From: a virus
DNA length: 55,845 bases
Virus record (IMG/VR): IMGVR_UViG_3300034066_001434
Location: 1 to 55,845 of that record
Direction: 5' to 3' (one strand)
The translations under genes were made by a program, and so were the position numbers. The notes under the pieces are model-generated. The model did no database searches and was not told the origin of the DNA. It worked only from the letters and a program-made list of their open reading frames with translations. The stretch's first letter is position 1; every line of letters starts with the position of its first letter. Shown piece by piece: positions 1-55,845 of this stretch.

Positions 1-1
1 T

Positions 2-232
2 TGGTTCACTGCTCTGGGAGTTAGCACGATGGCATTCAACCTGAATGGCTTCAACTTCAACCAGTCAATTCAAGATAGTCAGGGTCATGTAATTAATACA
101 TGGGCAGACATTCTGAATCGTGGTGGTCTCGGGATGGAGGTAATGCACGAAAGGAACGCACACAACTTCCCTCTAGATCTTGCTGCTGCTGATAGCACTC
201 CTGTTGCGCTCACTGCACCAGCCATCGGTTGA
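2..232 (+). CDS. psbA: Photosystem II reaction-centre protein D1, C-terminal part (gene starts before the window)
   Basis: The open frame runs in from base 2 with no start in the window and stops at TGA 230-232. It reads [20 protein letters not shown], then [14 protein letters not shown], the diagnostic lumenal C-terminus of D1. The Mn4CaO5 ligands known from D1 (His332, Glu333, His337, Asp342 and the Ala344 carboxylate exposed after CtpA processing) all have counterparts here, followed by a 15-residue tail ending APAIG that processing would remove. Phage D1 replaces the fast-turning-over host subunit and keeps photosynthetic electron flow going during infection. A terminator follows 20 bases downstream, so psbA ends its own transcription unit. 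The match is unambiguous; only the 5' part is missing. Confidence 0.97.
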
Positions 233-252
233 TAAAAACTTTATAAGTTTTC

Positions 253-279
253 AGGGACCCGAAAGGGTCTCTTTTTTTA
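253..279 (+). terminator. Rho-independent terminator after psbA
   Basis: The stem AGGGACCC (253-260) pairs with GGGTCTCT (265-272), with one G-U pair, around a GAAA tetraloop, and runs into seven T's (272-278). It lies 20 bases after the psbA stop and just before a new promoter, so it insulates psbA from the following early genes. Confidence 0.9.
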
Positions 280-287
280 TCCATGAC

Positions 288-316
288 TTGACAAGCCCTG
301 AAAACCATGCTATGAT
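288..316 (+). promoter_or_regulatory. Strong sigma70-type (early) promoter
   Basis: A perfect -35 TTGACA (288-293) is separated by 17 bases from TATGAT (311-316), one mismatch from the -10 consensus. Transcription should start near 323, upstream of the ATG at 345. The same TTGACA-17-TATGAT form recurs several times in this window. Confidence 0.85.
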
Positions 317-344
317 GCTAGAGCAACCAAAGCCTCCGGTGCCT

Positions 345-707
345 ATGGAGATTATTGATGAACTAAAAACTAAATCATGTGTCTATTGCAATGAAACGAA
401 AAAACTGTCTGAGTTTCCTGGACATCGTGGACATAAGGATAGGCATGATACTAGGTGTAGAACATGTATTAGCGAGCAAAGTAAACTTCGGTATCAGTTG
501 AAAAAAACTGCACCACCAAAACCAGAGGTATGTGATCTGTGTGGAAAGACACCCCCACACAACAAAAAGATTGTTCTTGATCACTGTCATGATACTGGAA
601 AATTTCGTGGATGGATTTGCGATCCATGTAATGTTGGATTAGGAAATCTTGGGGATAATCTTAGTGGCCTATATAAGGCAGTAGAGTATTTAAAAACGAG
701 AAGTTAA
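345..707 (+). CDS. Endonuclease VII-like HNH/zinc nuclease
   Basis: This 120-residue protein has an N-terminal Cys-X2-Cys (CVYC) with a second pair CRTC, as in small phage zinc proteins, then CDLCGK, LDHCHDTGKFRGWICDPCN and GLGNLGDN. The latter is the recombination endonuclease VII core (T4 gp49 family), where paired cysteines bind zinc and the D-H-C-H segment carries the active site. T4 gp49 resolves branched DNA before packaging. This copy is shorter than the 157-residue T4 protein and may be a free-standing relative rather than the true resolvase. The frame is open from 180, but ATG 345 is chosen because the -10 box covers the earlier ATGs at 312 and 315, which would lie outside the transcript. 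Confidence 0.8.
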   Translation: MEIIDELKTKSCVYCNETKKLSEFPGHRGHKDRHDTRCRTCISEQSKLRYQLKKTAPPKPEVCDLCGKTPPHNKKIVLDHCHDTGKFRGWICDPCNVGLGNLGDNLSGLYKAVEYLKTRS

Positions 708-710
708 ATT

Positions 711-941
711 ATGGAAGAACAAATCATTGATGTTGAATCAACCGAAGTAGTTGAAGAAGAAACTGTATTAACTCCAGAGATCAGTTTTAATGAAGACAAG
801 ATTAAAAGTCCTGCAGAAATTCAACGAGATCTACAACAACTAAAACAATTAAATAAACAACTCAAAAAAATTAAACGTTACATCAAAAGTCCCATTCATA
901 CAATTCGTCAACTAGATGCCAAAGCTTCGATGAATCAGTGA
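711..941 (+). CDS. Small charged protein of unknown function
   Basis: This 76-residue protein starts 3 bases after the endonuclease stop, so it is in the same early unit. The first half is very acidic (EEQIIDVESTEVVEEE). The second half is Lys/Gln-rich and predicted helical (RDLQQLKQLNKQLKKIKRY), possibly a short coiled coil. No enzymatic motif is visible. A terminator hairpin starts 10 bases after the stop. Function unknown. Confidence 0.65.
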   Translation: MEEQIIDVESTEVVEEETVLTPEISFNEDKIKSPAEIQRDLQQLKQLNKQLKKIKRYIKSPIHTIRQLDAKASMNQ

Positions 942-950
942 TATATAATA

Positions 951-972
951 AGTAACCACAGGTTACTTTTTT
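951..972 (+). terminator. Hairpin with T-run abutting tRNA-Ser
   Basis: AGTAACC (951-957) and GGTTACT (961-967) form a perfect 7-bp stem with loop ACA, followed by T's to 972. The first base of tRNA-Ser is 973. It looks like an intrinsic terminator, but no clear promoter lies between it and the tRNA, so it may be leaky or act as an RNA-processing signal. Confidence 0.7.
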
Positions 973-1059
973 GGAGGGGCAATCCGATTGGCGACGGAAC
1001 CTGTCTTGAAAACAGTTGAGGTGTTAAAGCCCTTGGGGGTTCGACTCCCCCTCCCTCCG
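973..1059 (+). tRNA. tRNA-Ser(UGA)
   Basis: This is an 87-nt cloverleaf. The acceptor GGAGGGG (973-979) pairs with TCCCTCC (1052-1058) with one G-U; the discriminator is G1059; the T-arm is GGGGG-TTCGACT-CCCCC (1035-1051); the anticodon loop is CTTGAAA (1005-1011) with anticodon TGA at 1007-1009. A long variable arm, as expected for serine tRNA, lies between the anticodon stem and T-arm. The CCA end is not encoded. Phage tRNAs are thought to support codons common in the AT-rich phage genome but rarer in the host. Confidence 0.95.
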
Positions 1060-1076
1060 TTGTTCACAAATACATT

Positions 1077-1232
1077 ATGGATGAGCAATTTTACAAAGAA
1101 CTATGTGAACGAATTCAACACAGCATACAAATTTCCGTCAAGCATGGACACAATGAGTATGCACTTGGATTAAAAAAATCAATTATGATTGTCAATGAAT
1201 TAAAACACAAATATCAAGCTGAGACTAAATAG
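1077..1232 (+). CDS. Small hypothetical protein (51 aa)
   Basis: ATG 1077 to TAG 1230-1232 encodes 51 residues beginning MDEQFYKELCERIQHSIQ. It is Lys/Glu-rich and probably all helical. It starts 17 bases after the tRNA and fills the space before the next gene with the codon bias of its neighbours. A competing frame (988-1173) overlaps the tRNA and is rejected. Function unknown. Confidence 0.55.
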   Translation: MDEQFYKELCERIQHSIQISVKHGHNEYALGLKKSIMIVNELKHKYQAETK

Positions 1233-1256
1233 TATCACCTTCAGACCGAGGTTGAC

Positions 1257-1451
1257 ATGAAAAAATGTCCTGCATGTGGTGTGGTTATTGAAAATGAATT
1301 AGCTAAATTTTCTTTTGGAAAACCTGGAGATTTAAATTTTCTTGCACAAAGAGTGTGTCAGTATCGTAAAGTTGACTCTCCTTGTATAAATCCATGTTAT
1401 AATGAGGATATTGATTATCCTCCTGGTTATGATGATTTACCTTTACTTTAA
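1257..1451 (+). CDS. Small zinc-ribbon-like protein
   Basis: This 64-residue protein starts MKKCPACG, a zinc-knuckle Cys-X2-Cys, with further cysteines in QRVCQYRK, SPCINPC. The pattern suggests one structural zinc, although spacing of the second pair is irregular. The C-terminus is acidic. It sits among other tiny early genes. Function unknown; zinc binding is inferred from the cysteines only. Confidence 0.6.
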   Translation: MKKCPACGVVIENELAKFSFGKPGDLNFLAQRVCQYRKVDSPCINPCYNEDIDYPPGYDDLPLL

Positions 1452-1459
1452 TTACTACT

Positions 1460-1645
1460 ATGACTGATGAAAGAGAAGAAATTGAAATTGAATTAGATGA
1501 TAAGACAGCAGCTATTGCAGAAGCTATGGCCAAGGAAAAAGGAATTTCCGTTGAAGAACTTTTAACTGAACTATTATCCGAAGCAATGGATAGTGGTTAC
1601 TTTAATAATCCAGATAATGTGACAACTGACGATCCATTAGACTGA
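1460..1645 (+). CDS. Small acidic protein, possible ribbon-helix-helix-like fold
   Basis: This 61-residue protein opens with a short acidic strand-like segment (EEIEIELDDKTAAIAEAMA), then KEKGISVEELLTELLSEAM. A strand followed by helices with a GIS-VEELL turn resembles ribbon-helix-helix antitoxin or regulator proteins, but the basic DNA-contact residues are not evident. Its stop overlaps the next start (TGATG), so the two are translationally coupled. Function unproven. Confidence 0.55.
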   Translation: MTDEREEIEIELDDKTAAIAEAMAKEKGISVEELLTELLSEAMDSGYFNNPDNVTTDDPLD

Positions 1646-1806
1646 TGGAATACTCAATATACTTAACATTATTTTTAGCAGTATTTGCATATGTTTGCAT
1701 TACGGATCCAAATGTTTTTGATTGGATTAATATAAAAATTAATCACTTTATTGTAGATATGCAATTAAAGTATATTAAACTAAAGTGGATGTTCAAAAAA
1801 TTTTGA
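1645..1806 (+). CDS. Small single-pass membrane protein
   Basis: ATG 1645, overlapping the previous stop by one base, to TGA 1804-1806 encodes 53 residues. The N-terminus (YSIYLTLFLAVFAYVCI) is a clear hydrophobic membrane segment, followed by an amphipathic, Lys-rich tail. Small membrane proteins are common in phage early regions, where some act on the host envelope, but nothing identifies the role here. A terminator begins 7 bases after the stop. Confidence 0.6.
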   Translation: MEYSIYLTLFLAVFAYVCITDPNVFDWINIKINHFIVDMQLKYIKLKWMFKKF

Positions 1807-1812
1807 TTCTCA

Positions 1813-1840
1813 AAGGGGGCTTGACAGCCCCCTTCTTTTT
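1813..1840 (+). terminator. Rho-independent terminator closing the first small-gene run
   Basis: A 9-bp perfect stem, AAGGGGGCT (1813-1821) with AGCCCCCTT (1826-1834), has a TGAC loop and is followed by CTTTTTT. The -35 element of the next promoter includes one stem base on each side and the whole loop. Confidence 0.92.
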
Positions 1841-1849
1841 TGCTATACT
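1821..1849 (+). promoter_or_regulatory. Sigma70-type promoter nested in the terminator hairpin
   Basis: TTGACA (1821-1826) spans the terminator loop. It is followed by 17 bases (the 3' stem arm and T-tract) and TATACT (1844-1849). The predicted start near 1856 lies just upstream of the glutaredoxin ATG at 1872. Terminator and promoter are thus packed into under 40 bases. Confidence 0.82.
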
Positions 1850-1871
1850 ACTGGGGTAATCCAAACGCACC

Positions 1872-2108
1872 ATGCAAATTACAATTTACAGCAAAGACAA
1901 TTGCCCTTATTGTGAGAAAATCAAGCGAGTATTTGATTTGCTTGAATTGAGTTTTGTCGAATATAAATTGAATGAACATTTTACTCGACAAAATTTTATT
2001 GATCAATTTGGAGACGAAGCCACCTTTCCGAGAGTTCTGATTGACAATGACATTATTGGTGGCTGCGTAGACACCATTGCCCATCTCAAGGAGAACAAAA
2101 TTCTATGA
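1872..2108 (+). CDS. nrdC: Glutaredoxin
   Basis: This 78-residue protein has the redox motif CPYC at residues 11-14 after a typical first strand (MQITIYSKDN). The cis-Pro region TFPRVLID and the GG motif IIGGC are also present. The length matches single-domain glutaredoxins. It probably passes electrons to phage or host ribonucleotide reductase, feeding dNTP supply, as T4 NrdC does. It is the first gene after the nested promoter and overlaps the next gene by four bases (ATGA). Confidence 0.92.
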   Translation: MQITIYSKDNCPYCEKIKRVFDLLELSFVEYKLNEHFTRQNFIDQFGDEATFPRVLIDNDIIGGCVDTIAHLKENKIL

Positions 2109-2806
2109 GTGAAATTGCAGCTTTTATTGACACTGTTATTGATGATTTTGTTATCACTCGTAAAAAATCAAAGGCTAATTTTATGCAGTTTCTTCGATCA
2201 GAAGATATTGACCGAAGGACTATTAATGATTTTGTAGATAACAAACTAGGTTTTGTTCTAGAGCAAATTGAAGAATTAACTTTGGCACTTGATGGTCAAG
2301 ATCCAGTAGTAAAAGAGGGGTATGGAAACTTCCGTCGCCCTGAGATACGAGAGTTCAAAGATCTGCTAAATCAAATTGTAGATGATCTTTATACATACAA
2401 AAATTCTAAAAAAATTGTTCGCAAAAAGAAAAAATTATCTCCAGATAAAATCGTAAAGTATGTTAAACTCTACGACAACGACCTAGAGATGGGGGGAAAT
2501 ACATACAAGTCAATCAAGCCACAAGATATTATTGGTGCCAAGTATGTATTCTTGTATAACATTGAAAAGCGAGAGCTGTGTTATTATGTTGGAAGGTCTT
2601 TGACAGTTCGCCGCACTATGATTGATGGATTCGATCCAGAAAAATCTTGGGTGCGAACTCTACGAAAGCCAGAAGACTTTCTAACTGAAGTCATTTCCTG
2701 CACTAAATTCAATGCCGAAAATATCGGCAGCCACTTGACAACTAAACCAAAGTCTCCTTCTGGCAGAATGACGCCAAAGCACATTATCATTAAAGTTATT
2801 ACATGA
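2105..2806 (+). CDS. Conserved-looking hypothetical protein, 233 aa
   Basis: It starts within the glutaredoxin stop (ATGA overlap). The N-terminal 110 residues are helical and charged. A basic stretch KKIVRKKKKLSPDKI near residue 105-120 precedes a beta-rich half (AKYVFLYNIEKRELCYYVGRSL). The region YVFLYN..LCYYVGRSLTVRRTMI hints at a small nucleic-acid-binding or modifying fold, but no family is recognised with confidence. It ends overlapping the next small gene (ATGA), so it sits in a coupled operon. Confidence 0.65.
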   Translation: MSEIAAFIDTVIDDFVITRKKSKANFMQFLRSEDIDRRTINDFVDNKLGFVLEQIEELTLALDGQDPVVKEGYGNFRRPEIREFKDLLNQIVDDLYTYKNSKKIVRKKKKLSPDKIVKYVKLYDNDLEMGGNTYKSIKPQDIIGAKYVFLYNIEKRELCYYVGRSLTVRRTMIDGFDPEKSWVRTLRKPEDFLTEVISCTKFNAENIGSHLTTKPKSPSGRMTPKHIIIKVIT

Positions 2807-2970
2807 CATCTATTCAAGAAAAGTTACTAAATAAAAATGTAAAGGCAATGATAAGTGGGAGGAAAAAAGACTTGAAAAAGCCTGACTTCCACTTCGATAA
2901 AATAGTTTCCATTTTCAAAAGAAACTACAGAGTGGAAGTCAAAATCTTCATCCAAGATCAACAAGACTAA
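2803..2970 (+). CDS. Small basic hypothetical protein (55 aa)
   Basis: ATG 2803 overlaps the previous stop; TAA is at 2968-2970. The 55 residues are Lys-rich (SGRKKDLKKPDFHFDK) and resemble no known family. More than half of the gene consists of the nested inverted repeat at 2883-2941, so the open frame could be incidental to an RNA structure. The ATGA coupling supports real translation. Function unknown. Confidence 0.45.
   Translation: MTSIQEKLLNKNVKAMISGRKKDLKKPDFHFDKIVSIFKRNYRVEVKIFIQDQQD
2883..2941. repeat. Nested inverted repeat (long RNA hairpin)
   Basis: TGACTTCCACT (2883-2893) is perfectly complementary to AGTGGAAGTCA (2931-2941). Inside it, TAGTTTC (2903-2909) is complementary to GAAACTA (2921-2927). 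Together they give an 18-bp two-part stem. No T-tract follows, so this is not a standard terminator. Confidence 0.8.
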
Positions 2971-2990
2971 CACTCTAAAGGGAAAGAACC

Positions 2991-3227
2991 ATGACAAATC
3001 TATTAATTTTACTTACTGTATTTGCAGTAGGATTTGTTTTAATAGGACTAAGTTTTTTAATTGGTATGGTGTTTGGATGGTTCGCTAATGAATATTTTAA
3101 TCCTGTTTCAAATCATGCTACTACTGGCCATCCAGAAATGTATGATGAAAATGGGAATTATATTACCGAAGAATTAATTGCTGTACGTTTTGAAGACGAC
3201 GAAGACGACGAAGACGAAGAGGATTAA
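2991..3227 (+). CDS. Small membrane protein with acidic tail
   Basis: This 78-residue protein has one long hydrophobic segment (residues about 3-31, LLILLTVFAVGFVLIGLSF) and ends in an almost pure Asp/Glu tail. A purine-rich site (AAAGGGAAAGAA) precedes ATG 2991. It lies directly upstream of RNase H with a 3-base gap. Membrane anchoring is clear from sequence; role unknown. Confidence 0.7.
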   Translation: MTNLLILLTVFAVGFVLIGLSFLIGMVFGWFANEYFNPVSNHATTGHPEMYDENGNYITEELIAVRFEDDEDDEDEED

Positions 3228-3230
3228 TTT

Positions 3231-4112
3231 ATGATACTGGTTGATATGAATCAGTGCATGATTAGTAATTTGATGATGCAAACTAAACTAAGTGACGGAT
3301 TGGACGAGAGTATGATCCGTCACATGGTATTAACATCTCTTAAAGCTTACAAAAATAAATTTCATGCAGAGTATGGCAATTTAGTTCTTTGTTACGATAG
3401 TAAGCACTATTGGAGAAAAGAATTTTTTCCATACTACAAACAAAATAGAAAAAAGGATAGGGAAAAGTCATCCTTTGATTGGAATCAAATTTTTGAAATT
3501 TTGAACAAAATCAGAGATGAGATTCGGAATAACTTTCCATACATCGTACTGGAAATCTATGGAGCAGAAGCAGACGATATCATTGCTACTCTCTCCAAAC
3601 ATGTTTCTATTCAGAATATCAAAAAGCAAAAGGATAATTTAAAACCAGAGAAAGTCTTAATCCTATCAGGAGATAAAGATTTCATTCAACTGTCTAAGTA
3701 TCCTTGCGTTACTCAATACAATCCTGTTCAAAAGAAGTACGTTACTGATGGGATTGATCCAAAACTTTATATCCGAGAACACGTAATTAAAGGAGATCGC
3801 TCTGACGGTATTCCAAACTTTTTATCTGACTCAGATACATTTGTTTCTGGAAAAAGACAAAAACCTATTAGTAAAAAGAACATAGCTAAGTGGGTGCAGT
3901 CAGAACCAGAAAGCTATTGTAACGAAGAGCAATTAGCGAACTATCATCGCAATCTCAAACTTATTGATCTTTCTTGCATTCCTGTTACAATAGAAGAAAA
4001 AATTATAGATGAATATAACTTGTTAAATAGTAACAAACCCAAAAAGGTATCAATAAATTATTTTATTGAAAACAAATTAGTTTCACTATTAAATGAAATG
4101 GAGGATTTTTAA
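3231..4112 (+). CDS. rnh: RNase H-like 5'-3' exonuclease (T4 Rnh family)
   Basis: This 293-residue protein has the FEN/5' nuclease pattern: Asp5 (ILVDMNQ), Asp56 (LVLCYDSKHYWR), the acidic cluster GAEADD (111-116), SGDKDF (Asp148, Asp150) and KGDRSDGIPNF (Asp189, Asp192), equivalent to the metal-binding aspartates of T4 RNase H. The enzyme removes RNA primers and adjacent DNA from lagging-strand fragments. The length is close to the T4 protein (305 aa). It heads the replication block that ends with gp33, gp59 and gp32, in T4 order. Confidence 0.92.
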   Translation: MILVDMNQCMISNLMMQTKLSDGLDESMIRHMVLTSLKAYKNKFHAEYGNLVLCYDSKHYWRKEFFPYYKQNRKKDREKSSFDWNQIFEILNKIRDEIRNNFPYIVLEIYGAEADDIIATLSKHVSIQNIKKQKDNLKPEKVLILSGDKDFIQLSKYPCVTQYNPVQKKYVTDGIDPKLYIREHVIKGDRSDGIPNFLSDSDTFVSGKRQKPISKKNIAKWVQSEPESYCNEEQLANYHRNLKLIDLSCIPVTIEEKIIDEYNLLNSNKPKKVSINYFIENKLVSLLNEMEDF

Positions 4113-4115
4113 CTC

Positions 4116-4568
4116 ATGGCTGAATTACCAGTGGAAAGACTTCTGATGTCAGAAGTTCTACAAAAAGTATCTAATGCTAAAACGAAAAAAGAAAAAATTG
4201 AACTATTGAACAAGTATAAGACTCCTGCACTACAATCAATTCTAATCTGGAATTTTGATGACAGTGTAGTGTCTATGCTACCAGAAGGAGATGTTCCTTA
4301 TACTCCAAATGAAGCTCCAGTAGACACAGAACATACTCGACTACTTCATGAGTATAGAATTCTTTATAACTTTGTTAAAGGTGGTAATGACGGTCTCTCT
4401 GGAAATAAAAGAGAAACCATGTTCATTCAACTTCTAGAAAGTCTTCACCAAGACGAAGCAAAACTTCTTTGTATGGTAAAAGACAAACTTGTAGGTAAGA
4501 AGTATAAGATTACCAAAGCTTGTGTAGAAGAAGCTTATCCAGAAATTAAGTGGGGAAATAGGTCGTGA
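4116..4568 (+). CDS. Conserved cyanophage protein (DUF6433-like)
   Basis: This 150-residue protein starts three bases after rnh. It is helical, with a central Pro-rich loop (PEGDVPYTPNEAP) and a C-terminal motif LHQDEAKLLCMVKDKL..KYKITKACVEEAYPEI. From memory this resembles a family common in T4-like phages of marine hosts (DUF6433). No catalytic residues are evident. Its stable place between rnh and thyX suggests a role in nucleic-acid metabolism, but that is inference. Confidence 0.6.
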   Translation: MAELPVERLLMSEVLQKVSNAKTKKEKIELLNKYKTPALQSILIWNFDDSVVSMLPEGDVPYTPNEAPVDTEHTRLLHEYRILYNFVKGGNDGLSGNKRETMFIQLLESLHQDEAKLLCMVKDKLVGKKYKITKACVEEAYPEIKWGNRS

Positions 4569-4569
4569 T

Positions 4570-4827
4570 ATGTGTAAAATTGTACACCAAGACTGCGACA
4601 AAAGTCTAGCTACCGATAAGACCCTACCTCTAAATTCATATTTGGTCACGTATGCACTTGACAATCAGCTCAAATATGATATAGTGGTATGTAACAAGCG
4701 GGCTCAGATCTTCGACATGTACTGGGACAAGTACCGAGAGGGTCTAAAAGATATCCGCTGGACTGATGGCAAAGTCAATCCTAAACTCTGGGGAAACCCG
4801 CCAAAAGAACCTAAAAAGAAAAAGTAA
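4570..4827 (+). CDS. Small hypothetical protein, 85 aa
   Basis: The protein reads MCKIVHQDCDKSLA at its start and has a Tyr/Trp-rich middle (DMYWDKYREGLKDIRWTDG) and a Lys/Pro tail (PPKEPKKKK). It sits one base after the upstream stop and three bases before thyX, so it is co-transcribed. The WDKYREGLKDIRWTDGKVNPKLWG stretch looks conserved and aromatic, but no function can be assigned. Confidence 0.65.
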   Translation: MCKIVHQDCDKSLATDKTLPLNSYLVTYALDNQLKYDIVVCNKRAQIFDMYWDKYREGLKDIRWTDGKVNPKLWGNPPKEPKKKK

Positions 4828-4829
4828 TT

Positions 4830-5492
4830 ATGAGCAATGTTTATTTGATTTCACTTAGTCAAGGTGCAGGCAAACTAGAAGGTAAGTCTGCTCAAGAAGT
4901 GATTACTTATACTGCTCGTGTAAGTAATCCAGCAAATCAAGAAAATTTTGATACTGCAGCTAAACTTCTTCGTTATTGTATTCGTCAGAATCACTGGTCA
5001 ATCTTTGAGCAAGCTGATATGACTCTTGAGATTAATACTACTAGAGGTATTGCAGCTCAAGTGCTTCGACATAGGAGCTTCACATTTCAGGAATTTTCAC
5101 AAAGGTATGCTGACACCAAACTTCTTTCTGATCGTCCTGTAATTCCTGATCTTCGTAGACAGGATGACAAGAATCGTCAAAACTCTATTGATGATTTTGG
5201 TGATTATGTAAAGCTTAAGATGCAAGGAGAAATCCAAGAATACTTTGAGAAAGGTCAGCAACTTTACGATAGTCTTCTCAGCCAAGGTGTTGCTAAGGAA
5301 TGTGCAAGATTTGTACTTCCACTATCAACTCCAACTAGAATCTATATGAAGGGTTCAGCCAGGTCATGGATCCATTATATTAATCTTCGCTCTGCCCACG
5401 GCACTCAGAAGGAGCACATGGACATTGCCAATGAATGTAAAGAAGTATTTAAAACTGCTTTCCCTGACCTTGCCGAAGCGTTAGACTGGTAA
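4830..5492 (+). CDS. thyX: Flavin-dependent thymidylate synthase
   Basis: This 220-residue protein carries the ThyX signature RHRSFTFQEFSQRY (residues 80-93), which binds FAD and dUMP, and a C-terminal region (LPLSTPTRIYMKGSARSWIHY) typical of the family. ThyX methylates dUMP to dTMP using methylene-tetrahydrofolate with FAD/NADPH, supplying dTMP for an AT-rich genome. The length matches bacterial and phage ThyX (210-250). It is a usual cyanophage gene and replaces T4's ThyA-type enzyme. Confidence 0.96.
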   Translation: MSNVYLISLSQGAGKLEGKSAQEVITYTARVSNPANQENFDTAAKLLRYCIRQNHWSIFEQADMTLEINTTRGIAAQVLRHRSFTFQEFSQRYADTKLLSDRPVIPDLRRQDDKNRQNSIDDFGDYVKLKMQGEIQEYFEKGQQLYDSLLSQGVAKECARFVLPLSTPTRIYMKGSARSWIHYINLRSAHGTQKEHMDIANECKEVFKTAFPDLAEALDW

Positions 5493-5510
5493 TCTGATCC
5501 CCCCTATATT

Positions 5511-6059
5511 ATGAACATTTTTTATTTGAATTATAATCCAGTTGTGTGTGCCCAAGAACATTGTGATAAACATGTTGTTAAAATGATTGTTGAGTATGCA
5601 CAACTTCTATCAACTGCTCATCGAGTTCTTGACGGCATTGGTTATGTTGAACTTTCTGAGAAGAATCGTAAAGTCAAAAGGTTTAAACTCGATGAGCCCA
5701 GGGAATCAAATCTCTATAAAGCTTGTCATATTAACCACCCTTCTGCTGTCTGGACTAGGAATTCTCGATCACATTACAAATGGCTCTATGAACTCTTTGA
5801 GCAGTGCTGCATCGAATACACTAGGAGGTATGGCAAGTTTCATGCTACTGAGTCCCTAAAGGGGTATCTAAAACTAGCACCTGGAAATCTTCCAGATCTA
5901 GGTTGGACGGAACCCCCTCCAGCAATGCCCGATAAATACAAGCAAGCTGATTCAATTCAGTCCTATCGTAACTATTACATTGGAGAAAAAATTTCTTTTG
6001 CGAAATGGAAATCTCCAGCTATTATTCCTGAATGGTTTAAAACTCATGCCAACGTATAA
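5511..6059 (+). CDS. Conserved cyanophage protein, often labelled pyrimidine-dimer glycosylase-like
   Basis: The protein is 182 residues. The N-terminus MNIFYLNYNPVVCAQEHCDKHVVKMIVEYAQLLS belongs, as I recall, to a family widespread in cyanophages and sometimes annotated as related to pyrimidine-dimer excision enzymes. The conserved Cys/His/Lys cluster (CAQEHCDKHVVK) and WTRNSRSHYKWLY are visible. T4 DenV-like catalysis uses an N-terminal Thr, which is not present at residue 2 here, so glycosylase activity is doubtful. It overlaps the next gene by 14 bases. Confidence 0.6.
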   Translation: MNIFYLNYNPVVCAQEHCDKHVVKMIVEYAQLLSTAHRVLDGIGYVELSEKNRKVKRFKLDEPRESNLYKACHINHPSAVWTRNSRSHYKWLYELFEQCCIEYTRRYGKFHATESLKGYLKLAPGNLPDLGWTEPPPAMPDKYKQADSIQSYRNYYIGEKISFAKWKSPAIIPEWFKTHANV

Positions 6060-6279
6060 ATTCCTAGACAATAACACAGGTGAAATGTTTGAAAAGTGGA
6101 TGTATATGGCAGAAAGGGAACCTTATCTAAAAGAAAATCCACACATTACTCAGGTTCCTACTGGAATGTCTTCTGTTAGTGAAGTCGGAGACTGGAAAAA
6201 TACTAAAGTTCCTGGCTCATTTAAAGACGTTTTAGGACGCATCAAAAAATCATATCCCAACTCTACATTTGAAGTATGA
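6046..6279 (+). CDS. Small conserved protein (FmdB-like N-terminus, no zinc cysteines)
   Basis: ATG 6046 is chosen over the in-frame upstream start at 5980 because the protein then begins MPTYKFLDNNTGEMFEKWM, like the MPxYxF start of FmdB-type small proteins. It lacks the Cys pairs of true FmdB zinc ribbons. A second half (VGDWKNTKVPGSFKDVLGRIKK) is typical of the cyanophage versions. It overlaps the upstream gene by 14 bases and the phoH start by four. Function unknown. Confidence 0.65.
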   Translation: MPTYKFLDNNTGEMFEKWMYMAEREPYLKENPHITQVPTGMSSVSEVGDWKNTKVPGSFKDVLGRIKKSYPNSTFEV

Positions 6280-7031
6280 CTAGTTCCCGCAGAAAAAAGA
6301 TTGAACCATCATTTGCAGACATCTCTAACAAGAAAATGAGACGTAAAAAGCCAATTAATTCCGATCATATGAAGGAGATTGCTCCTTTAACTCCAGCCCA
6401 AGAAAAGGTATTTGAAGAATATTTGAATCAAAAAAATCTTTTCCTATATGGAGCTGCAGGAACTGGTAAAACTTTTGTCAGTTTATATCTTGCACTTAAA
6501 GATGTAATGAATGAAAAAACTCCATATGAAAAAGTTTACATGGTTCGTTCTCTAGTTTCTACAAGGGAGATTGGATTCCTTCCAGGGGATCATGAAGACA
6601 AATCAAGTCTTTATCAGATTCCATATAAGAATATGGTAAAGTACATGTTTGAAATGCCAGACGATGCATCATTTGAAATGCTGTATGGCAATCTAAAAAA
6701 TCAAGGAACGATTAGTTTCTGGAGTACTTCATTCATTCGTGGTACTACACTTGATAATGCTATCATCATTGTAGATGAAAGTCAAAACCTAAACTTTCAT
6801 GAGTTAGATTCTATTATCACTAGGGTTGGACAAGACACCAAGATTATTTTCTGTGGCGATGTCCAGCAGACTGATTTAGTTAAAACTAATGAGAAAAATG
6901 GAGTTCTAAATTTTATGAGTATTCTTGATACAATGGATGAATTTTCCATGGTAGAATTTGGAATCGAAGATATTGTTCGTTCTGGCCTAATTAGGAGTTA
7001 TCTAATCAGCAAACTTAATTTGGGATTTTGA
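6276..7031 (+). CDS. phoH: PhoH-like P-loop ATPase
   Basis: The protein is 251 residues. Walker A is GAAGTGKT (59-66) and Walker B with a following Gln is AIIIVDESQN (about 162-171). A third motif, FCGDVQQTD, matches the PhoH family. PhoH-type ATPases share the helicase/nuclease-associated P-loop fold. In cyanophages phoH is a common auxiliary gene once linked to phosphate stress, but its biochemical role is unsettled. It overlaps genes on both sides (ATGA and TTGA), so it belongs to one translationally coupled operon. Confidence 0.93.
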   Translation: MTSSRRKKIEPSFADISNKKMRRKKPINSDHMKEIAPLTPAQEKVFEEYLNQKNLFLYGAAGTGKTFVSLYLALKDVMNEKTPYEKVYMVRSLVSTREIGFLPGDHEDKSSLYQIPYKNMVKYMFEMPDDASFEMLYGNLKNQGTISFWSTSFIRGTTLDNAIIIVDESQNLNFHELDSIITRVGQDTKIIFCGDVQQTDLVKTNEKNGVLNFMSILDTMDEFSMVEFGIEDIVRSGLIRSYLISKLNLGF

Positions 7032-7696
7032 TAGTGTTTGTACATCTAAATAATGCTCCATTGATTGACCTAGAGGCAGTAACAACTGATAACGGAAGAT
7101 TTTATCTTACACCAGAAAAAAATAAATATCCTTCCGTTACAACTGTTATTGGTGCAAAATCAAAGAAATCAATTCTAGAATGGCGGAAGCGTGTAGGTGA
7201 AGCAGAAGCAAATCGTATTTCTTCTAGGGCAGCTTCTAGAGGTACTAATCTTCATTCCATGAATGAAGATTACCTAAATAATGTATTCGATGAAGAGAAG
7301 TATAAAACCAAAGTACTTCCTCTATTCATGTTCAAACACTTGAAGCCTTTCCTAGACAAAATTAATAACATCCATGTTCTAGAAGGTGCGTTATATAGTG
7401 ACAAATTAAAACTTGCTGGAAGAGTTGATTGCATTGCAGAATATGAAAATGAGCTGGCAATCATAGACTTTAAATCTTCCACTGAACCAAAGAAACGAGA
7501 ATGGATTGAGAATTACATTGCACAGGAATGTGCATATGCAATGATGTATTATGAACGTACTGGTATCAAAGTAAAGAAACTTGTTACTTTAATTGCCTGT
7601 GAAGATGGGGAAATTCAAGTCTTCCAGGAGTACGACATCATGAAATACATGAAAGTTCTCATGACTTATATTGACCATTGGAATAATGCCCACTAA
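7028..7696 (+). CDS. PD-(D/E)XK exonuclease (MGME1/RecB-like)
   Basis: This protein of about 220 residues has the catalytic series RGTNLHSM, AGRVDCIAEY (Asp), LAIIDFKSS (Asp-X-Lys) and QECAYAMMY (Gln), the order of RecB-family nucleases such as the mitochondrial exonuclease MGME1. It probably degrades single-stranded DNA in recombination or recycling. The start is non-ATG: TTG 7028 overlaps the phoH stop, and GTG 7034 is the alternative. Neither has a strong ribosome site, so coupling to phoH translation is likely. Confidence 0.82.
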   Translation: MIVFVHLNNAPLIDLEAVTTDNGRFYLTPEKNKYPSVTTVIGAKSKKSILEWRKRVGEAEANRISSRAASRGTNLHSMNEDYLNNVFDEEKYKTKVLPLFMFKHLKPFLDKINNIHVLEGALYSDKLKLAGRVDCIAEYENELAIIDFKSSTEPKKREWIENYIAQECAYAMMYYERTGIKVKKLVTLIACEDGEIQVFQEYDIMKYMKVLMTYIDHWNNAH

Positions 7697-7702
7697 TTTT
7701 AG

Positions 7703-8047
7703 ATGCATATGGATTCTAGTAAACAGCTAAAAAAGACTGGCAAAAGTCCAGTACGAAACGAAAGTTTTTACAAGAACTCTCCATATGCATGTGAATCTTT
7801 TGACCAAATTATTGAGGACAAATTTATGACTACTGCGAAATTTTCTATGGAAGTTGAGAAAATTGTGAAAACAAATCAAGGTGGAATTAATTACATTGAA
7901 GCAATATTAATTTATTGTGAAAAGTATGATATCGAATTGGAGAGTGTTTCCAAATTGATTTCAAAGCCACTAAAAGAAAAACTTAAAGTTGATGCACAAC
8001 GTATGAACTTTATGAAGAAAACTTCTAGAGCACGACTTCCTCTATGA
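7703..8047 (+). CDS. 33: Late transcription co-activator (T4 gp33-like)
   Basis: The protein is 114 residues. The C-terminal two thirds (FSMEVEKIVKTNQGGINYIEAILIYCEKYDIELESV, then a basic LKEKLKVDAQRM and RARLPL end) match the gp33 co-activator of T4-like phages. In T4, gp33 binds the RNA polymerase beta flap and links the sliding clamp to gp55-dependent late promoters. The position directly before gene 59 and gene 32 is conserved with T4. Its presence fits the NATAAATA late boxes found in this window. Confidence 0.85.
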   Translation: MHMDSSKQLKKTGKSPVRNESFYKNSPYACESFDQIIEDKFMTTAKFSMEVEKIVKTNQGGINYIEAILIYCEKYDIELESVSKLISKPLKEKLKVDAQRMNFMKKTSRARLPL

Positions 8048-8631
8048 ATGGATTTGAAGTTTACAAACTTTATCTCTCTATAAAATTACATTTTACTTCA
8101 GATAGTTACAACTATTTCACCTTTAACGGAAAAACAAGAACTACTCTTCAATCTTTTGAAAAACGAAGAGACAAATACTTTTTCAAAAAATTGGCAACAA
8201 AATTTAGTCATGAAGAACTAATACAATATTTTGTTGCTCATTTTGTACAGAATGAAGATACTTGGATTGGTGACATATCCAAGGTAACAAACTCGTCTGT
8301 ATATCTAGAATGGGTAAAGAAAATACAGAGCATGTCATTTGTATTTTCTAATGATGTAGATCAGCTATTAAAAGATATAGAATTTGAACAAATCTTTGAG
8401 GTCACTTCTACTCACCCACCTTTGTTGAAGAAATACTTATCCAAGTCTATATCATTAGAGACTCTGGTTATTTTCAATAAATTATTAAACTTTGTCAAAG
8501 ATTTTGATAAGACTATTGCAGATCCTATAGTCTGGCCAGAACTCAAAAGGAAGGTGTTGAAATACGAACCTTTCCTTTTGGTAGACAAACCTAAATATAA
8601 GCAGATACTTTTGTCAAAGGTAATGAACTAA
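8044..8631 (+). CDS. 59: DNA helicase loader (T4 gp59-like)
   Basis: The protein is 195 residues, mostly helical and basic, with an N-terminus MNGFEVYKLYLSIKLHFTS that matches gp59 relatives; T4 gp59 is 217 residues. Gp59 binds forked DNA and gp32 and loads the gp41 helicase. It overlaps gene 33 by four bases and the next gene by one, and lies one gene away from gene 32, as expected for interacting partners. The assignment rests on N-terminal similarity and gene order. Confidence 0.85.
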   Translation: MNGFEVYKLYLSIKLHFTSDSYNYFTFNGKTRTTLQSFEKRRDKYFFKKLATKFSHEELIQYFVAHFVQNEDTWIGDISKVTNSSVYLEWVKKIQSMSFVFSNDVDQLLKDIEFEQIFEVTSTHPPLLKKYLSKSISLETLVIFNKLLNFVKDFDKTIADPIVWPELKRKVLKYEPFLLVDKPKYKQILLSKVMN

Positions 8632-8966
8632 TGTCTTTCTTTGAACATGAATTAATTCGTGATGAATTAGAGGAGATGACTAATCTCTATCAAGAAATTT
8701 CTTTCTTGATGTATAGTCCACATGAAAAATCTGAAGATACTCGTAGAGAATGTTTAGATAAATTAGAAAGACTTGTAGAACTTCAAGAGCTTCTATATTT
8801 TAGAGCGAAGTATTCTAGTGATGCCGAAGCCAACGACTTTGTAGAAATGCTTCGTGCCTCAGCAGCTTTTCTCGGGGTGTCCATGGACATTGATGTGTCA
8901 CAAATCTTCATCCAGATGAAGGAGGACATTTCCAAAGCCAAGGAAGGGCTTGACAAATCTGTCTGA
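8631..8966 (+). CDS. DUF1825-like protein
   Basis: This 111-residue, mostly helical protein starts MSFFEHELIRDELEEM and has the layout of DUF1825, a small family shared by cyanobacteria and their phages (MxFFxSxxVxxEM start, central LVELQELLYFRAKYSSD segment). It may have been taken from a host. It is co-transcribed with gene 59. The promoter for gene 32 begins inside its last codons. The biochemical function of the family is unknown. Confidence 0.7.
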   Translation: MSFFEHELIRDELEEMTNLYQEISFLMYSPHEKSEDTRRECLDKLERLVELQELLYFRAKYSSDAEANDFVEMLRASAAFLGVSMDIDVSQIFIQMKEDISKAKEGLDKSV

Positions 8967-8978
8967 ACCTGCTACCAT
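8950..8978 (+). promoter_or_regulatory. Sigma70-type promoter for gene 32
   Basis: TTGACA (8950-8955), a 17-base spacer and TACCAT (8973-8978) form the site, with the -35 inside the upstream coding sequence. It gives a leader of about 55 bases before ATG 9041. A dedicated promoter suits the high amounts of gp32 needed. Confidence 0.72.
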
Positions 8979-9040
8979 AGTCTCATGGGTTCAGGTTCCC
9001 AGGCCAAATCCATTTAATCCAACCAATACGGAGAATACAC

Positions 9041-9937
9041 ATGTCATTTGCAACACTCAAGCGTAACTCAACATCTGCTTTTGATAAGCTAACCCAGGAA
9101 ATCGAAAAAATGACCACCACTGAAAGTGGTGCCGATGAACGTTTCTGGAAGCCAGAGATGGACAAATCAGGTAATGGTTATGCAGTAATTCGTTTCCTTC
9201 CCGCTCCTGAAGGGGAAGACGTTCCTTGGGCAAAAGTCTGGAGCCACGCTTTCCAAGGTCCTGGCGGATGGTATATCGAAAACTCTCTAACTACCCTCAA
9301 CAAGAAAGATCCAGTCGGTGAACTGAATCGTCAACTTTGGAACAGTGGTAGTGAGAAGGACAAAGAAATTGCTCGCAAACAAAAGCGTAAACTATCATAT
9401 TACAGCAACATCTACGTAATCACAGATCCTGCCCATCCAGAGAACGAAGGTAAAGTGTTCCTGTATAAGTTTGGCAAGAAGATCTTTGATAAGATCACTG
9501 AAGCTATGCAACCTGCATTTGCAGATGAGAAGGCAATCAACCCATTTGACTTCTGGACTGGTGCTGACTTCAAAATTAAGCTTCGTAAGGTTGATGGTTA
9601 TTGGAACTATGATAAGTCTGAGTTTTCTGGACCAGGCACTCTAGGTGGATTTGATGATGATCAACTAGAAAAAATCTATTCCAAGACTCATAGCCTAGCT
9701 CAGTTCTCTGCCGAAGATAACTTCAAGTCTTATGAAGAACTTCATAAGCGTCTGGATGCAGTTCTAAATTCTCGTCCCGCACCACGAATTGATCGTGAAA
9801 CGTATGAGGATGAGCAAGAAACTACAGTAGAATCTTTCGCTGCTAGTGCTGCTCCTTCCTTCTCTTCTCGTTCTAGCCGAAACGAAGACGAAGACGACAC
9901 TCTAAGCTACTTTGCTCGACTAGCTGAGGAAGACTGA
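9041..9937 (+). CDS. 32: Single-stranded DNA-binding protein (T4 gp32-like)
   Basis: The protein is 298 residues (T4: 301). The N-terminus holds LKRNSTSAF, equivalent to the T4 cooperativity (LAST) motif. The core includes YAVIRFLPAPEGEDVPW, an aromatic-rich OB-fold stretch (GGWYIENSLTT), KKRKLSYYSNIYVI-type strands and DFWTGADFKIKL. The C-terminus is acidic, the usual docking site for replication partners. The protein has no cysteine at all, so the T4 zinc site (His, three Cys) is absent. It has its own promoter and terminator. Confidence 0.95.
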   Translation: MSFATLKRNSTSAFDKLTQEIEKMTTTESGADERFWKPEMDKSGNGYAVIRFLPAPEGEDVPWAKVWSHAFQGPGGWYIENSLTTLNKKDPVGELNRQLWNSGSEKDKEIARKQKRKLSYYSNIYVITDPAHPENEGKVFLYKFGKKIFDKITEAMQPAFADEKAINPFDFWTGADFKIKLRKVDGYWNYDKSEFSGPGTLGGFDDDQLEKIYSKTHSLAQFSAEDNFKSYEELHKRLDAVLNSRPAPRIDRETYEDEQETTVESFAASAAPSFSSRSSRNEDEDDTLSYFARLAEED

Positions 9938-9946
9938 TAAGATTGA

Positions 9947-9974
9947 GGGGGGACTTAGATCCCCCCCTTTTTTT
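9947..9974 (+). terminator. Rho-independent terminator of gene 32
   Basis: GGGGGGA (9947-9953) pairs with TCCCCCC (9960-9966) around a 6-base loop, followed by C and seven T's. The stop codon of the convergent gene 53 (9973-9975) overlaps the T-run, so the two transcription units meet here without spacing. The hairpin lacks a T-run for the minus strand. Confidence 0.9.
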
Positions 9975-10656
9975 ATACTTCTTCTGAAAATCTTACTCCT
10001 GCAGAATCAATTTTATACTTGGTATCATATTTAAACAATGAAGCAATTTCATCTTGCATTGTAGTTAAATATTCTGGACGAATTATAAATATTTCTTTTT
10101 TATTTTGATTTTCTCTATATTCAAATTCTCTATTTGTAACCGGAGTCATTACTTGAGATCCTGATAACACTAACCCACTTGGAGTAGTTAATGTAAATAC
10201 ACTTACTAATTGATTTTGACTGTTGAGATATGATGGGTAATATCCAGCTGCTTGTTGTTGAGGTCTCCCTTCATTATACTCTATAATTTGCCCACCTTTT
10301 AGAATTAGTATGTTTCCTTCATACAATTCATTTGTTTCCCAAAATTTAACATCATTTTGCTTATCTCCATATTTATTTTCTATAGATTTATCCAATTCAT
10401 AATCAGCCAGTGGCCAGTCATTATATACATCAATAATGTTATTCAATAACAATATTGTCCAATACCAGTCAGTAGATCCATATTTTTTTTCTGAAATTTG
10501 TTCAGGAGTTTCTCCTGATTGAACCATGTATTTTGTTGATGCAATATACAATGCATTAATGTTATCACGAAATCTAACTCTACGAAATAGATTTTTTGAT
10601 AACTTCATTCCATTTTTATACGGATAATAAAAATTTGGTTGTGAATCAAAAAACAT
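9973..10656 (-). CDS. 53: Baseplate wedge protein gp53
   Basis: The protein is 227 residues on the minus strand. FYYPYKNGMKLSKNLFRRVRFRD is the recognisable N-terminus of gp53 in T4-like cyanophages, followed by a LysM-like segment (SGETPEQISEKKYGSTDWYWTILLLNN) and DWPLADYELD. In T4, gp53 locks wedges together around the hub. It lies two bases after gp48 and is transcribed with it from the minus-strand late promoter near 11670. The inverted orientation relative to the other virion genes is notable. Confidence 0.88.
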   Translation of the reverse strand: MFFDSQPNFYYPYKNGMKLSKNLFRRVRFRDNINALYIASTKYMVQSGETPEQISEKKYGSTDWYWTILLLNNIIDVYNDWPLADYELDKSIENKYGDKQNDVKFWETNELYEGNILILKGGQIIEYNEGRPQQQAAGYYPSYLNSQNQLVSVFTLTTPSGLVLSGSQVMTPVTNREFEYRENQNKKEIFIIRPEYLTTMQDEIASLFKYDTKYKIDSAGVRFSEEV

Positions 10657-10658
10657 TT

Positions 10659-11636
10659 TTAATATCCTCCAGCTTGGTTTAGAACATCTTTGGATGTGAT
10701 TATTTCTGTCTCTGCAAAATTCAAGTTTAAATCATATGCAATTGGTGCGGGACCACTCAATCCTGTTGAAGAAGTATTGATATGAGTTGCCCATACATTA
10801 TCTGGAGTATAGTTTACTGATACTGATTTCAGTACACACGGTTTAATTTTTGGAAGCGATTGAATTCTGGTACTTGTTCCAGCCTGAATCCAGTTTAATT
10901 GAAAAATATTTGGAACAGTTAACCATCTATCACTTAATTGTAAAGTAGGAGTATTATCAGTTTGTGGTTGATTTTCCGCCATAACTCCACTTCCACTATA
11001 ATTTGGTAGAGAATAATATCTTAATGATTTAATTATATTGTGAATTCTAGATTGTTCATCTTTATTCCTAGGAACTAATTTCCATGAGAAATTAAATTCT
11101 CTCATTCCAATTCCTTTAAATACTTGTTCAGTATATGGATTTAAAATTTTTCCCCCAATTCCTTGAGTAAGTAATTCTGCATTTGGGGCACCTGGAACGT
11201 TAGATAATTGTTTCATCAATAATTCCACTGCTCCCCCAGAAGCCATTTTACTTAAAATGGCTCCAGCTTCCCCCCCGCCTGCAGCTATATTTCCTGCTAA
11301 TGCAGGGGCTAATTTTCCAAGTATTCCTGCAGGTTCGGTGGACCAAGTTAATTGATCATCGTATTTAATATCATTTGGAATAGGCAACATAAGAGTTGCC
11401 AAAGATTTTCTTTGATTTTTGGTTGTTGTAGATCCTGAAATTGTATTGATTTGATTTAATGATTGTATATTTGATACTGAAGTAGATTCAATTCCTCCTT
11501 GCCCAGATCTAGAAATAGGAATATATTCAACCACATTAATTTTTAGCATATCAAACTTATCAATGTTATTTGGCCAAAATAAATTTTCGCCAAATGTATT
11601 ACTTTCATATTCGTAATCTTTACTTATAGTAGCCAT
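10659..11636 (-). CDS. 48: Baseplate tail-tube cap protein gp48
   Basis: The protein is 325 residues (T4: 364). The middle has a Gly/Ala-rich hydrophobic section, then the core GIGMREFNFSWKLVPRNKDE and LSDRWLTVPNIFQLNWIQ, ending with KPCVLKSVSVNYTPDNVW, as in cyanophage gp48. In T4, gp48 with gp54 forms the platform on which the tail tube polymerises. It is read leftward. Its ATG (11634-11636) lies inside the rightward late box for gene 4. Confidence 0.86.
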   Translation of the reverse strand: MATISKDYEYESNTFGENLFWPNNIDKFDMLKINVVEYIPISRSGQGGIESTSVSNIQSLNQINTISGSTTTKNQRKSLATLMLPIPNDIKYDDQLTWSTEPAGILGKLAPALAGNIAAGGGEAGAILSKMASGGAVELLMKQLSNVPGAPNAELLTQGIGGKILNPYTEQVFKGIGMREFNFSWKLVPRNKDEQSRIHNIIKSLRYYSLPNYSGSGVMAENQPQTDNTPTLQLSDRWLTVPNIFQLNWIQAGTSTRIQSLPKIKPCVLKSVSVNYTPDNVWATHINTSSTGLSGPAPIAYDLNLNFAETEIITSKDVLNQAGGY

Positions 11637-11641
11637 AAATA
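11634..11641 (+). promoter_or_regulatory. Late promoter box CATAAATA, rightward (gene 4)
   Basis: CATAAATA (11634-11641) matches the T4-type late motif NATAAATA. A start around 11648 would give a 25-base leader to ATG 11673. The first three bases are also the start codon of gp48 on the other strand. Confidence 0.72.
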
Positions 11642-11667
11642 GTTTATGATATGCCCTTTATAATAAG

Positions 11668-11675
11668 TATTTATG
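11668..11675 (-). promoter_or_regulatory. Late promoter box CATAAATA, leftward (genes 48-53)
   Basis: The reverse complement of 11668-11675 is CATAAATA. A start around 11661 gives a 25-base leader to the gp48 ATG at 11636. The box includes the gene 4 ATG (11673-11675). Together with the rightward box it makes a mirror-symmetric pair. Confidence 0.72.
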
Positions 11676-12110
11676 AATACTCTTAAAGGAAAATACGTTC
11701 CTAAGAATATTCACAAATATAAAGGAGACTATAAAAATATAATTTATAGATCTTCTTGGGAATTGAAGTTTATGAAATATTGTGACACCAGGCCAAATGT
11801 ATTGGAGTGGGGATCTGAAGAGATTGTTATCCCATATAGGTCTCCATTAGATAATAGAATTCATAGATATTTTGTAGATTTTTATGTTAAGATTCAAGAT
11901 TCTAATGGAAATATTAATAAGTATCTAATTGAAATAAAACCGAGTAAACAAACAGTTCCGCCAAAAAAACCTCAACGACAAACAAAAAGTTATATCTATG
12001 AAGTAACTGAGTATGTAAAAAATCAAGCCAAGTGGAAAGCTGCCAAAGAATTCTGTGATGATAGAATGTGGAAATTTAAAATCCTCACAGAGTCGGAGTT
12101 AAAAGTATGA
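11673..12110 (+). CDS. 4: Head completion protein gp4
   Basis: The protein is 145 residues (T4: 150). It contains IIYRSSWELKFMKYCD, WGSEEIVIPYRSPLDN, RYFVDFYVK and YLIEIKPSKQTVPP, the gp4 (T4 50/65 complementation group) pattern. This includes a PD-(D/E)XK-like D-F and E-I-K pair also seen in TnsA-type endonucleases. Gp4 finishes filled heads so tails can attach. It overlaps the next gene by four bases. No ribosome site is evident upstream; the leader is only about 25 bases. Confidence 0.9.
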   Translation: MNTLKGKYVPKNIHKYKGDYKNIIYRSSWELKFMKYCDTRPNVLEWGSEEIVIPYRSPLDNRIHRYFVDFYVKIQDSNGNINKYLIEIKPSKQTVPPKKPQRQTKSYIYEVTEYVKNQAKWKAAKEFCDDRMWKFKILTESELKV

Positions 12111-12667
12111 AAAGAGAAGTATCGGCTAGAACTAAAAACACACCACAGTTAAATATATTTGAGCAAGTAGATAAACTCTTAAAAAATGATAAGGGATTTT
12201 ATAGTAAAAGTTATAGTTGGTACAAAGATAATGTTGCTGCAGTGGCTAGAAAAAATGACATCTATAAAACTTTAGTCACTCTCGATGAAACTCTGATTCC
12301 TTCTGGCGGCAATTTATACTTATTTGAATACAATGCAACTTGGGCAAGAAAGCTTCCATACTATGATGAATTTCCTCTAGTTTATATGCTTCAGGGAGGA
12401 AGAAAATTTTTCGGTGCGAATTTACATTACTTAAACTATTCTACTAGATATAAAGTTTTAAACAGTATCATAGATGGACGACCAACAATTCCGAAACAGT
12501 GCTTTCATAATTATGTTTATGAAGGTCTTGATACACCGCTATTTAAAATAAATAGAGAAGATTGGATTAAATCTATTTTTTTGCCTTTGGAAAGTTTTGT
12601 AAGTCGGCAAAGGGGATCATATAAACAAATAAGTAAATCTTTTGTGTGGGGGGATTCTAAAAGATGA
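12107..12667 (+). CDS. Conserved T4-like virion protein, possible DNA end protector (gp2-like)
   Basis: The protein is 186 residues. The central motif LYLFEYNATWARKLPYYDEFPLVYML followed by FFGANLHYLNYSTRYKVLN is widespread in marine T4-like phages, where it is sometimes labelled DNA end protector gp2. It sits beside gp4, which in T4 acts together with gp2 at the packaged DNA end, so the context agrees. It is much shorter than T4 gp2 (274 aa), so the name is tentative. It overlaps both neighbours by four bases. Confidence 0.6.
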   Translation: MKREVSARTKNTPQLNIFEQVDKLLKNDKGFYSKSYSWYKDNVAAVARKNDIYKTLVTLDETLIPSGGNLYLFEYNATWARKLPYYDEFPLVYMLQGGRKFFGANLHYLNYSTRYKVLNSIIDGRPTIPKQCFHNYVYEGLDTPLFKINREDWIKSIFLPLESFVSRQRGSYKQISKSFVWGDSKR

Positions 12668-13503
12668 GTTCAAAATTAATAGCTAGTGATATTAAAAATT
12701 TTAATGATTTTAGAGCTTACATTTCAAAATATGGATTTTCTATTAACAATTTTTATGATGTTCAATTTTTGATTGGTAATACTGGATCCAGTTTTTTTAA
12801 TAGTGTATTTACAAGATCAATAAATTCAAATTCAAATAGTGATCAATATATCAGAGAATTGATGAGATTGTATGCAGATGAGTGTTCTATTCCAGGATAT
12901 GCGATTTCTACTGGAGACTTTAGAATAACTAATAGTCCAAATATGAAGTATGGGTATGGAATAGTAAATAATGAACTGACGATTTCTTTTATTTCCGATG
13001 CAGATTCGGAGATAAGACAAACTTTTGATGCATGGGGAAATTATATTTACGGTGGAATTTCTTCAAATACAAATGCTCCAATAAAAAATGCTCTCAATAT
13101 TAATTCCGTGAATGATTTAGGCAGAACTAGATATAAAGACGATTATGTTTTAGATATAGTTATCGTTAAACTAGAACGATATAGGAGTAGTAAACGAAAT
13201 TCTGGATCTCTTACAGATCCACTTACAGGAGAATTTAAAGGAGTTCCATTGAGTAGATTGTTCCCAGGAACAGATCCATCACAACTAACTGATACCAAAT
13301 CTTTATTTGGAGAAGCTAAACAAGTTTATTCGGTTAGGCTTCAAAATGCATTTCCCACAACAATTTCTGCAATTCCTTTAAATAGTGGTGCATCTCAGTT
13401 AGTAAAATTACAAGTTACTTTTGAATATGATATGGCAGTACCAGCTTCTCAAACTGGAGGTACTGTAGATTCTGGAGGAACTTGGGCAACCTTAGCAAAG
13501 TAG
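12664..13503 (+). CDS. 54: Baseplate tail-tube initiator (gp54-like)
   Basis: The protein is 279 residues (T4 gp54: 320). The sequence has the tail-tube-type beta fold pattern: FYDVQFLIGNTGS, CSIPGYAISTGDFRI, NELTISFISDADSEIRQTFDAW, and a C-terminal VYSVRLQNAFPTTISAIPLNS..LVKLQVTFEYD, as in gp19/gp54 relatives. Gp54 sits on gp48 and starts tube polymerisation. A second possibility is another tube-like protein, but the order after gp4 favours gp54. Confidence 0.72.
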   Translation: MSSKLIASDIKNFNDFRAYISKYGFSINNFYDVQFLIGNTGSSFFNSVFTRSINSNSNSDQYIRELMRLYADECSIPGYAISTGDFRITNSPNMKYGYGIVNNELTISFISDADSEIRQTFDAWGNYIYGGISSNTNAPIKNALNINSVNDLGRTRYKDDYVLDIVIVKLERYRSSKRNSGSLTDPLTGEFKGVPLSRLFPGTDPSQLTDTKSLFGEAKQVYSVRLQNAFPTTISAIPLNSGASQLVKLQVTFEYDMAVPASQTGGTVDSGGTWATLAK

Positions 13504-13536
13504 CCTAAATAATTTTAAATTATATCATAATTCACT

Positions 13537-14247
13537 ATGCCTTTACCTAAATTAGTTGCTCCAACATATGACTTGGAATTACCATCCACAGGTCAAAAAA
13601 TCAAATACAGACCATTTCTAGTAAAAGAAGAAAAAGTTCTTTTACTTGCTATGGAATCTGAAGATGAAAAACAGATGATTAATGCAGTTCAAACTATTTT
13701 GAAAAACTGCATTAGTACAAAATTGAAGATTGAAGATCTTTCAGTTTTTGATATCGAATATCTATTTCTTAATATTCGTGCAAAGTCTGTGGGCGAAGAA
13801 ATTGAATTAAATGTTACATGTCCAGATGATGGTGAGACTGTTGTTCCAATTACTTTAAATGTTGAAGACATTAAGGTTCAAAAATCAGATGAACATGAAC
13901 GAATCATTCCTTTGACTAGTGCTATTTCAATTGCTATGAAGTACCCAAGTATGGAAATGTTTGTTCAAAACAATTTTACGGGAAATATGAAGACTGAAAA
14001 TGTATTCGATCTAGCTTCATCTTGTATTGAACAAGTAATTGAAGGAGATGAAGTATATGAAGTGAAGAGTTTTAGTAAAAAAGAAGTTACTGAATTTTTA
14101 GATAGTCTTGACACAAATCAATTCCTGAAAATTCAAAAATTCTTTGAGACTATGCCAAAACTAAAACATACAATCAAAGTAACAAATCCAAATACTAAAA
14201 AAGATAATGAAATAGTTATTGAGGGTCTTGCATCTTTTTTCGCATAG
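13537..14247 (+). CDS. 26: Baseplate hub assembly protein (gp26-like, T4 baseplate family)
   Basis: The protein is 236 residues (T4 gp26: 208). It begins LPKLVAPTYDLELPSTGQKI, with KYRPFLVKEEKVLLLAMES and SVFDIEYLFLNIRAKSVGEEI, the signature of the T4 baseplate hub family (PF12322). The gene stops at TAG 14245-14247 just after a T-run; a -1 shift there extends the product by 62 codons (see next entries). It lies directly before the tape-measure genes, the place tail-assembly chaperones occupy in many tailed phages. A CTAAATAA sequence at 13504 might be a weak late box. Confidence 0.82.
   Translation: MPLPKLVAPTYDLELPSTGQKIKYRPFLVKEEKVLLLAMESEDEKQMINAVQTILKNCISTKLKIEDLSVFDIEYLFLNIRAKSVGEEIELNVTCPDDGETVVPITLNVEDIKVQKSDEHERIIPLTSAISIAMKYPSMEMFVQNNFTGNMKTENVFDLASSCIEQVIEGDEVYEVKSFSKKEVTEFLDSLDTNQFLKIQKFFETMPKLKHTIKVTNPNTKKDNEIVIEGLASFFA
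14235..14241 (+). other. Probable -1 ribosomal frameshift site in gene 26
   Basis: The heptamer T TTT TTC (14235-14241) fits the X XXY YYZ slippery pattern in the gp26 frame, two codons before its stop. After slipping back one base both tRNAs re-pair with TTT codons, and translation continues in the -1 frame through a conserved-looking domain to TAA 14427-14429. Confidence 0.7.
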
Positions 14248-14429
14248 CACTAGCGCATCAATCGCTAGAGAATTATTTTCGTGTGAACTTTATATTACTT
14301 CAACATCACAAGTGGCCTTTAACTGATATTGAATTTATGATTCCATGGGAACGAGATGTATATGTACAGATGTTAGCCGATTTTATTGAAGAACAAAATA
14401 ATAAAAATAAAACATCTCAGCCACTATAA
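14241..14429 (+). CDS. 51: gp51-like extension made by -1 frameshift (gp26-51 fusion)
   Basis: From the slippery site the -1 frame reads RIALAHQSLENYFRVNFILL, then QHHKWPLTDIEFMIPWERD, YVQMLADFIEEQNN and a short basic tail, 62 residues. The pattern of a short helical domain with IPWERD resembles the gp51 hub assembly catalyst and the T extensions of lambda-like tail chaperones. There is no ATG before the conserved part; the first ATG (14337) falls in its middle and a GTG at 14283 would also truncate it. Fusion to gp26 (297 residues in total) is therefore the best explanation. It ends 4 bases before the tape-measure ATG. Confidence 0.68.
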   Translation, partial: RIALAHQSLENYFRVNFILLQHHKWPLTDIEFMIPWERDVYVQMLADFIEEQNNKNKTSQPL

Positions 14430-14433
14430 CCCA

Positions 14434-17400
14434 ATGGCACTTTCACTTTTTAGTTTAAAGAAAACAACTTCACCAAAAGTAACTTCTTTTGTAGATCCAA
14501 CTAAGTTTGGTGGAGTGGCTTCTAATGCAAACAAACAAACTTTAAAAAGTGAAGTTGCCCAAAAATCAATTTCAAATAAACAATTAAAAGAACTTAGTTA
14601 TATTAGAAGATCACTAGATGTATTGATAAGTATTGAGAAAAGACATTTTGAATTTTTAGGTGATGCAATTAAAAAATTTGTATTAAATGAAGATAAAAAT
14701 CAATTAAGAGAAGAAGAAGCTCTCCAAGAATCTGAACCAAAAAAAGATAAAAATGAAAAAAATCCTATATTAAAAGAAGGAAAGCAAAGACTTGAAGGAT
14801 TTGGAAATTTTCTTCAGGGATTAATCAAAATTTTTATTACATATAAAATTCTTGAGTGGGCAGGTAATCCACAGAATATCAAAAAAATTCAAGACTTTGT
14901 AAATCTTTTTACGGGGATATTTAAATTTTTAAATGCTATTGTAGGATTTGGCATAGATAAACTTTTCAGTGGAATTTCTAAATTAGTAGACGGGGAAGGA
15001 GTAACAAGAGTATTTGGGTTTTTAGAAGCTGCTGTTGGATTTTTTACTTTAAAGTGGTTATTAAATCCCACTAAAATAATTTCTGATATTAAAATGATTG
15101 GAAACCTTTTCACGAAGGTTATTCCAAATGCTATTAATACTGTTATAAATTTCTTTACTAATTTAATTCCAAAGGCTGCTGCCGATTCTGCCACAGAAGC
15201 ATTGGGGCAAGCAGCAAACCAGCTTCCAGGGGAAGCCGCAGATGCTGCTAGAACTGGCTCCGCCGCCGCAGAGGGGGCTACTACAGCAGCATCTGCGGCT
15301 AGAACTGGTTCTGCCGCCGCAGGAGCAGCTACTACAGCAGCAGGAGCAGCTACTACAGCAGCAGGAGCTGCTGCTACGGCTGCGAAAGGGGGAGCTAAGG
15401 TAACTGGAAAAAGTATACTAAAAGCACTTCCAGTTATTGGTGCAATATCCAGTGGAATTTTTGCAGCAGATAGAGCCACTAAAGGTGATTGGACTGGTGC
15501 TGGAATGGAGGTTGCATCTGGAGTTGCATCCTTGCTGCCTGGATGGGGAACCGTAGCATCTTTAGGAATTGATGCCGCATTGATTGGCAGAGATATAGCA
15601 AAGGATCAGGGCATTCCTATGCTAGCTAAAGGAGGAATTGTAACTAAACCAACTCAGGCTATAGTTGGGGAAGCAGGACCAGAAGCAATCCTTCCACTTG
15701 ATAAATTGGGGTCATTTGGAATAGATCAGTTTGCGGGAAAAGTTAATAAACAAATTCCAAAATTTATCAAACTTTTAACTTTACCGTTTAAAATTGTTGG
15801 TGCAGGTATTGTTGCATTAATATCATCCAGTATATCTAAGATCCCCGGACTAGGGCCAATATTGATGCCATTGATTTCTAATGTTGCATCTATGTTTGGA
15901 ATTCCTCCAGGATTAGTGAAAGGAATGTCTAACTTTGCATCAACAGCAATGAAAACTGTTGGTCAAGGATTGTCTAATGTAACAGAAATATTCGGGGGAG
16001 AAGATCCTAAAATTTCTAAGACTGATGCAGATGAATTTAAACCATCTGGAGATACATCAGTTAGAGGATTGTTGGGAGATATACTTGGTGCATTGATTAG
16101 CAAGAATGGATCAGATAACTCACAGTCACCGACTTCAACGGGAGGAGCAGGCGGCGGTGGGGGGTCTCCAGGTGGGTCTCCTTCTGCATCTGAAAGTGGA
16201 AACGGAGCAGCTGCACCAGTAGATACTGCAAAACAATCTATTGGAAAAGTAGGTGGATTTAGAGAAGATGGAACTCTCAAGGGAGTTCAAGGAACTACTC
16301 AAGTAGTATCAAATACTCGTGGAGGGGGAACTATAGAAGAACATTCTCCAGGGGCAGGATTAAAACCAGTCATCAATGGAAACAAAAAATACTGGTATAA
16401 TTCTCATGGAGATGTATTTAGATGGGAAAAACCAGGAGATCCATTAACTGACATTACTACAAACAGACTATTTGATTCTAAAACTCTAGGTGGCACATTA
16501 GTTAGAATACCTTCAAGTGGAGAGGTCAAAATTCTGAAGGGAATGTTTGGTGGAGATCAAACTGCAGTTGGAATGTATAATTATCAGATGAATAAGATTT
16601 TAAAATCTAGAGGAGTGAGTGGAAGAGGAACTGATACAAAGGATGCATGGGAGACTCCACAGAATGGAAAATATGGGGAACCTGCAAAATTTATTATTGG
16701 TGGAGGGAATGTACATGGTTCTGGGATTGGAGACAAGTATCCTGCAGTATTAGAAAATAATGAATATGTATTGAATAGAAATGCAGTTGCAGGTATGGGG
16801 GGAGCGAAAGAATTAGATAAAATTAATTTTGGAATGTTCCCTAGATTTGGTTCTTCAAAAATGTCTCAAATTACAAGGAACGAAAATAAAGCTAGTGGAG
16901 ATGGAAGACCAAGAACAAAGTTTCAAATTGGAGGAGCTGCGATATTAGAAGGTGCTAAAAAAATAGTTGGTATGGGTAAAGGTCAGGGAGACATGTGTGC
17001 AGTAACAACTAGAGCTGCATTAAGAGCTGCTGGACATCCTGCTGCAGGAAAGGTTACTCAGAAAGGCGATCTAGATTCCGAGGGGACAAAATATAATGGA
17101 GTAAGATATGCAGCTTCTTTTGCTGGAAGTGATATGGGAGCAGTGGTTAAACAAGCATCCAATCTTCAAGCTGGAGATGTTGTTTTGTGGAAAGGTGGAA
17201 ATGGATATCCTGCAGGTGCTATTACCCATGTAGGAATTAAAGGAGAAGGAAATGATTTATGGCATCATGGTAGAGCTGCTGGATTTAGAAAAGCTAGTAT
17301 GTACACAAGTTCTGGAGGCCAAACATTTGCTGCTGGAATTCGTTTAGGTGCATCTGGAACTACTACGGATGCGTCTGAAAAAAATACTGGGTCGTCATCT

Positions 17401-17760
17401 GGTGGAGACACTTCTTCTGCACCAAATTGGGACTCTATTACACAACATTTAGGAAGTTTGTTCAAGATAATGAACTCTTCTAGTACAGATCAAATAAATG
17501 CTGCGGCAACTCCTCCAGCTCCAAAACTTCCTCCAGTATCTGGAACTCCTCCAAGATCATCACAATCTTTGCAAGCTGCTCAACAAGAAAATATTAGAAC
17601 TGAAGCTCAAAGAAGGTCTGCAACAAAATCTGGAGGTGCTGTAGTTCCTATTAATATTCCAGGCAAAACAGTTACTGAATCTACTACTCAACCAATGGTT
17701 CAGCCATTGGGAAGAACTACACCTCCAGTTACACAAACTGTTTATCCAATAGCACCATAA
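14434..17760 (+). CDS. 29: Tape-measure-like baseplate hub protein with C-terminal cysteine peptidase/amidase domain
   Basis: The protein is 1108 residues from ATG 14434; the in-frame TTG at 14386 is rejected because it lies within the gp51-like frame. It has a helical N-terminus with acidic coiled-coil (about 50-120) and several hydrophobic segments (about 130-245). An Ala/Thr repeat and then GGIVTKPTQAIVGEAGPEAI, a motif of many tape measures, precede a Gly/Ser linker. Around 16.95-17.36 kb lies a domain with GDMCAVTTRAALRAAGH and ITHVGIKGEG, the Cys and His of an NlpC/P60- or CHAP-like wall hydrolase. It probably sets tail length (gp29 role) and helps DNA entry by cutting peptidoglycan. 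Confidence 0.75.
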   Translation: MALSLFSLKKTTSPKVTSFVDPTKFGGVASNANKQTLKSEVAQKSISNKQLKELSYIRRSLDVLISIEKRHFEFLGDAIKKFVLNEDKNQLREEEALQESEPKKDKNEKNPILKEGKQRLEGFGNFLQGLIKIFITYKILEWAGNPQNIKKIQDFVNLFTGIFKFLNAIVGFGIDKLFSGISKLVDGEGVTRVFGFLEAAVGFFTLKWLLNPTKIISDIKMIGNLFTKVIPNAINTVINFFTNLIPKAAADSATEALGQAANQLPGEAADAARTGSAAAEGATTAASAARTGSAAAGAATTAAGAATTAAGAAATAAKGGAKVTGKSILKALPVIGAISSGIFAADRATKGDWTGAGMEVASGVASLLPGWGTVASLGIDAALIGRDIAKDQGIPMLAKGGIVTKPTQAIVGEAGPEAILPLDKLGSFGIDQFAGKVNKQIPKFIKLLTLPFKIVGAGIVALISSSISKIPGLGPILMPLISNVASMFGIPPGLVKGMSNFASTAMKTVGQGLSNVTEIFGGEDPKISKTDADEFKPSGDTSVRGLLGDILGALISKNGSDNSQSPTSTGGAGGGGGSPGGSPSASESGNGAAAPVDTAKQSIGKVGGFREDGTLKGVQGTTQVVSNTRGGGTIEEHSPGAGLKPVINGNKKYWYNSHGDVFRWEKPGDPLTDITTNRLFDSKTLGGTLVRIPSSGEVKILKGMFGGDQTAVGMYNYQMNKILKSRGVSGRGTDTKDAWETPQNGKYGEPAKFIIGGGNVHGSGIGDKYPAVLENNEYVLNRNAVAGMGGAKELDKINFGMFPRFGSSKMSQITRNENKASGDGRPRTKFQIGGAAILEGAKKIVGMGKGQGDMCAVTTRAALRAAGHPAAGKVTQKGDLDSEGTKYNGVRYAASFAGSDMGAVVKQASNLQAGDVVLWKGGNGYPAGAITHVGIKGEGNDLWHHGRAAGFRKASMYTSSGGQTFAAGIRLGASGTTTDASEKNTGSSSGGDTSSAPNWDSITQHLGSLFKIMNSSSTDQINAAATPPAPKLPPVSGTPPRSSQSLQAAQQENIRTEAQRRSATKSGGAVVPINIPGKTVTESTTQPMVQPLGRTTPPVTQTVYPIAP
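15322..15384 (+). repeat. 21-base tandem repeat, three copies, Ala/Thr-rich
   Basis: GGAGCAGCTACTACAGCAGCA occurs at 15322-15342 and 15343-15363, with a diverged third copy at 15364-15384. An older, longer duplication (RTGSAAA units) lies just upstream (about 15249-15321). It encodes a GAATTAA repeat in the tape-measure protein and is prone to copy-number change. Confidence 0.85.
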
Positions 17761-17761
17761 G

Positions 17762-20614
17762 ATGCCTACTACAATCACTCCAATTCAAACAGATGTATTT
17801 TTAAATGAAAGTAGAAAGTTGGTAGAACTTTCTAAGATTCGTAGTGGATTTATAAAATTAATAAAATATAAAAAAGATAGAATAAAATTAGAACAAAAAT
17901 TTGAAGCAACTAAAGATAAATTTGCAGTTCGTCAACAATTAATAGATAGAAAAAAAATACAAGGGAAAAAGAAACCAAGTAAAACTATAAAAAATAAGTT
18001 AACTCAAAAATCAGAAAAAACTTTATCGGGAAGTTTATTTAATTTATTATTTACATTTATTCAATTTAAAGTTTTAAGTTGGTTTGGAGATCCTAAAAAT
18101 TTAGAAAAAGTTAAAGGTATAGTGAAAGCTGTACTTGGAATATTTAAATTTATAGATTGGGTTGCAACTGGATCTATTAAAAATTTATTAGATGGATTGC
18201 ATAGTTTACTATTTGGTGGTTCAATCTTAGAAAGAATCCTTGGATTATTTTCTGCTATTGTAGGATTTTTTGGCATAAAATATCTACTCAATCCTTTTAA
18301 AATAATTAAAGATATAAAATTTATTATTAAAAATGGTGACAAGATAGGCCAAATATTTGATGCATTTAGAAAATCTGGAATAACAGAAGGTGTAGGAAAA
18401 CTAGTACAGAATTTAACTAAAACTGGCGACATCTTTAAAAGAGGATTAGCTAAGGGATTTTCCAGAGCAATTTTAAAAGTATTTGGAAAGGGTGGTCTCA
18501 AATTATTAACTAAAGTTGCTTCATCATCTATAGTTGGTGGCGTGACAAAGTTTGCTGCTGGACCACTTAAAGCTATTGCAAGTAAAACTGTTGCAGGAAT
18601 TCCTATTGTAGGGCCTTTGCTGAACTTAGGAATAAATTTATTATTAGGAGATCCTGTTGATAAAGCTATTGTAAAAACAGTTGGTTCTACTTTAGGAATG
18701 GGAATAGGTGGAATTGTTGGATCTGTATTACCCGGACCTGGAACTATTGTTGGTGGAGCACTTGGAGGTATACTTGGTGATTGGGCCGGATCTAAATTAT
18801 ACGATTGGTTAAAAGGTGCATTTTCTAAAAAGAATGAAGAACCTGCACTTGCAGTTGGTGGTATTGTCACAAAACCAACTAGAGCTTTAATTGGTGAAGC
18901 TGGACCTGAGGCAGTAATTCCATTGGGTCAAATTTATAATGGATCAATGATGAGTGCTCCATTAGGCATCGTTGCATCCTCAATGATTGGAGGTATTAAT
19001 GCTCTTATAACATCCATGGGTCCAGTAGGATTTATGATTAAACCATTTGCATCTCAGTTACTTTCTCCATTTGCCAGAGAATTTGGAGTAAAAAATTATA
19101 CGTTCTCATCCGACTTGGCTAAAAAATCTGGAAACGTAATGATAACATCTGGAGGACAAGGAGATCAAAAACAGACTGAGGAATTAAACAATATAGTCGG
19201 TACTGGATTACCTTTAAATATTATATCCAAGAAACAAGAAGATACACAAGATAGATACAACTCTGGATTTAGTATTCGTGAAATACTTGGAGATATTTTA
19301 AACAATATTATTAACTTAGATTTTTCCTCTGGCGATACTGGTGGAGGAGCTGGTGGCGGCGGTGGTGGAGGAGCTGGAGCAGATCAATCATTAACTGCGG
19401 CAGAATTGGATGCTATTAAGGCATCTTCTGCAGACAAGCGAGCTGCTGCCCATCTAGCAACACTGGAAGCTACAGCACCACAGCATGTTGCTGATGTATA
19501 TCAAGTTATTTTAAACAGGGCTGCAGGACAAAGTGGGGGGATTCCTGCAGTAATTACTGCCAAGGAACAGTTTACACCTTACTCTGCAGCATTGTATGGT
19601 GGTAGCCCTGGAGATAAAAATGCAAATGCAAAATATGGTGGACTTGGAGTATCTAAAAAAGAATTATTTGATCTTGCTGCAAAACCAGATGGAATTCAGC
19701 AATTAACAAATAGATTTCAGGCGGGAAATCCAAAAGTTGCTGCTCAAGTTCTTGCAGACTTTGAGAAAAATGGTCCTTTATCTCAATCAGCAAGAAAATT
19801 TGTTGGGGGTGCTCAATATTTTCTTGGTTACAAACATTCTGGGGCAAGAAGTAGACCTGATGGAGGAAACTGGTTCAGAGACAAATATCAAACTGGTGGA
19901 GTAGTTTCAACTCAAGGTGTTTCAGACACAGGACCAGGATATACTATACAAAATGCAATAGATCAACAAGGTAGACCAGTAGTATTCTCTCAATCTGCTG
20001 CGTCTGCGTTTGCAAAGATGATGAAAGATTCTGGTGGGATAGTAAAACCATCAGATGTTGCAAGTAGTAAAAGAAGTCCCGCAAAAAATAGATCAGTTGG
20101 AGGAGCAACAAATTCCAAACATATGTATGGAATTGCTATGGATATTCATGGTTCATCTAATCAATGGATCAGAAAAAATGGTGCAAAATATGGTTGGATT
20201 GCAAATGATTATTCTGGTTCTCATGGAGGACATTTTGAATTTGGTGGACAAGGAATTCAACCATCGGATGTTTCTTCATCCTCTCAAGAAAAACCGACAT
20301 CAGGATCTAGCTCACAATCTACCACACCAGACTGGTCAGCTATCACAAAACATCTCGGAGATTTATATAATATATTAAATGGAACTCCACCAGAACTAAA
20401 AATAAATTCTGAAAATTTATCAACTCAAAGTATGAATTTCTTGGAGAATTCTAAATTAGATCTTGGAGTTTCTGATACATATATTATATCTCAGCAAGGA
20501 AATACAATGATTTCCAATATGAATGTAATGACTCCATTACCTTCTACAGATTATTCTATAGGATCTTATTCTTTAATGGATACTTCCGTTTATCAATCAC
20601 AACGTAGACTCTAA
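17762..20614 (+). CDS. Second tape-measure-like protein with SleB-like and M15-like wall hydrolase domains
   Basis: The protein is 950 residues and a paralogue of the upstream protein: both share GNP/GDP..N..K..G..IFKF, a VGFF..K(Y/W)LLNP(F/T)KII segment and GGIVTKPT..(L/I)(I/V)GEAGPEA. After a poly-Gly linker (about residue 530) comes LEATAPQHVADVYQVILNRA with EQFTPYSA, a SleB/hydrolase-2 pattern (19.43-19.9 kb). Then follows SKHMYGIAMDIHG with HGGHFEF, the zinc-ligand pattern of M15/VanY-type peptidases (about 20.1-20.25 kb). It may be a second ruler or inner hub component that delivers two wall-cutting activities. The stop overlaps gp27 (TAATG). Confidence 0.75.
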   Translation: MPTTITPIQTDVFLNESRKLVELSKIRSGFIKLIKYKKDRIKLEQKFEATKDKFAVRQQLIDRKKIQGKKKPSKTIKNKLTQKSEKTLSGSLFNLLFTFIQFKVLSWFGDPKNLEKVKGIVKAVLGIFKFIDWVATGSIKNLLDGLHSLLFGGSILERILGLFSAIVGFFGIKYLLNPFKIIKDIKFIIKNGDKIGQIFDAFRKSGITEGVGKLVQNLTKTGDIFKRGLAKGFSRAILKVFGKGGLKLLTKVASSSIVGGVTKFAAGPLKAIASKTVAGIPIVGPLLNLGINLLLGDPVDKAIVKTVGSTLGMGIGGIVGSVLPGPGTIVGGALGGILGDWAGSKLYDWLKGAFSKKNEEPALAVGGIVTKPTRALIGEAGPEAVIPLGQIYNGSMMSAPLGIVASSMIGGINALITSMGPVGFMIKPFASQLLSPFAREFGVKNYTFSSDLAKKSGNVMITSGGQGDQKQTEELNNIVGTGLPLNIISKKQEDTQDRYNSGFSIREILGDILNNIINLDFSSGDTGGGAGGGGGGGAGADQSLTAAELDAIKASSADKRAAAHLATLEATAPQHVADVYQVILNRAAGQSGGIPAVITAKEQFTPYSAALYGGSPGDKNANAKYGGLGVSKKELFDLAAKPDGIQQLTNRFQAGNPKVAAQVLADFEKNGPLSQSARKFVGGAQYFLGYKHSGARSRPDGGNWFRDKYQTGGVVSTQGVSDTGPGYTIQNAIDQQGRPVVFSQSAASAFAKMMKDSGGIVKPSDVASSKRSPAKNRSVGGATNSKHMYGIAMDIHGSSNQWIRKNGAKYGWIANDYSGSHGGHFEFGGQGIQPSDVSSSSQEKPTSGSSSQSTTPDWSAITKHLGDLYNILNGTPPELKINSENLSTQSMNFLENSKLDLGVSDTYIISQQGNTMISNMNVMTPLPSTDYSIGSYSLMDTSVYQSQRRL

Positions 20615-21984
20615 TGAACCAACAATTTACTGGAGATTTTTCTCTTAAAGAAGTTAGATTATATCCTCTTTTAGATGAATCCAAGTTAGCAGGTAACAAT
20701 AAGTATCTGGATATTAAACAATTAGTTCAAGAGATTACCCTGAACGAAAGTGTAATTTCTACAAGTTTATATTGCCAACTTGTTATTCAGGATATTGGAA
20801 ATAATATTATTGGTTCTTTGCCTTTAGTCGGACAGGAAAGAATAGAGTTAGTAATTTCTACGAGTTATGCCAATTATAATTTAAATTTTTATATTTATAA
20901 AATTGATGGCAGAGCGATGAGAGAAAAAAATCAATTGTATGTTATGCACTGTGTCAGCAAAGAGGCATTGATAAATGAGTACACAAGAATTCGTGAAAGA
21001 GTAGACGCTAAAAAAGCTGAAGATTTTATAGAAGATAAACTAAAAATTATTACTGGTGAAAATACAAACTCAAACTCTACAGAGAATAGAAAGTTTAAAA
21101 AATTAGTCAAGAAGGATGCAACATTGTATCCATTTAATATGTACGTTCCGAATTGGAGATTGTTTGATACTGCAATTTGGATGTCTCGTAGAAGTGTTTC
21201 TACGGATCATAAAGATTCTGTTGGATATCTTTTCTACGAAACGTTTGAAGGATACTATTATAGATCTGTTGATGCAATATTCAAATCCGATCCATATCCA
21301 AACAAAAACACAAAATATACATTTATTCAAGGAAATACAAATGCATCTAAATCTGAATTGAATAATTATAGAATTTTTGATTATTCTTCACCCAAAGCAT
21401 TTGATATACTTGAGGATCTTCGTAACGGAGCTTTCTGTCATAATGCATTGTATATTGATATTAACAATAGAAATTATAGAAACCTTAGAACTAATGCATC
21501 AACATATTGGGATAACATGGAACACTTGGAAAAGTTAACTCCATTTCAAGATCCTCAGAAAGAGTTACTGGAACAACCTTCTAGATTGATATATAGACCT
21601 ACTACAATATCAACTTTCAATTGGAAAGACTTAAGTAATTCTGAAATACAAAATTTAAATAATATTGACGATGTAAATAAAAGTTTTGAAAAATCTATCT
21701 ATAGATATTATTTCCTCGAATATAATAAATTGGAAATCTCAATTCCTGGAGATTTAAAATTAAGAGCTGGAAGTGTAATTAGTGTATCCATTCCTTCTCC
21801 ACAAAAAAGTAGTACTGGAAAAGTTCAAGAAGATGCCAGAATGAGTGGTAGATATATGGTACATTCTATTAGACATACCATAATAAATAGAACTGAACTT
21901 AGAACATTCGTTACATTATCTAGAGATTCTTTTGGGGGAAATGAGATCAGCAAAGCCACAGTAACTAGCGGAGACACATTCTAA
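20614..21984 (+). CDS. 27: Baseplate hub protein gp27-like
   Basis: The protein is 456 residues (T4: 391). The N-terminus (FSLKEVRLYPLLDESK, LVQEITLNESVISTSLYCQL, then VGQERIELVIST) is the hub beta-barrel typical of gp27/gpD relatives. Near the C-terminus LKLRAGSVISVSIPSP and MSGRYMVHSIRHTI match the second barrel. In T4 a gp27 trimer joins the gp5 spike to the tail tube. It starts within the previous stop codon and is followed directly by a small gene and the gp5-like gene. Confidence 0.8.
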   Translation: MNQQFTGDFSLKEVRLYPLLDESKLAGNNKYLDIKQLVQEITLNESVISTSLYCQLVIQDIGNNIIGSLPLVGQERIELVISTSYANYNLNFYIYKIDGRAMREKNQLYVMHCVSKEALINEYTRIRERVDAKKAEDFIEDKLKIITGENTNSNSTENRKFKKLVKKDATLYPFNMYVPNWRLFDTAIWMSRRSVSTDHKDSVGYLFYETFEGYYYRSVDAIFKSDPYPNKNTKYTFIQGNTNASKSELNNYRIFDYSSPKAFDILEDLRNGAFCHNALYIDINNRNYRNLRTNASTYWDNMEHLEKLTPFQDPQKELLEQPSRLIYRPTTISTFNWKDLSNSEIQNLNNIDDVNKSFEKSIYRYYFLEYNKLEISIPGDLKLRAGSVISVSIPSPQKSSTGKVQEDARMSGRYMVHSIRHTIINRTELRTFVTLSRDSFGGNEISKATVTSGDTF

Positions 21985-22200
21985 ATGACTAAACACATAG
22001 ATACCCATATAGATCGTAATAAAGACGAACTATCTGGATCCACAGTTAGTGCCCAAAGACGTAGATTTCTAGAAAATGAACTAGAATCTTTAATTAAATA
22101 CAAAGAAAATCATCCAGATCAAACAAATGATCCAACTCCATTAGAATTATTCTGTGACGAAAATCCAGACTCTCCTGAATGTCGTATTTACGAAGTGTAA
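21985..22200 (+). CDS. Small conserved-looking protein between gp27 and gp5
   Basis: The protein is 71 residues. The N-terminal helix is charged (MTKHIDTHIDRNKDELSG, RRRFLENELESLIKYKENH). The C-terminus LELFCDENPDSPECRIYEV has two cysteines that could form a disulfide or metal site. It begins at the base after the gp27 stop and lies 3 bases before the gp5-like gene. Such a gene is usual here in cyanophages; a small hub accessory is a reasonable guess, not shown. Confidence 0.65.
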   Translation: MTKHIDTHIDRNKDELSGSTVSAQRRRFLENELESLIKYKENHPDQTNDPTPLELFCDENPDSPECRIYEV

Positions 22201-22203
22201 TAA

Positions 22204-24648
22204 ATGTCAATTAATCCTACATTACAAAACTCTGCCTTTCTTGGTCATAGTGATTTTACATGGTGGCTCGGCACTGTAGAAAATGCCGATGATAGAGATG
22301 GAAAATTAGGAAGAGTTCGTGTAAAAATTCTTGGATTTCATGACCCATCTGAAAAACCAGAAAATTTACCCTGGGCGCTTGTACTACAACCAACTACAAA
22401 TCCAGCAGTAAGTGGAATTGGCAATGCAGCTAATTGCCTGAAACCTGGAAGTTTTGTCATGGGATTTTTTCTGGATTATCCAGATTGTCAACAACCTGTT
22501 GTATTAGGAACTTTTTATAGTCAAATTAAAGCTATTGGAGAACCAGGAACTTATTCTGAAATTACAAGCCCTGGAGCAGCCAATATTATAGATCCAAATA
22601 TTTCAAAAACTGGCCAACCACAAGATTCTGAAAGAACAAATGATGAAGGTGGAGTAGCTTCTCAATCTGTAGCCGCAGCAAGTTTACCTGCATCTCCATC
22701 AAACCCATCTGGAAATCTTGGTGCGAATTCAATTGCAGACGGAAAAGATGGCCCTGCCAAAACTCTTGTAGAAGATATTAAACGATGTGTAGAAGGACTA
22801 GGAAACATATTTAAGACTGGAATTGTATATAATCCCAACGCAACTAATCCAACTCTCACGAAAGATCTTTCCAAAGAAGAGCAAAAAATTCCAGTAACAA
22901 ATCCAAAATCATTTCCCCCAAGAGGAATAGTAGAAATAAATGGAGAGAGAATAGGATATAACGGAATTAATGAATATTGTTTGATTAATGCTAAAAGAGG
23001 AATGAATGGAACAACTCCTAAAGCTCATGCTAAAGGAGTCAAAGTAAAGTACATTCCAAAAACAGACAGCCCCATTGAAGTATACGGCAAATTTACTAAC
23101 AAAATTGCCGATGTAAAAGGTGCTGTAGACATGTGTTTAAATGTCATACGAAATCTGGTATGGTATATTATTAATCAAGTTAAGTCTTGGTTAATGGCAG
23201 AGATAACCAAATATTTAAATATGTTGGGACTGAGTTCGAGTAGTCCAATTCCATATTTTGTTAAGACTTTAACAGAAGTTGTTATACAAATTTTAAAGAC
23301 CATTGGATGCACTTTTGATGAAGGATTGGCTGATGCTTTAATGAATGGCATTGAAGGATTCATTAAAGATTTTGTAGAGGGATTAACTCAAGATCTTATT
23401 GATATGGCTGATAATTATATCAGTCTTGCAGAACAATGTGTCAATGATATCTTTGGTTCTATTTTTGAATTGACTTCTGTTGCTGCTGAAATTGCTAGTT
23501 CTATAGAAGATATTCTTTCTGTCATGGAAAGTGTGGGTTCTATTGGAAACATGGGATCTTTATTTGATGCAAATGGCATGGTAAATGCAAATATGTTATC
23601 TAATATTGGAAATATTGTTTCATTTATATTACAACTACTAGGAATTGGATGTGATAGGACAACAGAATCTCCAATCCAAATTGATTGGAATGAATGTACA
23701 CTGACTGGAAATAATTGTAATCCATTTAATTTCCGAGTGACAAATAACATAGCAGGAAAATGGAATCCAGAATACTCAAAACAATTTGTACAATCAAGTG
23801 AAGCTGGACATCTTATTATGATGGATGATACTCCATATAATAATAGATTAGTTATCGAAGCAGCAAATAGTAGAACAGGATTCCAAGTTGATGATGATGG
23901 CAATATTCGTGTTACAAATAGTAAAAATAAAGTTGAGGTAACATTTGGAGAACAAAACGTTACTATAAAAGGAAATGCATATATTTCAGTTAAAGGTGAT
24001 TATCATTTAAAAGTAGGAGGAAATTATCATTTAGAAGTAGATGGACAATATAATGTATGGGCAAATAGAGAAAGTAAAGTAACCTATAATGGAGAACATG
24101 AAACCCTTTATAAGAATGATTCTAAACTTAGTGCTGCAAATGGACTTGCTCTTGCTGGTTCAAAAATAGGACTTTCTGCCTCTGGAAGTTTAGATATTAT
24201 TTCTCCAACATTTAGTTCATATTGCACAGAACAGAATCACTTATGTAGTGGATCATGGAATTTATTTGCTTTCTACGAAAATAAATACATCGGACTACAC
24301 AAATTCTGTTTGGTGGGAGGAAATAAAATAAATCTTCGTGCAGGAACTAATTCAGATGTAGGAACTGGAGTTTCAAATAAGTTCCAAGCTAGTGCAGAAA
24401 ATACTTGGAAAGGTGGACTACATAATATGACTATTATGGGAACAAATTCTATAACTAAACTTGGTATCATGAATGACACTACTCAAGGTGTTGCTTCTAA
24501 GAATAGGCTTGCAGTTCAATTAGAATCTGTTGGTGGTACAAATGTTTGTGTCACTGCTGCACCAGAATCTAGAAATGTTCAAGGTCCATTGTTAGATATT
24601 AGTGGAACTTTATGTATGAGAGAAGCTCCAATTATCATAGATAATTAA
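22204..24648 (+). CDS. 5: Baseplate central spike/hub (gp5-like), no lysozyme domain
   Basis: The protein is 814 residues. FTWWLGTVENADDRDGKLGRVRVKILG through PWALVLQP and GSFVMGFFLDYPDCQQPVVLGTF is the OB-fold of gp5/VgrG spikes. The middle (about 210-500) is a helical, hydrophobic insert without any lysozyme signature. From about 530 it turns to strand repeats (NVTIKGNAYISVKGDYHLKVGGNYHLEVDGQYNVW), the triple-stranded beta-helix spike. In T4 the lysozyme domain sits between these parts; here wall cutting is probably done by the tape-measure domains upstream. Confidence 0.85.
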   Translation: MSINPTLQNSAFLGHSDFTWWLGTVENADDRDGKLGRVRVKILGFHDPSEKPENLPWALVLQPTTNPAVSGIGNAANCLKPGSFVMGFFLDYPDCQQPVVLGTFYSQIKAIGEPGTYSEITSPGAANIIDPNISKTGQPQDSERTNDEGGVASQSVAAASLPASPSNPSGNLGANSIADGKDGPAKTLVEDIKRCVEGLGNIFKTGIVYNPNATNPTLTKDLSKEEQKIPVTNPKSFPPRGIVEINGERIGYNGINEYCLINAKRGMNGTTPKAHAKGVKVKYIPKTDSPIEVYGKFTNKIADVKGAVDMCLNVIRNLVWYIINQVKSWLMAEITKYLNMLGLSSSSPIPYFVKTLTEVVIQILKTIGCTFDEGLADALMNGIEGFIKDFVEGLTQDLIDMADNYISLAEQCVNDIFGSIFELTSVAAEIASSIEDILSVMESVGSIGNMGSLFDANGMVNANMLSNIGNIVSFILQLLGIGCDRTTESPIQIDWNECTLTGNNCNPFNFRVTNNIAGKWNPEYSKQFVQSSEAGHLIMMDDTPYNNRLVIEAANSRTGFQVDDDGNIRVTNSKNKVEVTFGEQNVTIKGNAYISVKGDYHLKVGGNYHLEVDGQYNVWANRESKVTYNGEHETLYKNDSKLSAANGLALAGSKIGLSASGSLDIISPTFSSYCTEQNHLCSGSWNLFAFYENKYIGLHKFCLVGGNKINLRAGTNSDVGTGVSNKFQASAENTWKGGLHNMTIMGTNSITKLGIMNDTTQGVASKNRLAVQLESVGGTNVCVTAAPESRNVQGPLLDISGTLCMREAPIIIDN

Positions 24649-24661
24649 TCTCAATACCCCC

Positions 24662-24690
24662 TTGACAACCCATCCTGGGTGTGGTATGAT
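24662..24690 (+). promoter_or_regulatory. Sigma70-type promoter (TTGACA-17-TATGAT)
   Basis: TTGACA is at 24662-24667, the spacer is 17 bases, and TATGAT is at 24685-24690. The predicted start near 24697 precedes ATG 24714. It opens an early island directly behind the late gene 5. Confidence 0.85.
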
Positions 24691-24713
24691 ATGACTGACC
24701 TCAGAACAATCTT

Positions 24714-24899
24714 ATGAATATTAGAGACAATTCGACATTAAATAAAGTAGAGGTTGATATGTTGTCAAGAAAAGTTCACCTTCATGGAGATGATGGAGAA
24801 TATCTTTGTGTAGATGATTCTGATTCTCAACAGTTCACTAATATGTGCAAATTTATTAATGAAACGTTACCTTCAGATATGATCGAATATAAGTATTGA
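24714..24899 (+). CDS. Small hypothetical protein, 61 aa
   Basis: The protein begins MNIRDNSTLNKVEVDMLSRK and is followed by VHLHGDDGEYLCVDDSDSQQ, a beta-hairpin-like pattern, then a helical end. It is driven by its own strong promoter. The stop codon (24897-24899) is part of the next -35 box TTGACA. Function unknown; the compact early context suggests a host-directed small protein. Confidence 0.65.
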   Translation: MNIRDNSTLNKVEVDMLSRKVHLHGDDGEYLCVDDSDSQQFTNMCKFINETLPSDMIEYKY

Positions 24900-24924
24900 C
24901 AGATCTCGAAAGACATGATATGAT
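24896..24924 (+). promoter_or_regulatory. Sigma70-type promoter for tRNA-Met
   Basis: TTGACA (24896-24901) overlaps the stop of the previous gene. After 17 bases comes TATGAT (24919-24924). The predicted start is near 24931, about 40 bases before the tRNA. Confidence 0.85.
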
Positions 24925-24949
24925 TATCATGTCCGTGTGAAGGAAGTGA

Positions 24950-24968
24950 TCCCAAGATTTTCTTGGGA
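24950..24968 (+). other. Hairpin in the tRNA-Met leader
   Basis: TCCCAAGA (24950-24957) pairs with TCTTGGGA (24961-24968) around TTT. No T-tract follows and the tRNA begins 3 bases later. It is more likely a processing or protection hairpin in the tRNA precursor than a terminator. Confidence 0.7.
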
Positions 24969-24971
24969 CTT

Positions 24972-25044
24972 GCTCGATTAGCTATCTGGTGAAAGCACCC
25001 GACTCATAATCGGATATAGGTGGGTTCGATCCCCTCATCGAGCA
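24972..25044 (+). tRNA. tRNA with CAU anticodon (Met, or Ile2 if lysidine-modified)
   Basis: This is a 73-nt cloverleaf. The acceptor GCTCGAT (24972-24978) pairs with ATCGAGC (25037-25043); the discriminator is A25044; the anticodon CAT is at 25005-25007 in loop CTCATAA; the T-loop is TTCGATC. CCA is not encoded. The first anticodon-stem pair is a C-A mismatch. The CAU anticodon may read Met or, after lysidine modification, AUA isoleucine, common in AT-rich genes; sequence alone does not settle this. Confidence 0.92.
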
Positions 25045-25045
25045 C

Positions 25046-25074
25046 TTGACAATCCTCTGATCATGTGTTATGAT
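25046..25074 (+). promoter_or_regulatory. Sigma70-type promoter for tRNA-Leu
   Basis: TTGACA (25046-25051) starts two bases after tRNA-Met. The spacer is 17 bases and the -10 is TATGAT (25069-25074). The predicted start near 25081 is only about seven bases from the mature tRNA-Leu 5' end. Confidence 0.85.
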
Positions 25075-25087
25075 TGTCTCATCACCT

Positions 25088-25170
25088 GGGCGTATGGTGA
25101 AATTGGTAAACACAACTGACTTAAAATCAGTCGGGGATTCCCCTTGTCGGTTCAAGTCCGACTATGCCCA
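25088..25170 (+). tRNA. tRNA-Leu(UAA)
   Basis: This is an 83-nt tRNA. The acceptor GGGCGTA (25088-25094) pairs with TATGCCC (25163-25169) with one G-T; the discriminator is A25170; the anticodon stem is ACTGA/TCAGT with loop CTTAAAA and anticodon TAA (25122-25124). The variable arm CGGGGATTCCCCTT is long, as in leucine tRNAs. It reads UUA, a frequent codon in this phage. CCA is not encoded. The last two bases are the start of a late promoter box. Confidence 0.95.
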
Positions 25171-25176
25171 TAAATA
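25169..25176 (+). promoter_or_regulatory. Late promoter box CATAAATA before speD
   Basis: CATAAATA (25169-25176) shares its first two bases with the 3' end of tRNA-Leu. A start near 25183 would serve speD (start 25202). No other promoter is visible between the tRNA and speD. Confidence 0.65.
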
Positions 25177-25201
25177 AAGTATCATTTAGGTAGATACAGA
25201 A

Positions 25202-25540
25202 TTGAAACAGTTAGGGAAGCACTGCGTCGCAGAATTGTATGGTTGCGATCATTCAATTTTAAATAATGAAAAAGTTTTAATTGAATTAATCAAAGAATCT
25301 ATAGATATTGCTGGAGCAACTTTGCTGGATATTTGTTCTCACAAATTTAATCCTCAGGGAGTTACTATAGTTGCTTTACTATCTGAAAGTCATATTTCTA
25401 TTCATACCTGGCCTGAAAATGGTAGCTCCGCATTAGACGTTTTTACTTGCGGAAGTTCCAAGCCAGATTTAGCTCTTTTACATATCATAAACTTCCTAAA
25501 CCCATCAGAATATAATATGAATTGCTTCGATAGAGGATAA
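25202..25540 (+). CDS. speD: S-adenosylmethionine decarboxylase proenzyme
   Basis: The protein is 112 residues. SESHISIHTWPE (61-72) is the SpeD signature: cleavage before Ser63 generates the pyruvoyl cofactor, with His68 and Cys83 (FTCG) as the usual catalytic partners. The enzyme makes decarboxylated SAM for spermidine synthesis. The N-terminus MKQLGKHCVAELYGC fits the family, which forces a TTG start at 25202, as no in-frame ATG exists nearby. SpeD is a recurrent cyanophage auxiliary gene, here downstream of a late-type promoter. Confidence 0.94.
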   Translation: MKQLGKHCVAELYGCDHSILNNEKVLIELIKESIDIAGATLLDICSHKFNPQGVTIVALLSESHISIHTWPENGSSALDVFTCGSSKPDLALLHIINFLNPSEYNMNCFDRG

Positions 25541-25547
25541 CAACTGT

Positions 25548-25555
25548 TATAAATA
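25548..25555 (+). promoter_or_regulatory. Late promoter TATAAATA before the giant structural gene
   Basis: TATAAATA (25548-25555) is the exact T4 late promoter box, about 33 bases before ATG 25589. It is probably the main late promoter for the giant appendage gene and may read into following genes. Confidence 0.82.
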
Positions 25556-25588
25556 AATCTAGTTTTTAGCCTCTCTCAAGGTAAATAT

Positions 25589-28500
25589 ATGGCTCTAACT
25601 AGAATTACCTCTGGTGGCATTGCGGAAGGTGTAAGGATTACATTTGATAAAACTGGTACTCCTACAGCTCCTGCAATTTCGTTTAATAATACTAGTGATA
25701 CTGGAACTGGTATTTACCAGTCAGGAACAAATGAACTTGCAATTGCAACTGATGGTCAGCCAAGACTCATTTTCAAATCTGATGGAAGAATTGTAACTGG
25801 GTCTGGAACAATTCTAGGAGGAACTAATCCAGATTTCGTTAATGCTGATAACATTACATTATATGTAAACCAATCTGATTTAAATGCATCAGATGTGGAA
25901 GGTAATGATGGCGGTAATATCAATAGACCATTTAAAACAATTGAGAGAGCTTTACTTGAGGCAGCTAGAAAGAGTTATAAAGTAAATCCTGCTTCAATTC
26001 CAGTAAATCAAATCGAAATAAATAAATCCTATACTATTACTAGTATAGGAAGTACAGACTTTGTTGCACTAGGAGCAACAACAAATACTGTTGGAGTTAC
26101 TTTTACTGCAAACTCTCCTGGTACTGGTACTGGTACGGTAACTGCAAATAATGATAAGTTTGAGGCATTTACTATTATGGTTATGCCTGGTCAGTATGAA
26201 ATTGATAACAGACCTGGGCACGATGTTACTACAAACCCACTTACTTCAGGAACAGCTGGTTCTATAGAAGACAATGCATTTAGATTCAACCCAAGGAATG
26301 GCGGCGTAATTGTCCCTAGAGGTACTTCTATTGTAGGTTATGATCTTAGAAAGACTGTAATTCGTCCTAAGTATGTTCCTATTCCATCTACTACCACCAC
26401 AACAGAAGAAGGTAGTATTGTAAATGATGGATATGTACTATCTCATGTAATGTATGATGGTGCAACCATGATTGAAAGAAATCGTGGTTATATTCAAGAA
26501 CAAACTAAGTTATTTCTTCAGAACACTAATGTTGCTGGATATACTGGATTAAGTGAGGCTCAAAAAACTCTTTGTGTTCGTGATATTGGATATTTTATTG
26601 ATGGAATAATTTCTGACTTGAGGGAAGGAGGAAATGAAAATACATTTATTAACGCAGAATATTACATTGATGGTGCTGGTGGATATAAAAATAGATTCCT
26701 AAAATCTAACGATACAGATTTAACTGCTGAAGTCGCTGCTACAGTATCTGCATTTAATAGAGCCACTCTATTAATGAGATATACTGTAGAAAATGTTTGG
26801 AGTGGGTATACAGAATATACTACTGCCCAAGGTAAAACTATTGACAGAACTACATTTTCTGCAGGAAATGGTTATGTTTCTAATGGAGATTGCTCTACTG
26901 TATCCAATGCGATAATTGTATTAGGAGGAATTGCAACTGGAATTTTAAACAATCCTAATACTTATACCACATCAAATGTAACAATAACACTTGTTGGTGG
27001 GACTAGCTCTACAGTAAGATTGAGAAAAACTCCAGGAGTATTCAAACAAACCTCCATCTTCAAGGTAACTGGAGGTTGTTATTTCTGGCAGATGACATTT
27101 AAGGATGCAGTTGGCACTCCTTACAATTCTGCAACATTCAATTCTAATGGAGTTCCAACATTTACCACTGCACCTAATCCAAACTATTCTCACCATAGAG
27201 TTGTTGCATTTACTTATGCAGATCAAAGAACTGTAGACGGTGAATTAGATCAATATTATAAGAAAATTGATGCGTGGGATGCTACTTTTGATGCTGGTGG
27301 TTCTAGAGAAGTAAGACCAGAAGAGTATACTATTGTTGGAGATGGTAGTACCAACGCAACTATTGATACTGTAAACTCTTGCTCTCCATATATTTTCAAT
27401 TGTTCACTACGTTCTGTTTATGGTATGTGCGGTATGCATACCGATGGAAGTAAAGTGGCAGAAAAGAGCTTCAAGTCCATGGTTGTGGCTCAGTTTACTG
27501 GCATTTCTCTTCAAAGAGATACAAATGCGTTTAATCAACCAAAAGATGCAGAAGGTGATGCAAATAATTCAACCTATAATGACAATGATCCATTAACTGC
27601 AGCACCTCCAATCTATGCAGATCCAGATGCACAATATAAACCTGATTGGAGACACTTCCACATTAAGGCATCTAATGGAGGATTCATTCAGGTAGTTTCT
27701 GTTTTCGCAGTTGGTTACGCTGATCAATTCCTTGCAGAAAGTGGCGGTGATATGTCTATCACCAACTCAAACTCCAACTTTGGTCAGATCTCTCTACGTG
27801 CTAAAGGATCTCAATTTAATGCATTCAAGCCAGCATCACAGGGCAAGATTACTGCACTTATTCCGCCAAGAGGAATTAATACCAAACCTACTAGTGTATC
27901 TTTTTATAATATTGATTCTACTACAACTTGGGAAAAAGCTGGTCAAGCTGGAGATGAATTTAGCGCAAGTAAATTATCACAATATTCATCTGATGCAGAT
28001 CAGTTAAGATTATATCTTGAAGGGTCTTATTCTAGTGAAGCTGACATTCCAGAACTAGAAGTCAAAGTTCCAGATTATAGTCAATCTCCAGTAAATGGAG
28101 TTTATCCGACTATAACAAGGAGATATTTAACATACGGAACCACAAATCAATATGCGTTATTCAGAGATTACTATGCAACTTCTGGAACTACTGCAGAAGC
28201 AAGTAGATATATTAATGTAGAAGTTGAAGAACAAGATACTGAAGGTTCAATTGCATTCAGTGCAAAGGTTTATTTTGTTGGAAATTCAGGTGAAGTCGGT
28301 AGCCAAAGTAGTCAAACTGCGTGGCAATTAAGTAATTCTCAGCGTCAAGGATATTTTTATGATCCCAATAAAGGTGCAGTATATTTAAAATTAGATGGTG
28401 ATGATGCTAAAACTAAAACATTCTTATCTGACTTTATCTTTAAGTATAAAACAGAAGAAGTTTTTGGTTTTAGAGAAACAAGAGATCCAGAAACTGGAGC

Positions 28501-31500
28501 TACTGTTACCGAGTTTGTGAAACAGGATAAAGATGTTCTTGTTTACAGGGATGGATTTCCATCTGGTCTCACCATTAATAAAAATGAGGATTCCAGAGGA
28601 TCAACTCCAAGTGATTTACTATGGAGAGTAGAGTATACTATTCCAAAAGATTGTCCAGAAATTCCAAAACCACCTGAAAAGAGATTTATTCTCAAAGGAA
28701 TTAGACCAGGAAATGGTCTAGATGGAATGCCATATACTGATTACAGATTTATGATATGGGATGTTGAAGAATATCTTACTTGGGAGAGAAATGTTAGGGA
28801 TGGTGTATATTATTTAACCTTAATTCGTGCCGATATTAATAAATTTGTAGATGGAATAGATAATGCTGTAGATGTAGTAAGAAGAAGACCTACTGCAATC
28901 ACAAATACTAGTTTCTACGATTGTAAGTTTATAGAAGAGACGAATAATTATGATAAAGATACAAGACTAACAACCAACGTAAACTATCTATATCCTTCAA
29001 TTAACGAAGAAGGACCAACCTATGATACTAGAAGAACTTGGAACCCACCACAATCTGAAAGTCGTGTAATAGTTGAGGATATTGGAGCTGGAACAAGACT
29101 AAAAGATATATCAGTACCAAATTATATTAGATACAGAGCAGGTACAACTCCAATTAAAGATGTTCCTGCAATGTATTCTGTAACTGCAGAAACAGTTCAT
29201 AGATTAGTTCAAGCATTTGATCTTCGTTATACAGGAGCAACTTCAAAATCTAGTTCTAATATTGCTGTTGCTTCTGTAGTTTCTTGGGATGATAGAGCTT
29301 CAACTTCAACATATAGTACTTCATCTACTTTTAATGTATATGGAAATAATAATACAAATAGATTTGGTAAAGATAAATCAGTAGGCGTCACTACAAATGC
29401 TACCCAATCTATAGATTATAATGCATATGGTATTAATGGTGATGCTTTAGAAAGACGAATTGTGGTGTGTAGTGGATTATACACTGGTTCTGTAAGTGAT
29501 ACTACTGTAAACAACTATTCAATCTCTCAGGCAGTCTCACTATACAGACCATCTATTCTTCGTGCATCTTCACATACTTGGGAATATGTCGGTCTAGGTT
29601 CTGGTAACTATTCTACTGCATTCCCACAACTACAGACTAGGGTTCTTAAGCCATACGAGCAGTATATTGCACAGGGTTATGAAAACGCTGGTGGATTCGT
29701 AGCATCTTCGGGTACAAACTCCAACGGAGATTTCTATATTGGTACTCAGATTATTCAAGCTGGTGGTTCAAGTACAGTATCACTAAACGTACCAAAAGTT
29801 CGCAAATCTTCAGAATCTAATTTCGTAGATATTGAAAACATTGAAAACAGAATTGCAAACTCTGTTGTTAACGTTACTGCGTCTTCATCTGCTGGCGGTA
29901 AAGCTCAACAAGCTATTAAGGCTTTATCTAATTTCTTCAACGCAGAAAAACTTAGCGTAAGTAATATTGCAACAATTAGTAACCTAGTTGTTCAACAAAA
30001 ACTCTTCATTAATAATGCAAGTATTAATAACGCAGCATTTTACCCAGAAGGAACTACAAATGCATATGGATTTGTAAAAGCTGCAAAACCTGAAAAAACA
30101 GGATTTATTTCAACTGATACCAACGATAAACTATATGTTTCTCCAAAATATCTTGATGCATGGAGAGTAACCAGACAATTAGTTTCTGCATCTGCTGTTA
30201 CTCTTGATAACAATAGAGTTTATATACAACCATCTTCTTTTGCTCTTGCAGATAGTTATGATCCTACAACTTCACGTTATGAAGCTATTTCTTTAACTGA
30301 TATCGAAAGCAAAATTGCGAATAATCAAGAGATTAGACTATACTTAAAAGAAACTTCTGGACTACCTTCTTATGGAACTATTGACATTGAAATGTCATTA
30401 TTAAAGGTAGATATAATTGATTATAGAATGAATCTTTCATCGAAACAGTTTTTAAATCCAAAACTTAATTTATCTTTAGATTATAACGAAATTGATTATA
30501 CAGAAAATTATATTGTTCTCAATAAAATTCAAAACAATTTCCCAATCGTAGATTATATTAAGAGTTGCATTGGAACTTCTGGATATAATATTATTGTAAG
30601 AAGTATTTCGGGATTCTTGGATCAAGGTGAATTTGGAATTAATGCGAATGAAGGTGATATTAAACTACTCACTGCAAGACTATCTGCAAATGTTAATGCG
30701 GATAGTCTAGGATCTCCAAATATAGCTGATTCTTTAACTTATAAGAATATTAGTATCACTACTACAGCATCTGAGTGGGCAAAATGGCCTGATAGAGGAG
30801 CACTATCTTTAAGACAATATCCAAGAGGAACTTCTGCTTCAAATTATGCAATTTCTAGTTTTGTATATATTAAATCTACTACACAGGGAACATTTACTTT
30901 AATCAAAAAACTCGGTGACTCTAGAGGAGATTCAGGGTTTATTTATAGATCAGATTATGAAAATAATTATCCTGGAATTGATTCTAAGAATGTATTTTTT
31001 GCTGGATGTAGCACTGTAGTAACTTTCTCCGATAAGTGGGCTTCTGAAGGTCCATTTATCCCACCATTAGATCCAACTAAAGGTGCTGTTGAAGATGTAA
31101 ATATTGAAGAAGCAACTTTATTTGAACTTCCAAGAAAATCTATTCCAATTGCTGCTGATATTGATAAAGATTATATTGATTCAAACTTGCCAAATCCATT
31201 TAGTTCAAAAGCTCTAGGCGTAAATATTCAAACTAGAACTGCTGTTAAAAAATTTGCACCACTAGCATTCTTCAATCAAGTTCAGCAATGGTGTGATACC
31301 AGTGGATTCAATCCTTCGGATGAAATTGAATTATTGATGAAACCAGGATATTACAAGTTAGATAGGTCCATTTTCCCATGCAAAATTAAAATTAATGGTT
31401 CTGGACTTACTAAGAGTTCTGTATTTGCTGGAAAAGAGCAAACTGGAATATCTGCAGGAAGAATGGGAGGATATCTTGAGGATTCTATTAAGAGAGGTGA

Positions 31501-34500
31501 TAGTATTTACATGTATCGTTCTCCAGAGTTTTCAGATCAATGGGATAAAAGAGATGCAATTTATGTAAATATATCTGGGGGACTAACTTCTAAAGGTGGA
31601 TTTAATTTAAATAATGTTCACTTCTTAGGATTAAATGAAGCTGTATCTAAAAATGAAATTCCAGATGCTCTATATTCTGAGGATACAAAAATTCAATCTG
31701 CAAGAAGACTTTTAAGAAAAGCTTATTATACCAAAAACTTTATCAAAAAATATTTTGATACTCTTACTGCTGATGGCGTATCTGGAGCATTGTCATTTAC
31801 TGCTAATAGCACTATTGGCTCAGCAGATGAAAAAGCAGAAATTGAATTCACTGTAAATAGTGGTAACGTTATTAATTCTGATATTTCCAGTGTAGATTAT
31901 GGTGAATTAAATCCAGCTGTTTCTACAAATTCTCGTTACTTAGTTATAAGACTTAAAGCTTCTAATTTTGCAGGATCAGTATCTGCTAGACGTAAATTTG
32001 CATGGGCCAGAAAATATATTATTCCAGGATCAACAATGTATTGGTTGAACACTGGAGAGAAAGTATCCAATGTAAGTGAATCAACTAAAGTACTAAGTGT
32101 AAGAAGACTCAATTTATCCAATTCTGCGACATGGACATCTAGCTCAACTGAAGAGATTCATCTGCTAGTATCCGTTTTTAGGTCAGGGGGTGCTAACAAT
32201 GGCAATAGTGGAATCTACACAAATGACATTGAAGATTTAAATATTGGTACTTATTCAACTGGAGATAAGAAACTAGTATTCTTAAATGAAGATGGTGCAG
32301 AATTTACTACTCTTGTTTACAACTGGGCACTTAATCGCAGAAGAAACTTCCTACCAAAAGGATTTATGCATGAAGGTGGCTATCAGCCAGCCATTATAAA
32401 GAGAGTTACTGCTGCAGTAACTTTAGGAGCAGGAACTGCTGGAGTTACTATTGCCCTAGACAGTGTAGACTTACTCAAAGTTGGAGATAGAATCGTAGGT
32501 GCTGGAATTCAACCTGGAACAAGAATTGAATCTATTTCTAGTGGAACTAAGACTATTGTAACTTCTGATAATATTAGTGCATCTCTTGCAGTCAAAACTC
32601 CACTATCATTTACACAATTTGATGATTTTGGTGATGAAATACCAAAATATGATATTCCAGAAGTTTTTGGGATTACCAGATCAACAGATGATACATATAT
32701 CTCAATAGTCATTGATAGAAATCCAAATGCATCTATTGATAGTTCAATTAATATGTATCCTTTTGGTGCAGGAAGTTTTGCAGATTATGAAAATGCTTTA
32801 CTTCAATTTAAAACTTCCCACACATCAGTAACAACAGAATATAGTGCTGCAGAAGATTGTGCCGTTGCAATTCCAAGAGCTAGATCTTACTCCAAGAGGG
32901 TAAGTGGATATCAGGATCAAAGATTTGTTATTTTAGATATCAATCCAAATAGTATTGCAGATTTATCTTCTATAAATCCATCAAATCCTGTTAATTCATC
33001 CCCAGCTAGATATATAGATAATGCTGGAATTTCTGTTGATATTCTTAGAGATTTTGCTCTATATAATAGAAACACAATTTCTTTTGGTGGTGGATTTGGA
33101 ACTGGATTTACTTCAAGTACTGTTGCATTTACATCCGCTGATGACACTACCGCAGAAATCAAGGCTAAACTGGATGCTGCTATTACAAATGGTGGACGTA
33201 AATATAATGCATTAGCACAAGTAACTTTAACTGCTCAATCTGGTGCTACTTTAGGATCTGGATTTAGAATATCTCCTATCATTAATACCGCTGGTGGGGC
33301 TGGAAATGTTACAGGATTTACTGTAAGTCCAATCTCTGGCCAATCTATTGTTGCACCAACTGGAAACTTTACAATTACTATTACAGATAGAAAGGGATAC
33401 ATTTTATCTCCAACTGGAAGAACTGTTGATATTAACAGTACAAGATTAGATGGTGAAGATTTTACTGCGGTAGCAAAGGCAAACCTATTTGCTTCAATTA
33501 GAGTTTCTGGAAATGGATCTGTAACTTTAGGATCTCCATATGTAGAAGATTATGGCCTAGATTCAAATGGCGACATTGATACAATCAATGCTAGAGGTAA
33601 AAAGATTTATTGTTCTTGGCCAAGTTCTTATAGAGCACTCAGAAGAAGATTCCCATCAGCACCAGGAACTAATATTAGTGCAGTAAATGGAAATTATCAA
33701 AGCAGTCTAATTAATGTAGATGCAATTCCAGGATCAAATTTCACTCTAAATCTAACAAATGTGACTATTGGTGCTCAATCCCCTGCAAGTGAATCTGCCA
33801 ATACATTTGGTGGCGGTTATCGTGGAGGTCTTATCAGATGTAGGGGTTCCAAACTAACACTTGCGGGAACTAGATTTAGAGGAAATCTATCTCTAGACTG
33901 GACTGGACTATTGTGTGAAAGGGACTCTAGGGCAGGTGGATTATTCATTGCGGGACACTCTATTGAAATGTTCCAAATGGAAGATCAAAATTCCTTTGAT
34001 AGAATTGGAGGATCTTCACCTGCTCAACGTATTACTACATCTAAAGAAGATGAAGAATTCTACAAGATTACAGAATTTGATCCACTTTCTAATGTATATC
34101 TAGAACCTGCAAAAGATCCATATGGCCAATTAAGTGATGGAGATCCTAGAACTTTTGAAATTTCAACATTCCAAGCTATTAGAAGACAAAATTTAGGATC
34201 TAGAGTTTTAACTGCATTTGATGGTAGTTCAGTTCAACCAGGAGAATTGCAAACTAAGATATCTCTATTTGAAAGATATCAATCTCCATATGGAATATAT
34301 TATGATAATACTACAACCACAGATCCAGATTTAATAACTGAAGATACTAATGGAAATCAATATCTAGCACTTTCTGGTGGAACAAGAGCCACTGCAGTTA
34401 GATTAAGATGGAATAATACTACTACCACAATACAAAGAAACGCTGTAACTGACAATACTACTGTAACCTCTGGAACACTAGCAAATCTTCCAGGTAGAAC

Positions 34501-37500
34501 ATTAACATTCCTATACCCTGATACTGAAAGTGGCCAAGATTTGATCAATAACATTTTCTTTGGTGCCAATGCTACTAGAATTGTTAAACCAACAAATATT
34601 CAAACTACTTATGCAACGGTAACTAGGTTACAAACTTATGCAGAAACTAAATTTACTAAAGATGGAGTTCCATCTTCCACAGGAAAATATAGAATTGCAG
34701 TTATTACCTATTCTGGAACTATTCCAGCTGAAGTAACTGCAGCAAATGGATCATTTATACAATTTAATACCAAGTATCTAAATTCTCAAAGATATAATTA
34801 CATTTCAACTATAACATCTAGATATCAAAAAACTGTTCTAAATGGTGCTTCTAAATTAATTCTTTCCAATGACGGTGGAGTTCCTACATATGCAAGTCAT
34901 GCAGATCTTGATATTGAAGATGATGTGATGACTCCACAGCTTTCAAGATCAACTATATTAACTCTAAAAAATATCACTCAAACCACTGGAGTTACAGATG
35001 GTATGGTGAGAATGAGTACGAATTCTAGTGGAAGAATTACTTCCTTAGATATTATAACTTATGGCACTGGACACAAAGAAGGAGATAATTTTGCAATTTA
35101 TAATGGAGTTACATTATTATCATCTGGGTTGACTATTAAAGCGAGAAGAAATCTAAGTGATATTGATATATCAATATTAGACGAAGGAGAATACATGGCA
35201 ATTTTACCAAAAAATTGTTTTGTAGTTAATAGTATTAATCTACCATCTCCATCTTCCATAAAACAAAAATTAATTGAAGCTAGACTTATTTTCACTCCTG
35301 GAAGTTATATTTTCTACGCAAACAATTATTATAGAATTGGAAATACAGACTTAACCAATAAAAAACCTTATATTGGAGTTTATAAGTATGTTAACCCTAT
35401 AAATCTTTCAGATCAACGTGCTGATATTGTTGTAATGCTTGAAGATCCAGAATATGCCCCAACATATGCTGCAAATACAAGATTTGATTTATTTAAATAT
35501 GATAATATTTTAAATTACTGGCCAGATTCTGGAAGACTAGTGATTGGAAATCGTGAAACTTGTGAATTTACAAAAGTAGGAGATCCTACAACAAATACTG
35601 GTTATCAATTACAACTAACCAGAAGTATGACTAAGTATTGGCCACATTATATTCGTGACTGGGAAGGATTAGATCCCAATGATTCTACAGATGCTACTGT
35701 TACTTTTAATACACTAAATCCAACTGTTCTAAGACTTTCTGGGCCAGTAGATGTGACTTGTTATGGAATCAAGAGAATTCTACCATCTGATAATACTACT
35801 ACCCAAACATTTGACTCTCAAACTGTTGCAGAATATGTGTGTCCAAGCGGAATGGTTTCTAATAAGGTTGCAAGAGTATCTATTCCTGCAGAAAATTTAG
35901 ATGCAGATTTCCAAAAACTATCTATTGGACAAATTATTACAATTCCTTATAAAGATATTGCAGATACATATAATTGGTCTGGTTGTAGAATTACCGTTGG
36001 CGATGCACAATATAATGCAGGATCTTCAAATTCTACAAATAGAGCTGGAGATAGAGTAATTAGTGGAACTATTAGATCTACAACAACTTTTAACACAAGA
36101 AGTGATAGAACATTTAATATCTTTGGAACTTCTACTACAAATATTGCTCCATATGAGTTTATAAATCCAATGACAATGGGCAGAATGTCATCACCGAGAG
36201 GAGATACATTCTCAGTTGGACCTGCTGGATTTGGAAGCTACAATTATATGTGGACACCACTACATGAAACAGCACTTTCTGGTTCTACTAGTGTTAAAAT
36301 TTCAGCTGCATTTATTAGATCAATAAGAAGATTGAATACTGATGGCCAATATACTGCTACTATTGAATCAATTAATAGTACAACGGATCCAACAGAAAGA
36401 ATGATGACTGTAACTGCAGTTGCAAGTGGTGGATTATTCAAAGGTCAACCAATTAGAACTGGATCTCCTAGTGGACCTATAATTGGTTATGTTGTTGGAT
36501 TTGAGGGTGATTTTATTAATGATGCTGGAACTTATGAAGATAATATTACATTAACTGGAAATGGTAACACTGGAGTATATAGAATTCAAATTGTAGATGG
36601 ACAAACAATTCCTACAACATCTACAACATTCTATGGAACTAGATTAAGTGGTGGATTAGATTATCTAGTTTGGGCTAGAAATAATGGTGGTTGGAGCAGA
36701 ACAGTAACTTCTGTTACTGTAGATCCTGTAACAAAAATTGCAACAATTAATTTAAATGCTGGATTAGCTACTCCATCTGGAGGAACTACTGGGACTACTC
36801 CAAGTATTAACGCAGGAGACTGGGTTCTTTGGTATTTCTATGGAACTAGTGATAATAATATAAGACTATTACTAGACAAACCATTGATGAAGAATATTCC
36901 AGAAGGAACTGTATTATCTATTTGCCCAACTAATGATTTGCGTGACGGCACATTTGGAGAAGCTGGAATTAGAGCTACAAATGGATTTATATTTAAGTCT
37001 AGAATTATTGATATTGAGAAATCTACCAATAAACTTAATTTATATCTAGCTGATGATTTTCCACAAGAAAAATGGTCAAATTCTGTTTCAAGAAGTTATG
37101 GATTACTTTATGTTAATCATGGTGGTTGGACTTATCCTAAGACTGGAGGTAGTTCATTCCGTGCAAACAATGCAGTACTAACTGCACCAGATGGTACTGG
37201 AATTGGAACTACTATCAAACTTCCAAATAGAAGTGGTAGAATTCAAGCTGGAGATACTTTATCATATACTTGGGAAGACGAGTTAGTTGTAGAATCTACT
37301 GCTCATGCAGGTGGAACTATTACTTCTTTAACAACTCAAAATTTTATTACCACTTTAAATGATCAAAGATATTATATTTTCCCTGGATATTTAATATATG
37401 ATTCTGGTAATAATTTGATTGGAACAGTTAGTTCCGTTGCAGCAGATAGAATTAATTTAACTGCAAATTGCTTAGTTGCTACAACAAGTCTAAGTGGTTG

Positions 37501-38980
37501 GAAATTCACATCCACTGGAAGGATAGTTACATACTCATCACAAATAACTGGCATTACATCTTCATTAGATTCTAATGGTTACGCAACTATTACTATCAAT
37601 GGATCCCTAAATCAAATTCTGCATACATCATTCCCAAATAAGAAACTCTGGTTAAGTATTGACGATATATTTGTAAGTCATAGAGAAGGAAACTTCACGT
37701 TTGATGGCCCAGTTGCTAGAAAATTCATCTATACTGATACTGGAGTTAAGTTAACTTTTGGTGATTATCGCATGTGGTATGAAAGATATCAAAATTATAT
37801 TCGTGCAGGTGTAGAAGCTGGCGGTCAAGAAATTTCTGGAAGACAGGGTTGGGTTGGTAACTTTGGATTATCAACTAGCGGACAAAGAACTATTGGATTG
37901 GTAATGAATGGGGCTTCATCTGTACAATGGGGAAGACAATATAACAATTCTATGTGGCTTGCTGCGGTTCCAATTCATGCTAAGTGGGAAAGTATTGGAT
38001 ATAGTAACTATATGGTTTCTATTAATGACTCATCTACTATTGAAAATAATTATGCTCTATCGACCCTAACTTCTTATGATGGAGACGGAAGATTTAAGTT
38101 TAATGCATTGAATCACACAAGTTTAGGAACTGGTAGTATCTATGCTGGCCAAAATACTGGAGATTATAATTCTGGTGGCGGAGAGTCTTATGATACAAAG
38201 CAATATCAATTTGCATCTTCAATTAGACTCAAATATTCACTACAAGATGGTACAGTTTCTAGTTCTGGAACAGTTGCTGGAGGATCTGTTTCAAGACTTG
38301 CTGAACAATATATTGTTAATAGAATAATTCATTACAAACCATCATTAGATGTGACTGTATCAAGAATCTCCCAAACACTTCCAATATCAATTACTACCAA
38401 TACTGCTACATTAAGTGGCACTAACATTGGAAACATTCTTCTTCCTGGCGATGTTGTTTACAGTGAGCCTACTCCTTCTGCATCCAATAGAATTGGTACT
38501 GTTATGGAAGTAGCTTCAGATAATAATTCCGTGACTCTATCAAAAGAATATACTGGAACTACTATAACTGGTGATACTTCATGGAGTTATATTTCTCCAA
38601 GAGTAAAACATTCAGGAACTTCTAATGCACCTTCAAATGCATTAGTATTCTCTGGTGGGGGAGATACAGGTACTACAGATATTAATGATATTGGAACTAG
38701 AGGATTTAATGTTTCCGCAACTTCTGCCCCTGGTTACAATAGATATAACTTCAGATTCAATATTAATAGAAGAACATTCAATCAAACCGTCCTTCTAAAT
38801 ACTTATGATCAATTCCTGCCAACAAGAACTATTGCTGATGCAAGTAAAGTGATTGATATATCTATCGGAGATCTACCAGTTTATAGATCTCCTCTGATGA
38901 ACGTTGAAGTTACTAGATTAAATTCTAAGACTCATATTGAACAATCAATTTCTGTTGTGGGATCACAAGCAAACATTTAA
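25589..38980 (+). CDS. Giant virion structural/appendage protein (4463 aa)
   Basis: This single uninterrupted 13.4-kb frame takes up a quarter of the window. The N-terminus MALTRITSGGIAEGVRITFD and TSDTGTGIYQSGTNELAIATDG is typical of cyanophage fibre or whisker proteins. NITLYVNQSDLNASDVEGNDGGNINRPFKTIERALLEA is a beta-helix start (pectate-lyase-like). Later parts are Thr/Ser/Asn/Gly-rich strand repeats with no transmembrane or enzyme motif. Very large structural proteins of this kind occur in cyanomyoviruses; a baseplate-attached fibre or its needle is likely, exact place unknown. A late promoter lies just upstream and codon use is uniform. Confidence 0.75.
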   Translation: MALTRITSGGIAEGVRITFDKTGTPTAPAISFNNTSDTGTGIYQSGTNELAIATDGQPRLIFKSDGRIVTGSGTILGGTNPDFVNADNITLYVNQSDLNASDVEGNDGGNINRPFKTIERALLEAARKSYKVNPASIPVNQIEINKSYTITSIGSTDFVALGATTNTVGVTFTANSPGTGTGTVTANNDKFEAFTIMVMPGQYEIDNRPGHDVTTNPLTSGTAGSIEDNAFRFNPRNGGVIVPRGTSIVGYDLRKTVIRPKYVPIPSTTTTTEEGSIVNDGYVLSHVMYDGATMIERNRGYIQEQTKLFLQNTNVAGYTGLSEAQKTLCVRDIGYFIDGIISDLREGGNENTFINAEYYIDGAGGYKNRFLKSNDTDLTAEVAATVSAFNRATLLMRYTVENVWSGYTEYTTAQGKTIDRTTFSAGNGYVSNGDCSTVSNAIIVLGGIATGILNNPNTYTTSNVTITLVGGTSSTVRLRKTPGVFKQTSIFKVTGGCYFWQMTFKDAVGTPYNSATFNSNGVPTFTTAPNPNYSHHRVVAFTYADQRTVDGELDQYYKKIDAWDATFDAGGSREVRPEEYTIVGDGSTNATIDTVNSCSPYIFNCSLRSVYGMCGMHTDGSKVAEKSFKSMVVAQFTGISLQRDTNAFNQPKDAEGDANNSTYNDNDPLTAAPPIYADPDAQYKPDWRHFHIKASNGGFIQVVSVFAVGYADQFLAESGGDMSITNSNSNFGQISLRAKGSQFNAFKPASQGKITALIPPRGINTKPTSVSFYNIDSTTTWEKAGQAGDEFSASKLSQYSSDADQLRLYLEGSYSSEADIPELEVKVPDYSQSPVNGVYPTITRRYLTYGTTNQYALFRDYYATSGTTAEASRYINVEVEEQDTEGSIAFSAKVYFVGNSGEVGSQSSQTAWQLSNSQRQGYFYDPNKGAVYLKLDGDDAKTKTFLSDFIFKYKTEEVFGFRETRDPETGATVTEFVKQDKDVLVYRDGFPSGLTINKNEDSRGSTPSDLLWRVEYTIPKDCPEIPKPPEKRFILKGIRPGNGLDGMPYTDYRFMIWDVEEYLTWERNVRDGVYYLTLIRADINKFVDGIDNAVDVVRRRPTAITNTSFYDCKFIEETNNYDKDTRLTTNVNYLYPSINEEGPTYDTRRTWNPPQSESRVIVEDIGAGTRLKDISVPNYIRYRAGTTPIKDVPAMYSVTAETVHRLVQAFDLRYTGATSKSSSNIAVASVVSWDDRASTSTYSTSSTFNVYGNNNTNRFGKDKSVGVTTNATQSIDYNAYGINGDALERRIVVCSGLYTGSVSDTTVNNYSISQAVSLYRPSILRASSHTWEYVGLGSGNYSTAFPQLQTRVLKPYEQYIAQGYENAGGFVASSGTNSNGDFYIGTQIIQAGGSSTVSLNVPKVRKSSESNFVDIENIENRIANSVVNVTASSSAGGKAQQAIKALSNFFNAEKLSVSNIATISNLVVQQKLFINNASINNAAFYPEGTTNAYGFVKAAKPEKTGFISTDTNDKLYVSPKYLDAWRVTRQLVSASAVTLDNNRVYIQPSSFALADSYDPTTSRYEAISLTDIESKIANNQEIRLYLKETSGLPSYGTIDIEMSLLKVDIIDYRMNLSSKQFLNPKLNLSLDYNEIDYTENYIVLNKIQNNFPIVDYIKSCIGTSGYNIIVRSISGFLDQGEFGINANEGDIKLLTARLSANVNADSLGSPNIADSLTYKNISITTTASEWAKWPDRGALSLRQYPRGTSASNYAISSFVYIKSTTQGTFTLIKKLGDSRGDSGFIYRSDYENNYPGIDSKNVFFAGCSTVVTFSDKWASEGPFIPPLDPTKGAVEDVNIEEATLFELPRKSIPIAADIDKDYIDSNLPNPFSSKALGVNIQTRTAVKKFAPLAFFNQVQQWCDTSGFNPSDEIELLMKPGYYKLDRSIFPCKIKINGSGLTKSSVFAGKEQTGISAGRMGGYLEDSIKRGDSIYMYRSPEFSDQWDKRDAIYVNISGGLTSKGGFNLNNVHFLGLNEAVSKNEIPDALYSEDTKIQSARRLLRKAYYTKNFIKKYFDTLTADGVSGALSFTANSTIGSADEKAEIEFTVNSGNVINSDISSVDYGELNPAVSTNSRYLVIRLKASNFAGSVSARRKFAWARKYIIPGSTMYWLNTGEKVSNVSESTKVLSVRRLNLSNSATWTSSSTEEIHLLVSVFRSGGANNGNSGIYTNDIEDLNIGTYSTGDKKLVFLNEDGAEFTTLVYNWALNRRRNFLPKGFMHEGGYQPAIIKRVTAAVTLGAGTAGVTIALDSVDLLKVGDRIVGAGIQPGTRIESISSGTKTIVTSDNISASLAVKTPLSFTQFDDFGDEIPKYDIPEVFGITRSTDDTYISIVIDRNPNASIDSSINMYPFGAGSFADYENALLQFKTSHTSVTTEYSAAEDCAVAIPRARSYSKRVSGYQDQRFVILDINPNSIADLSSINPSNPVNSSPARYIDNAGISVDILRDFALYNRNTISFGGGFGTGFTSSTVAFTSADDTTAEIKAKLDAAITNGGRKYNALAQVTLTAQSGATLGSGFRISPIINTAGGAGNVTGFTVSPISGQSIVAPTGNFTITITDRKGYILSPTGRTVDINSTRLDGEDFTAVAKANLFASIRVSGNGSVTLGSPYVEDYGLDSNGDIDTINARGKKIYCSWPSSYRALRRRFPSAPGTNISAVNGNYQSSLINVDAIPGSNFTLNLTNVTIGAQSPASESANTFGGGYRGGLIRCRGSKLTLAGTRFRGNLSLDWTGLLCERDSRAGGLFIAGHSIEMFQMEDQNSFDRIGGSSPAQRITTSKEDEEFYKITEFDPLSNVYLEPAKDPYGQLSDGDPRTFEISTFQAIRRQNLGSRVLTAFDGSSVQPGELQTKISLFERYQSPYGIYYDNTTTTDPDLITEDTNGNQYLALSGGTRATAVRLRWNNTTTTIQRNAVTDNTTVTSGTLANLPGRTLTFLYPDTESGQDLINNIFFGANATRIVKPTNIQTTYATVTRLQTYAETKFTKDGVPSSTGKYRIAVITYSGTIPAEVTAANGSFIQFNTKYLNSQRYNYISTITSRYQKTVLNGASKLILSNDGGVPTYASHADLDIEDDVMTPQLSRSTILTLKNITQTTGVTDGMVRMSTNSSGRITSLDIITYGTGHKEGDNFAIYNGVTLLSSGLTIKARRNLSDIDISILDEGEYMAILPKNCFVVNSINLPSPSSIKQKLIEARLIFTPGSYIFYANNYYRIGNTDLTNKKPYIGVYKYVNPINLSDQRADIVVMLEDPEYAPTYAANTRFDLFKYDNILNYWPDSGRLVIGNRETCEFTKVGDPTTNTGYQLQLTRSMTKYWPHYIRDWEGLDPNDSTDATVTFNTLNPTVLRLSGPVDVTCYGIKRILPSDNTTTQTFDSQTVAEYVCPSGMVSNKVARVSIPAENLDADFQKLSIGQIITIPYKDIADTYNWSGCRITVGDAQYNAGSSNSTNRAGDRVISGTIRSTTTFNTRSDRTFNIFGTSTTNIAPYEFINPMTMGRMSSPRGDTFSVGPAGFGSYNYMWTPLHETALSGSTSVKISAAFIRSIRRLNTDGQYTATIESINSTTDPTERMMTVTAVASGGLFKGQPIRTGSPSGPIIGYVVGFEGDFINDAGTYEDNITLTGNGNTGVYRIQIVDGQTIPTTSTTFYGTRLSGGLDYLVWARNNGGWSRTVTSVTVDPVTKIATINLNAGLATPSGGTTGTTPSINAGDWVLWYFYGTSDNNIRLLLDKPLMKNIPEGTVLSICPTNDLRDGTFGEAGIRATNGFIFKSRIIDIEKSTNKLNLYLADDFPQEKWSNSVSRSYGLLYVNHGGWTYPKTGGSSFRANNAVLTAPDGTGIGTTIKLPNRSGRIQAGDTLSYTWEDELVVESTAHAGGTITSLTTQNFITTLNDQRYYIFPGYLIYDSGNNLIGTVSSVAADRINLTANCLVATTSLSGWKFTSTGRIVTYSSQITGITSSLDSNGYATITINGSLNQILHTSFPNKKLWLSIDDIFVSHREGNFTFDGPVARKFIYTDTGVKLTFGDYRMWYERYQNYIRAGVEAGGQEISGRQGWVGNFGLSTSGQRTIGLVMNGASSVQWGRQYNNSMWLAAVPIHAKWESIGYSNYMVSINDSSTIENNYALSTLTSYDGDGRFKFNALNHTSLGTGSIYAGQNTGDYNSGGGESYDTKQYQFASSIRLKYSLQDGTVSSSGTVAGGSVSRLAEQYIVNRIIHYKPSLDVTVSRISQTLPISITTNTATLSGTNIGNILLPGDVVYSEPTPSASNRIGTVMEVASDNNSVTLSKEYTGTTITGDTSWSYISPRVKHSGTSNAPSNALVFSGGGDTGTTDINDIGTRGFNVSATSAPGYNRYNFRFNINRRTFNQTVLLNTYDQFLPTRTIADASKVIDISIGDLPVYRSPLMNVEVTRLNSKTHIEQSISVVGSQANI

Positions 38981-39000
38981 TTATTAAATTGGAGAAATTT

Positions 39001-39474
39001 ATGGCTTATTTTTTAACTGATGAACAAGAGTACGAGTTGAATGTATTTTTAGATGAAGAAAACAGGAACATCTGTGAACAACAATTAGAATCTGAAGATG
39101 TTCCTGAAGAATTGAAGCAAATTATTAGATCTACGATTGATGCTGGTAGTCCAATTCCAGCCTTCAATCCGATACATGGATATTATAGTGTTTCATTTAC
39201 TCCATGTGAAGAAGGTAATAGAATTTACGTTCATCATCATCTATCAAATAAATCCAAAGCTCTTCATGATCCATCGAAAGTAAATGATGAAATTGAAGAA
39301 CATTTTGGTGATGTAAAGGAATCTATAGATTCTGAAGTATATGAAGATACAAATGATGAAAATATTATTACTGATATATTGGAATTGGAAGAAAAATTAT
39401 ATACAGATCCTGAATCACTTACTAAAGAAGAGATTGAATCTTTAGTTGGCCCACCACCAGTAGAAACGATCTAA
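39001..39474 (+). CDS. Acidic hypothetical protein, 157 aa
   Basis: ATG 39001 is preferred because GGAG (38991-38994) lies 6 bases upstream; the TTG at 38989 would precede it in frame. The protein starts MAYFLTDEQEYELNVFLDEE, has HGYYSVSFTPCEEGNRIYVHHH, and ends in a long Asp/Glu-rich stretch. It may be a small chaperone or a structural accessory for the giant protein it follows (20-base gap), but no family is recognised. A terminator follows. Confidence 0.65.
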   Translation: MAYFLTDEQEYELNVFLDEENRNICEQQLESEDVPEELKQIIRSTIDAGSPIPAFNPIHGYYSVSFTPCEEGNRIYVHHHLSNKSKALHDPSKVNDEIEEHFGDVKESIDSEVYEDTNDENIITDILELEEKLYTDPESLTKEEIESLVGPPPVETI

Positions 39475-39492
39475 TTTATATTAATAAATACA

Positions 39493-39521
39493 TAGAGGGA
39501 TATATATCCCTCTATTTTTTT
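39493..39521 (+). terminator. Rho-independent terminator (perfect 22-base palindrome plus T-run)
   Basis: TAGAGGGATAT (39493-39503) is followed directly by ATATCCCTCTA (39504-39514), a perfect palindrome, then seven T's. It ends the giant-gene unit. No good T-run exists on the other strand. Confidence 0.88.
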
Positions 39522-39550
39522 AGGTATATACCATTGGAGATCTTCGCCAT

Positions 39551-40270
39551 ATGGCAACAAATATTAAATTAAAATCCAGTGCTTTAGCTGGAAAAATTCC
39601 AACACTTTCAGACTTATCTTTAAGAGAACTTGCAGTTAATACTACTGATGGTAAACTGTTCCTTAGAAAAGGTACTGGAAGTGGTACGGATACAATTGTA
39701 GATCTTACTGATCATGGTACATTAAATGGTCTTGCAGATGATGACCATTTACAGTATTTGCATGTATCAAATAACAGAACTAGTGTAACTGCAGATATCA
39801 GTACTAGTGGCACGTTAACCATTAGTAATACTAGCAACACTGCACTGACTGTGGCTGGTAATGTTGGAATTGGTGCTACAGCCCCATCAGAAAAGTTAGA
39901 TGTAAATGGAAAAATTAAAACAAATGATTCGGTTCTTATAAGTGATTCTCAAATAAAAACCACTACAACAACAAGAACCGCATCTACTGCACAGTTTACT
40001 GCAGATACGTTCTCTAGTACAGCTTATAGATCAACTAAATACTTAGTAGAGGTAAGACAAACATCCACTTCTAATTTCTATACATCTGAAATATTACTAA
40101 TGCATGATGGAACAGAAGTTTATTTAACTGAATATGGAACATTAAAAACTTCTAGTTCACCTGTTTCTTCAATTGATGCTGATATAAATTCTGGGAATGT
40201 TAGATTATTAATTACTCCATTCGTATCGAATACGATTACAAAAATTTCTAGAATTTCATTAACAGCATAG
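39551..40270 (+). CDS. Short tail fibre/appendage protein
   Basis: The protein is 239 residues. The N-terminus IKLKSSALAGKIPTLSDLSL and RELAVNTTDGKLFLRKG is the attachment segment common to phage fibres. Then come HLQYLHVSNNRTSV and VGIGATAPSEKLDVNGKIK, a trimeric beta-repeat motif. The C-terminal domain (RSTKYLVEVRQTSTSNFYTS, EILLMHDGTEVYLTEYGTL) also ends the following 802-residue protein, so the two are modular relatives. Likely a host-recognition fibre. Confidence 0.78.
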   Translation: MATNIKLKSSALAGKIPTLSDLSLRELAVNTTDGKLFLRKGTGSGTDTIVDLTDHGTLNGLADDDHLQYLHVSNNRTSVTADISTSGTLTISNTSNTALTVAGNVGIGATAPSEKLDVNGKIKTNDSVLISDSQIKTTTTTRTASTAQFTADTFSSTAYRSTKYLVEVRQTSTSNFYTSEILLMHDGTEVYLTEYGTLKTSSSPVSSIDADINSGNVRLLITPFVSNTITKISRISLTA

Positions 40271-40282
40271 GAGATTAACTAA

Positions 40283-42691
40283 ATGGCTACCACTAAAGCT
40301 TTAGACACTAAGTATGGCATAAGCGTAAATAGTAACGACTTTGTTGATAGTTCAAGAAATATTACTTCTACAACTATTAACAAAGTTACTATTACTGCTC
40401 CTGCAGCGAGTGCAACACTTACTATTGCTAATGGTAAGACTTTAACAGTATCAAATACATTAACATTTACTGGAACAGATGCATCTTCAGTTGCATTTGG
40501 TGCTGGAGGTACAGTTGCATATACTGGTGGAAATCTTAGTCAATTTGCTGCCACAACATCTTCTCAGTTAGCAGGTGTCATTAGTGATGAGACTGGTTCT
40601 GGTGCTCTAGTATTTGCAACTTCGCCAACTCTAGTTACACCTACTTTGGGAGTAGCAACTGCTACTAGCATTAACAAAGTTACTATTACTGCTCCTGCTA
40701 CTAGTTCTACATTAACCATTGCTGATGGTAAGACTTTAACAGTATCCAATACTCTGACATTTACTGGAACAGATGCATCTTCAGTTGCATTTGGTGCTGG
40801 AGGTACAGTTGCATATACTGGTGGAAATCTTAGTCAGTTTGCAGCTACTACTTCTTCACAATTAGCTGGTGTTATTTCAGATGAGACTGGTTCTGGTGCT
40901 CTAGTATTTGGTACATCACCAGCATTCACTACAAGTGTAACAACTGGTTCTGCATCGTTTGATGTATTCAATACAACAGCAACTACAGTTAATGCTTTTG
41001 GTGCTGCTACAGCATTAGCTTTAGGTGCTACTAGTGGAACTACTACGGTTAGAAATAATTTAGTTGTCGCTGGAAATCTTCAAGTAGATGGCACAACTAC
41101 TATTGTAAATTCTACCGTAACATCTCTTGATGATCCTATTCTTGTGTTGGGTGGTGATACTGCAACTGCAGAAACAACTAGAGATAGAGGTATAGAATTT
41201 AAGTGGGGTGGTGCAACAGCTACAGTAACTAGTTATACTGGTAATGGTACAACAACTGTTACTGCTGCTGGTGGCGCTGGATTAACAACTGGATGGGTTG
41301 CTGGTGATATTATTACTATTTCTGGTGCTACAGGAACAGAACAAGCTAAATTGAATGGTACTTGGACTATTGCATCAGTTCCAAGTGGGACTTCATTTAC
41401 ATTTGTAGTTTCTTCTACAGTTGCTGCAGGAGCACTATCAACTAACCTAGGAACTACTGTAAGATCTAGAAATGGATTCTTTGGTTTAGATCAATCTACA
41501 CAAAGATTTACATTTATTCCACAAGCATCCAATTCTTCCGAAGCATTTTCTGGAACTGTAGGCGATATAGAAATTGGAGATTTATATGTAACTGGAGGAG
41601 ATATTTTCTCAGGTGCTGCTGTTGCATCTACATTATTCTCCACCACAACTACAGGTAATGTTTCCCTTGCAAATGGATTAACAACTGGAACTTTAACATT
41701 AGGTTCTGCTAATGGTTCTGGAACTATTGCTATTGGTAATACAGGTACTGCTGCTGCACAAGCAGTTAACATTGCAACCGCAACTACAGGAACTATTACA
41801 ATTGGTGGTACTGGTGCAACTGCAGTTCAACTACCAACTGGCAAAACTAAAATTGGCACATCTTTTCTTGCTGAAGGTTCTGCATTTACATATAGTTTGC
41901 CAACTCATACTGCAAATGCTACCATAGCAATTACTGCAAACAAACTGTCTGCTTTTGCTGCCACAACTTCTGCTGAACTTGCTGGTGTTATTTCTGACGA
42001 AACTGGAAGTGGTGTTCTAGTATTTGGTACATCACCAGCATTCACTACAAGTGTAACAACTGGATCTGCATCGTTTGATGTATTTAATACCAACGCAACC
42101 ACTGTAAACTTTGCAGGTGCTGCTACAACATTAACTCTTGCTAACACTGGTACTGGTGCAAGAACAATAAACGTTGCAACTGCAGCTACAGGTGGCGCAT
42201 CAACGCTAACATTTGGTGGAGCAGTAAGTGGTAACACATTAAAAGTTGCTAGTACTGCTGCAGGGTCAATTAGTTTGACCACTGATGTAACTACAGGAAT
42301 CGCAAATATCTTTACTTCAGTTACAGGAACTGTAAATATTGGCGGAGTAAATTCCAATGTTTATCTAGGAACTCAAACTGCATTATCAGGAAATACTGCA
42401 ACTGTAGCTACCATTTCTCAGACTGCAGTTGATACGTTTTCCGCAACAACATTCAGAAGTTGCGAATATCTTGTTCAAATTGCACAGGGATCTGCATATC
42501 AAATTAGTAAAATTTTATTAGTTCATGATGGAAGTACTGCATATATAACAGAGTATGGAACAATTACTTCTGGAAGTATTTTAGGAACTCTTGATGCAGA
42601 TGTTACTGGTGGAAATGTTAGATTACTAGTAACTATGGGATCTGCAACTTCATCATCCGTAAAAACATATAAAACTGCTATTGTTGTATAA
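40283..42691 (+). CDS. Repeat-containing tail fibre protein (802 aa)
   Basis: This Thr/Ala/Ser/Gly-rich protein has a 98-residue block (INKVTITAPA...GNLSQFAATTSSQLAGVISD) repeated in tandem, and a third partial copy near residue 555. The middle has LDDPILVLGGDTATAETTRD and ISGATGTEQAKLNGTW, then NTGTAAAQAVNIATATTG, which recur in the 2237-residue fibre gene. The C-terminal 90 residues match the end of the previous protein. The gene is probably part of a host-range fibre assembly evolving by duplication and module exchange. A GGAG ribosome site overlaps the upstream stop region. Confidence 0.8.
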   Translation: MATTKALDTKYGISVNSNDFVDSSRNITSTTINKVTITAPAASATLTIANGKTLTVSNTLTFTGTDASSVAFGAGGTVAYTGGNLSQFAATTSSQLAGVISDETGSGALVFATSPTLVTPTLGVATATSINKVTITAPATSSTLTIADGKTLTVSNTLTFTGTDASSVAFGAGGTVAYTGGNLSQFAATTSSQLAGVISDETGSGALVFGTSPAFTTSVTTGSASFDVFNTTATTVNAFGAATALALGATSGTTTVRNNLVVAGNLQVDGTTTIVNSTVTSLDDPILVLGGDTATAETTRDRGIEFKWGGATATVTSYTGNGTTTVTAAGGAGLTTGWVAGDIITISGATGTEQAKLNGTWTIASVPSGTSFTFVVSSTVAAGALSTNLGTTVRSRNGFFGLDQSTQRFTFIPQASNSSEAFSGTVGDIEIGDLYVTGGDIFSGAAVASTLFSTTTTGNVSLANGLTTGTLTLGSANGSGTIAIGNTGTAAAQAVNIATATTGTITIGGTGATAVQLPTGKTKIGTSFLAEGSAFTYSLPTHTANATIAITANKLSAFAATTSAELAGVISDETGSGVLVFGTSPAFTTSVTTGSASFDVFNTNATTVNFAGAATTLTLANTGTGARTINVATAATGGASTLTFGGAVSGNTLKVASTAAGSISLTTDVTTGIANIFTSVTGTVNIGGVNSNVYLGTQTALSGNTATVATISQTAVDTFSATTFRSCEYLVQIAQGSAYQISKILLVHDGSTAYITEYGTITSGSILGTLDADVTGGNVRLLVTMGSATSSSVKTYKTAIVV
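40376..40921 (+). repeat. 294-base tandem repeat inside the fibre gene
   Basis: Copy 1 starts at ATTAACAAAGTTACTATTAC (40376) and copy 2 at the same sequence (40670), an offset of 294 bases (98 codons, in frame). Long stretches are identical, with scattered synonymous changes. A third, partial copy lies at about 41941-42135. Confidence 0.85.
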
Positions 42692-42705
42692 CCGAGGTAT
42701 TTTAA

Positions 42706-43335
42706 ATGGCAACTAAAAGAGATTTTGTAATTAATTACGGTCTTCAAACTGATAAAACTGGAGCTACTAGCAATACTTTAGTAGTAGATTCTATTAATGA
42801 TCGAGTTGGAATCGGTACTGGAGCATTATCAATACAAGATAAATTAGACGTAGTTGGAAATGCAACTGCATCTACGTTAAGTGTTGGAAGAAGATCAATT
42901 GCAGTATCATATAATTGTATTTCTGAGACTGAAAGTGGTGTGATGGGGATCTACGGGCATAATGCCCGTTCAAGTACGTCAGTAAATAACCAAGTTATAG
43001 CAAATAATAATGCTTGGCATGGACATTTCATGAGAATGTATTATAATCATGGTATTGCATTCCATACTACTTCCACAACCGTAAGTAGTGGTAATATTTT
43101 ATACGATCAAGTTACTCCTGCTAACCAAGTAGCATCTGCTGGAGAAAGACTTAGAATTGCTCCAAGTGGAAATATTGGAGTCAACTCAACTGCACCAAAT
43201 TATACATTAGATGTTAATGGAGATGTAAGAGTAACTTCCACAAACAAAATGAGATTTGGTGGAACATCAGGAACTACTAACTTCTATATACAGTACAACT
43301 CAACCGCAAATAGTTTAGATTTTGTAGCAGGATAA
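42706..43335 (+). CDS. Fibre/appendage protein (209 aa)
   Basis: The protein begins MATKRDFVINYGLQTDKTGA and has DSINDRVGIGTGALSIQDKLDVVGNA, the VGIGT..LDVxGN unit typical of phage and giant-virus fibre stalks, repeated near the end as IGVNSTAPNYTLDVNGDVRV. The His/Tyr-rich centre (NNNAWHGHFMRMYYNHGIAFH) may be a receptor-binding or metal-binding tip. It lies in the fibre operon with a 15-base gap upstream. Confidence 0.7.
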   Translation: MATKRDFVINYGLQTDKTGATSNTLVVDSINDRVGIGTGALSIQDKLDVVGNATASTLSVGRRSIAVSYNCISETESGVMGIYGHNARSSTSVNNQVIANNNAWHGHFMRMYYNHGIAFHTTSTTVSSGNILYDQVTPANQVASAGERLRIAPSGNIGVNSTAPNYTLDVNGDVRVTSTNKMRFGGTSGTTNFYIQYNSTANSLDFVAG

Positions 43336-43339
43336 TATT

Positions 43340-44326
43340 ATGGGTGTTGTAGGAAGATTAGATCAATATGCATCAATGCTTGTAACAGAGTTTGATGAGA
43401 CTACAGCAAATAATCCAAGCATAACTGGACTTGGAACTTATTATGCATCAGAGTTTTCTGAGAATGTAGGAATCGCAACAACACTCGCTGCAAATGTCTT
43501 TGCTCCTTATGATCCTGTGTATGATGAGTTTGGTGGAACTTTATTTGGTGCAGGGCAAGGAAGATATATGAGACAAAATACTGATAAGTCGGTAATTGTT
43601 TATAATGAGATTGATGAAATTACTGACTTTAGAGATATTGTAAGAAGTGGATTGGTTTTAGATTTAGATGCTGGAATGGCATTATCTTATCCTGGATATG
43701 GAGATACTATTTTTAATTTAGTACCACAAACTTCATATCCTTCAATTAGTTTATTTGGTGATCCTTTATATGGTAATATCACTAATGGTGTTGTAAATAT
43801 TAGTGGAGCTGGAAATAGTACATCAAGTGGTATGATATTAAGAGGTCTAGGAAATTTAGCTTCTACTATAAACAGTAATTTTACAACTATTGGATGGTTA
43901 TATAGAACTGTTGATAGAGCTGATGAAGTTATGTCATATCGAGAAGGATCTTATAGATGTGCATTTACTGTAAATAACAGTTTAATGTATTTTGTTCAAC
44001 GAGAAACATTTGATCCATTTACTAGTAATAGTACATCGGTAGTAATATCAACTAGTTTAAATACTTGGTATTGTTATGCACTAACAAGATCTGCAAATTC
44101 TTGGAGTTTTTATTTAAATGGTTCTTTAATTGGAACTAATACTTTTACTATGACGCAAACTATTTCAAGTGGAGCATTTCATGTTGGATATGCATATACA
44201 GACGATGATTTTCTTTCTAATGGAATGAATGGTTCTGTTGGTCCTATAATGCATTATACCAGAGCACTTACTCAATCAGAAATCACTCAGAACTTTAATG
44301 CTCTAAGACATAGGTTTGGATTATAA
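43340..44326 (+). CDS. LamG/lectin-like adhesin protein
   Basis: The protein is 328 residues. From about residue 105 it reads VLDLDAGMALSYPGYGDTIF, then strand-rich sequence with WSFYLNGSLIGTNTFTM and ends HYTRALTQSEITQNFNALRH. That C-terminal pattern marks laminin-G/concanavalin-like jelly-roll domains, which commonly bind sugars. The N-terminus (MGVVGRLDQYASMLVTEFDET) recalls cyanophage structural proteins. It may recognise cell-surface polysaccharide. Function inferred from fold pattern. Confidence 0.72.
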   Translation: MGVVGRLDQYASMLVTEFDETTANNPSITGLGTYYASEFSENVGIATTLAANVFAPYDPVYDEFGGTLFGAGQGRYMRQNTDKSVIVYNEIDEITDFRDIVRSGLVLDLDAGMALSYPGYGDTIFNLVPQTSYPSISLFGDPLYGNITNGVVNISGAGNSTSSGMILRGLGNLASTINSNFTTIGWLYRTVDRADEVMSYREGSYRCAFTVNNSLMYFVQRETFDPFTSNSTSVVISTSLNTWYCYALTRSANSWSFYLNGSLIGTNTFTMTQTISSGAFHVGYAYTDDDFLSNGMNGSVGPIMHYTRALTQSEITQNFNALRHRFGL

Positions 44327-44332
44327 CTAATT

Positions 44333-44340
44333 GATAAATA
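44333..44340 (+). promoter_or_regulatory. Late promoter box GATAAATA
   Basis: GATAAATA (44333-44340) fits NATAAATA and lies 27 bases upstream of ATG 44368, in the only sizeable gap of the fibre cluster. It probably starts a second late unit. Confidence 0.65.
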
Positions 44341-44367
44341 GTTCAAATAAATGCGATATCTTTACTG

Positions 44368-47300
44368 ATGGCAAGAAAAGTACTACTTGAAGCGGGATAT
44401 AGTTTTACTCCTTCTACTGGAACTATTGTTTTCAATAAATCAATTCCTAGAGAAAGATTAATTTTAATCACCAATGTAACTACCAATACAGTAATTTATA
44501 ATTTTTCAGATGCAAATTTAAGAGCTACTTCATATACAATAAATGCATCTAATTATCAACAAGGTGCTACTGTAAATTTTAATACTAAGGTTGTAACTGG
44601 TGTTAAAGATACAACTACTGTTGTATTAAATTATAATACATCTGGTATGAGTAGTACTGATAAACTTCAAATTGTTGTTGATGAATATGAAGAAAAATTT
44701 GCACCATCAGAAACATTTCAAGATCCAGTATCAAAACTAAGAATTTCTCAACCACAATCTCTAATTGATACTGACTTTGAATATTCTGTACAACCTTCAA
44801 AATGGGAATCACTTTCTTTAGTTCAGAACTATCCATCTTTTTATGCTAAGGGAACTGGTGCAGTAGCCTTTGAAGTTACTGGTCTAACTGGAGGAAATCA
44901 AACACCTAGATCAACAATTACAGCAACTACTTCAGTGGCACATGGCCTTGTTGTTGGAGACATTATCAATATTGTAGATTCAACAAACGCAGCCTCAAAT
45001 GGAACATTTTTAATTGAATCGGTCCCAACAACTACAACATTGACTTATTTTGCAAAAGGTCAAGTTAATGGTTCTGTTTTAGATACTGGATATACAACTG
45101 TAACTGGAGGAGGAATTTTCCCATCGGCAAGAATTCCACTCGCAGTTTCTGCGAGTGCTATGACTTATTCAGGCACTACAATAACAGTAACAACTACAAA
45201 TCCCCATGGGCTATACCCAGGAACTCCTATTCTTGTTTCTGGAGTTACTGCTACAACAAATGCTCCCAATGGAGCATGGGTAATTAGTAGAGTTGCAACT
45301 CCAACTACTTTTGAATTTGTAGTTGCAGCTGCACCAACAGGAACTCTTGCATCTGGAACAAACTTTCAGAATTGCCTATTGTATACAAGACCAGAAAGTT
45401 ATCAACAACATAGAGCAACTGACGGTGGTGTTCTTATTACTACTGGAAATAACGTAACTGGAGTTCAACAAATTAGACAAACTAGAAGATATTTTAGATA
45501 TCAATCTGGTAAAGGAATGCAGTTTTCAACTGGAGCAAAATTAACTCCAACATATGATATATCTACCATTTCTGCTTCAGGAACAACTGTAACAGTAACC
45601 ACAATTCAAGATCACAACCTTCAAGCAGGAGTTACAGTTTTAATAGAAGGTGTTGAATCTTCATCTGGATCTGTAGATAGTGCTTTATATAATGGATCCA
45701 GGACTATTGCTACAGTAACAGGATTAAAAACTTTTACTTATACTACAACAGGAACTCCAGCAGATTTAGCTCCAGGAGGATCCAATGTTTTTGCAACTGC
45801 TATTGGATGGAAAGGTGCTTCTGTAAGAACTGGTTTATTTGACGAGCAAAATGGATTTTTCTTTGAGTATGATGGTTTAACTTTATATGCTTGTAGGAGA
45901 GATTCTGTTAAAGAATTATTTGGAACTGTAACAGTTACAAATAATAGCGGTTTGGTAACAGGATCAAGTACACAATTTAGAAAACAGCTCGTTGTAGGAG
46001 ATAGAATTGTAATTAAAGGACAAACTTATGAAATTTCTCAAATAGATTCAGATACTCAATTAAGAATCAATCCAAATTATATTGGAATTACAAGAAGTGG
46101 TAATAGATATTTAAAAACACAAAATTATCGTGTTCCACAATCTCAATGGAACATGGACAAGATGGATGGAACTGGACCATCTGGATATAACTTAGATATT
46201 TCTAAGATGCAGATGGCATACATTGATTATACTTGGTATGGTGCTGGATATATTCGTTTTGGCTTCCGTGCAGTAAATGGTGAGATTGTTTATTGCCATA
46301 AGATGCCAAATAATAACGTAAATACCTCAGCATATATGCGTTCTGGTAACTTGCCAGGTAGATTTGAAGCTATTAATTTTGGACCTTATAGTAAATTAGT
46401 TGCTGGCGCTACTGCAACCAGAGGAAGTAACTTGACTTCTACTGATACTACTTTACATATAGAGGATGCGGTAGGATGGCCTACTTCTGGATTTGTAATG
46501 ATTCAAAATGGAATTAATGAAGAGCTTATTCAATATACTGGAATTGGTGCATATAATACAACAGTTCGTGGTTATCCTCTCACAGGATTGACAAGAAGAA
46601 CAAGTTATACAATAGCTGGCATTAATCCATCTGGAACATTTAGTGCCACTGCATATACTTTAGCAGGAACAACTAGTTCTGTCACTTTTTCCCCAGATAC
46701 AACTATTGGTGGATCGGGAACTACTCAGGTATCAGTTCAATTCTTACACTGCACATGTGCGCCTGTCGTAAGTCATTGGGGGGTTTCTGTAATTATGGAT
46801 GGTCGATATGATGATGATAAGTCTATTATCTTTACTGCTGGTATGAACAGATATCTTAGTATTGCAGCTGGAGAACAAAGGCCAGTTATAGCAATTCGTA
46901 TTGCTCCTTCCGTTGATTCTGGTATTGGTAAAAATTTCGGCATTCGTGAAATCATTAATAGAATGCAATTAACTTTATCAAGTTTGGGAATTTATTCTCA
47001 AGGACAATTTCTCATTGAAGGAATTTTAAATCCACAAACAATGACTGGTGGAGGTTTAACTTTCCCAACTGATTGGCAAAATGTGCCTGTAGGATCTGGA
47101 TCATTGGCACAAGTAGTTTATTTTAATAACACTGCAGTTTATAATGCCACAGCTTCGGCTGCAAATGGGACATTTACTGGAGGTGATAGAATTTTTGCAG
47201 CTTATACAGAAAACTCTGGCGGAACTAATTTTAGTGCTACTAGAATTGAATTGAATAATGTAAGAGATCTTGGAACATCTATTTTGAGTGGAAATGGTCT

Positions 47301-47427
47301 TGCAGGAAATATAAATCCTGGCTATCCAGTTGGACCAGATATTTTATTAGTATCTGCGAGAAATTTAGCAGCTACAGGAACAGCAAACATCGCATGTCGT
47401 ATTTCTTGGACGGAGGCTCAGGCGTAA
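44368..47427 (+). CDS. Virion structural protein (1019 aa)
   Basis: The N-terminus MARKVLLEAGYSFTPSTGTI and the region KFAPSETFQDPVSKLRISQP, DTDFEYSVQPSKWESL, then a Thr/Gly-rich run with repeated small domains (TATTSVAHGLVVGDIINIVD, VTTTNPHGLYPGTPILVSG, VTTIQDHNLQAGVTVLIEG), each a copy of one short beta unit. The second half has aromatic strands and FGIREIINRMQLTLSSLGIY near the C-terminus. It resembles conserved cyanophage structural proteins thought to be part of the baseplate periphery or fibre base. Its own late box lies upstream. Confidence 0.7.
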   Translation: MARKVLLEAGYSFTPSTGTIVFNKSIPRERLILITNVTTNTVIYNFSDANLRATSYTINASNYQQGATVNFNTKVVTGVKDTTTVVLNYNTSGMSSTDKLQIVVDEYEEKFAPSETFQDPVSKLRISQPQSLIDTDFEYSVQPSKWESLSLVQNYPSFYAKGTGAVAFEVTGLTGGNQTPRSTITATTSVAHGLVVGDIINIVDSTNAASNGTFLIESVPTTTTLTYFAKGQVNGSVLDTGYTTVTGGGIFPSARIPLAVSASAMTYSGTTITVTTTNPHGLYPGTPILVSGVTATTNAPNGAWVISRVATPTTFEFVVAAAPTGTLASGTNFQNCLLYTRPESYQQHRATDGGVLITTGNNVTGVQQIRQTRRYFRYQSGKGMQFSTGAKLTPTYDISTISASGTTVTVTTIQDHNLQAGVTVLIEGVESSSGSVDSALYNGSRTIATVTGLKTFTYTTTGTPADLAPGGSNVFATAIGWKGASVRTGLFDEQNGFFFEYDGLTLYACRRDSVKELFGTVTVTNNSGLVTGSSTQFRKQLVVGDRIVIKGQTYEISQIDSDTQLRINPNYIGITRSGNRYLKTQNYRVPQSQWNMDKMDGTGPSGYNLDISKMQMAYIDYTWYGAGYIRFGFRAVNGEIVYCHKMPNNNVNTSAYMRSGNLPGRFEAINFGPYSKLVAGATATRGSNLTSTDTTLHIEDAVGWPTSGFVMIQNGINEELIQYTGIGAYNTTVRGYPLTGLTRRTSYTIAGINPSGTFSATAYTLAGTTSSVTFSPDTTIGGSGTTQVSVQFLHCTCAPVVSHWGVSVIMDGRYDDDKSIIFTAGMNRYLSIAAGEQRPVIAIRIAPSVDSGIGKNFGIREIINRMQLTLSSLGIYSQGQFLIEGILNPQTMTGGGLTFPTDWQNVPVGSGSLAQVVYFNNTAVYNATASAANGTFTGGDRIFAAYTENSGGTNFSATRIELNNVRDLGTSILSGNGLAGNINPGYPVGPDILLVSARNLAATGTANIACRISWTEAQA

Positions 47428-47430
47428 ACT

Positions 47431-50400
47431 ATGGCTAAACTTAAATCAGGTACTAGAATATACGGAAGTGCTACAGTTGATACCAATTTAACTGTTTCTG
47501 GAGATGGATTTTTCTCTAATATAGCTTTGTTTGATGATAATGTTCCATCACATTATCTAACAATAACAAATAGTGCTAACTTAACTGCAACAAGAACTTT
47601 AAGCGTAAATGTAAACGACGCTGATAGAACTATTTCACTAAGCGGTAACTTAACTTTAGCAAATAGTTTAACAACTTCTGGCAACTTTGCAGTTACATTT
47701 ACTGCCACTGGAGCTACAACTTTAACATTACCAACTACAGGAACTCTTGCAACTTTAGCAGATATAACTGCATCAGTTGGATTATCTGCGTCAACAACTT
47801 CTACTCAGTCTGGATACTTTGGAGATATTTTCTTATTTGATGATTCTACTCCATCTCATTATTTACAAATAACAAACAGTGCCAATTTAACTGCTGCTAG
47901 AAGTTTAAGTGTAAATGTAAATGATGCCAACAGAACAGTATCATTAAGTGGAGATTTAACTATTTCTTCTACTGCAACAGTTTCTGGAACTAATACTGGA
48001 GACCAAACTATCACACTCACGGGTGATGTAACAGGCACTGGTACTGGATCTTTTGGTACCACTCTCGCCAACAGTGGTGTAACTGCTGGCACTTATAATG
48101 ACTCAGCAACTGCGGTAAGACCATTTACAGTTGATGCTAAGGGACGTATCACGAGCATAGGCACCGCTGTGACTACCACTCCAGCTTTTAGCTCTATTAC
48201 TTCAAAACCCACTACTTTAAGTGGCTATGGGATCACCGACGCCCTGTCTAGACTCGTCGTGACAACAGCTGTGGGTGGTATAGCAGCTGCGGATGGGCCG
48301 AATACTTGGGCGAAGATCGCAACATTCTCCACAGGCACGAACCAGTTTGCCGACTGCACGTTGATTCTCGGGATATCCAGTAGTGTTTCCACGCTTCACG
48401 ACACGGCCATCGTGTCCGTGTACTTCCGCTCCAACGTCACAAATGAAAACCCGACAGTCGATGTAGAGATTCTCTCAAAGGGAGGAAATACCTCAGGACA
48501 TATCGTTAACGACTCGTTCAAGATGATATCTGGCGCCTGGTCCACAAATATGGAACTGTGGATGAAGAAGGCCCAAGCATACGGTCAGTTCAACATATTC
48601 GAGTTATCTAGAAGGTTCCAAGGTGGCACGCTCACTTACCACGACGCAGCGTCGTGGCAGGCTGCAACACCCACTGGAGCCACTAATAACGTCTCCAGCG
48701 ACGGCGTAACATCGGGTCTGAAGCTTACTGCAAACTCACGTTCCTCCGCAGCGGACTGGGTGATTACTGGCAATAGCATAGGTGTTGCTAATGCCTCAGG
48801 TCTGTACCAAGACTCATCCAATAACATGCAGTTTGCTGCAAGAGATGGTTCTGGAACTTTAAGATTAGTTTTAGATTCAAATAACACTTCAGGTTCTTAT
48901 TTAAACACAACTGCTGGATTTGCAATTGGAAGCAATTCAACAACTCCTGGATATACTACATTAGCAACTAATCTTAGATTAGGTGTTAGCACAAAGACAG
49001 GAACTTATTCAAACTCTGCTGGTGGAACAGTTATTACTATAACTTGCACTAACCATGGACTGACAACTGGAGATTCAGTTTATATTGATTATACTTCTGG
49101 AACTGCAGGGGATTCATATTACAACCAAGTAACAGTAACAAACTCAAGTACATTCACTGTAACTGGCGGTGTTATTGCTGCAGCCAACTCTGCTCAATCT
49201 TGCACTATTTACCTAGAAACACAAATTAGATTCCCTGGGGCATTTGGAGATGGTGGTAATACTTTTGATCACACAGTAATTTCGGAAAGACTTTATGGTG
49301 CTGGTGATGATTCTGAATTACTTATATACAAAGGTAATGATGGTGGAACATCTATTCAAGACAATATAAGACTTGCTGCTACCGGCGATATTTATTTTCA
49401 TAGCGGTACTGGAACGGGTGTGTATAGTGGTTTTATCAATTCCTTTGGAAATTCTTTAGCATCATCAACAGTTTCCATTCTTGCTTCTGGTAATGTTGGA
49501 GTTGGCACAGTTAATCCAGGTGCAAAACTTGAAGTTTTTGGTACGTCAAGATTTGGCGGAACTACAAGTGCTGGAAGAAGAGCAGATATAGCAACTGATG
49601 GTATTTTAACTCTTGCGTATGGAAATAATACAAATACTTCTAACTTAATTCTTCAAAATATTTCTGATGTTACTTCTACAACGAATCATGGAAATAGTAT
49701 TTTATGGCAATTTGGAACTAATACTACAACAACTGCAATTAGTGCTGGAAGAATTAATATTCTTAAAGAACAACAGTGGACTACTACTGCTTCTACACAA
49801 GATTCATATTTTTCAGTTGACCTTGCAGTTGATGGAACTTTAACTGAAAGATTAAAAGTTACTTCTGCTGGTAATCTTACAGCTAATGGAAGCGTTACTG
49901 CAAGTAATGATGTAAGCCTTGGAGGAGAACTTAATTTTTCTAATGCAAACAATAAATATATTGATTTTTATACTACAGATGATGTAACTAATTACACTGC
50001 ACATTTAAGACTTGTTAATAATGCCTCAAGTTCATTCCATCTCGGAATGACTATGGCAAGAGCTGGTGCAGTTACATTATATCATAATAATAGTGCTAAA
50101 CTTGCAACCTCTGCTGATGGAGCTTCTGTAACTGGAAATCTCACTGTAAGTGGAAACCTTACAATAAATGGAACAACTACTACAATAAATTCTAATGTAA
50201 CTACTTTAGATGATCCTATTATTACTTTAGGTGGTGATACTTCTGTTGCTGAAACTACTAAAGATAGAGGTATAGAATTTAAGTGGGGTGGCGTTGCCAT
50301 AAGTGTCTCAAACTATGTTGGTGTTGGAACGGCCCTTGTAACTGCTAACGTTGCCTCGACCACTGGTTATGCGACTGGGGACATTATTACAATTTCTGGA

Positions 50401-53400
50401 GCAACTGGCACCGAGCAGGCTAAGCTTAACGGTACCTGGATCATATCTGTGCTGAATGGTACTCAGTTCTCCTTCTCCATATTCCCCGCAATTCTAACCA
50501 CGGGAACGTACTCAACAACTATAGGTACTACTGTAAAATCAAATAATGGTTTCTTCGGGTTCGATCAGTCCGCTCAACGATTGACCTTTATCCCAAGGGC
50601 AGATGCAGTCAATGAAGTTTACGCTGGTACGAGAGGTGACTTTGAGATAGGAAATATTATTGCTTCAGGTGCTCTGACGGGTTCTGTCCGTCCAAGAACT
50701 GCCGTTACGTCTTACAGAGACCACTCTGTTGGAGCTTTTGACGATGCTCCGATTTACTCCAGAGCAAGTACAGAGGATAACTGGATATACTGCGATACAG
50801 CAAATGCACAGTGGGGAATCTATCATAGAAATATAGATAGCACACTTGTTGTCTCCGGTCAACCAGATCTTCCACAGAACTCTATTGCCTTTATCGGGGG
50901 TAATAATCTCACTGCGTATGTAAACTTAGCTAATGGAAATGTTTATTGTGGAGATATAATCGCTTCTGGAGGAGATATCACTACCGGGGCCGCAGTTGCT
51001 AGTAATTTATTTGGTACTACTACAACGGCAGCCATTGAAATTGGCGGAGCACTAACCACAGGAACTATAAGAATAGGTTCTACTACTGGCTCAGGAGCGA
51101 TTAATATTGGTAATACAGGTACTGCAGCAGCACAAGCAGTTAATATTGCAACTGCAACTACTGGTACTATTACAATTGGTGGTGCTACTTCACTAGTAAA
51201 TATTGCAACTGGTTCTGCAACGGGAACTGTACAAATTGGAACTACCACTGCAGCAGCACAACAAATTATTATTGGATCTGGAACTACGAGTACTATATCT
51301 ATTGGTGGTACTGGTTCTCCAGTAAATATCGCAACTGGTGCTTCGACGGGAGCCATACAGATCGGAAGTACCACAGCATCTGCTCAGAACATTACAATTG
51401 GTGGAACTACAACGGGAACTATTAATATAGGCTCAGTATCTGGTGCGAACACTATCAACGTAGGAAGTACAAGTTCCACTGCAGTTAATCTACCAACAGG
51501 TAAAACAAAAGTTGGTCAGACATTCCTACTGCAAGGTGGTGCTGTAAATATCACGCTACCTACTGCTGCTGGTACTTTAGTTGGTTCTGGAGATACTACT
51601 TTACCGTCATCTATTACAGCTTCTTCACTGACTTCTGTAGGAACTTTAACTGGATTAACTGTAACTGGTACTGGAACTAATGCTATTTCATTAACTACAG
51701 GAACAACTGGCGTATTAACTCTAGATTCTGGTTCAACTGGAGGTATTAACATTGGCACTAATACCAACGCTAAAACTATTACTATTGGTAACGCTACTGG
51801 TGCTACGTCAGTGGTCTTAAATTGTGGTACTGGCGCTTTAAACATCGGTTCTAATGCAATTGCTAGAACCATAACAGTTGGAAACTCCACTGGTGCATCT
51901 ACTCTTGCCCTAAATGCTGGTACTGGTTTTATTAGATTTAATACACATATTGCAGATTCAAATGGTAATGAATTAATTAAGTTCCCTACTGCAGTTGCTT
52001 CTGCTGTAAATGAAATTACTATATCAAATGCGCCGACTGGCATTGATCCTATTATTGAAGCTTCAGGATCAAATACCGATGTCGGTTTAGGTATTTATCC
52101 CAAGGGGACAGGGTATCTTTATTTGGGGAAAAACTCTGTAGGATCACCTTTACTAACAGTAACTCAAACCCAGTTTCAATCAGTTGCCTCTACAAATCTA
52201 TTTCAGGGGTCTGTTGACGTAAATGGCACTCTAAGTGTATCAGACCCATCTGCAACGCAGTCAAGAATTAATCATCTTAATAATGTAGATACAATCGTAA
52301 TTGATAACGGAAATAATACTTATACCTACAAAGTTGCCCCAAATGGGAGTTCCACAGATAGTTATTTTGCAGTTACAGGAATTCCTGGACCAGTATCTCC
52401 CTCTATAGCCACAGTTGTTGTTGGATCTACATTTAATCCCACAAATATTAGATCTACAGAAAATTATATTAACAATCCAGTTGTAATAGGAAGAACTGAT
52501 CTAGCTTTAACTGGACCAGTTACGGCATTTAACACAACTCCTACAGTCGCAGGACTTGGATATAGAGATGGCGTAAACACATTTTTAACAACATCTGCTG
52601 AGAGTGGTTTTCTAGCTAGAGTTACTTTACTAGTTGGAGGTGGAATTATAAGATCTGTAGTATCAACCCCACTTAGAGAAGGTGCCGCATATCGTGAATC
52701 TGAAGTACTATCAGTTAATACTCCAGAATCAATTGTTGGTATAACTAGTGCCACTGGAAGTGGATCAAATGCGACTGTTAATTTCTTACGAGTCACTCCT
52801 ATTGATTGTACTTCTAGTGGAAGTGGAACCGCTGTAACTTTAACTTTTGCAGTACAACAAACATATGCACCATATCCAGTTGGGTCTACAATCACAGTAA
52901 CTGGATTGAGTGTTGCAGGTCATAATGGAACATTTACCGTCACTGGTTGTACTACTACTACTGTTACATACACCAACGCAACTACTGGATCAGGAACAGG
53001 AGGAACTGTTTCAATTCACCCATTCACTACAGCTCATAGAGTAACTATTACTCTTGTTACTCCAACAAATTACAACGCAACTAATGTTGCTGTCATAAGT
53101 TCTACAGCTACATCTGTTACTTATGCATTCCCAGGAGCTGCCACAACTACTCCAGGAACCACAGGTACACTAGCTCAAGGAACTACAGTTACAACCACAG
53201 GACAAGTTACTGTGTCCACTGTAAGAAAAGCGGGACTTTCTATATTAAATAGCTCTTTAAACACCATAAGACTTGAAGCGACAGAAACAACATCAACAAA
53301 TTCGTCTACTATTCTTGGAAATATAGTATTCTCAGCTAAAGACCTTAATTCAGGAGGTTATGGAGATAAAGTTCAACTTCGTGGAGTAGCAGAAGGAACC

Positions 53401-54144
53401 AATGCAGGAGGAAGATTAGAAGTATGGACCTCGCAAAACGGACAAGAACCTATTTTAGGATTTGCTTTTACTGGAACTAATGAGTTTAAACTCTATAACA
53501 GTACTGGAACTTTTAGTCATACATTTACAAACAGTCCGACTGGCAATAGAATTCTTACGATCCCCGACGTTACGACAACCCTAGTTGGAACAGACGCAAC
53601 TCAGACTTTATCAAATAAAACCTACCTAATCCCATTTACTCAAGGTGCTGGAACATATTTAACAGCTACACAAGAAACAACAAATCAACCATTATTCCCT
53701 GCTCCTGGAGATACTATTATTTTAGCTGCTGGTGTATATGAAGTTAAAATGCTTGTTTTCGTGACTAGAGGTGCAACTTCTATTACTGCATCACAACTAA
53801 GAATAAACCTTCTTGGAGCTGGCAATGCAGCAGGAACATTTACTGGAATTGCTATTGGATTCAATGCTGGCACTGGTGCATCAACTGCGTATCATTTTTC
53901 TGCTATTAATATCACCACAAACAATACAGTAGCGCCTTCTATCACAACTGCAGCAGGTAGTTATCAAGCTGAAATTTCTGGAATAATTAAAATTACCACA
54001 GCGGGAACATTTATTCCTGCATATGGATTAACAGCAGTATTAAATAATGCAACTACACCAACAACATGTAGTGCAACAAACTACATGAGACTTCTTCCAA
54101 TCAGTACATCTGGAACTACTACAGTTCAGGGTGGATGGAGCTAA
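47431..54144 (+). CDS. Very long modular tail fibre (2237 aa)
   Basis: It begins MAKLKSGTRIYGSATVDTNL, then paired copies of LFDD..PSHYL(Q/T)ITNSANLTA. Modules shared with the 802-residue fibre follow: LDDPIITLGGDTSVAETTKD, ISGATGTEQAKLNGTW, NTGTAAAQAVNIATATTG and VNLPTGKTKVG. Two inner stretches (about 48.14-48.82 and 50.28-50.79 kb) are clearly more GC-rich than the rest, suggesting imported segments. The C-terminus (residue 2050 on) is a jelly-roll-like domain (TQGAGTYLTATQETTNQPLF). Most likely a host-recognition fibre subject to rapid exchange. Confidence 0.75.
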   Translation: MAKLKSGTRIYGSATVDTNLTVSGDGFFSNIALFDDNVPSHYLTITNSANLTATRTLSVNVNDADRTISLSGNLTLANSLTTSGNFAVTFTATGATTLTLPTTGTLATLADITASVGLSASTTSTQSGYFGDIFLFDDSTPSHYLQITNSANLTAARSLSVNVNDANRTVSLSGDLTISSTATVSGTNTGDQTITLTGDVTGTGTGSFGTTLANSGVTAGTYNDSATAVRPFTVDAKGRITSIGTAVTTTPAFSSITSKPTTLSGYGITDALSRLVVTTAVGGIAAADGPNTWAKIATFSTGTNQFADCTLILGISSSVSTLHDTAIVSVYFRSNVTNENPTVDVEILSKGGNTSGHIVNDSFKMISGAWSTNMELWMKKAQAYGQFNIFELSRRFQGGTLTYHDAASWQAATPTGATNNVSSDGVTSGLKLTANSRSSAADWVITGNSIGVANASGLYQDSSNNMQFAARDGSGTLRLVLDSNNTSGSYLNTTAGFAIGSNSTTPGYTTLATNLRLGVSTKTGTYSNSAGGTVITITCTNHGLTTGDSVYIDYTSGTAGDSYYNQVTVTNSSTFTVTGGVIAAANSAQSCTIYLETQIRFPGAFGDGGNTFDHTVISERLYGAGDDSELLIYKGNDGGTSIQDNIRLAATGDIYFHSGTGTGVYSGFINSFGNSLASSTVSILASGNVGVGTVNPGAKLEVFGTSRFGGTTSAGRRADIATDGILTLAYGNNTNTSNLILQNISDVTSTTNHGNSILWQFGTNTTTTAISAGRINILKEQQWTTTASTQDSYFSVDLAVDGTLTERLKVTSAGNLTANGSVTASNDVSLGGELNFSNANNKYIDFYTTDDVTNYTAHLRLVNNASSSFHLGMTMARAGAVTLYHNNSAKLATSADGASVTGNLTVSGNLTINGTTTTINSNVTTLDDPIITLGGDTSVAETTKDRGIEFKWGGVAISVSNYVGVGTALVTANVASTTGYATGDIITISGATGTEQAKLNGTWIISVLNGTQFSFSIFPAILTTGTYSTTIGTTVKSNNGFFGFDQSAQRLTFIPRADAVNEVYAGTRGDFEIGNIIASGALTGSVRPRTAVTSYRDHSVGAFDDAPIYSRASTEDNWIYCDTANAQWGIYHRNIDSTLVVSGQPDLPQNSIAFIGGNNLTAYVNLANGNVYCGDIIASGGDITTGAAVASNLFGTTTTAAIEIGGALTTGTIRIGSTTGSGAINIGNTGTAAAQAVNIATATTGTITIGGATSLVNIATGSATGTVQIGTTTAAAQQIIIGSGTTSTISIGGTGSPVNIATGASTGAIQIGSTTASAQNITIGGTTTGTINIGSVSGANTINVGSTSSTAVNLPTGKTKVGQTFLLQGGAVNITLPTAAGTLVGSGDTTLPSSITASSLTSVGTLTGLTVTGTGTNAISLTTGTTGVLTLDSGSTGGINIGTNTNAKTITIGNATGATSVVLNCGTGALNIGSNAIARTITVGNSTGASTLALNAGTGFIRFNTHIADSNGNELIKFPTAVASAVNEITISNAPTGIDPIIEASGSNTDVGLGIYPKGTGYLYLGKNSVGSPLLTVTQTQFQSVASTNLFQGSVDVNGTLSVSDPSATQSRINHLNNVDTIVIDNGNNTYTYKVAPNGSSTDSYFAVTGIPGPVSPSIATVVVGSTFNPTNIRSTENYINNPVVIGRTDLALTGPVTAFNTTPTVAGLGYRDGVNTFLTTSAESGFLARVTLLVGGGIIRSVVSTPLREGAAYRESEVLSVNTPESIVGITSATGSGSNATVNFLRVTPIDCTSSGSGTAVTLTFAVQQTYAPYPVGSTITVTGLSVAGHNGTFTVTGCTTTTVTYTNATTGSGTGGTVSIHPFTTAHRVTITLVTPTNYNATNVAVISSTATSVTYAFPGAATTTPGTTGTLAQGTTVTTTGQVTVSTVRKAGLSILNSSLNTIRLEATETTSTNSSTILGNIVFSAKDLNSGGYGDKVQLRGVAEGTNAGGRLEVWTSQNGQEPILGFAFTGTNEFKLYNSTGTFSHTFTNSPTGNRILTIPDVTTTLVGTDATQTLSNKTYLIPFTQGAGTYLTATQETTNQPLFPAPGDTIILAAGVYEVKMLVFVTRGATSITASQLRINLLGAGNAAGTFTGIAIGFNAGTGASTAYHFSAINITTNNTVAPSITTAAGSYQAEISGIIKITTAGTFIPAYGLTAVLNNATTPTTCSATNYMRLLPISTSGTTTVQGGWS

Positions 54145-54197
54145 TTTAATATAGTAGTTAGATACTTAAAGTATTAATTCTGAACCCTGACAGAGTT

Positions 54198-54226
54198 ATT
54201 ATAGCAGGTTCGGCTACCCTTGTCAA
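54198..54226 (-). promoter_or_regulatory. Full-consensus sigma70 promoter, leftward
   Basis: On the minus strand TTGACA (54226-54221), exactly 17 bases, then TATAAT (54203-54198) match the full consensus. It would start near 54191 and transcribe toward 54144, antisense to the end of the 2237-residue fibre gene. No minus-strand gene is seen there. Confidence 0.78.
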
Positions 54227-54238
54227 CCCCCTTGACAA
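54220..54238. repeat. Palindrome joining two divergent -35 boxes
   Basis: TTGTCAACCCCCTTGACAA (54220-54238) is a perfect 7-bp inverted repeat with a CCCCC loop. Each arm contains a TTGACA -35 box, facing outward in opposite directions. It might also be an operator. Confidence 0.85.
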
Positions 54239-54260
54239 ACCCGCATAAATATGTTACGAT
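54232..54260 (+). promoter_or_regulatory. Sigma70-type promoter for the right-hand small-gene run
   Basis: TTGACA (54232-54237), a 17-base spacer and TACGAT (54255-54260) form the site. A start near 54267 precedes ATG 54291. The 145-base gap after the fibre gene holds this, the divergent promoter and a short AT-rich hairpin (around 54161) only. Confidence 0.78.
54244..54251 (+). promoter_or_regulatory. Late-type box CATAAATA within the early promoter spacer
   Basis: CATAAATA (54244-54251) lies between the -35 and -10 elements. It could give late transcription from nearly the same start as the early promoter. It may also be a chance match in AT-rich DNA. Confidence 0.45.
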
Positions 54261-54290
54261 TACCACATTACACTATTTTAGGTAAGAACA

Positions 54291-54494
54291 ATGACAATGA
54301 CTCCTGAACAACTTCTAGAAAATTTCAAGTCCCAACAACAAGCTGTTGGTGAAGAAATTCGTAAGGCCGAGATGGAACTTGCACAAAAGAAAGAACTATT
54401 TGTAAAACTTCAAGGTGCTATTGAAGGGTTTACACTTCTAACTGGAGAAACAGAAGAGCCAGAAGTTTCTCCAACGGAAGTAGTTGAAGAATGA
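54291..54494 (+). CDS. Small coiled-coil protein, 67 aa
   Basis: The protein begins MTMTPEQLLENFKSQQQAVG and continues EEIRKAEMELAQKKELFVKL, a heptad-like helix, ending in an acidic tail (EEPEVSPTEVVEE). It is the first gene after the early promoter. Proteins of this type are common in cyanophages, without known function. The next gene starts 1 base after its stop. Confidence 0.65.
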   Translation: MTMTPEQLLENFKSQQQAVGEEIRKAEMELAQKKELFVKLQGAIEGFTLLTGETEEPEVSPTEVVEE

Positions 54495-54495
54495 A

Positions 54496-54765
54496 ATGTC
54501 TAATTCAAATCAAATAAAAAATGAATTAATGGGAAGATTAAAAAATCTTTCTGAAACAATTACTGATTCTCTTGGTGAAATATCCAAGGGAAATTCAGTT
54601 TTTGTTGAATCTTCTATTCAAGAATCTAGAATGAATACTTGTAAATCCTGTGAATATTTTAATGCAAAAACAACTCAATGTCGTCATTGTGGTTGTTTCA
54701 TGAGTGCAAAAACCAGACTAAAATCTGGTTCTTGTCCTGTTGGAAAATGGAGTAAATCATCATGA
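54496..54765 (+). CDS. Small zinc-ribbon protein (DUF6171-like)
   Basis: ATG 54496 gives 89 residues; the in-frame TTG at 54484 overlaps the previous gene and is less likely. The C-terminal half has CKSCEYF, CRHCGCFM and SGSCPVGKW, a Cys-rich zinc ribbon resembling DUF6171. The first half is Ser/Lys-rich and helical. It may bind nucleic acid or a protein partner; no function shown. It overlaps the next gene by four bases. Confidence 0.68.
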   Translation: MSNSNQIKNELMGRLKNLSETITDSLGEISKGNSVFVESSIQESRMNTCKSCEYFNAKTTQCRHCGCFMSAKTRLKSGSCPVGKWSKSS

Positions 54766-54914
54766 ACAAATACAAAATTCTAGATACAATTTTAAAAGAA
54801 CGTTGTGACCGATTTCAAGAATTAATTGAAGAAGGTCGATATGAAGATGCACTTTCAATTGGTGAGGAATTTGACGAATGGATCTCAGTGTGTCAGAGTT
54901 GGCCAATAAAGTAG
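54762..54914 (+). CDS. Small hypothetical protein (50 aa)
   Basis: ATG 54762 overlaps the upstream stop (ATGA); TAG is at 54912-54914. It reads MNKYKILDTILKERCDRFQE, then LIEEGRYEDALSIGEEFDEW, a TPR-like helical pair of acidic character. The overlap with both neighbours supports real translation. Function unknown. Confidence 0.55.
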   Translation: MNKYKILDTILKERCDRFQELIEEGRYEDALSIGEEFDEWISVCQSWPIK

Positions 54915-55027
54915 AAATACTTGAGGAACAACTGAAAGAACAACAAGTTCTTTTAAATAATCTTATATTAATGATTCATCTTGCAGACACTGATTTAAAA
55001 AATCAATTGCATTTATTGGACTCATAA
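54878..55027 (+). CDS. Small coiled-coil protein (49 aa)
   Basis: ATG 54878 lies inside the previous gene (37-base overlap); TAA is at 55025-55027. The product MDLSVSELANKVEILEEQLK, then EQQVLLNNLILMIHLADTDL is a leucine-rich coiled coil. The long overlap lowers certainty, but the heptads and its clean stop before the next promoter support it. Confidence 0.5.
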   Translation: MDLSVSELANKVEILEEQLKEQQVLLNNLILMIHLADTDLKNQLHLLDS

Positions 55028-55049
55028 GTTTTCCTGATTACCGAACCCC

Positions 55050-55078
55050 TTGACAGATGGACAAAACTCCTATATATT
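55050..55078 (+). promoter_or_regulatory. Sigma70-type promoter
   Basis: TTGACA (55050-55055), 17 bases, TATATT (55073-55078). The predicted start is near 55085. An apparent start codon at 55057 falls within this promoter and is therefore not used. Confidence 0.78.
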
Positions 55079-55104
55079 ATTACATGTTCGACAGGGATTC
55101 AATC

Positions 55105-55269
55105 ATGGCTTATCTAAGTTACCGAGGGTCGATCTTTGACCAAATTCGAGATGACATCAAACTTGATAGCATCTATCGCAAAAAGAGACTTGACAAGTAT
55201 GAGGATGAGTCCTATGATGATTACGCTACAGACTACGATTACGATTACACTTTCGATTACGCAGACTAA
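55105..55269 (+). CDS. Small Asp/Tyr-rich protein (54 aa)
   Basis: ATG 55105 is chosen because earlier in-frame ATGs (55057, 55084) lie in or at the promoter, before or at the RNA start. The product begins MAYLSYRGSIFDQIRDDIKL and ends in a repeated Asp-Tyr tail (DYATDYDYDYTFDYAD). The acidic, aromatic end may mimic DNA or bind a basic partner, which is speculation. Function unknown. Confidence 0.58.
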   Translation: MAYLSYRGSIFDQIRDDIKLDSIYRKKRLDKYEDESYDDYATDYDYDYTFDYAD

Positions 55270-55278
55270 TTACTAACT

Positions 55279-55461
55279 ATGGGACGCACATTTCGTAAAG
55301 GAAACAAATCTCAAACTGGCAATCTCTCTGAGCTTCGCCAGAATGCATCACTTCAAGATCTTGAATATGATGAAGGATTCCAGAATTACAAAATTTCTGG
55401 AAAGAAGCGTTGGAATCGTAATGAATCCACGTTCCGAGATTATGACGATTACGAGTATTGA
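55279..55461 (+). CDS. Small basic protein, 60 aa
   Basis: The protein begins MGRTFRKGNKSQTGNLSELR and ends FRDYDDYEY. Its basic first half and acidic Asp/Tyr tail echo the preceding gene's tail. It lies 9 bases downstream in the same unit and is followed by a terminator. No family is recognised. Confidence 0.6.
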   Translation: MGRTFRKGNKSQTGNLSELRQNASLQDLEYDEGFQNYKISGKKRWNRNESTFRDYDDYEY

Positions 55462-55468
55462 TCTTTCC

Positions 55469-55495
55469 AGGGGAACTTAATCAGTTCCCTTTTCT
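55469..55495 (+). terminator. Rho-independent terminator
   Basis: GGGAACT (55471-55477) pairs with AGTTCCC (55483-55489) around TAATC; two further pairs (A-T, G-T) extend the stem, followed by TTTTCT. It ends the 55.1-55.46 kb unit, a few bases before the next ATG. Confidence 0.78.
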
Positions 55496-55498
55496 ACT

Positions 55499-55684
55499 AT
55501 GACACACTATGACAAGCTGATTGACACTATTAAAGACCATTTGTATGGTTACTATTCTCATGGTATAAACCAGGATGGTTGGGATGAATCGGATGCAAAT
55601 GAATCTGCACAACTAATTCTTCAAGCAGTAGAAGAGTTTCAATCTACTCGTACTAAACTTACACAATGGAGGGCCAGTGACTGA
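55499..55684 (+). CDS. Small hypothetical protein, 61 aa
   Basis: The protein reads MTHYDKLIDTIKDHLYGYYS and HGINQDGWDESDANESAQLI, then a helix with VEEFQSTRTK. It starts 3 bases after the terminator T-run, so the transcript must read through or start within the hairpin. It overlaps the next gene by eight bases. Function unknown. Confidence 0.58.
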   Translation: MTHYDKLIDTIKDHLYGYYSHGINQDGWDESDANESAQLILQAVEEFQSTRTKLTQWRASD

Positions 55685-55826
55685 ATTTACACTAGAACAA
55701 AAGAAGATTATCTTTAACGCTGTACGGTACTATCAAATGAATAAAGTACCACTTAATGGTAAAGAGTATGGTGTTTGTGATGATATTTTAAATAATCTAT
55801 TCATAGAAACTAAACTAGAAAGATGA
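55677..55826 (+). CDS. Small hypothetical protein with GTG start (49 aa)
   Basis: GTG 55677, with GGAGGG seven bases upstream, to TGA 55824-55826. The product begins MTEFTLEQKKIIFNAVRYYQ and resembles, as I recall, a short family seen in many cyanophages (MTxFTLEQLxIIxNAL..). The strong ribosome site overlapping the previous gene supports the GTG. Function unknown. Confidence 0.6.
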   Translation: MTEFTLEQKKIIFNAVRYYQMNKVPLNGKEYGVCDDILNNLFIETKLER

Positions 55827-55845
55827 AAGCAGGAAACTACGTTAA
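55823..55845 (+). CDS. Start of another gene, cut by the window end
   Basis: ATG 55823 overlaps the previous stop (ATGA), the same coupling used elsewhere here. Seven codons (MKAGNYV) are visible before the window ends. Identity unknown. Confidence 0.4.

Follow-up and report, generated by a model that had tools for sequence, protein, structure and literature searches.

A probable programmed -1 ribosomal frameshift at the end of gene 26 joins gp26 to a gp51 tail in T4-like phages

Short and long tail chaperones in phages

Long-tailed phages of the lambda type encode their tail assembly chaperones as a short and a long protein. In lambda (G/GT) and in P2 (E/E'), a single gene past the tail tube gene carries a slippery heptamer near its 3' end, and a short major product is made alongside a long one that continues in the -1 frame. 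The review by Atkins (2016) describes G-T type frameshifting as conserved in long-tailed phages "except T4" (PMC5009743). T4 possesses gp26 and gp51, encoded by two full-length genes on opposite strands that harbor no heptamer. Sullivan (2010) described gp51 as missing from Aeh1 and cyanophage gp51 as about 20% of the full length (PMC3037559). Some T4-like phages are described as having a short gene and a fused long gene in place of frameshifting, according to a paper that cites Vladimirov 2022 (PMC10885494), and Vladimirov 2022 (Virology 566:9-15) is reported to assign chaperone genes in T4-like phages. For the Pakpunavirus Adele (PMC12846349), alignments of myoviruses point to a conserved poly-T shift site ending the short chaperone gene; the motif there is GTTTTT, the phage lineage is a different one, and the accessible part of that paper mentions no stimulators. 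The dnaX gene of E. coli combines a match to the anti-Shine-Dalgarno (anti-SD) sequence ∼9-10 nt upstream of a slippery heptamer, A AAA AAG, with a hairpin a few nt downstream, and its shifted product is the shorter one.

The locus described here shares the one-gene, short-and-long arrangement of lambda and P2, the protein types of T4, and the three-part signal of dnaX. It differs from lambda in its protein family (PF12322), which displays no similarity to solved chaperones by sequence search, and in having a T TTT TTC heptamer, a stop one codon on, an anti-SD match with a hairpin, and a candidate tape measure as partner. Unlike dnaX, the shifted product is the longer one.

Gene 26 and its -1 frame

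The window analysed is a 55,845-base fragment (55.8 kb) of an uncultivated T4-like marine virus; a plasmid search found nothing. The features relevant to the junction are as follows.

12664..13503, + strand: tail tube gene, upstream context (phrog_45, E 8e-26)
13537..14247, + strand: gene 26, short product (TAC-N-like), 236 aa (PF12322, E 1e-75; phrog_150, E 3e-82)
14221..14225, + strand: GAGGG, a Shine-Dalgarno-like putative stimulator 9 nt before the heptamer, with synonymous-site selection at the family level
14235..14241, + strand: slippery heptamer T TTT TTC in X XXY YYZ phase, with GCA TAG behind it
14241..14429, + strand: -1 frame extension, the putative gp51 tail, 62 codons plus TAA, with no start codon of its own (phrog_634, E 5e-25)
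14245..14247, + strand: TAG that ends gene 26 in the zero frame, one codon past the heptamer
14250..14268, + strand: hairpin CTAGCG-CATCAAT-CGCTAG, 6 bp with a 7-nt loop, 8 nt past the heptamer
14434..17760, + strand: large virion-type protein, 1108 aa, candidate tape measure (motif GGIVTKPTQAIVGEAGPEAILP; weak phrog_10093 match)

The PF12322 and phrog_150 (T4 gp26) profiles match the product of gene 26 over its whole length, and the 3' end of the gene reads TCT TTT TTC GCA TAG. The -1 frame is closed by a TGA at 14220 and is then open up to the TAA at 14427-14429, which gives 62 codons counted from the CGC at 14241. The initial annotation of this DNA had placed the heptamer at the end of gp26 and an open -1 frame of 62 codons behind it, and both its coordinates and its codon count were reproduced. 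The phrog_634 profile (gp51 hub assembly catalyst) matches the -1 product at profile positions 58-116 of 121, profile comparison with the C-terminus of T4-type gp51 gives a probability of 94.5, and tblastn detects relatives of the frame in 544 phage records. The phrog_634 match and the tblastn records argue that the frame is not a chance open reading frame, and the gp51-like domain that had been suggested for it is real; judged by profile, the -1 product is the C-terminal part of gp51.

The T4 proteins provide the reference for this assignment. T4 gp26 is matched by PF12322 only; T4 gp51 (249 aa) is matched by PF12322 over residues 1-201 and by phrog_634 over its C-terminal part. The gp26 of the window's family matches the N-terminal domain of T4-type gp51 with a profile comparison probability of 95.7. 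By these domain matches, T4 gp51 is a gp26-like domain and a gp51 tail in one protein, and T4 therefore has one gene each for the short and the long form, whereas the window would encode both by one gene and a frameshift.

Ahead of the conserved LENYF core, the -1 frame of the window contains no ATG, GTG, or TTG; the first is a GTG at 14283 that lies inside the core, in agreement with the earlier remark that the conserved part lacks a suitable ATG before it. Among 211 junctions from relatives, the post-slip frame spans 57-69 codons wherever the junction sequence extends to the end of that frame. An ATG is present within the first 11 codons of the frame in 119 junctions, mostly at codon 4 or 7, and one further junction has GTG or TTG only. 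In the remaining 91, the window included, gp51 lacks an ATG, GTG, or TTG start, as it does in 63 of the 127 representatives, and no start codon was found upstream within the open -1 frame in any of the 211. The cultured cyanophages S-CAM8 and P-RSM1 are examples that lack a gp51 start. The absence of a start in a large part of the family would leave frameshifting as the sole route to the gp51 part there. In the junctions with an ATG, about half of the relatives and just past the stop, a separate gp51 could also be made. Several of the phage records examined carry no annotated gp51 gene.

The neighbours of gene 26 are a tail tube gene upstream, identified by phrog_45, and a downstream gene that is only tape-measure-like. 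The -1 frame does end 4 bases before the ATG at 14434, as first described; the accompanying identification of the next gene as the tape measure stays at the level of a candidate, the evidence being a motif and weak matches (phrog_10093, E 4e-5 over 38 residues). The genes at 14434-17760 and 17762-20614 encode tandem large virion-type proteins that have in common a tape-measure-like motif, GGIVTKPTxAxxGEAGPEAxxP; the second contains a peptidase M15 domain, and either of the two is a candidate tape measure. Elsewhere in the window, a small TTG-start open reading frame with HTWPENGSSALDVFTCG at 25202-25540 resembles, as judged by eye, S-adenosylmethionine decarboxylase (speD), a gene known from cyanophages. 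A single open reading frame of 4463 aa occupies 25589-38980, which is very large for a structural protein of a T4-like phage.

The slippery heptamer and its flanking elements

Gene 26 loci were drawn from phage records and IMG/VR. The IMG/VR scans were anchored on gene 26 or its protein, and the heptamer was thus not selected for. The set comprises 213 distinct junctions, from which 127 representatives were taken to reduce relatedness, without a full phylogenetic model; all junction counts are inflated by relatedness. T TTT TTN is present in phase in 211 of the 213, as T TTT TTC (193), TTTTTTT (15), TTTTTTA (2), or TTTTTTG (1), and the stop of gene 26 ends 6 nt past the heptamer in 178 of these 211 relatives. 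The initial annotation had proposed a -1 frameshift and suggested that relatives be compared for conservation of heptamer and frame; that conservation supports its reading.

The codon that precedes the heptamer ends in T in all 211 junctions (AGT, TCT, GAT, GCT, AAT, or GGT), and the residue encoded varies among Ser, Asp, Ala, Asn, and Gly. Given the codon usage of each of the 127 representatives, a preceding codon that ends in T has a probability of 10^-26.7, the use of TTT for the first Phe one of 10^-16.6, and that of TTC for the second Phe one of 1.2e-51, figures that take no account of shared ancestry. TTC encodes the second Phe in 112 of the 124 representative cases, against a background in the same genes in which 74% of Phe codons are TTT. 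In three phages, the second residue of the heptamer is Leu (TTA, TTG) and the slippery pattern is kept, which indicates that the pattern outlives the amino acid. The other conserved Phe-Phe pair of gene 26, used as a control, is slippery in 3 of 87 representatives. T4-type gp26 genes, in which gp51 is separate, keep a Phe-Phe or similar end but have lost the heptamer, their ends reading TTC TTT, TTT ATT, TTC ATT, TTA TTT, or G TTT TTT. The control pair and the T4-type genes rule out that Phe-Phe is conserved merely as protein. On this codon-level evidence, the heptamer is conserved beyond the need for its amino acids and not by chance.

Upstream of the heptamer, pairing with the 3' end of 16S rRNA is strongest 9-10 nt before it. 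The anti-SD energy is -7.2 kcal/mol compared with -5.5 kcal/mol in codon-preserving resampling (p 4e-12), and control positions display no anti-SD excess. Glu at the anti-SD position is encoded by GAG in 74% of cases versus 30% in the background; where it is GAA, GGG is favoured for the Gly that follows (Fisher p 5e-5).

Downstream of the heptamer, the mean folding energy over the initial 13 codons of the -1 frame is -7.6 kcal/mol compared with -3.7 kcal/mol for the synonymous null (p 1.8e-17, 127 representatives), with little or no folding excess further on. The hairpin of the window is more stable than 98% of synonymous recodings and modest against dinucleotide shuffles (z -1.4 for 30 nt, -0.6 for 42 nt). 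The P-SSM2-like clade has a 10-bp stem with a 9-nt loop in which 86% of cells pair, compared with 27-40% when the stem is slid. Covariation in this stem is weaker than hoped: the nine compensatory cells all fall at one pair (UA/AU/GC/GU exchange), so that 1 of 10 pairs has two-sided changes, and the case for the hairpin is consequently built on the slid control and on comparison with the synonymous null. MA01 contains an unrelated 10-bp stem of the same geometry. The position of the hairpin varies by clade, and about half of the relatives have no hairpin above the null. Three loci (L174, L176, and L177) combine T TTT TTG or T TTT TTA heptamers with strong 6-9 bp hairpins of differing sequence. 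A search of Rfam with the shift site identified no known RNA family. By the resampling nulls, both the anti-SD match and the downstream hairpin are under selection at synonymous sites at the family level, and the spacing in the window, 9 nt upstream and 8 nt downstream, resembles that established for dnaX (PMC5009743).

Proposed mechanism, alternatives, and lineages

These elements make it very probable that gene 26 yields both gp26 and a gp26-gp51 fusion, the latter through a programmed -1 ribosomal frameshift near its 3' end. From their arrangement, we infer a slip in cells that is taken by a minority of ribosomes. Most ribosomes would stop at the TAG at 14245 and release gp26 of 236 aa. The others, with tRNA-Phe occupying both the P and the A site over T TTT TTC and held at the heptamer by the upstream anti-SD match and the downstream hairpin, would slip back one base onto TTT TTT, then read CGC and continue for 62 codons. 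The predicted product is a fusion of about 297 aa with the junction ...ASFFRIALAHQ.... Gp26 and the fusion would correspond to the short and the long chaperone that lambda-type phages use in tail assembly, and would be the counterparts of the separate T4 proteins gp26 and gp51.

Two other routes to a gp51 product can be considered. The gp51 tail may be a separate small protein made by termination and reinitiation past the gene 26 stop, with the heptamer merely encoding Phe-Phe. Depositors have annotated separate gp51 genes, about half of the relatives have an ATG at codon 4 or 7 of the -1 frame, and some phages have the overlapping starts TAATG (KVP40, VAP7, Cygsa01) or TGATG (EniLVp02, YB07). 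This explanation is nonetheless very unlikely, as a usable start is absent from the window and from 90 other junctions, T TTT TTN is kept neither in the control Phe-Phe pair nor in T4-type gp26, and reinitiation would leave unexplained the codon choice of the heptamer, the anti-SD match, and the hairpin. Still less credible is slippage of RNA polymerase on the T run, in which transcripts that gain or lose a base would be translated normally into the fusion. T runs are a substrate for such slippage in some genes, but the bacterial cases are described on runs of 9 A or T (PMC5009743); the run here is no longer than 6 T, or 7 T in 15 cases, its codon phase is fixed, and stimulators of the ribosomal type flank it on both sides.

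A third alternative accepts that the fusion is made and questions its role, which would be that of a baseplate hub assembly factor rather than a tape-measure chaperone. We consider this unlikely, although distinctly less so than the other two. In the T4 literature, gp26 and gp51 are treated as chaperones of hub assembly (PMC3004832), the downstream gene is no more than a candidate tape measure, and structural comparison provides little to decide the matter: Foldseek against PDB gave no significant match for gp26 or T4-type gp51, searching solved structures by sequence produced nothing relevant, and no chaperone structure is among the matches listed for the T4-type gp51 model. As to a chaperone fold like that of HK97 gp13, the HK97 chaperone 2ob9 (probability 0.69, E 1.1) has the highest probability among the matches listed for the gp26 model, and 3fgx scores 0.18. 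The position past the tail tube gene and the short and long product logic fit lambda-type chaperones, and Vladimirov 2022 is reported to assign chaperone genes to T4-like phages. It is from these points that we infer the chaperone role.

The frameshift signal extends beyond cyanophages. The heptamer reaches Aeromonas phages 65, P19, Aeh1, and PX29, Cronobacter LPCS28, Stenotrophomonas YB07, and Vibrio KVP40. Aeromonas 65, P19, Aswh_1, and Aeh1 and Cronobacter LPCS28 have the heptamer and the -1 gp51 frame with no ATG before the core, and PX29 keeps the heptamer with an annotated gp51 that starts at TTG. In Aeh1 (L275, from 1577) and in L270, L271, L274, and L277, gp51 lies in the -1 frame of gene 26 past T TTT TTC and is unannotated or called missing in these genomes.

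An independent gp51 start or loss of the heptamer, either of which the initial annotation had named as counter-evidence, was encountered only at the edges of the family. KVP40, D527, EniLVp02, and YB07 keep the heptamer and have in addition a TAATG or TGATG start, as does Sinorhizobium phiM19 with T TTT TTT and TGATG. VAP7 (L269), D509 (L268), and Cygsa01 (L010) keep both frames without the heptamer and have an overlapping TAATG start; VAP7 is Ackermannviridae-like, and the three may make free gp51. In S-SCSM1 (L015, 1990-2016), an insertion of ∼11 nt, located past the heptamer, breaks the -1 frame and the gp51 ATG remains, which is either a natural loss or a sequencing error. These cases show that other lineages take another route, and they do not contradict the reading of the window.

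In an unrooted tree with long branches, T4-type gp26 and gp51 form separate clades beside the single-gene phages. A somewhat favoured scenario is that the dnaX-like cassette of anti-SD match, T TTT TTN, and hairpin is ancestral and sets the chaperone ratio across the Kyanoviridae and several other T4-like lineages, with T4 and its close relatives having swapped to gene duplication to give genes 26 and 51. Both the two-gene relation of T4 and the presence of poly-T shift sites in the chaperone genes of T4-like phages appear to have been reported before (Vladimirov 2022); the proposed link of gp26 and gp51 to the tail chaperones was thus right in direction but apparently not new. As far as checked, the three-part cassette and the "missing" gp51s of Aeh1 and others are new; to a core idea that is treated as known, the analysis would add the stimulators, the tally of start codons, and the hidden gp51 frames.

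The location of gp51 in the -1 frame of gene 26, a frame that gene finders overlook, would explain why cyanophage gp51 looked like a ∼20% stub and why that of Aeh1 was called missing. The shift system is easily testable by an E. coli reporter. Together, the results indicate that many T4-like phages, cyanophages above all, carry the shift signal, and that T4 keeps the two products as two genes.
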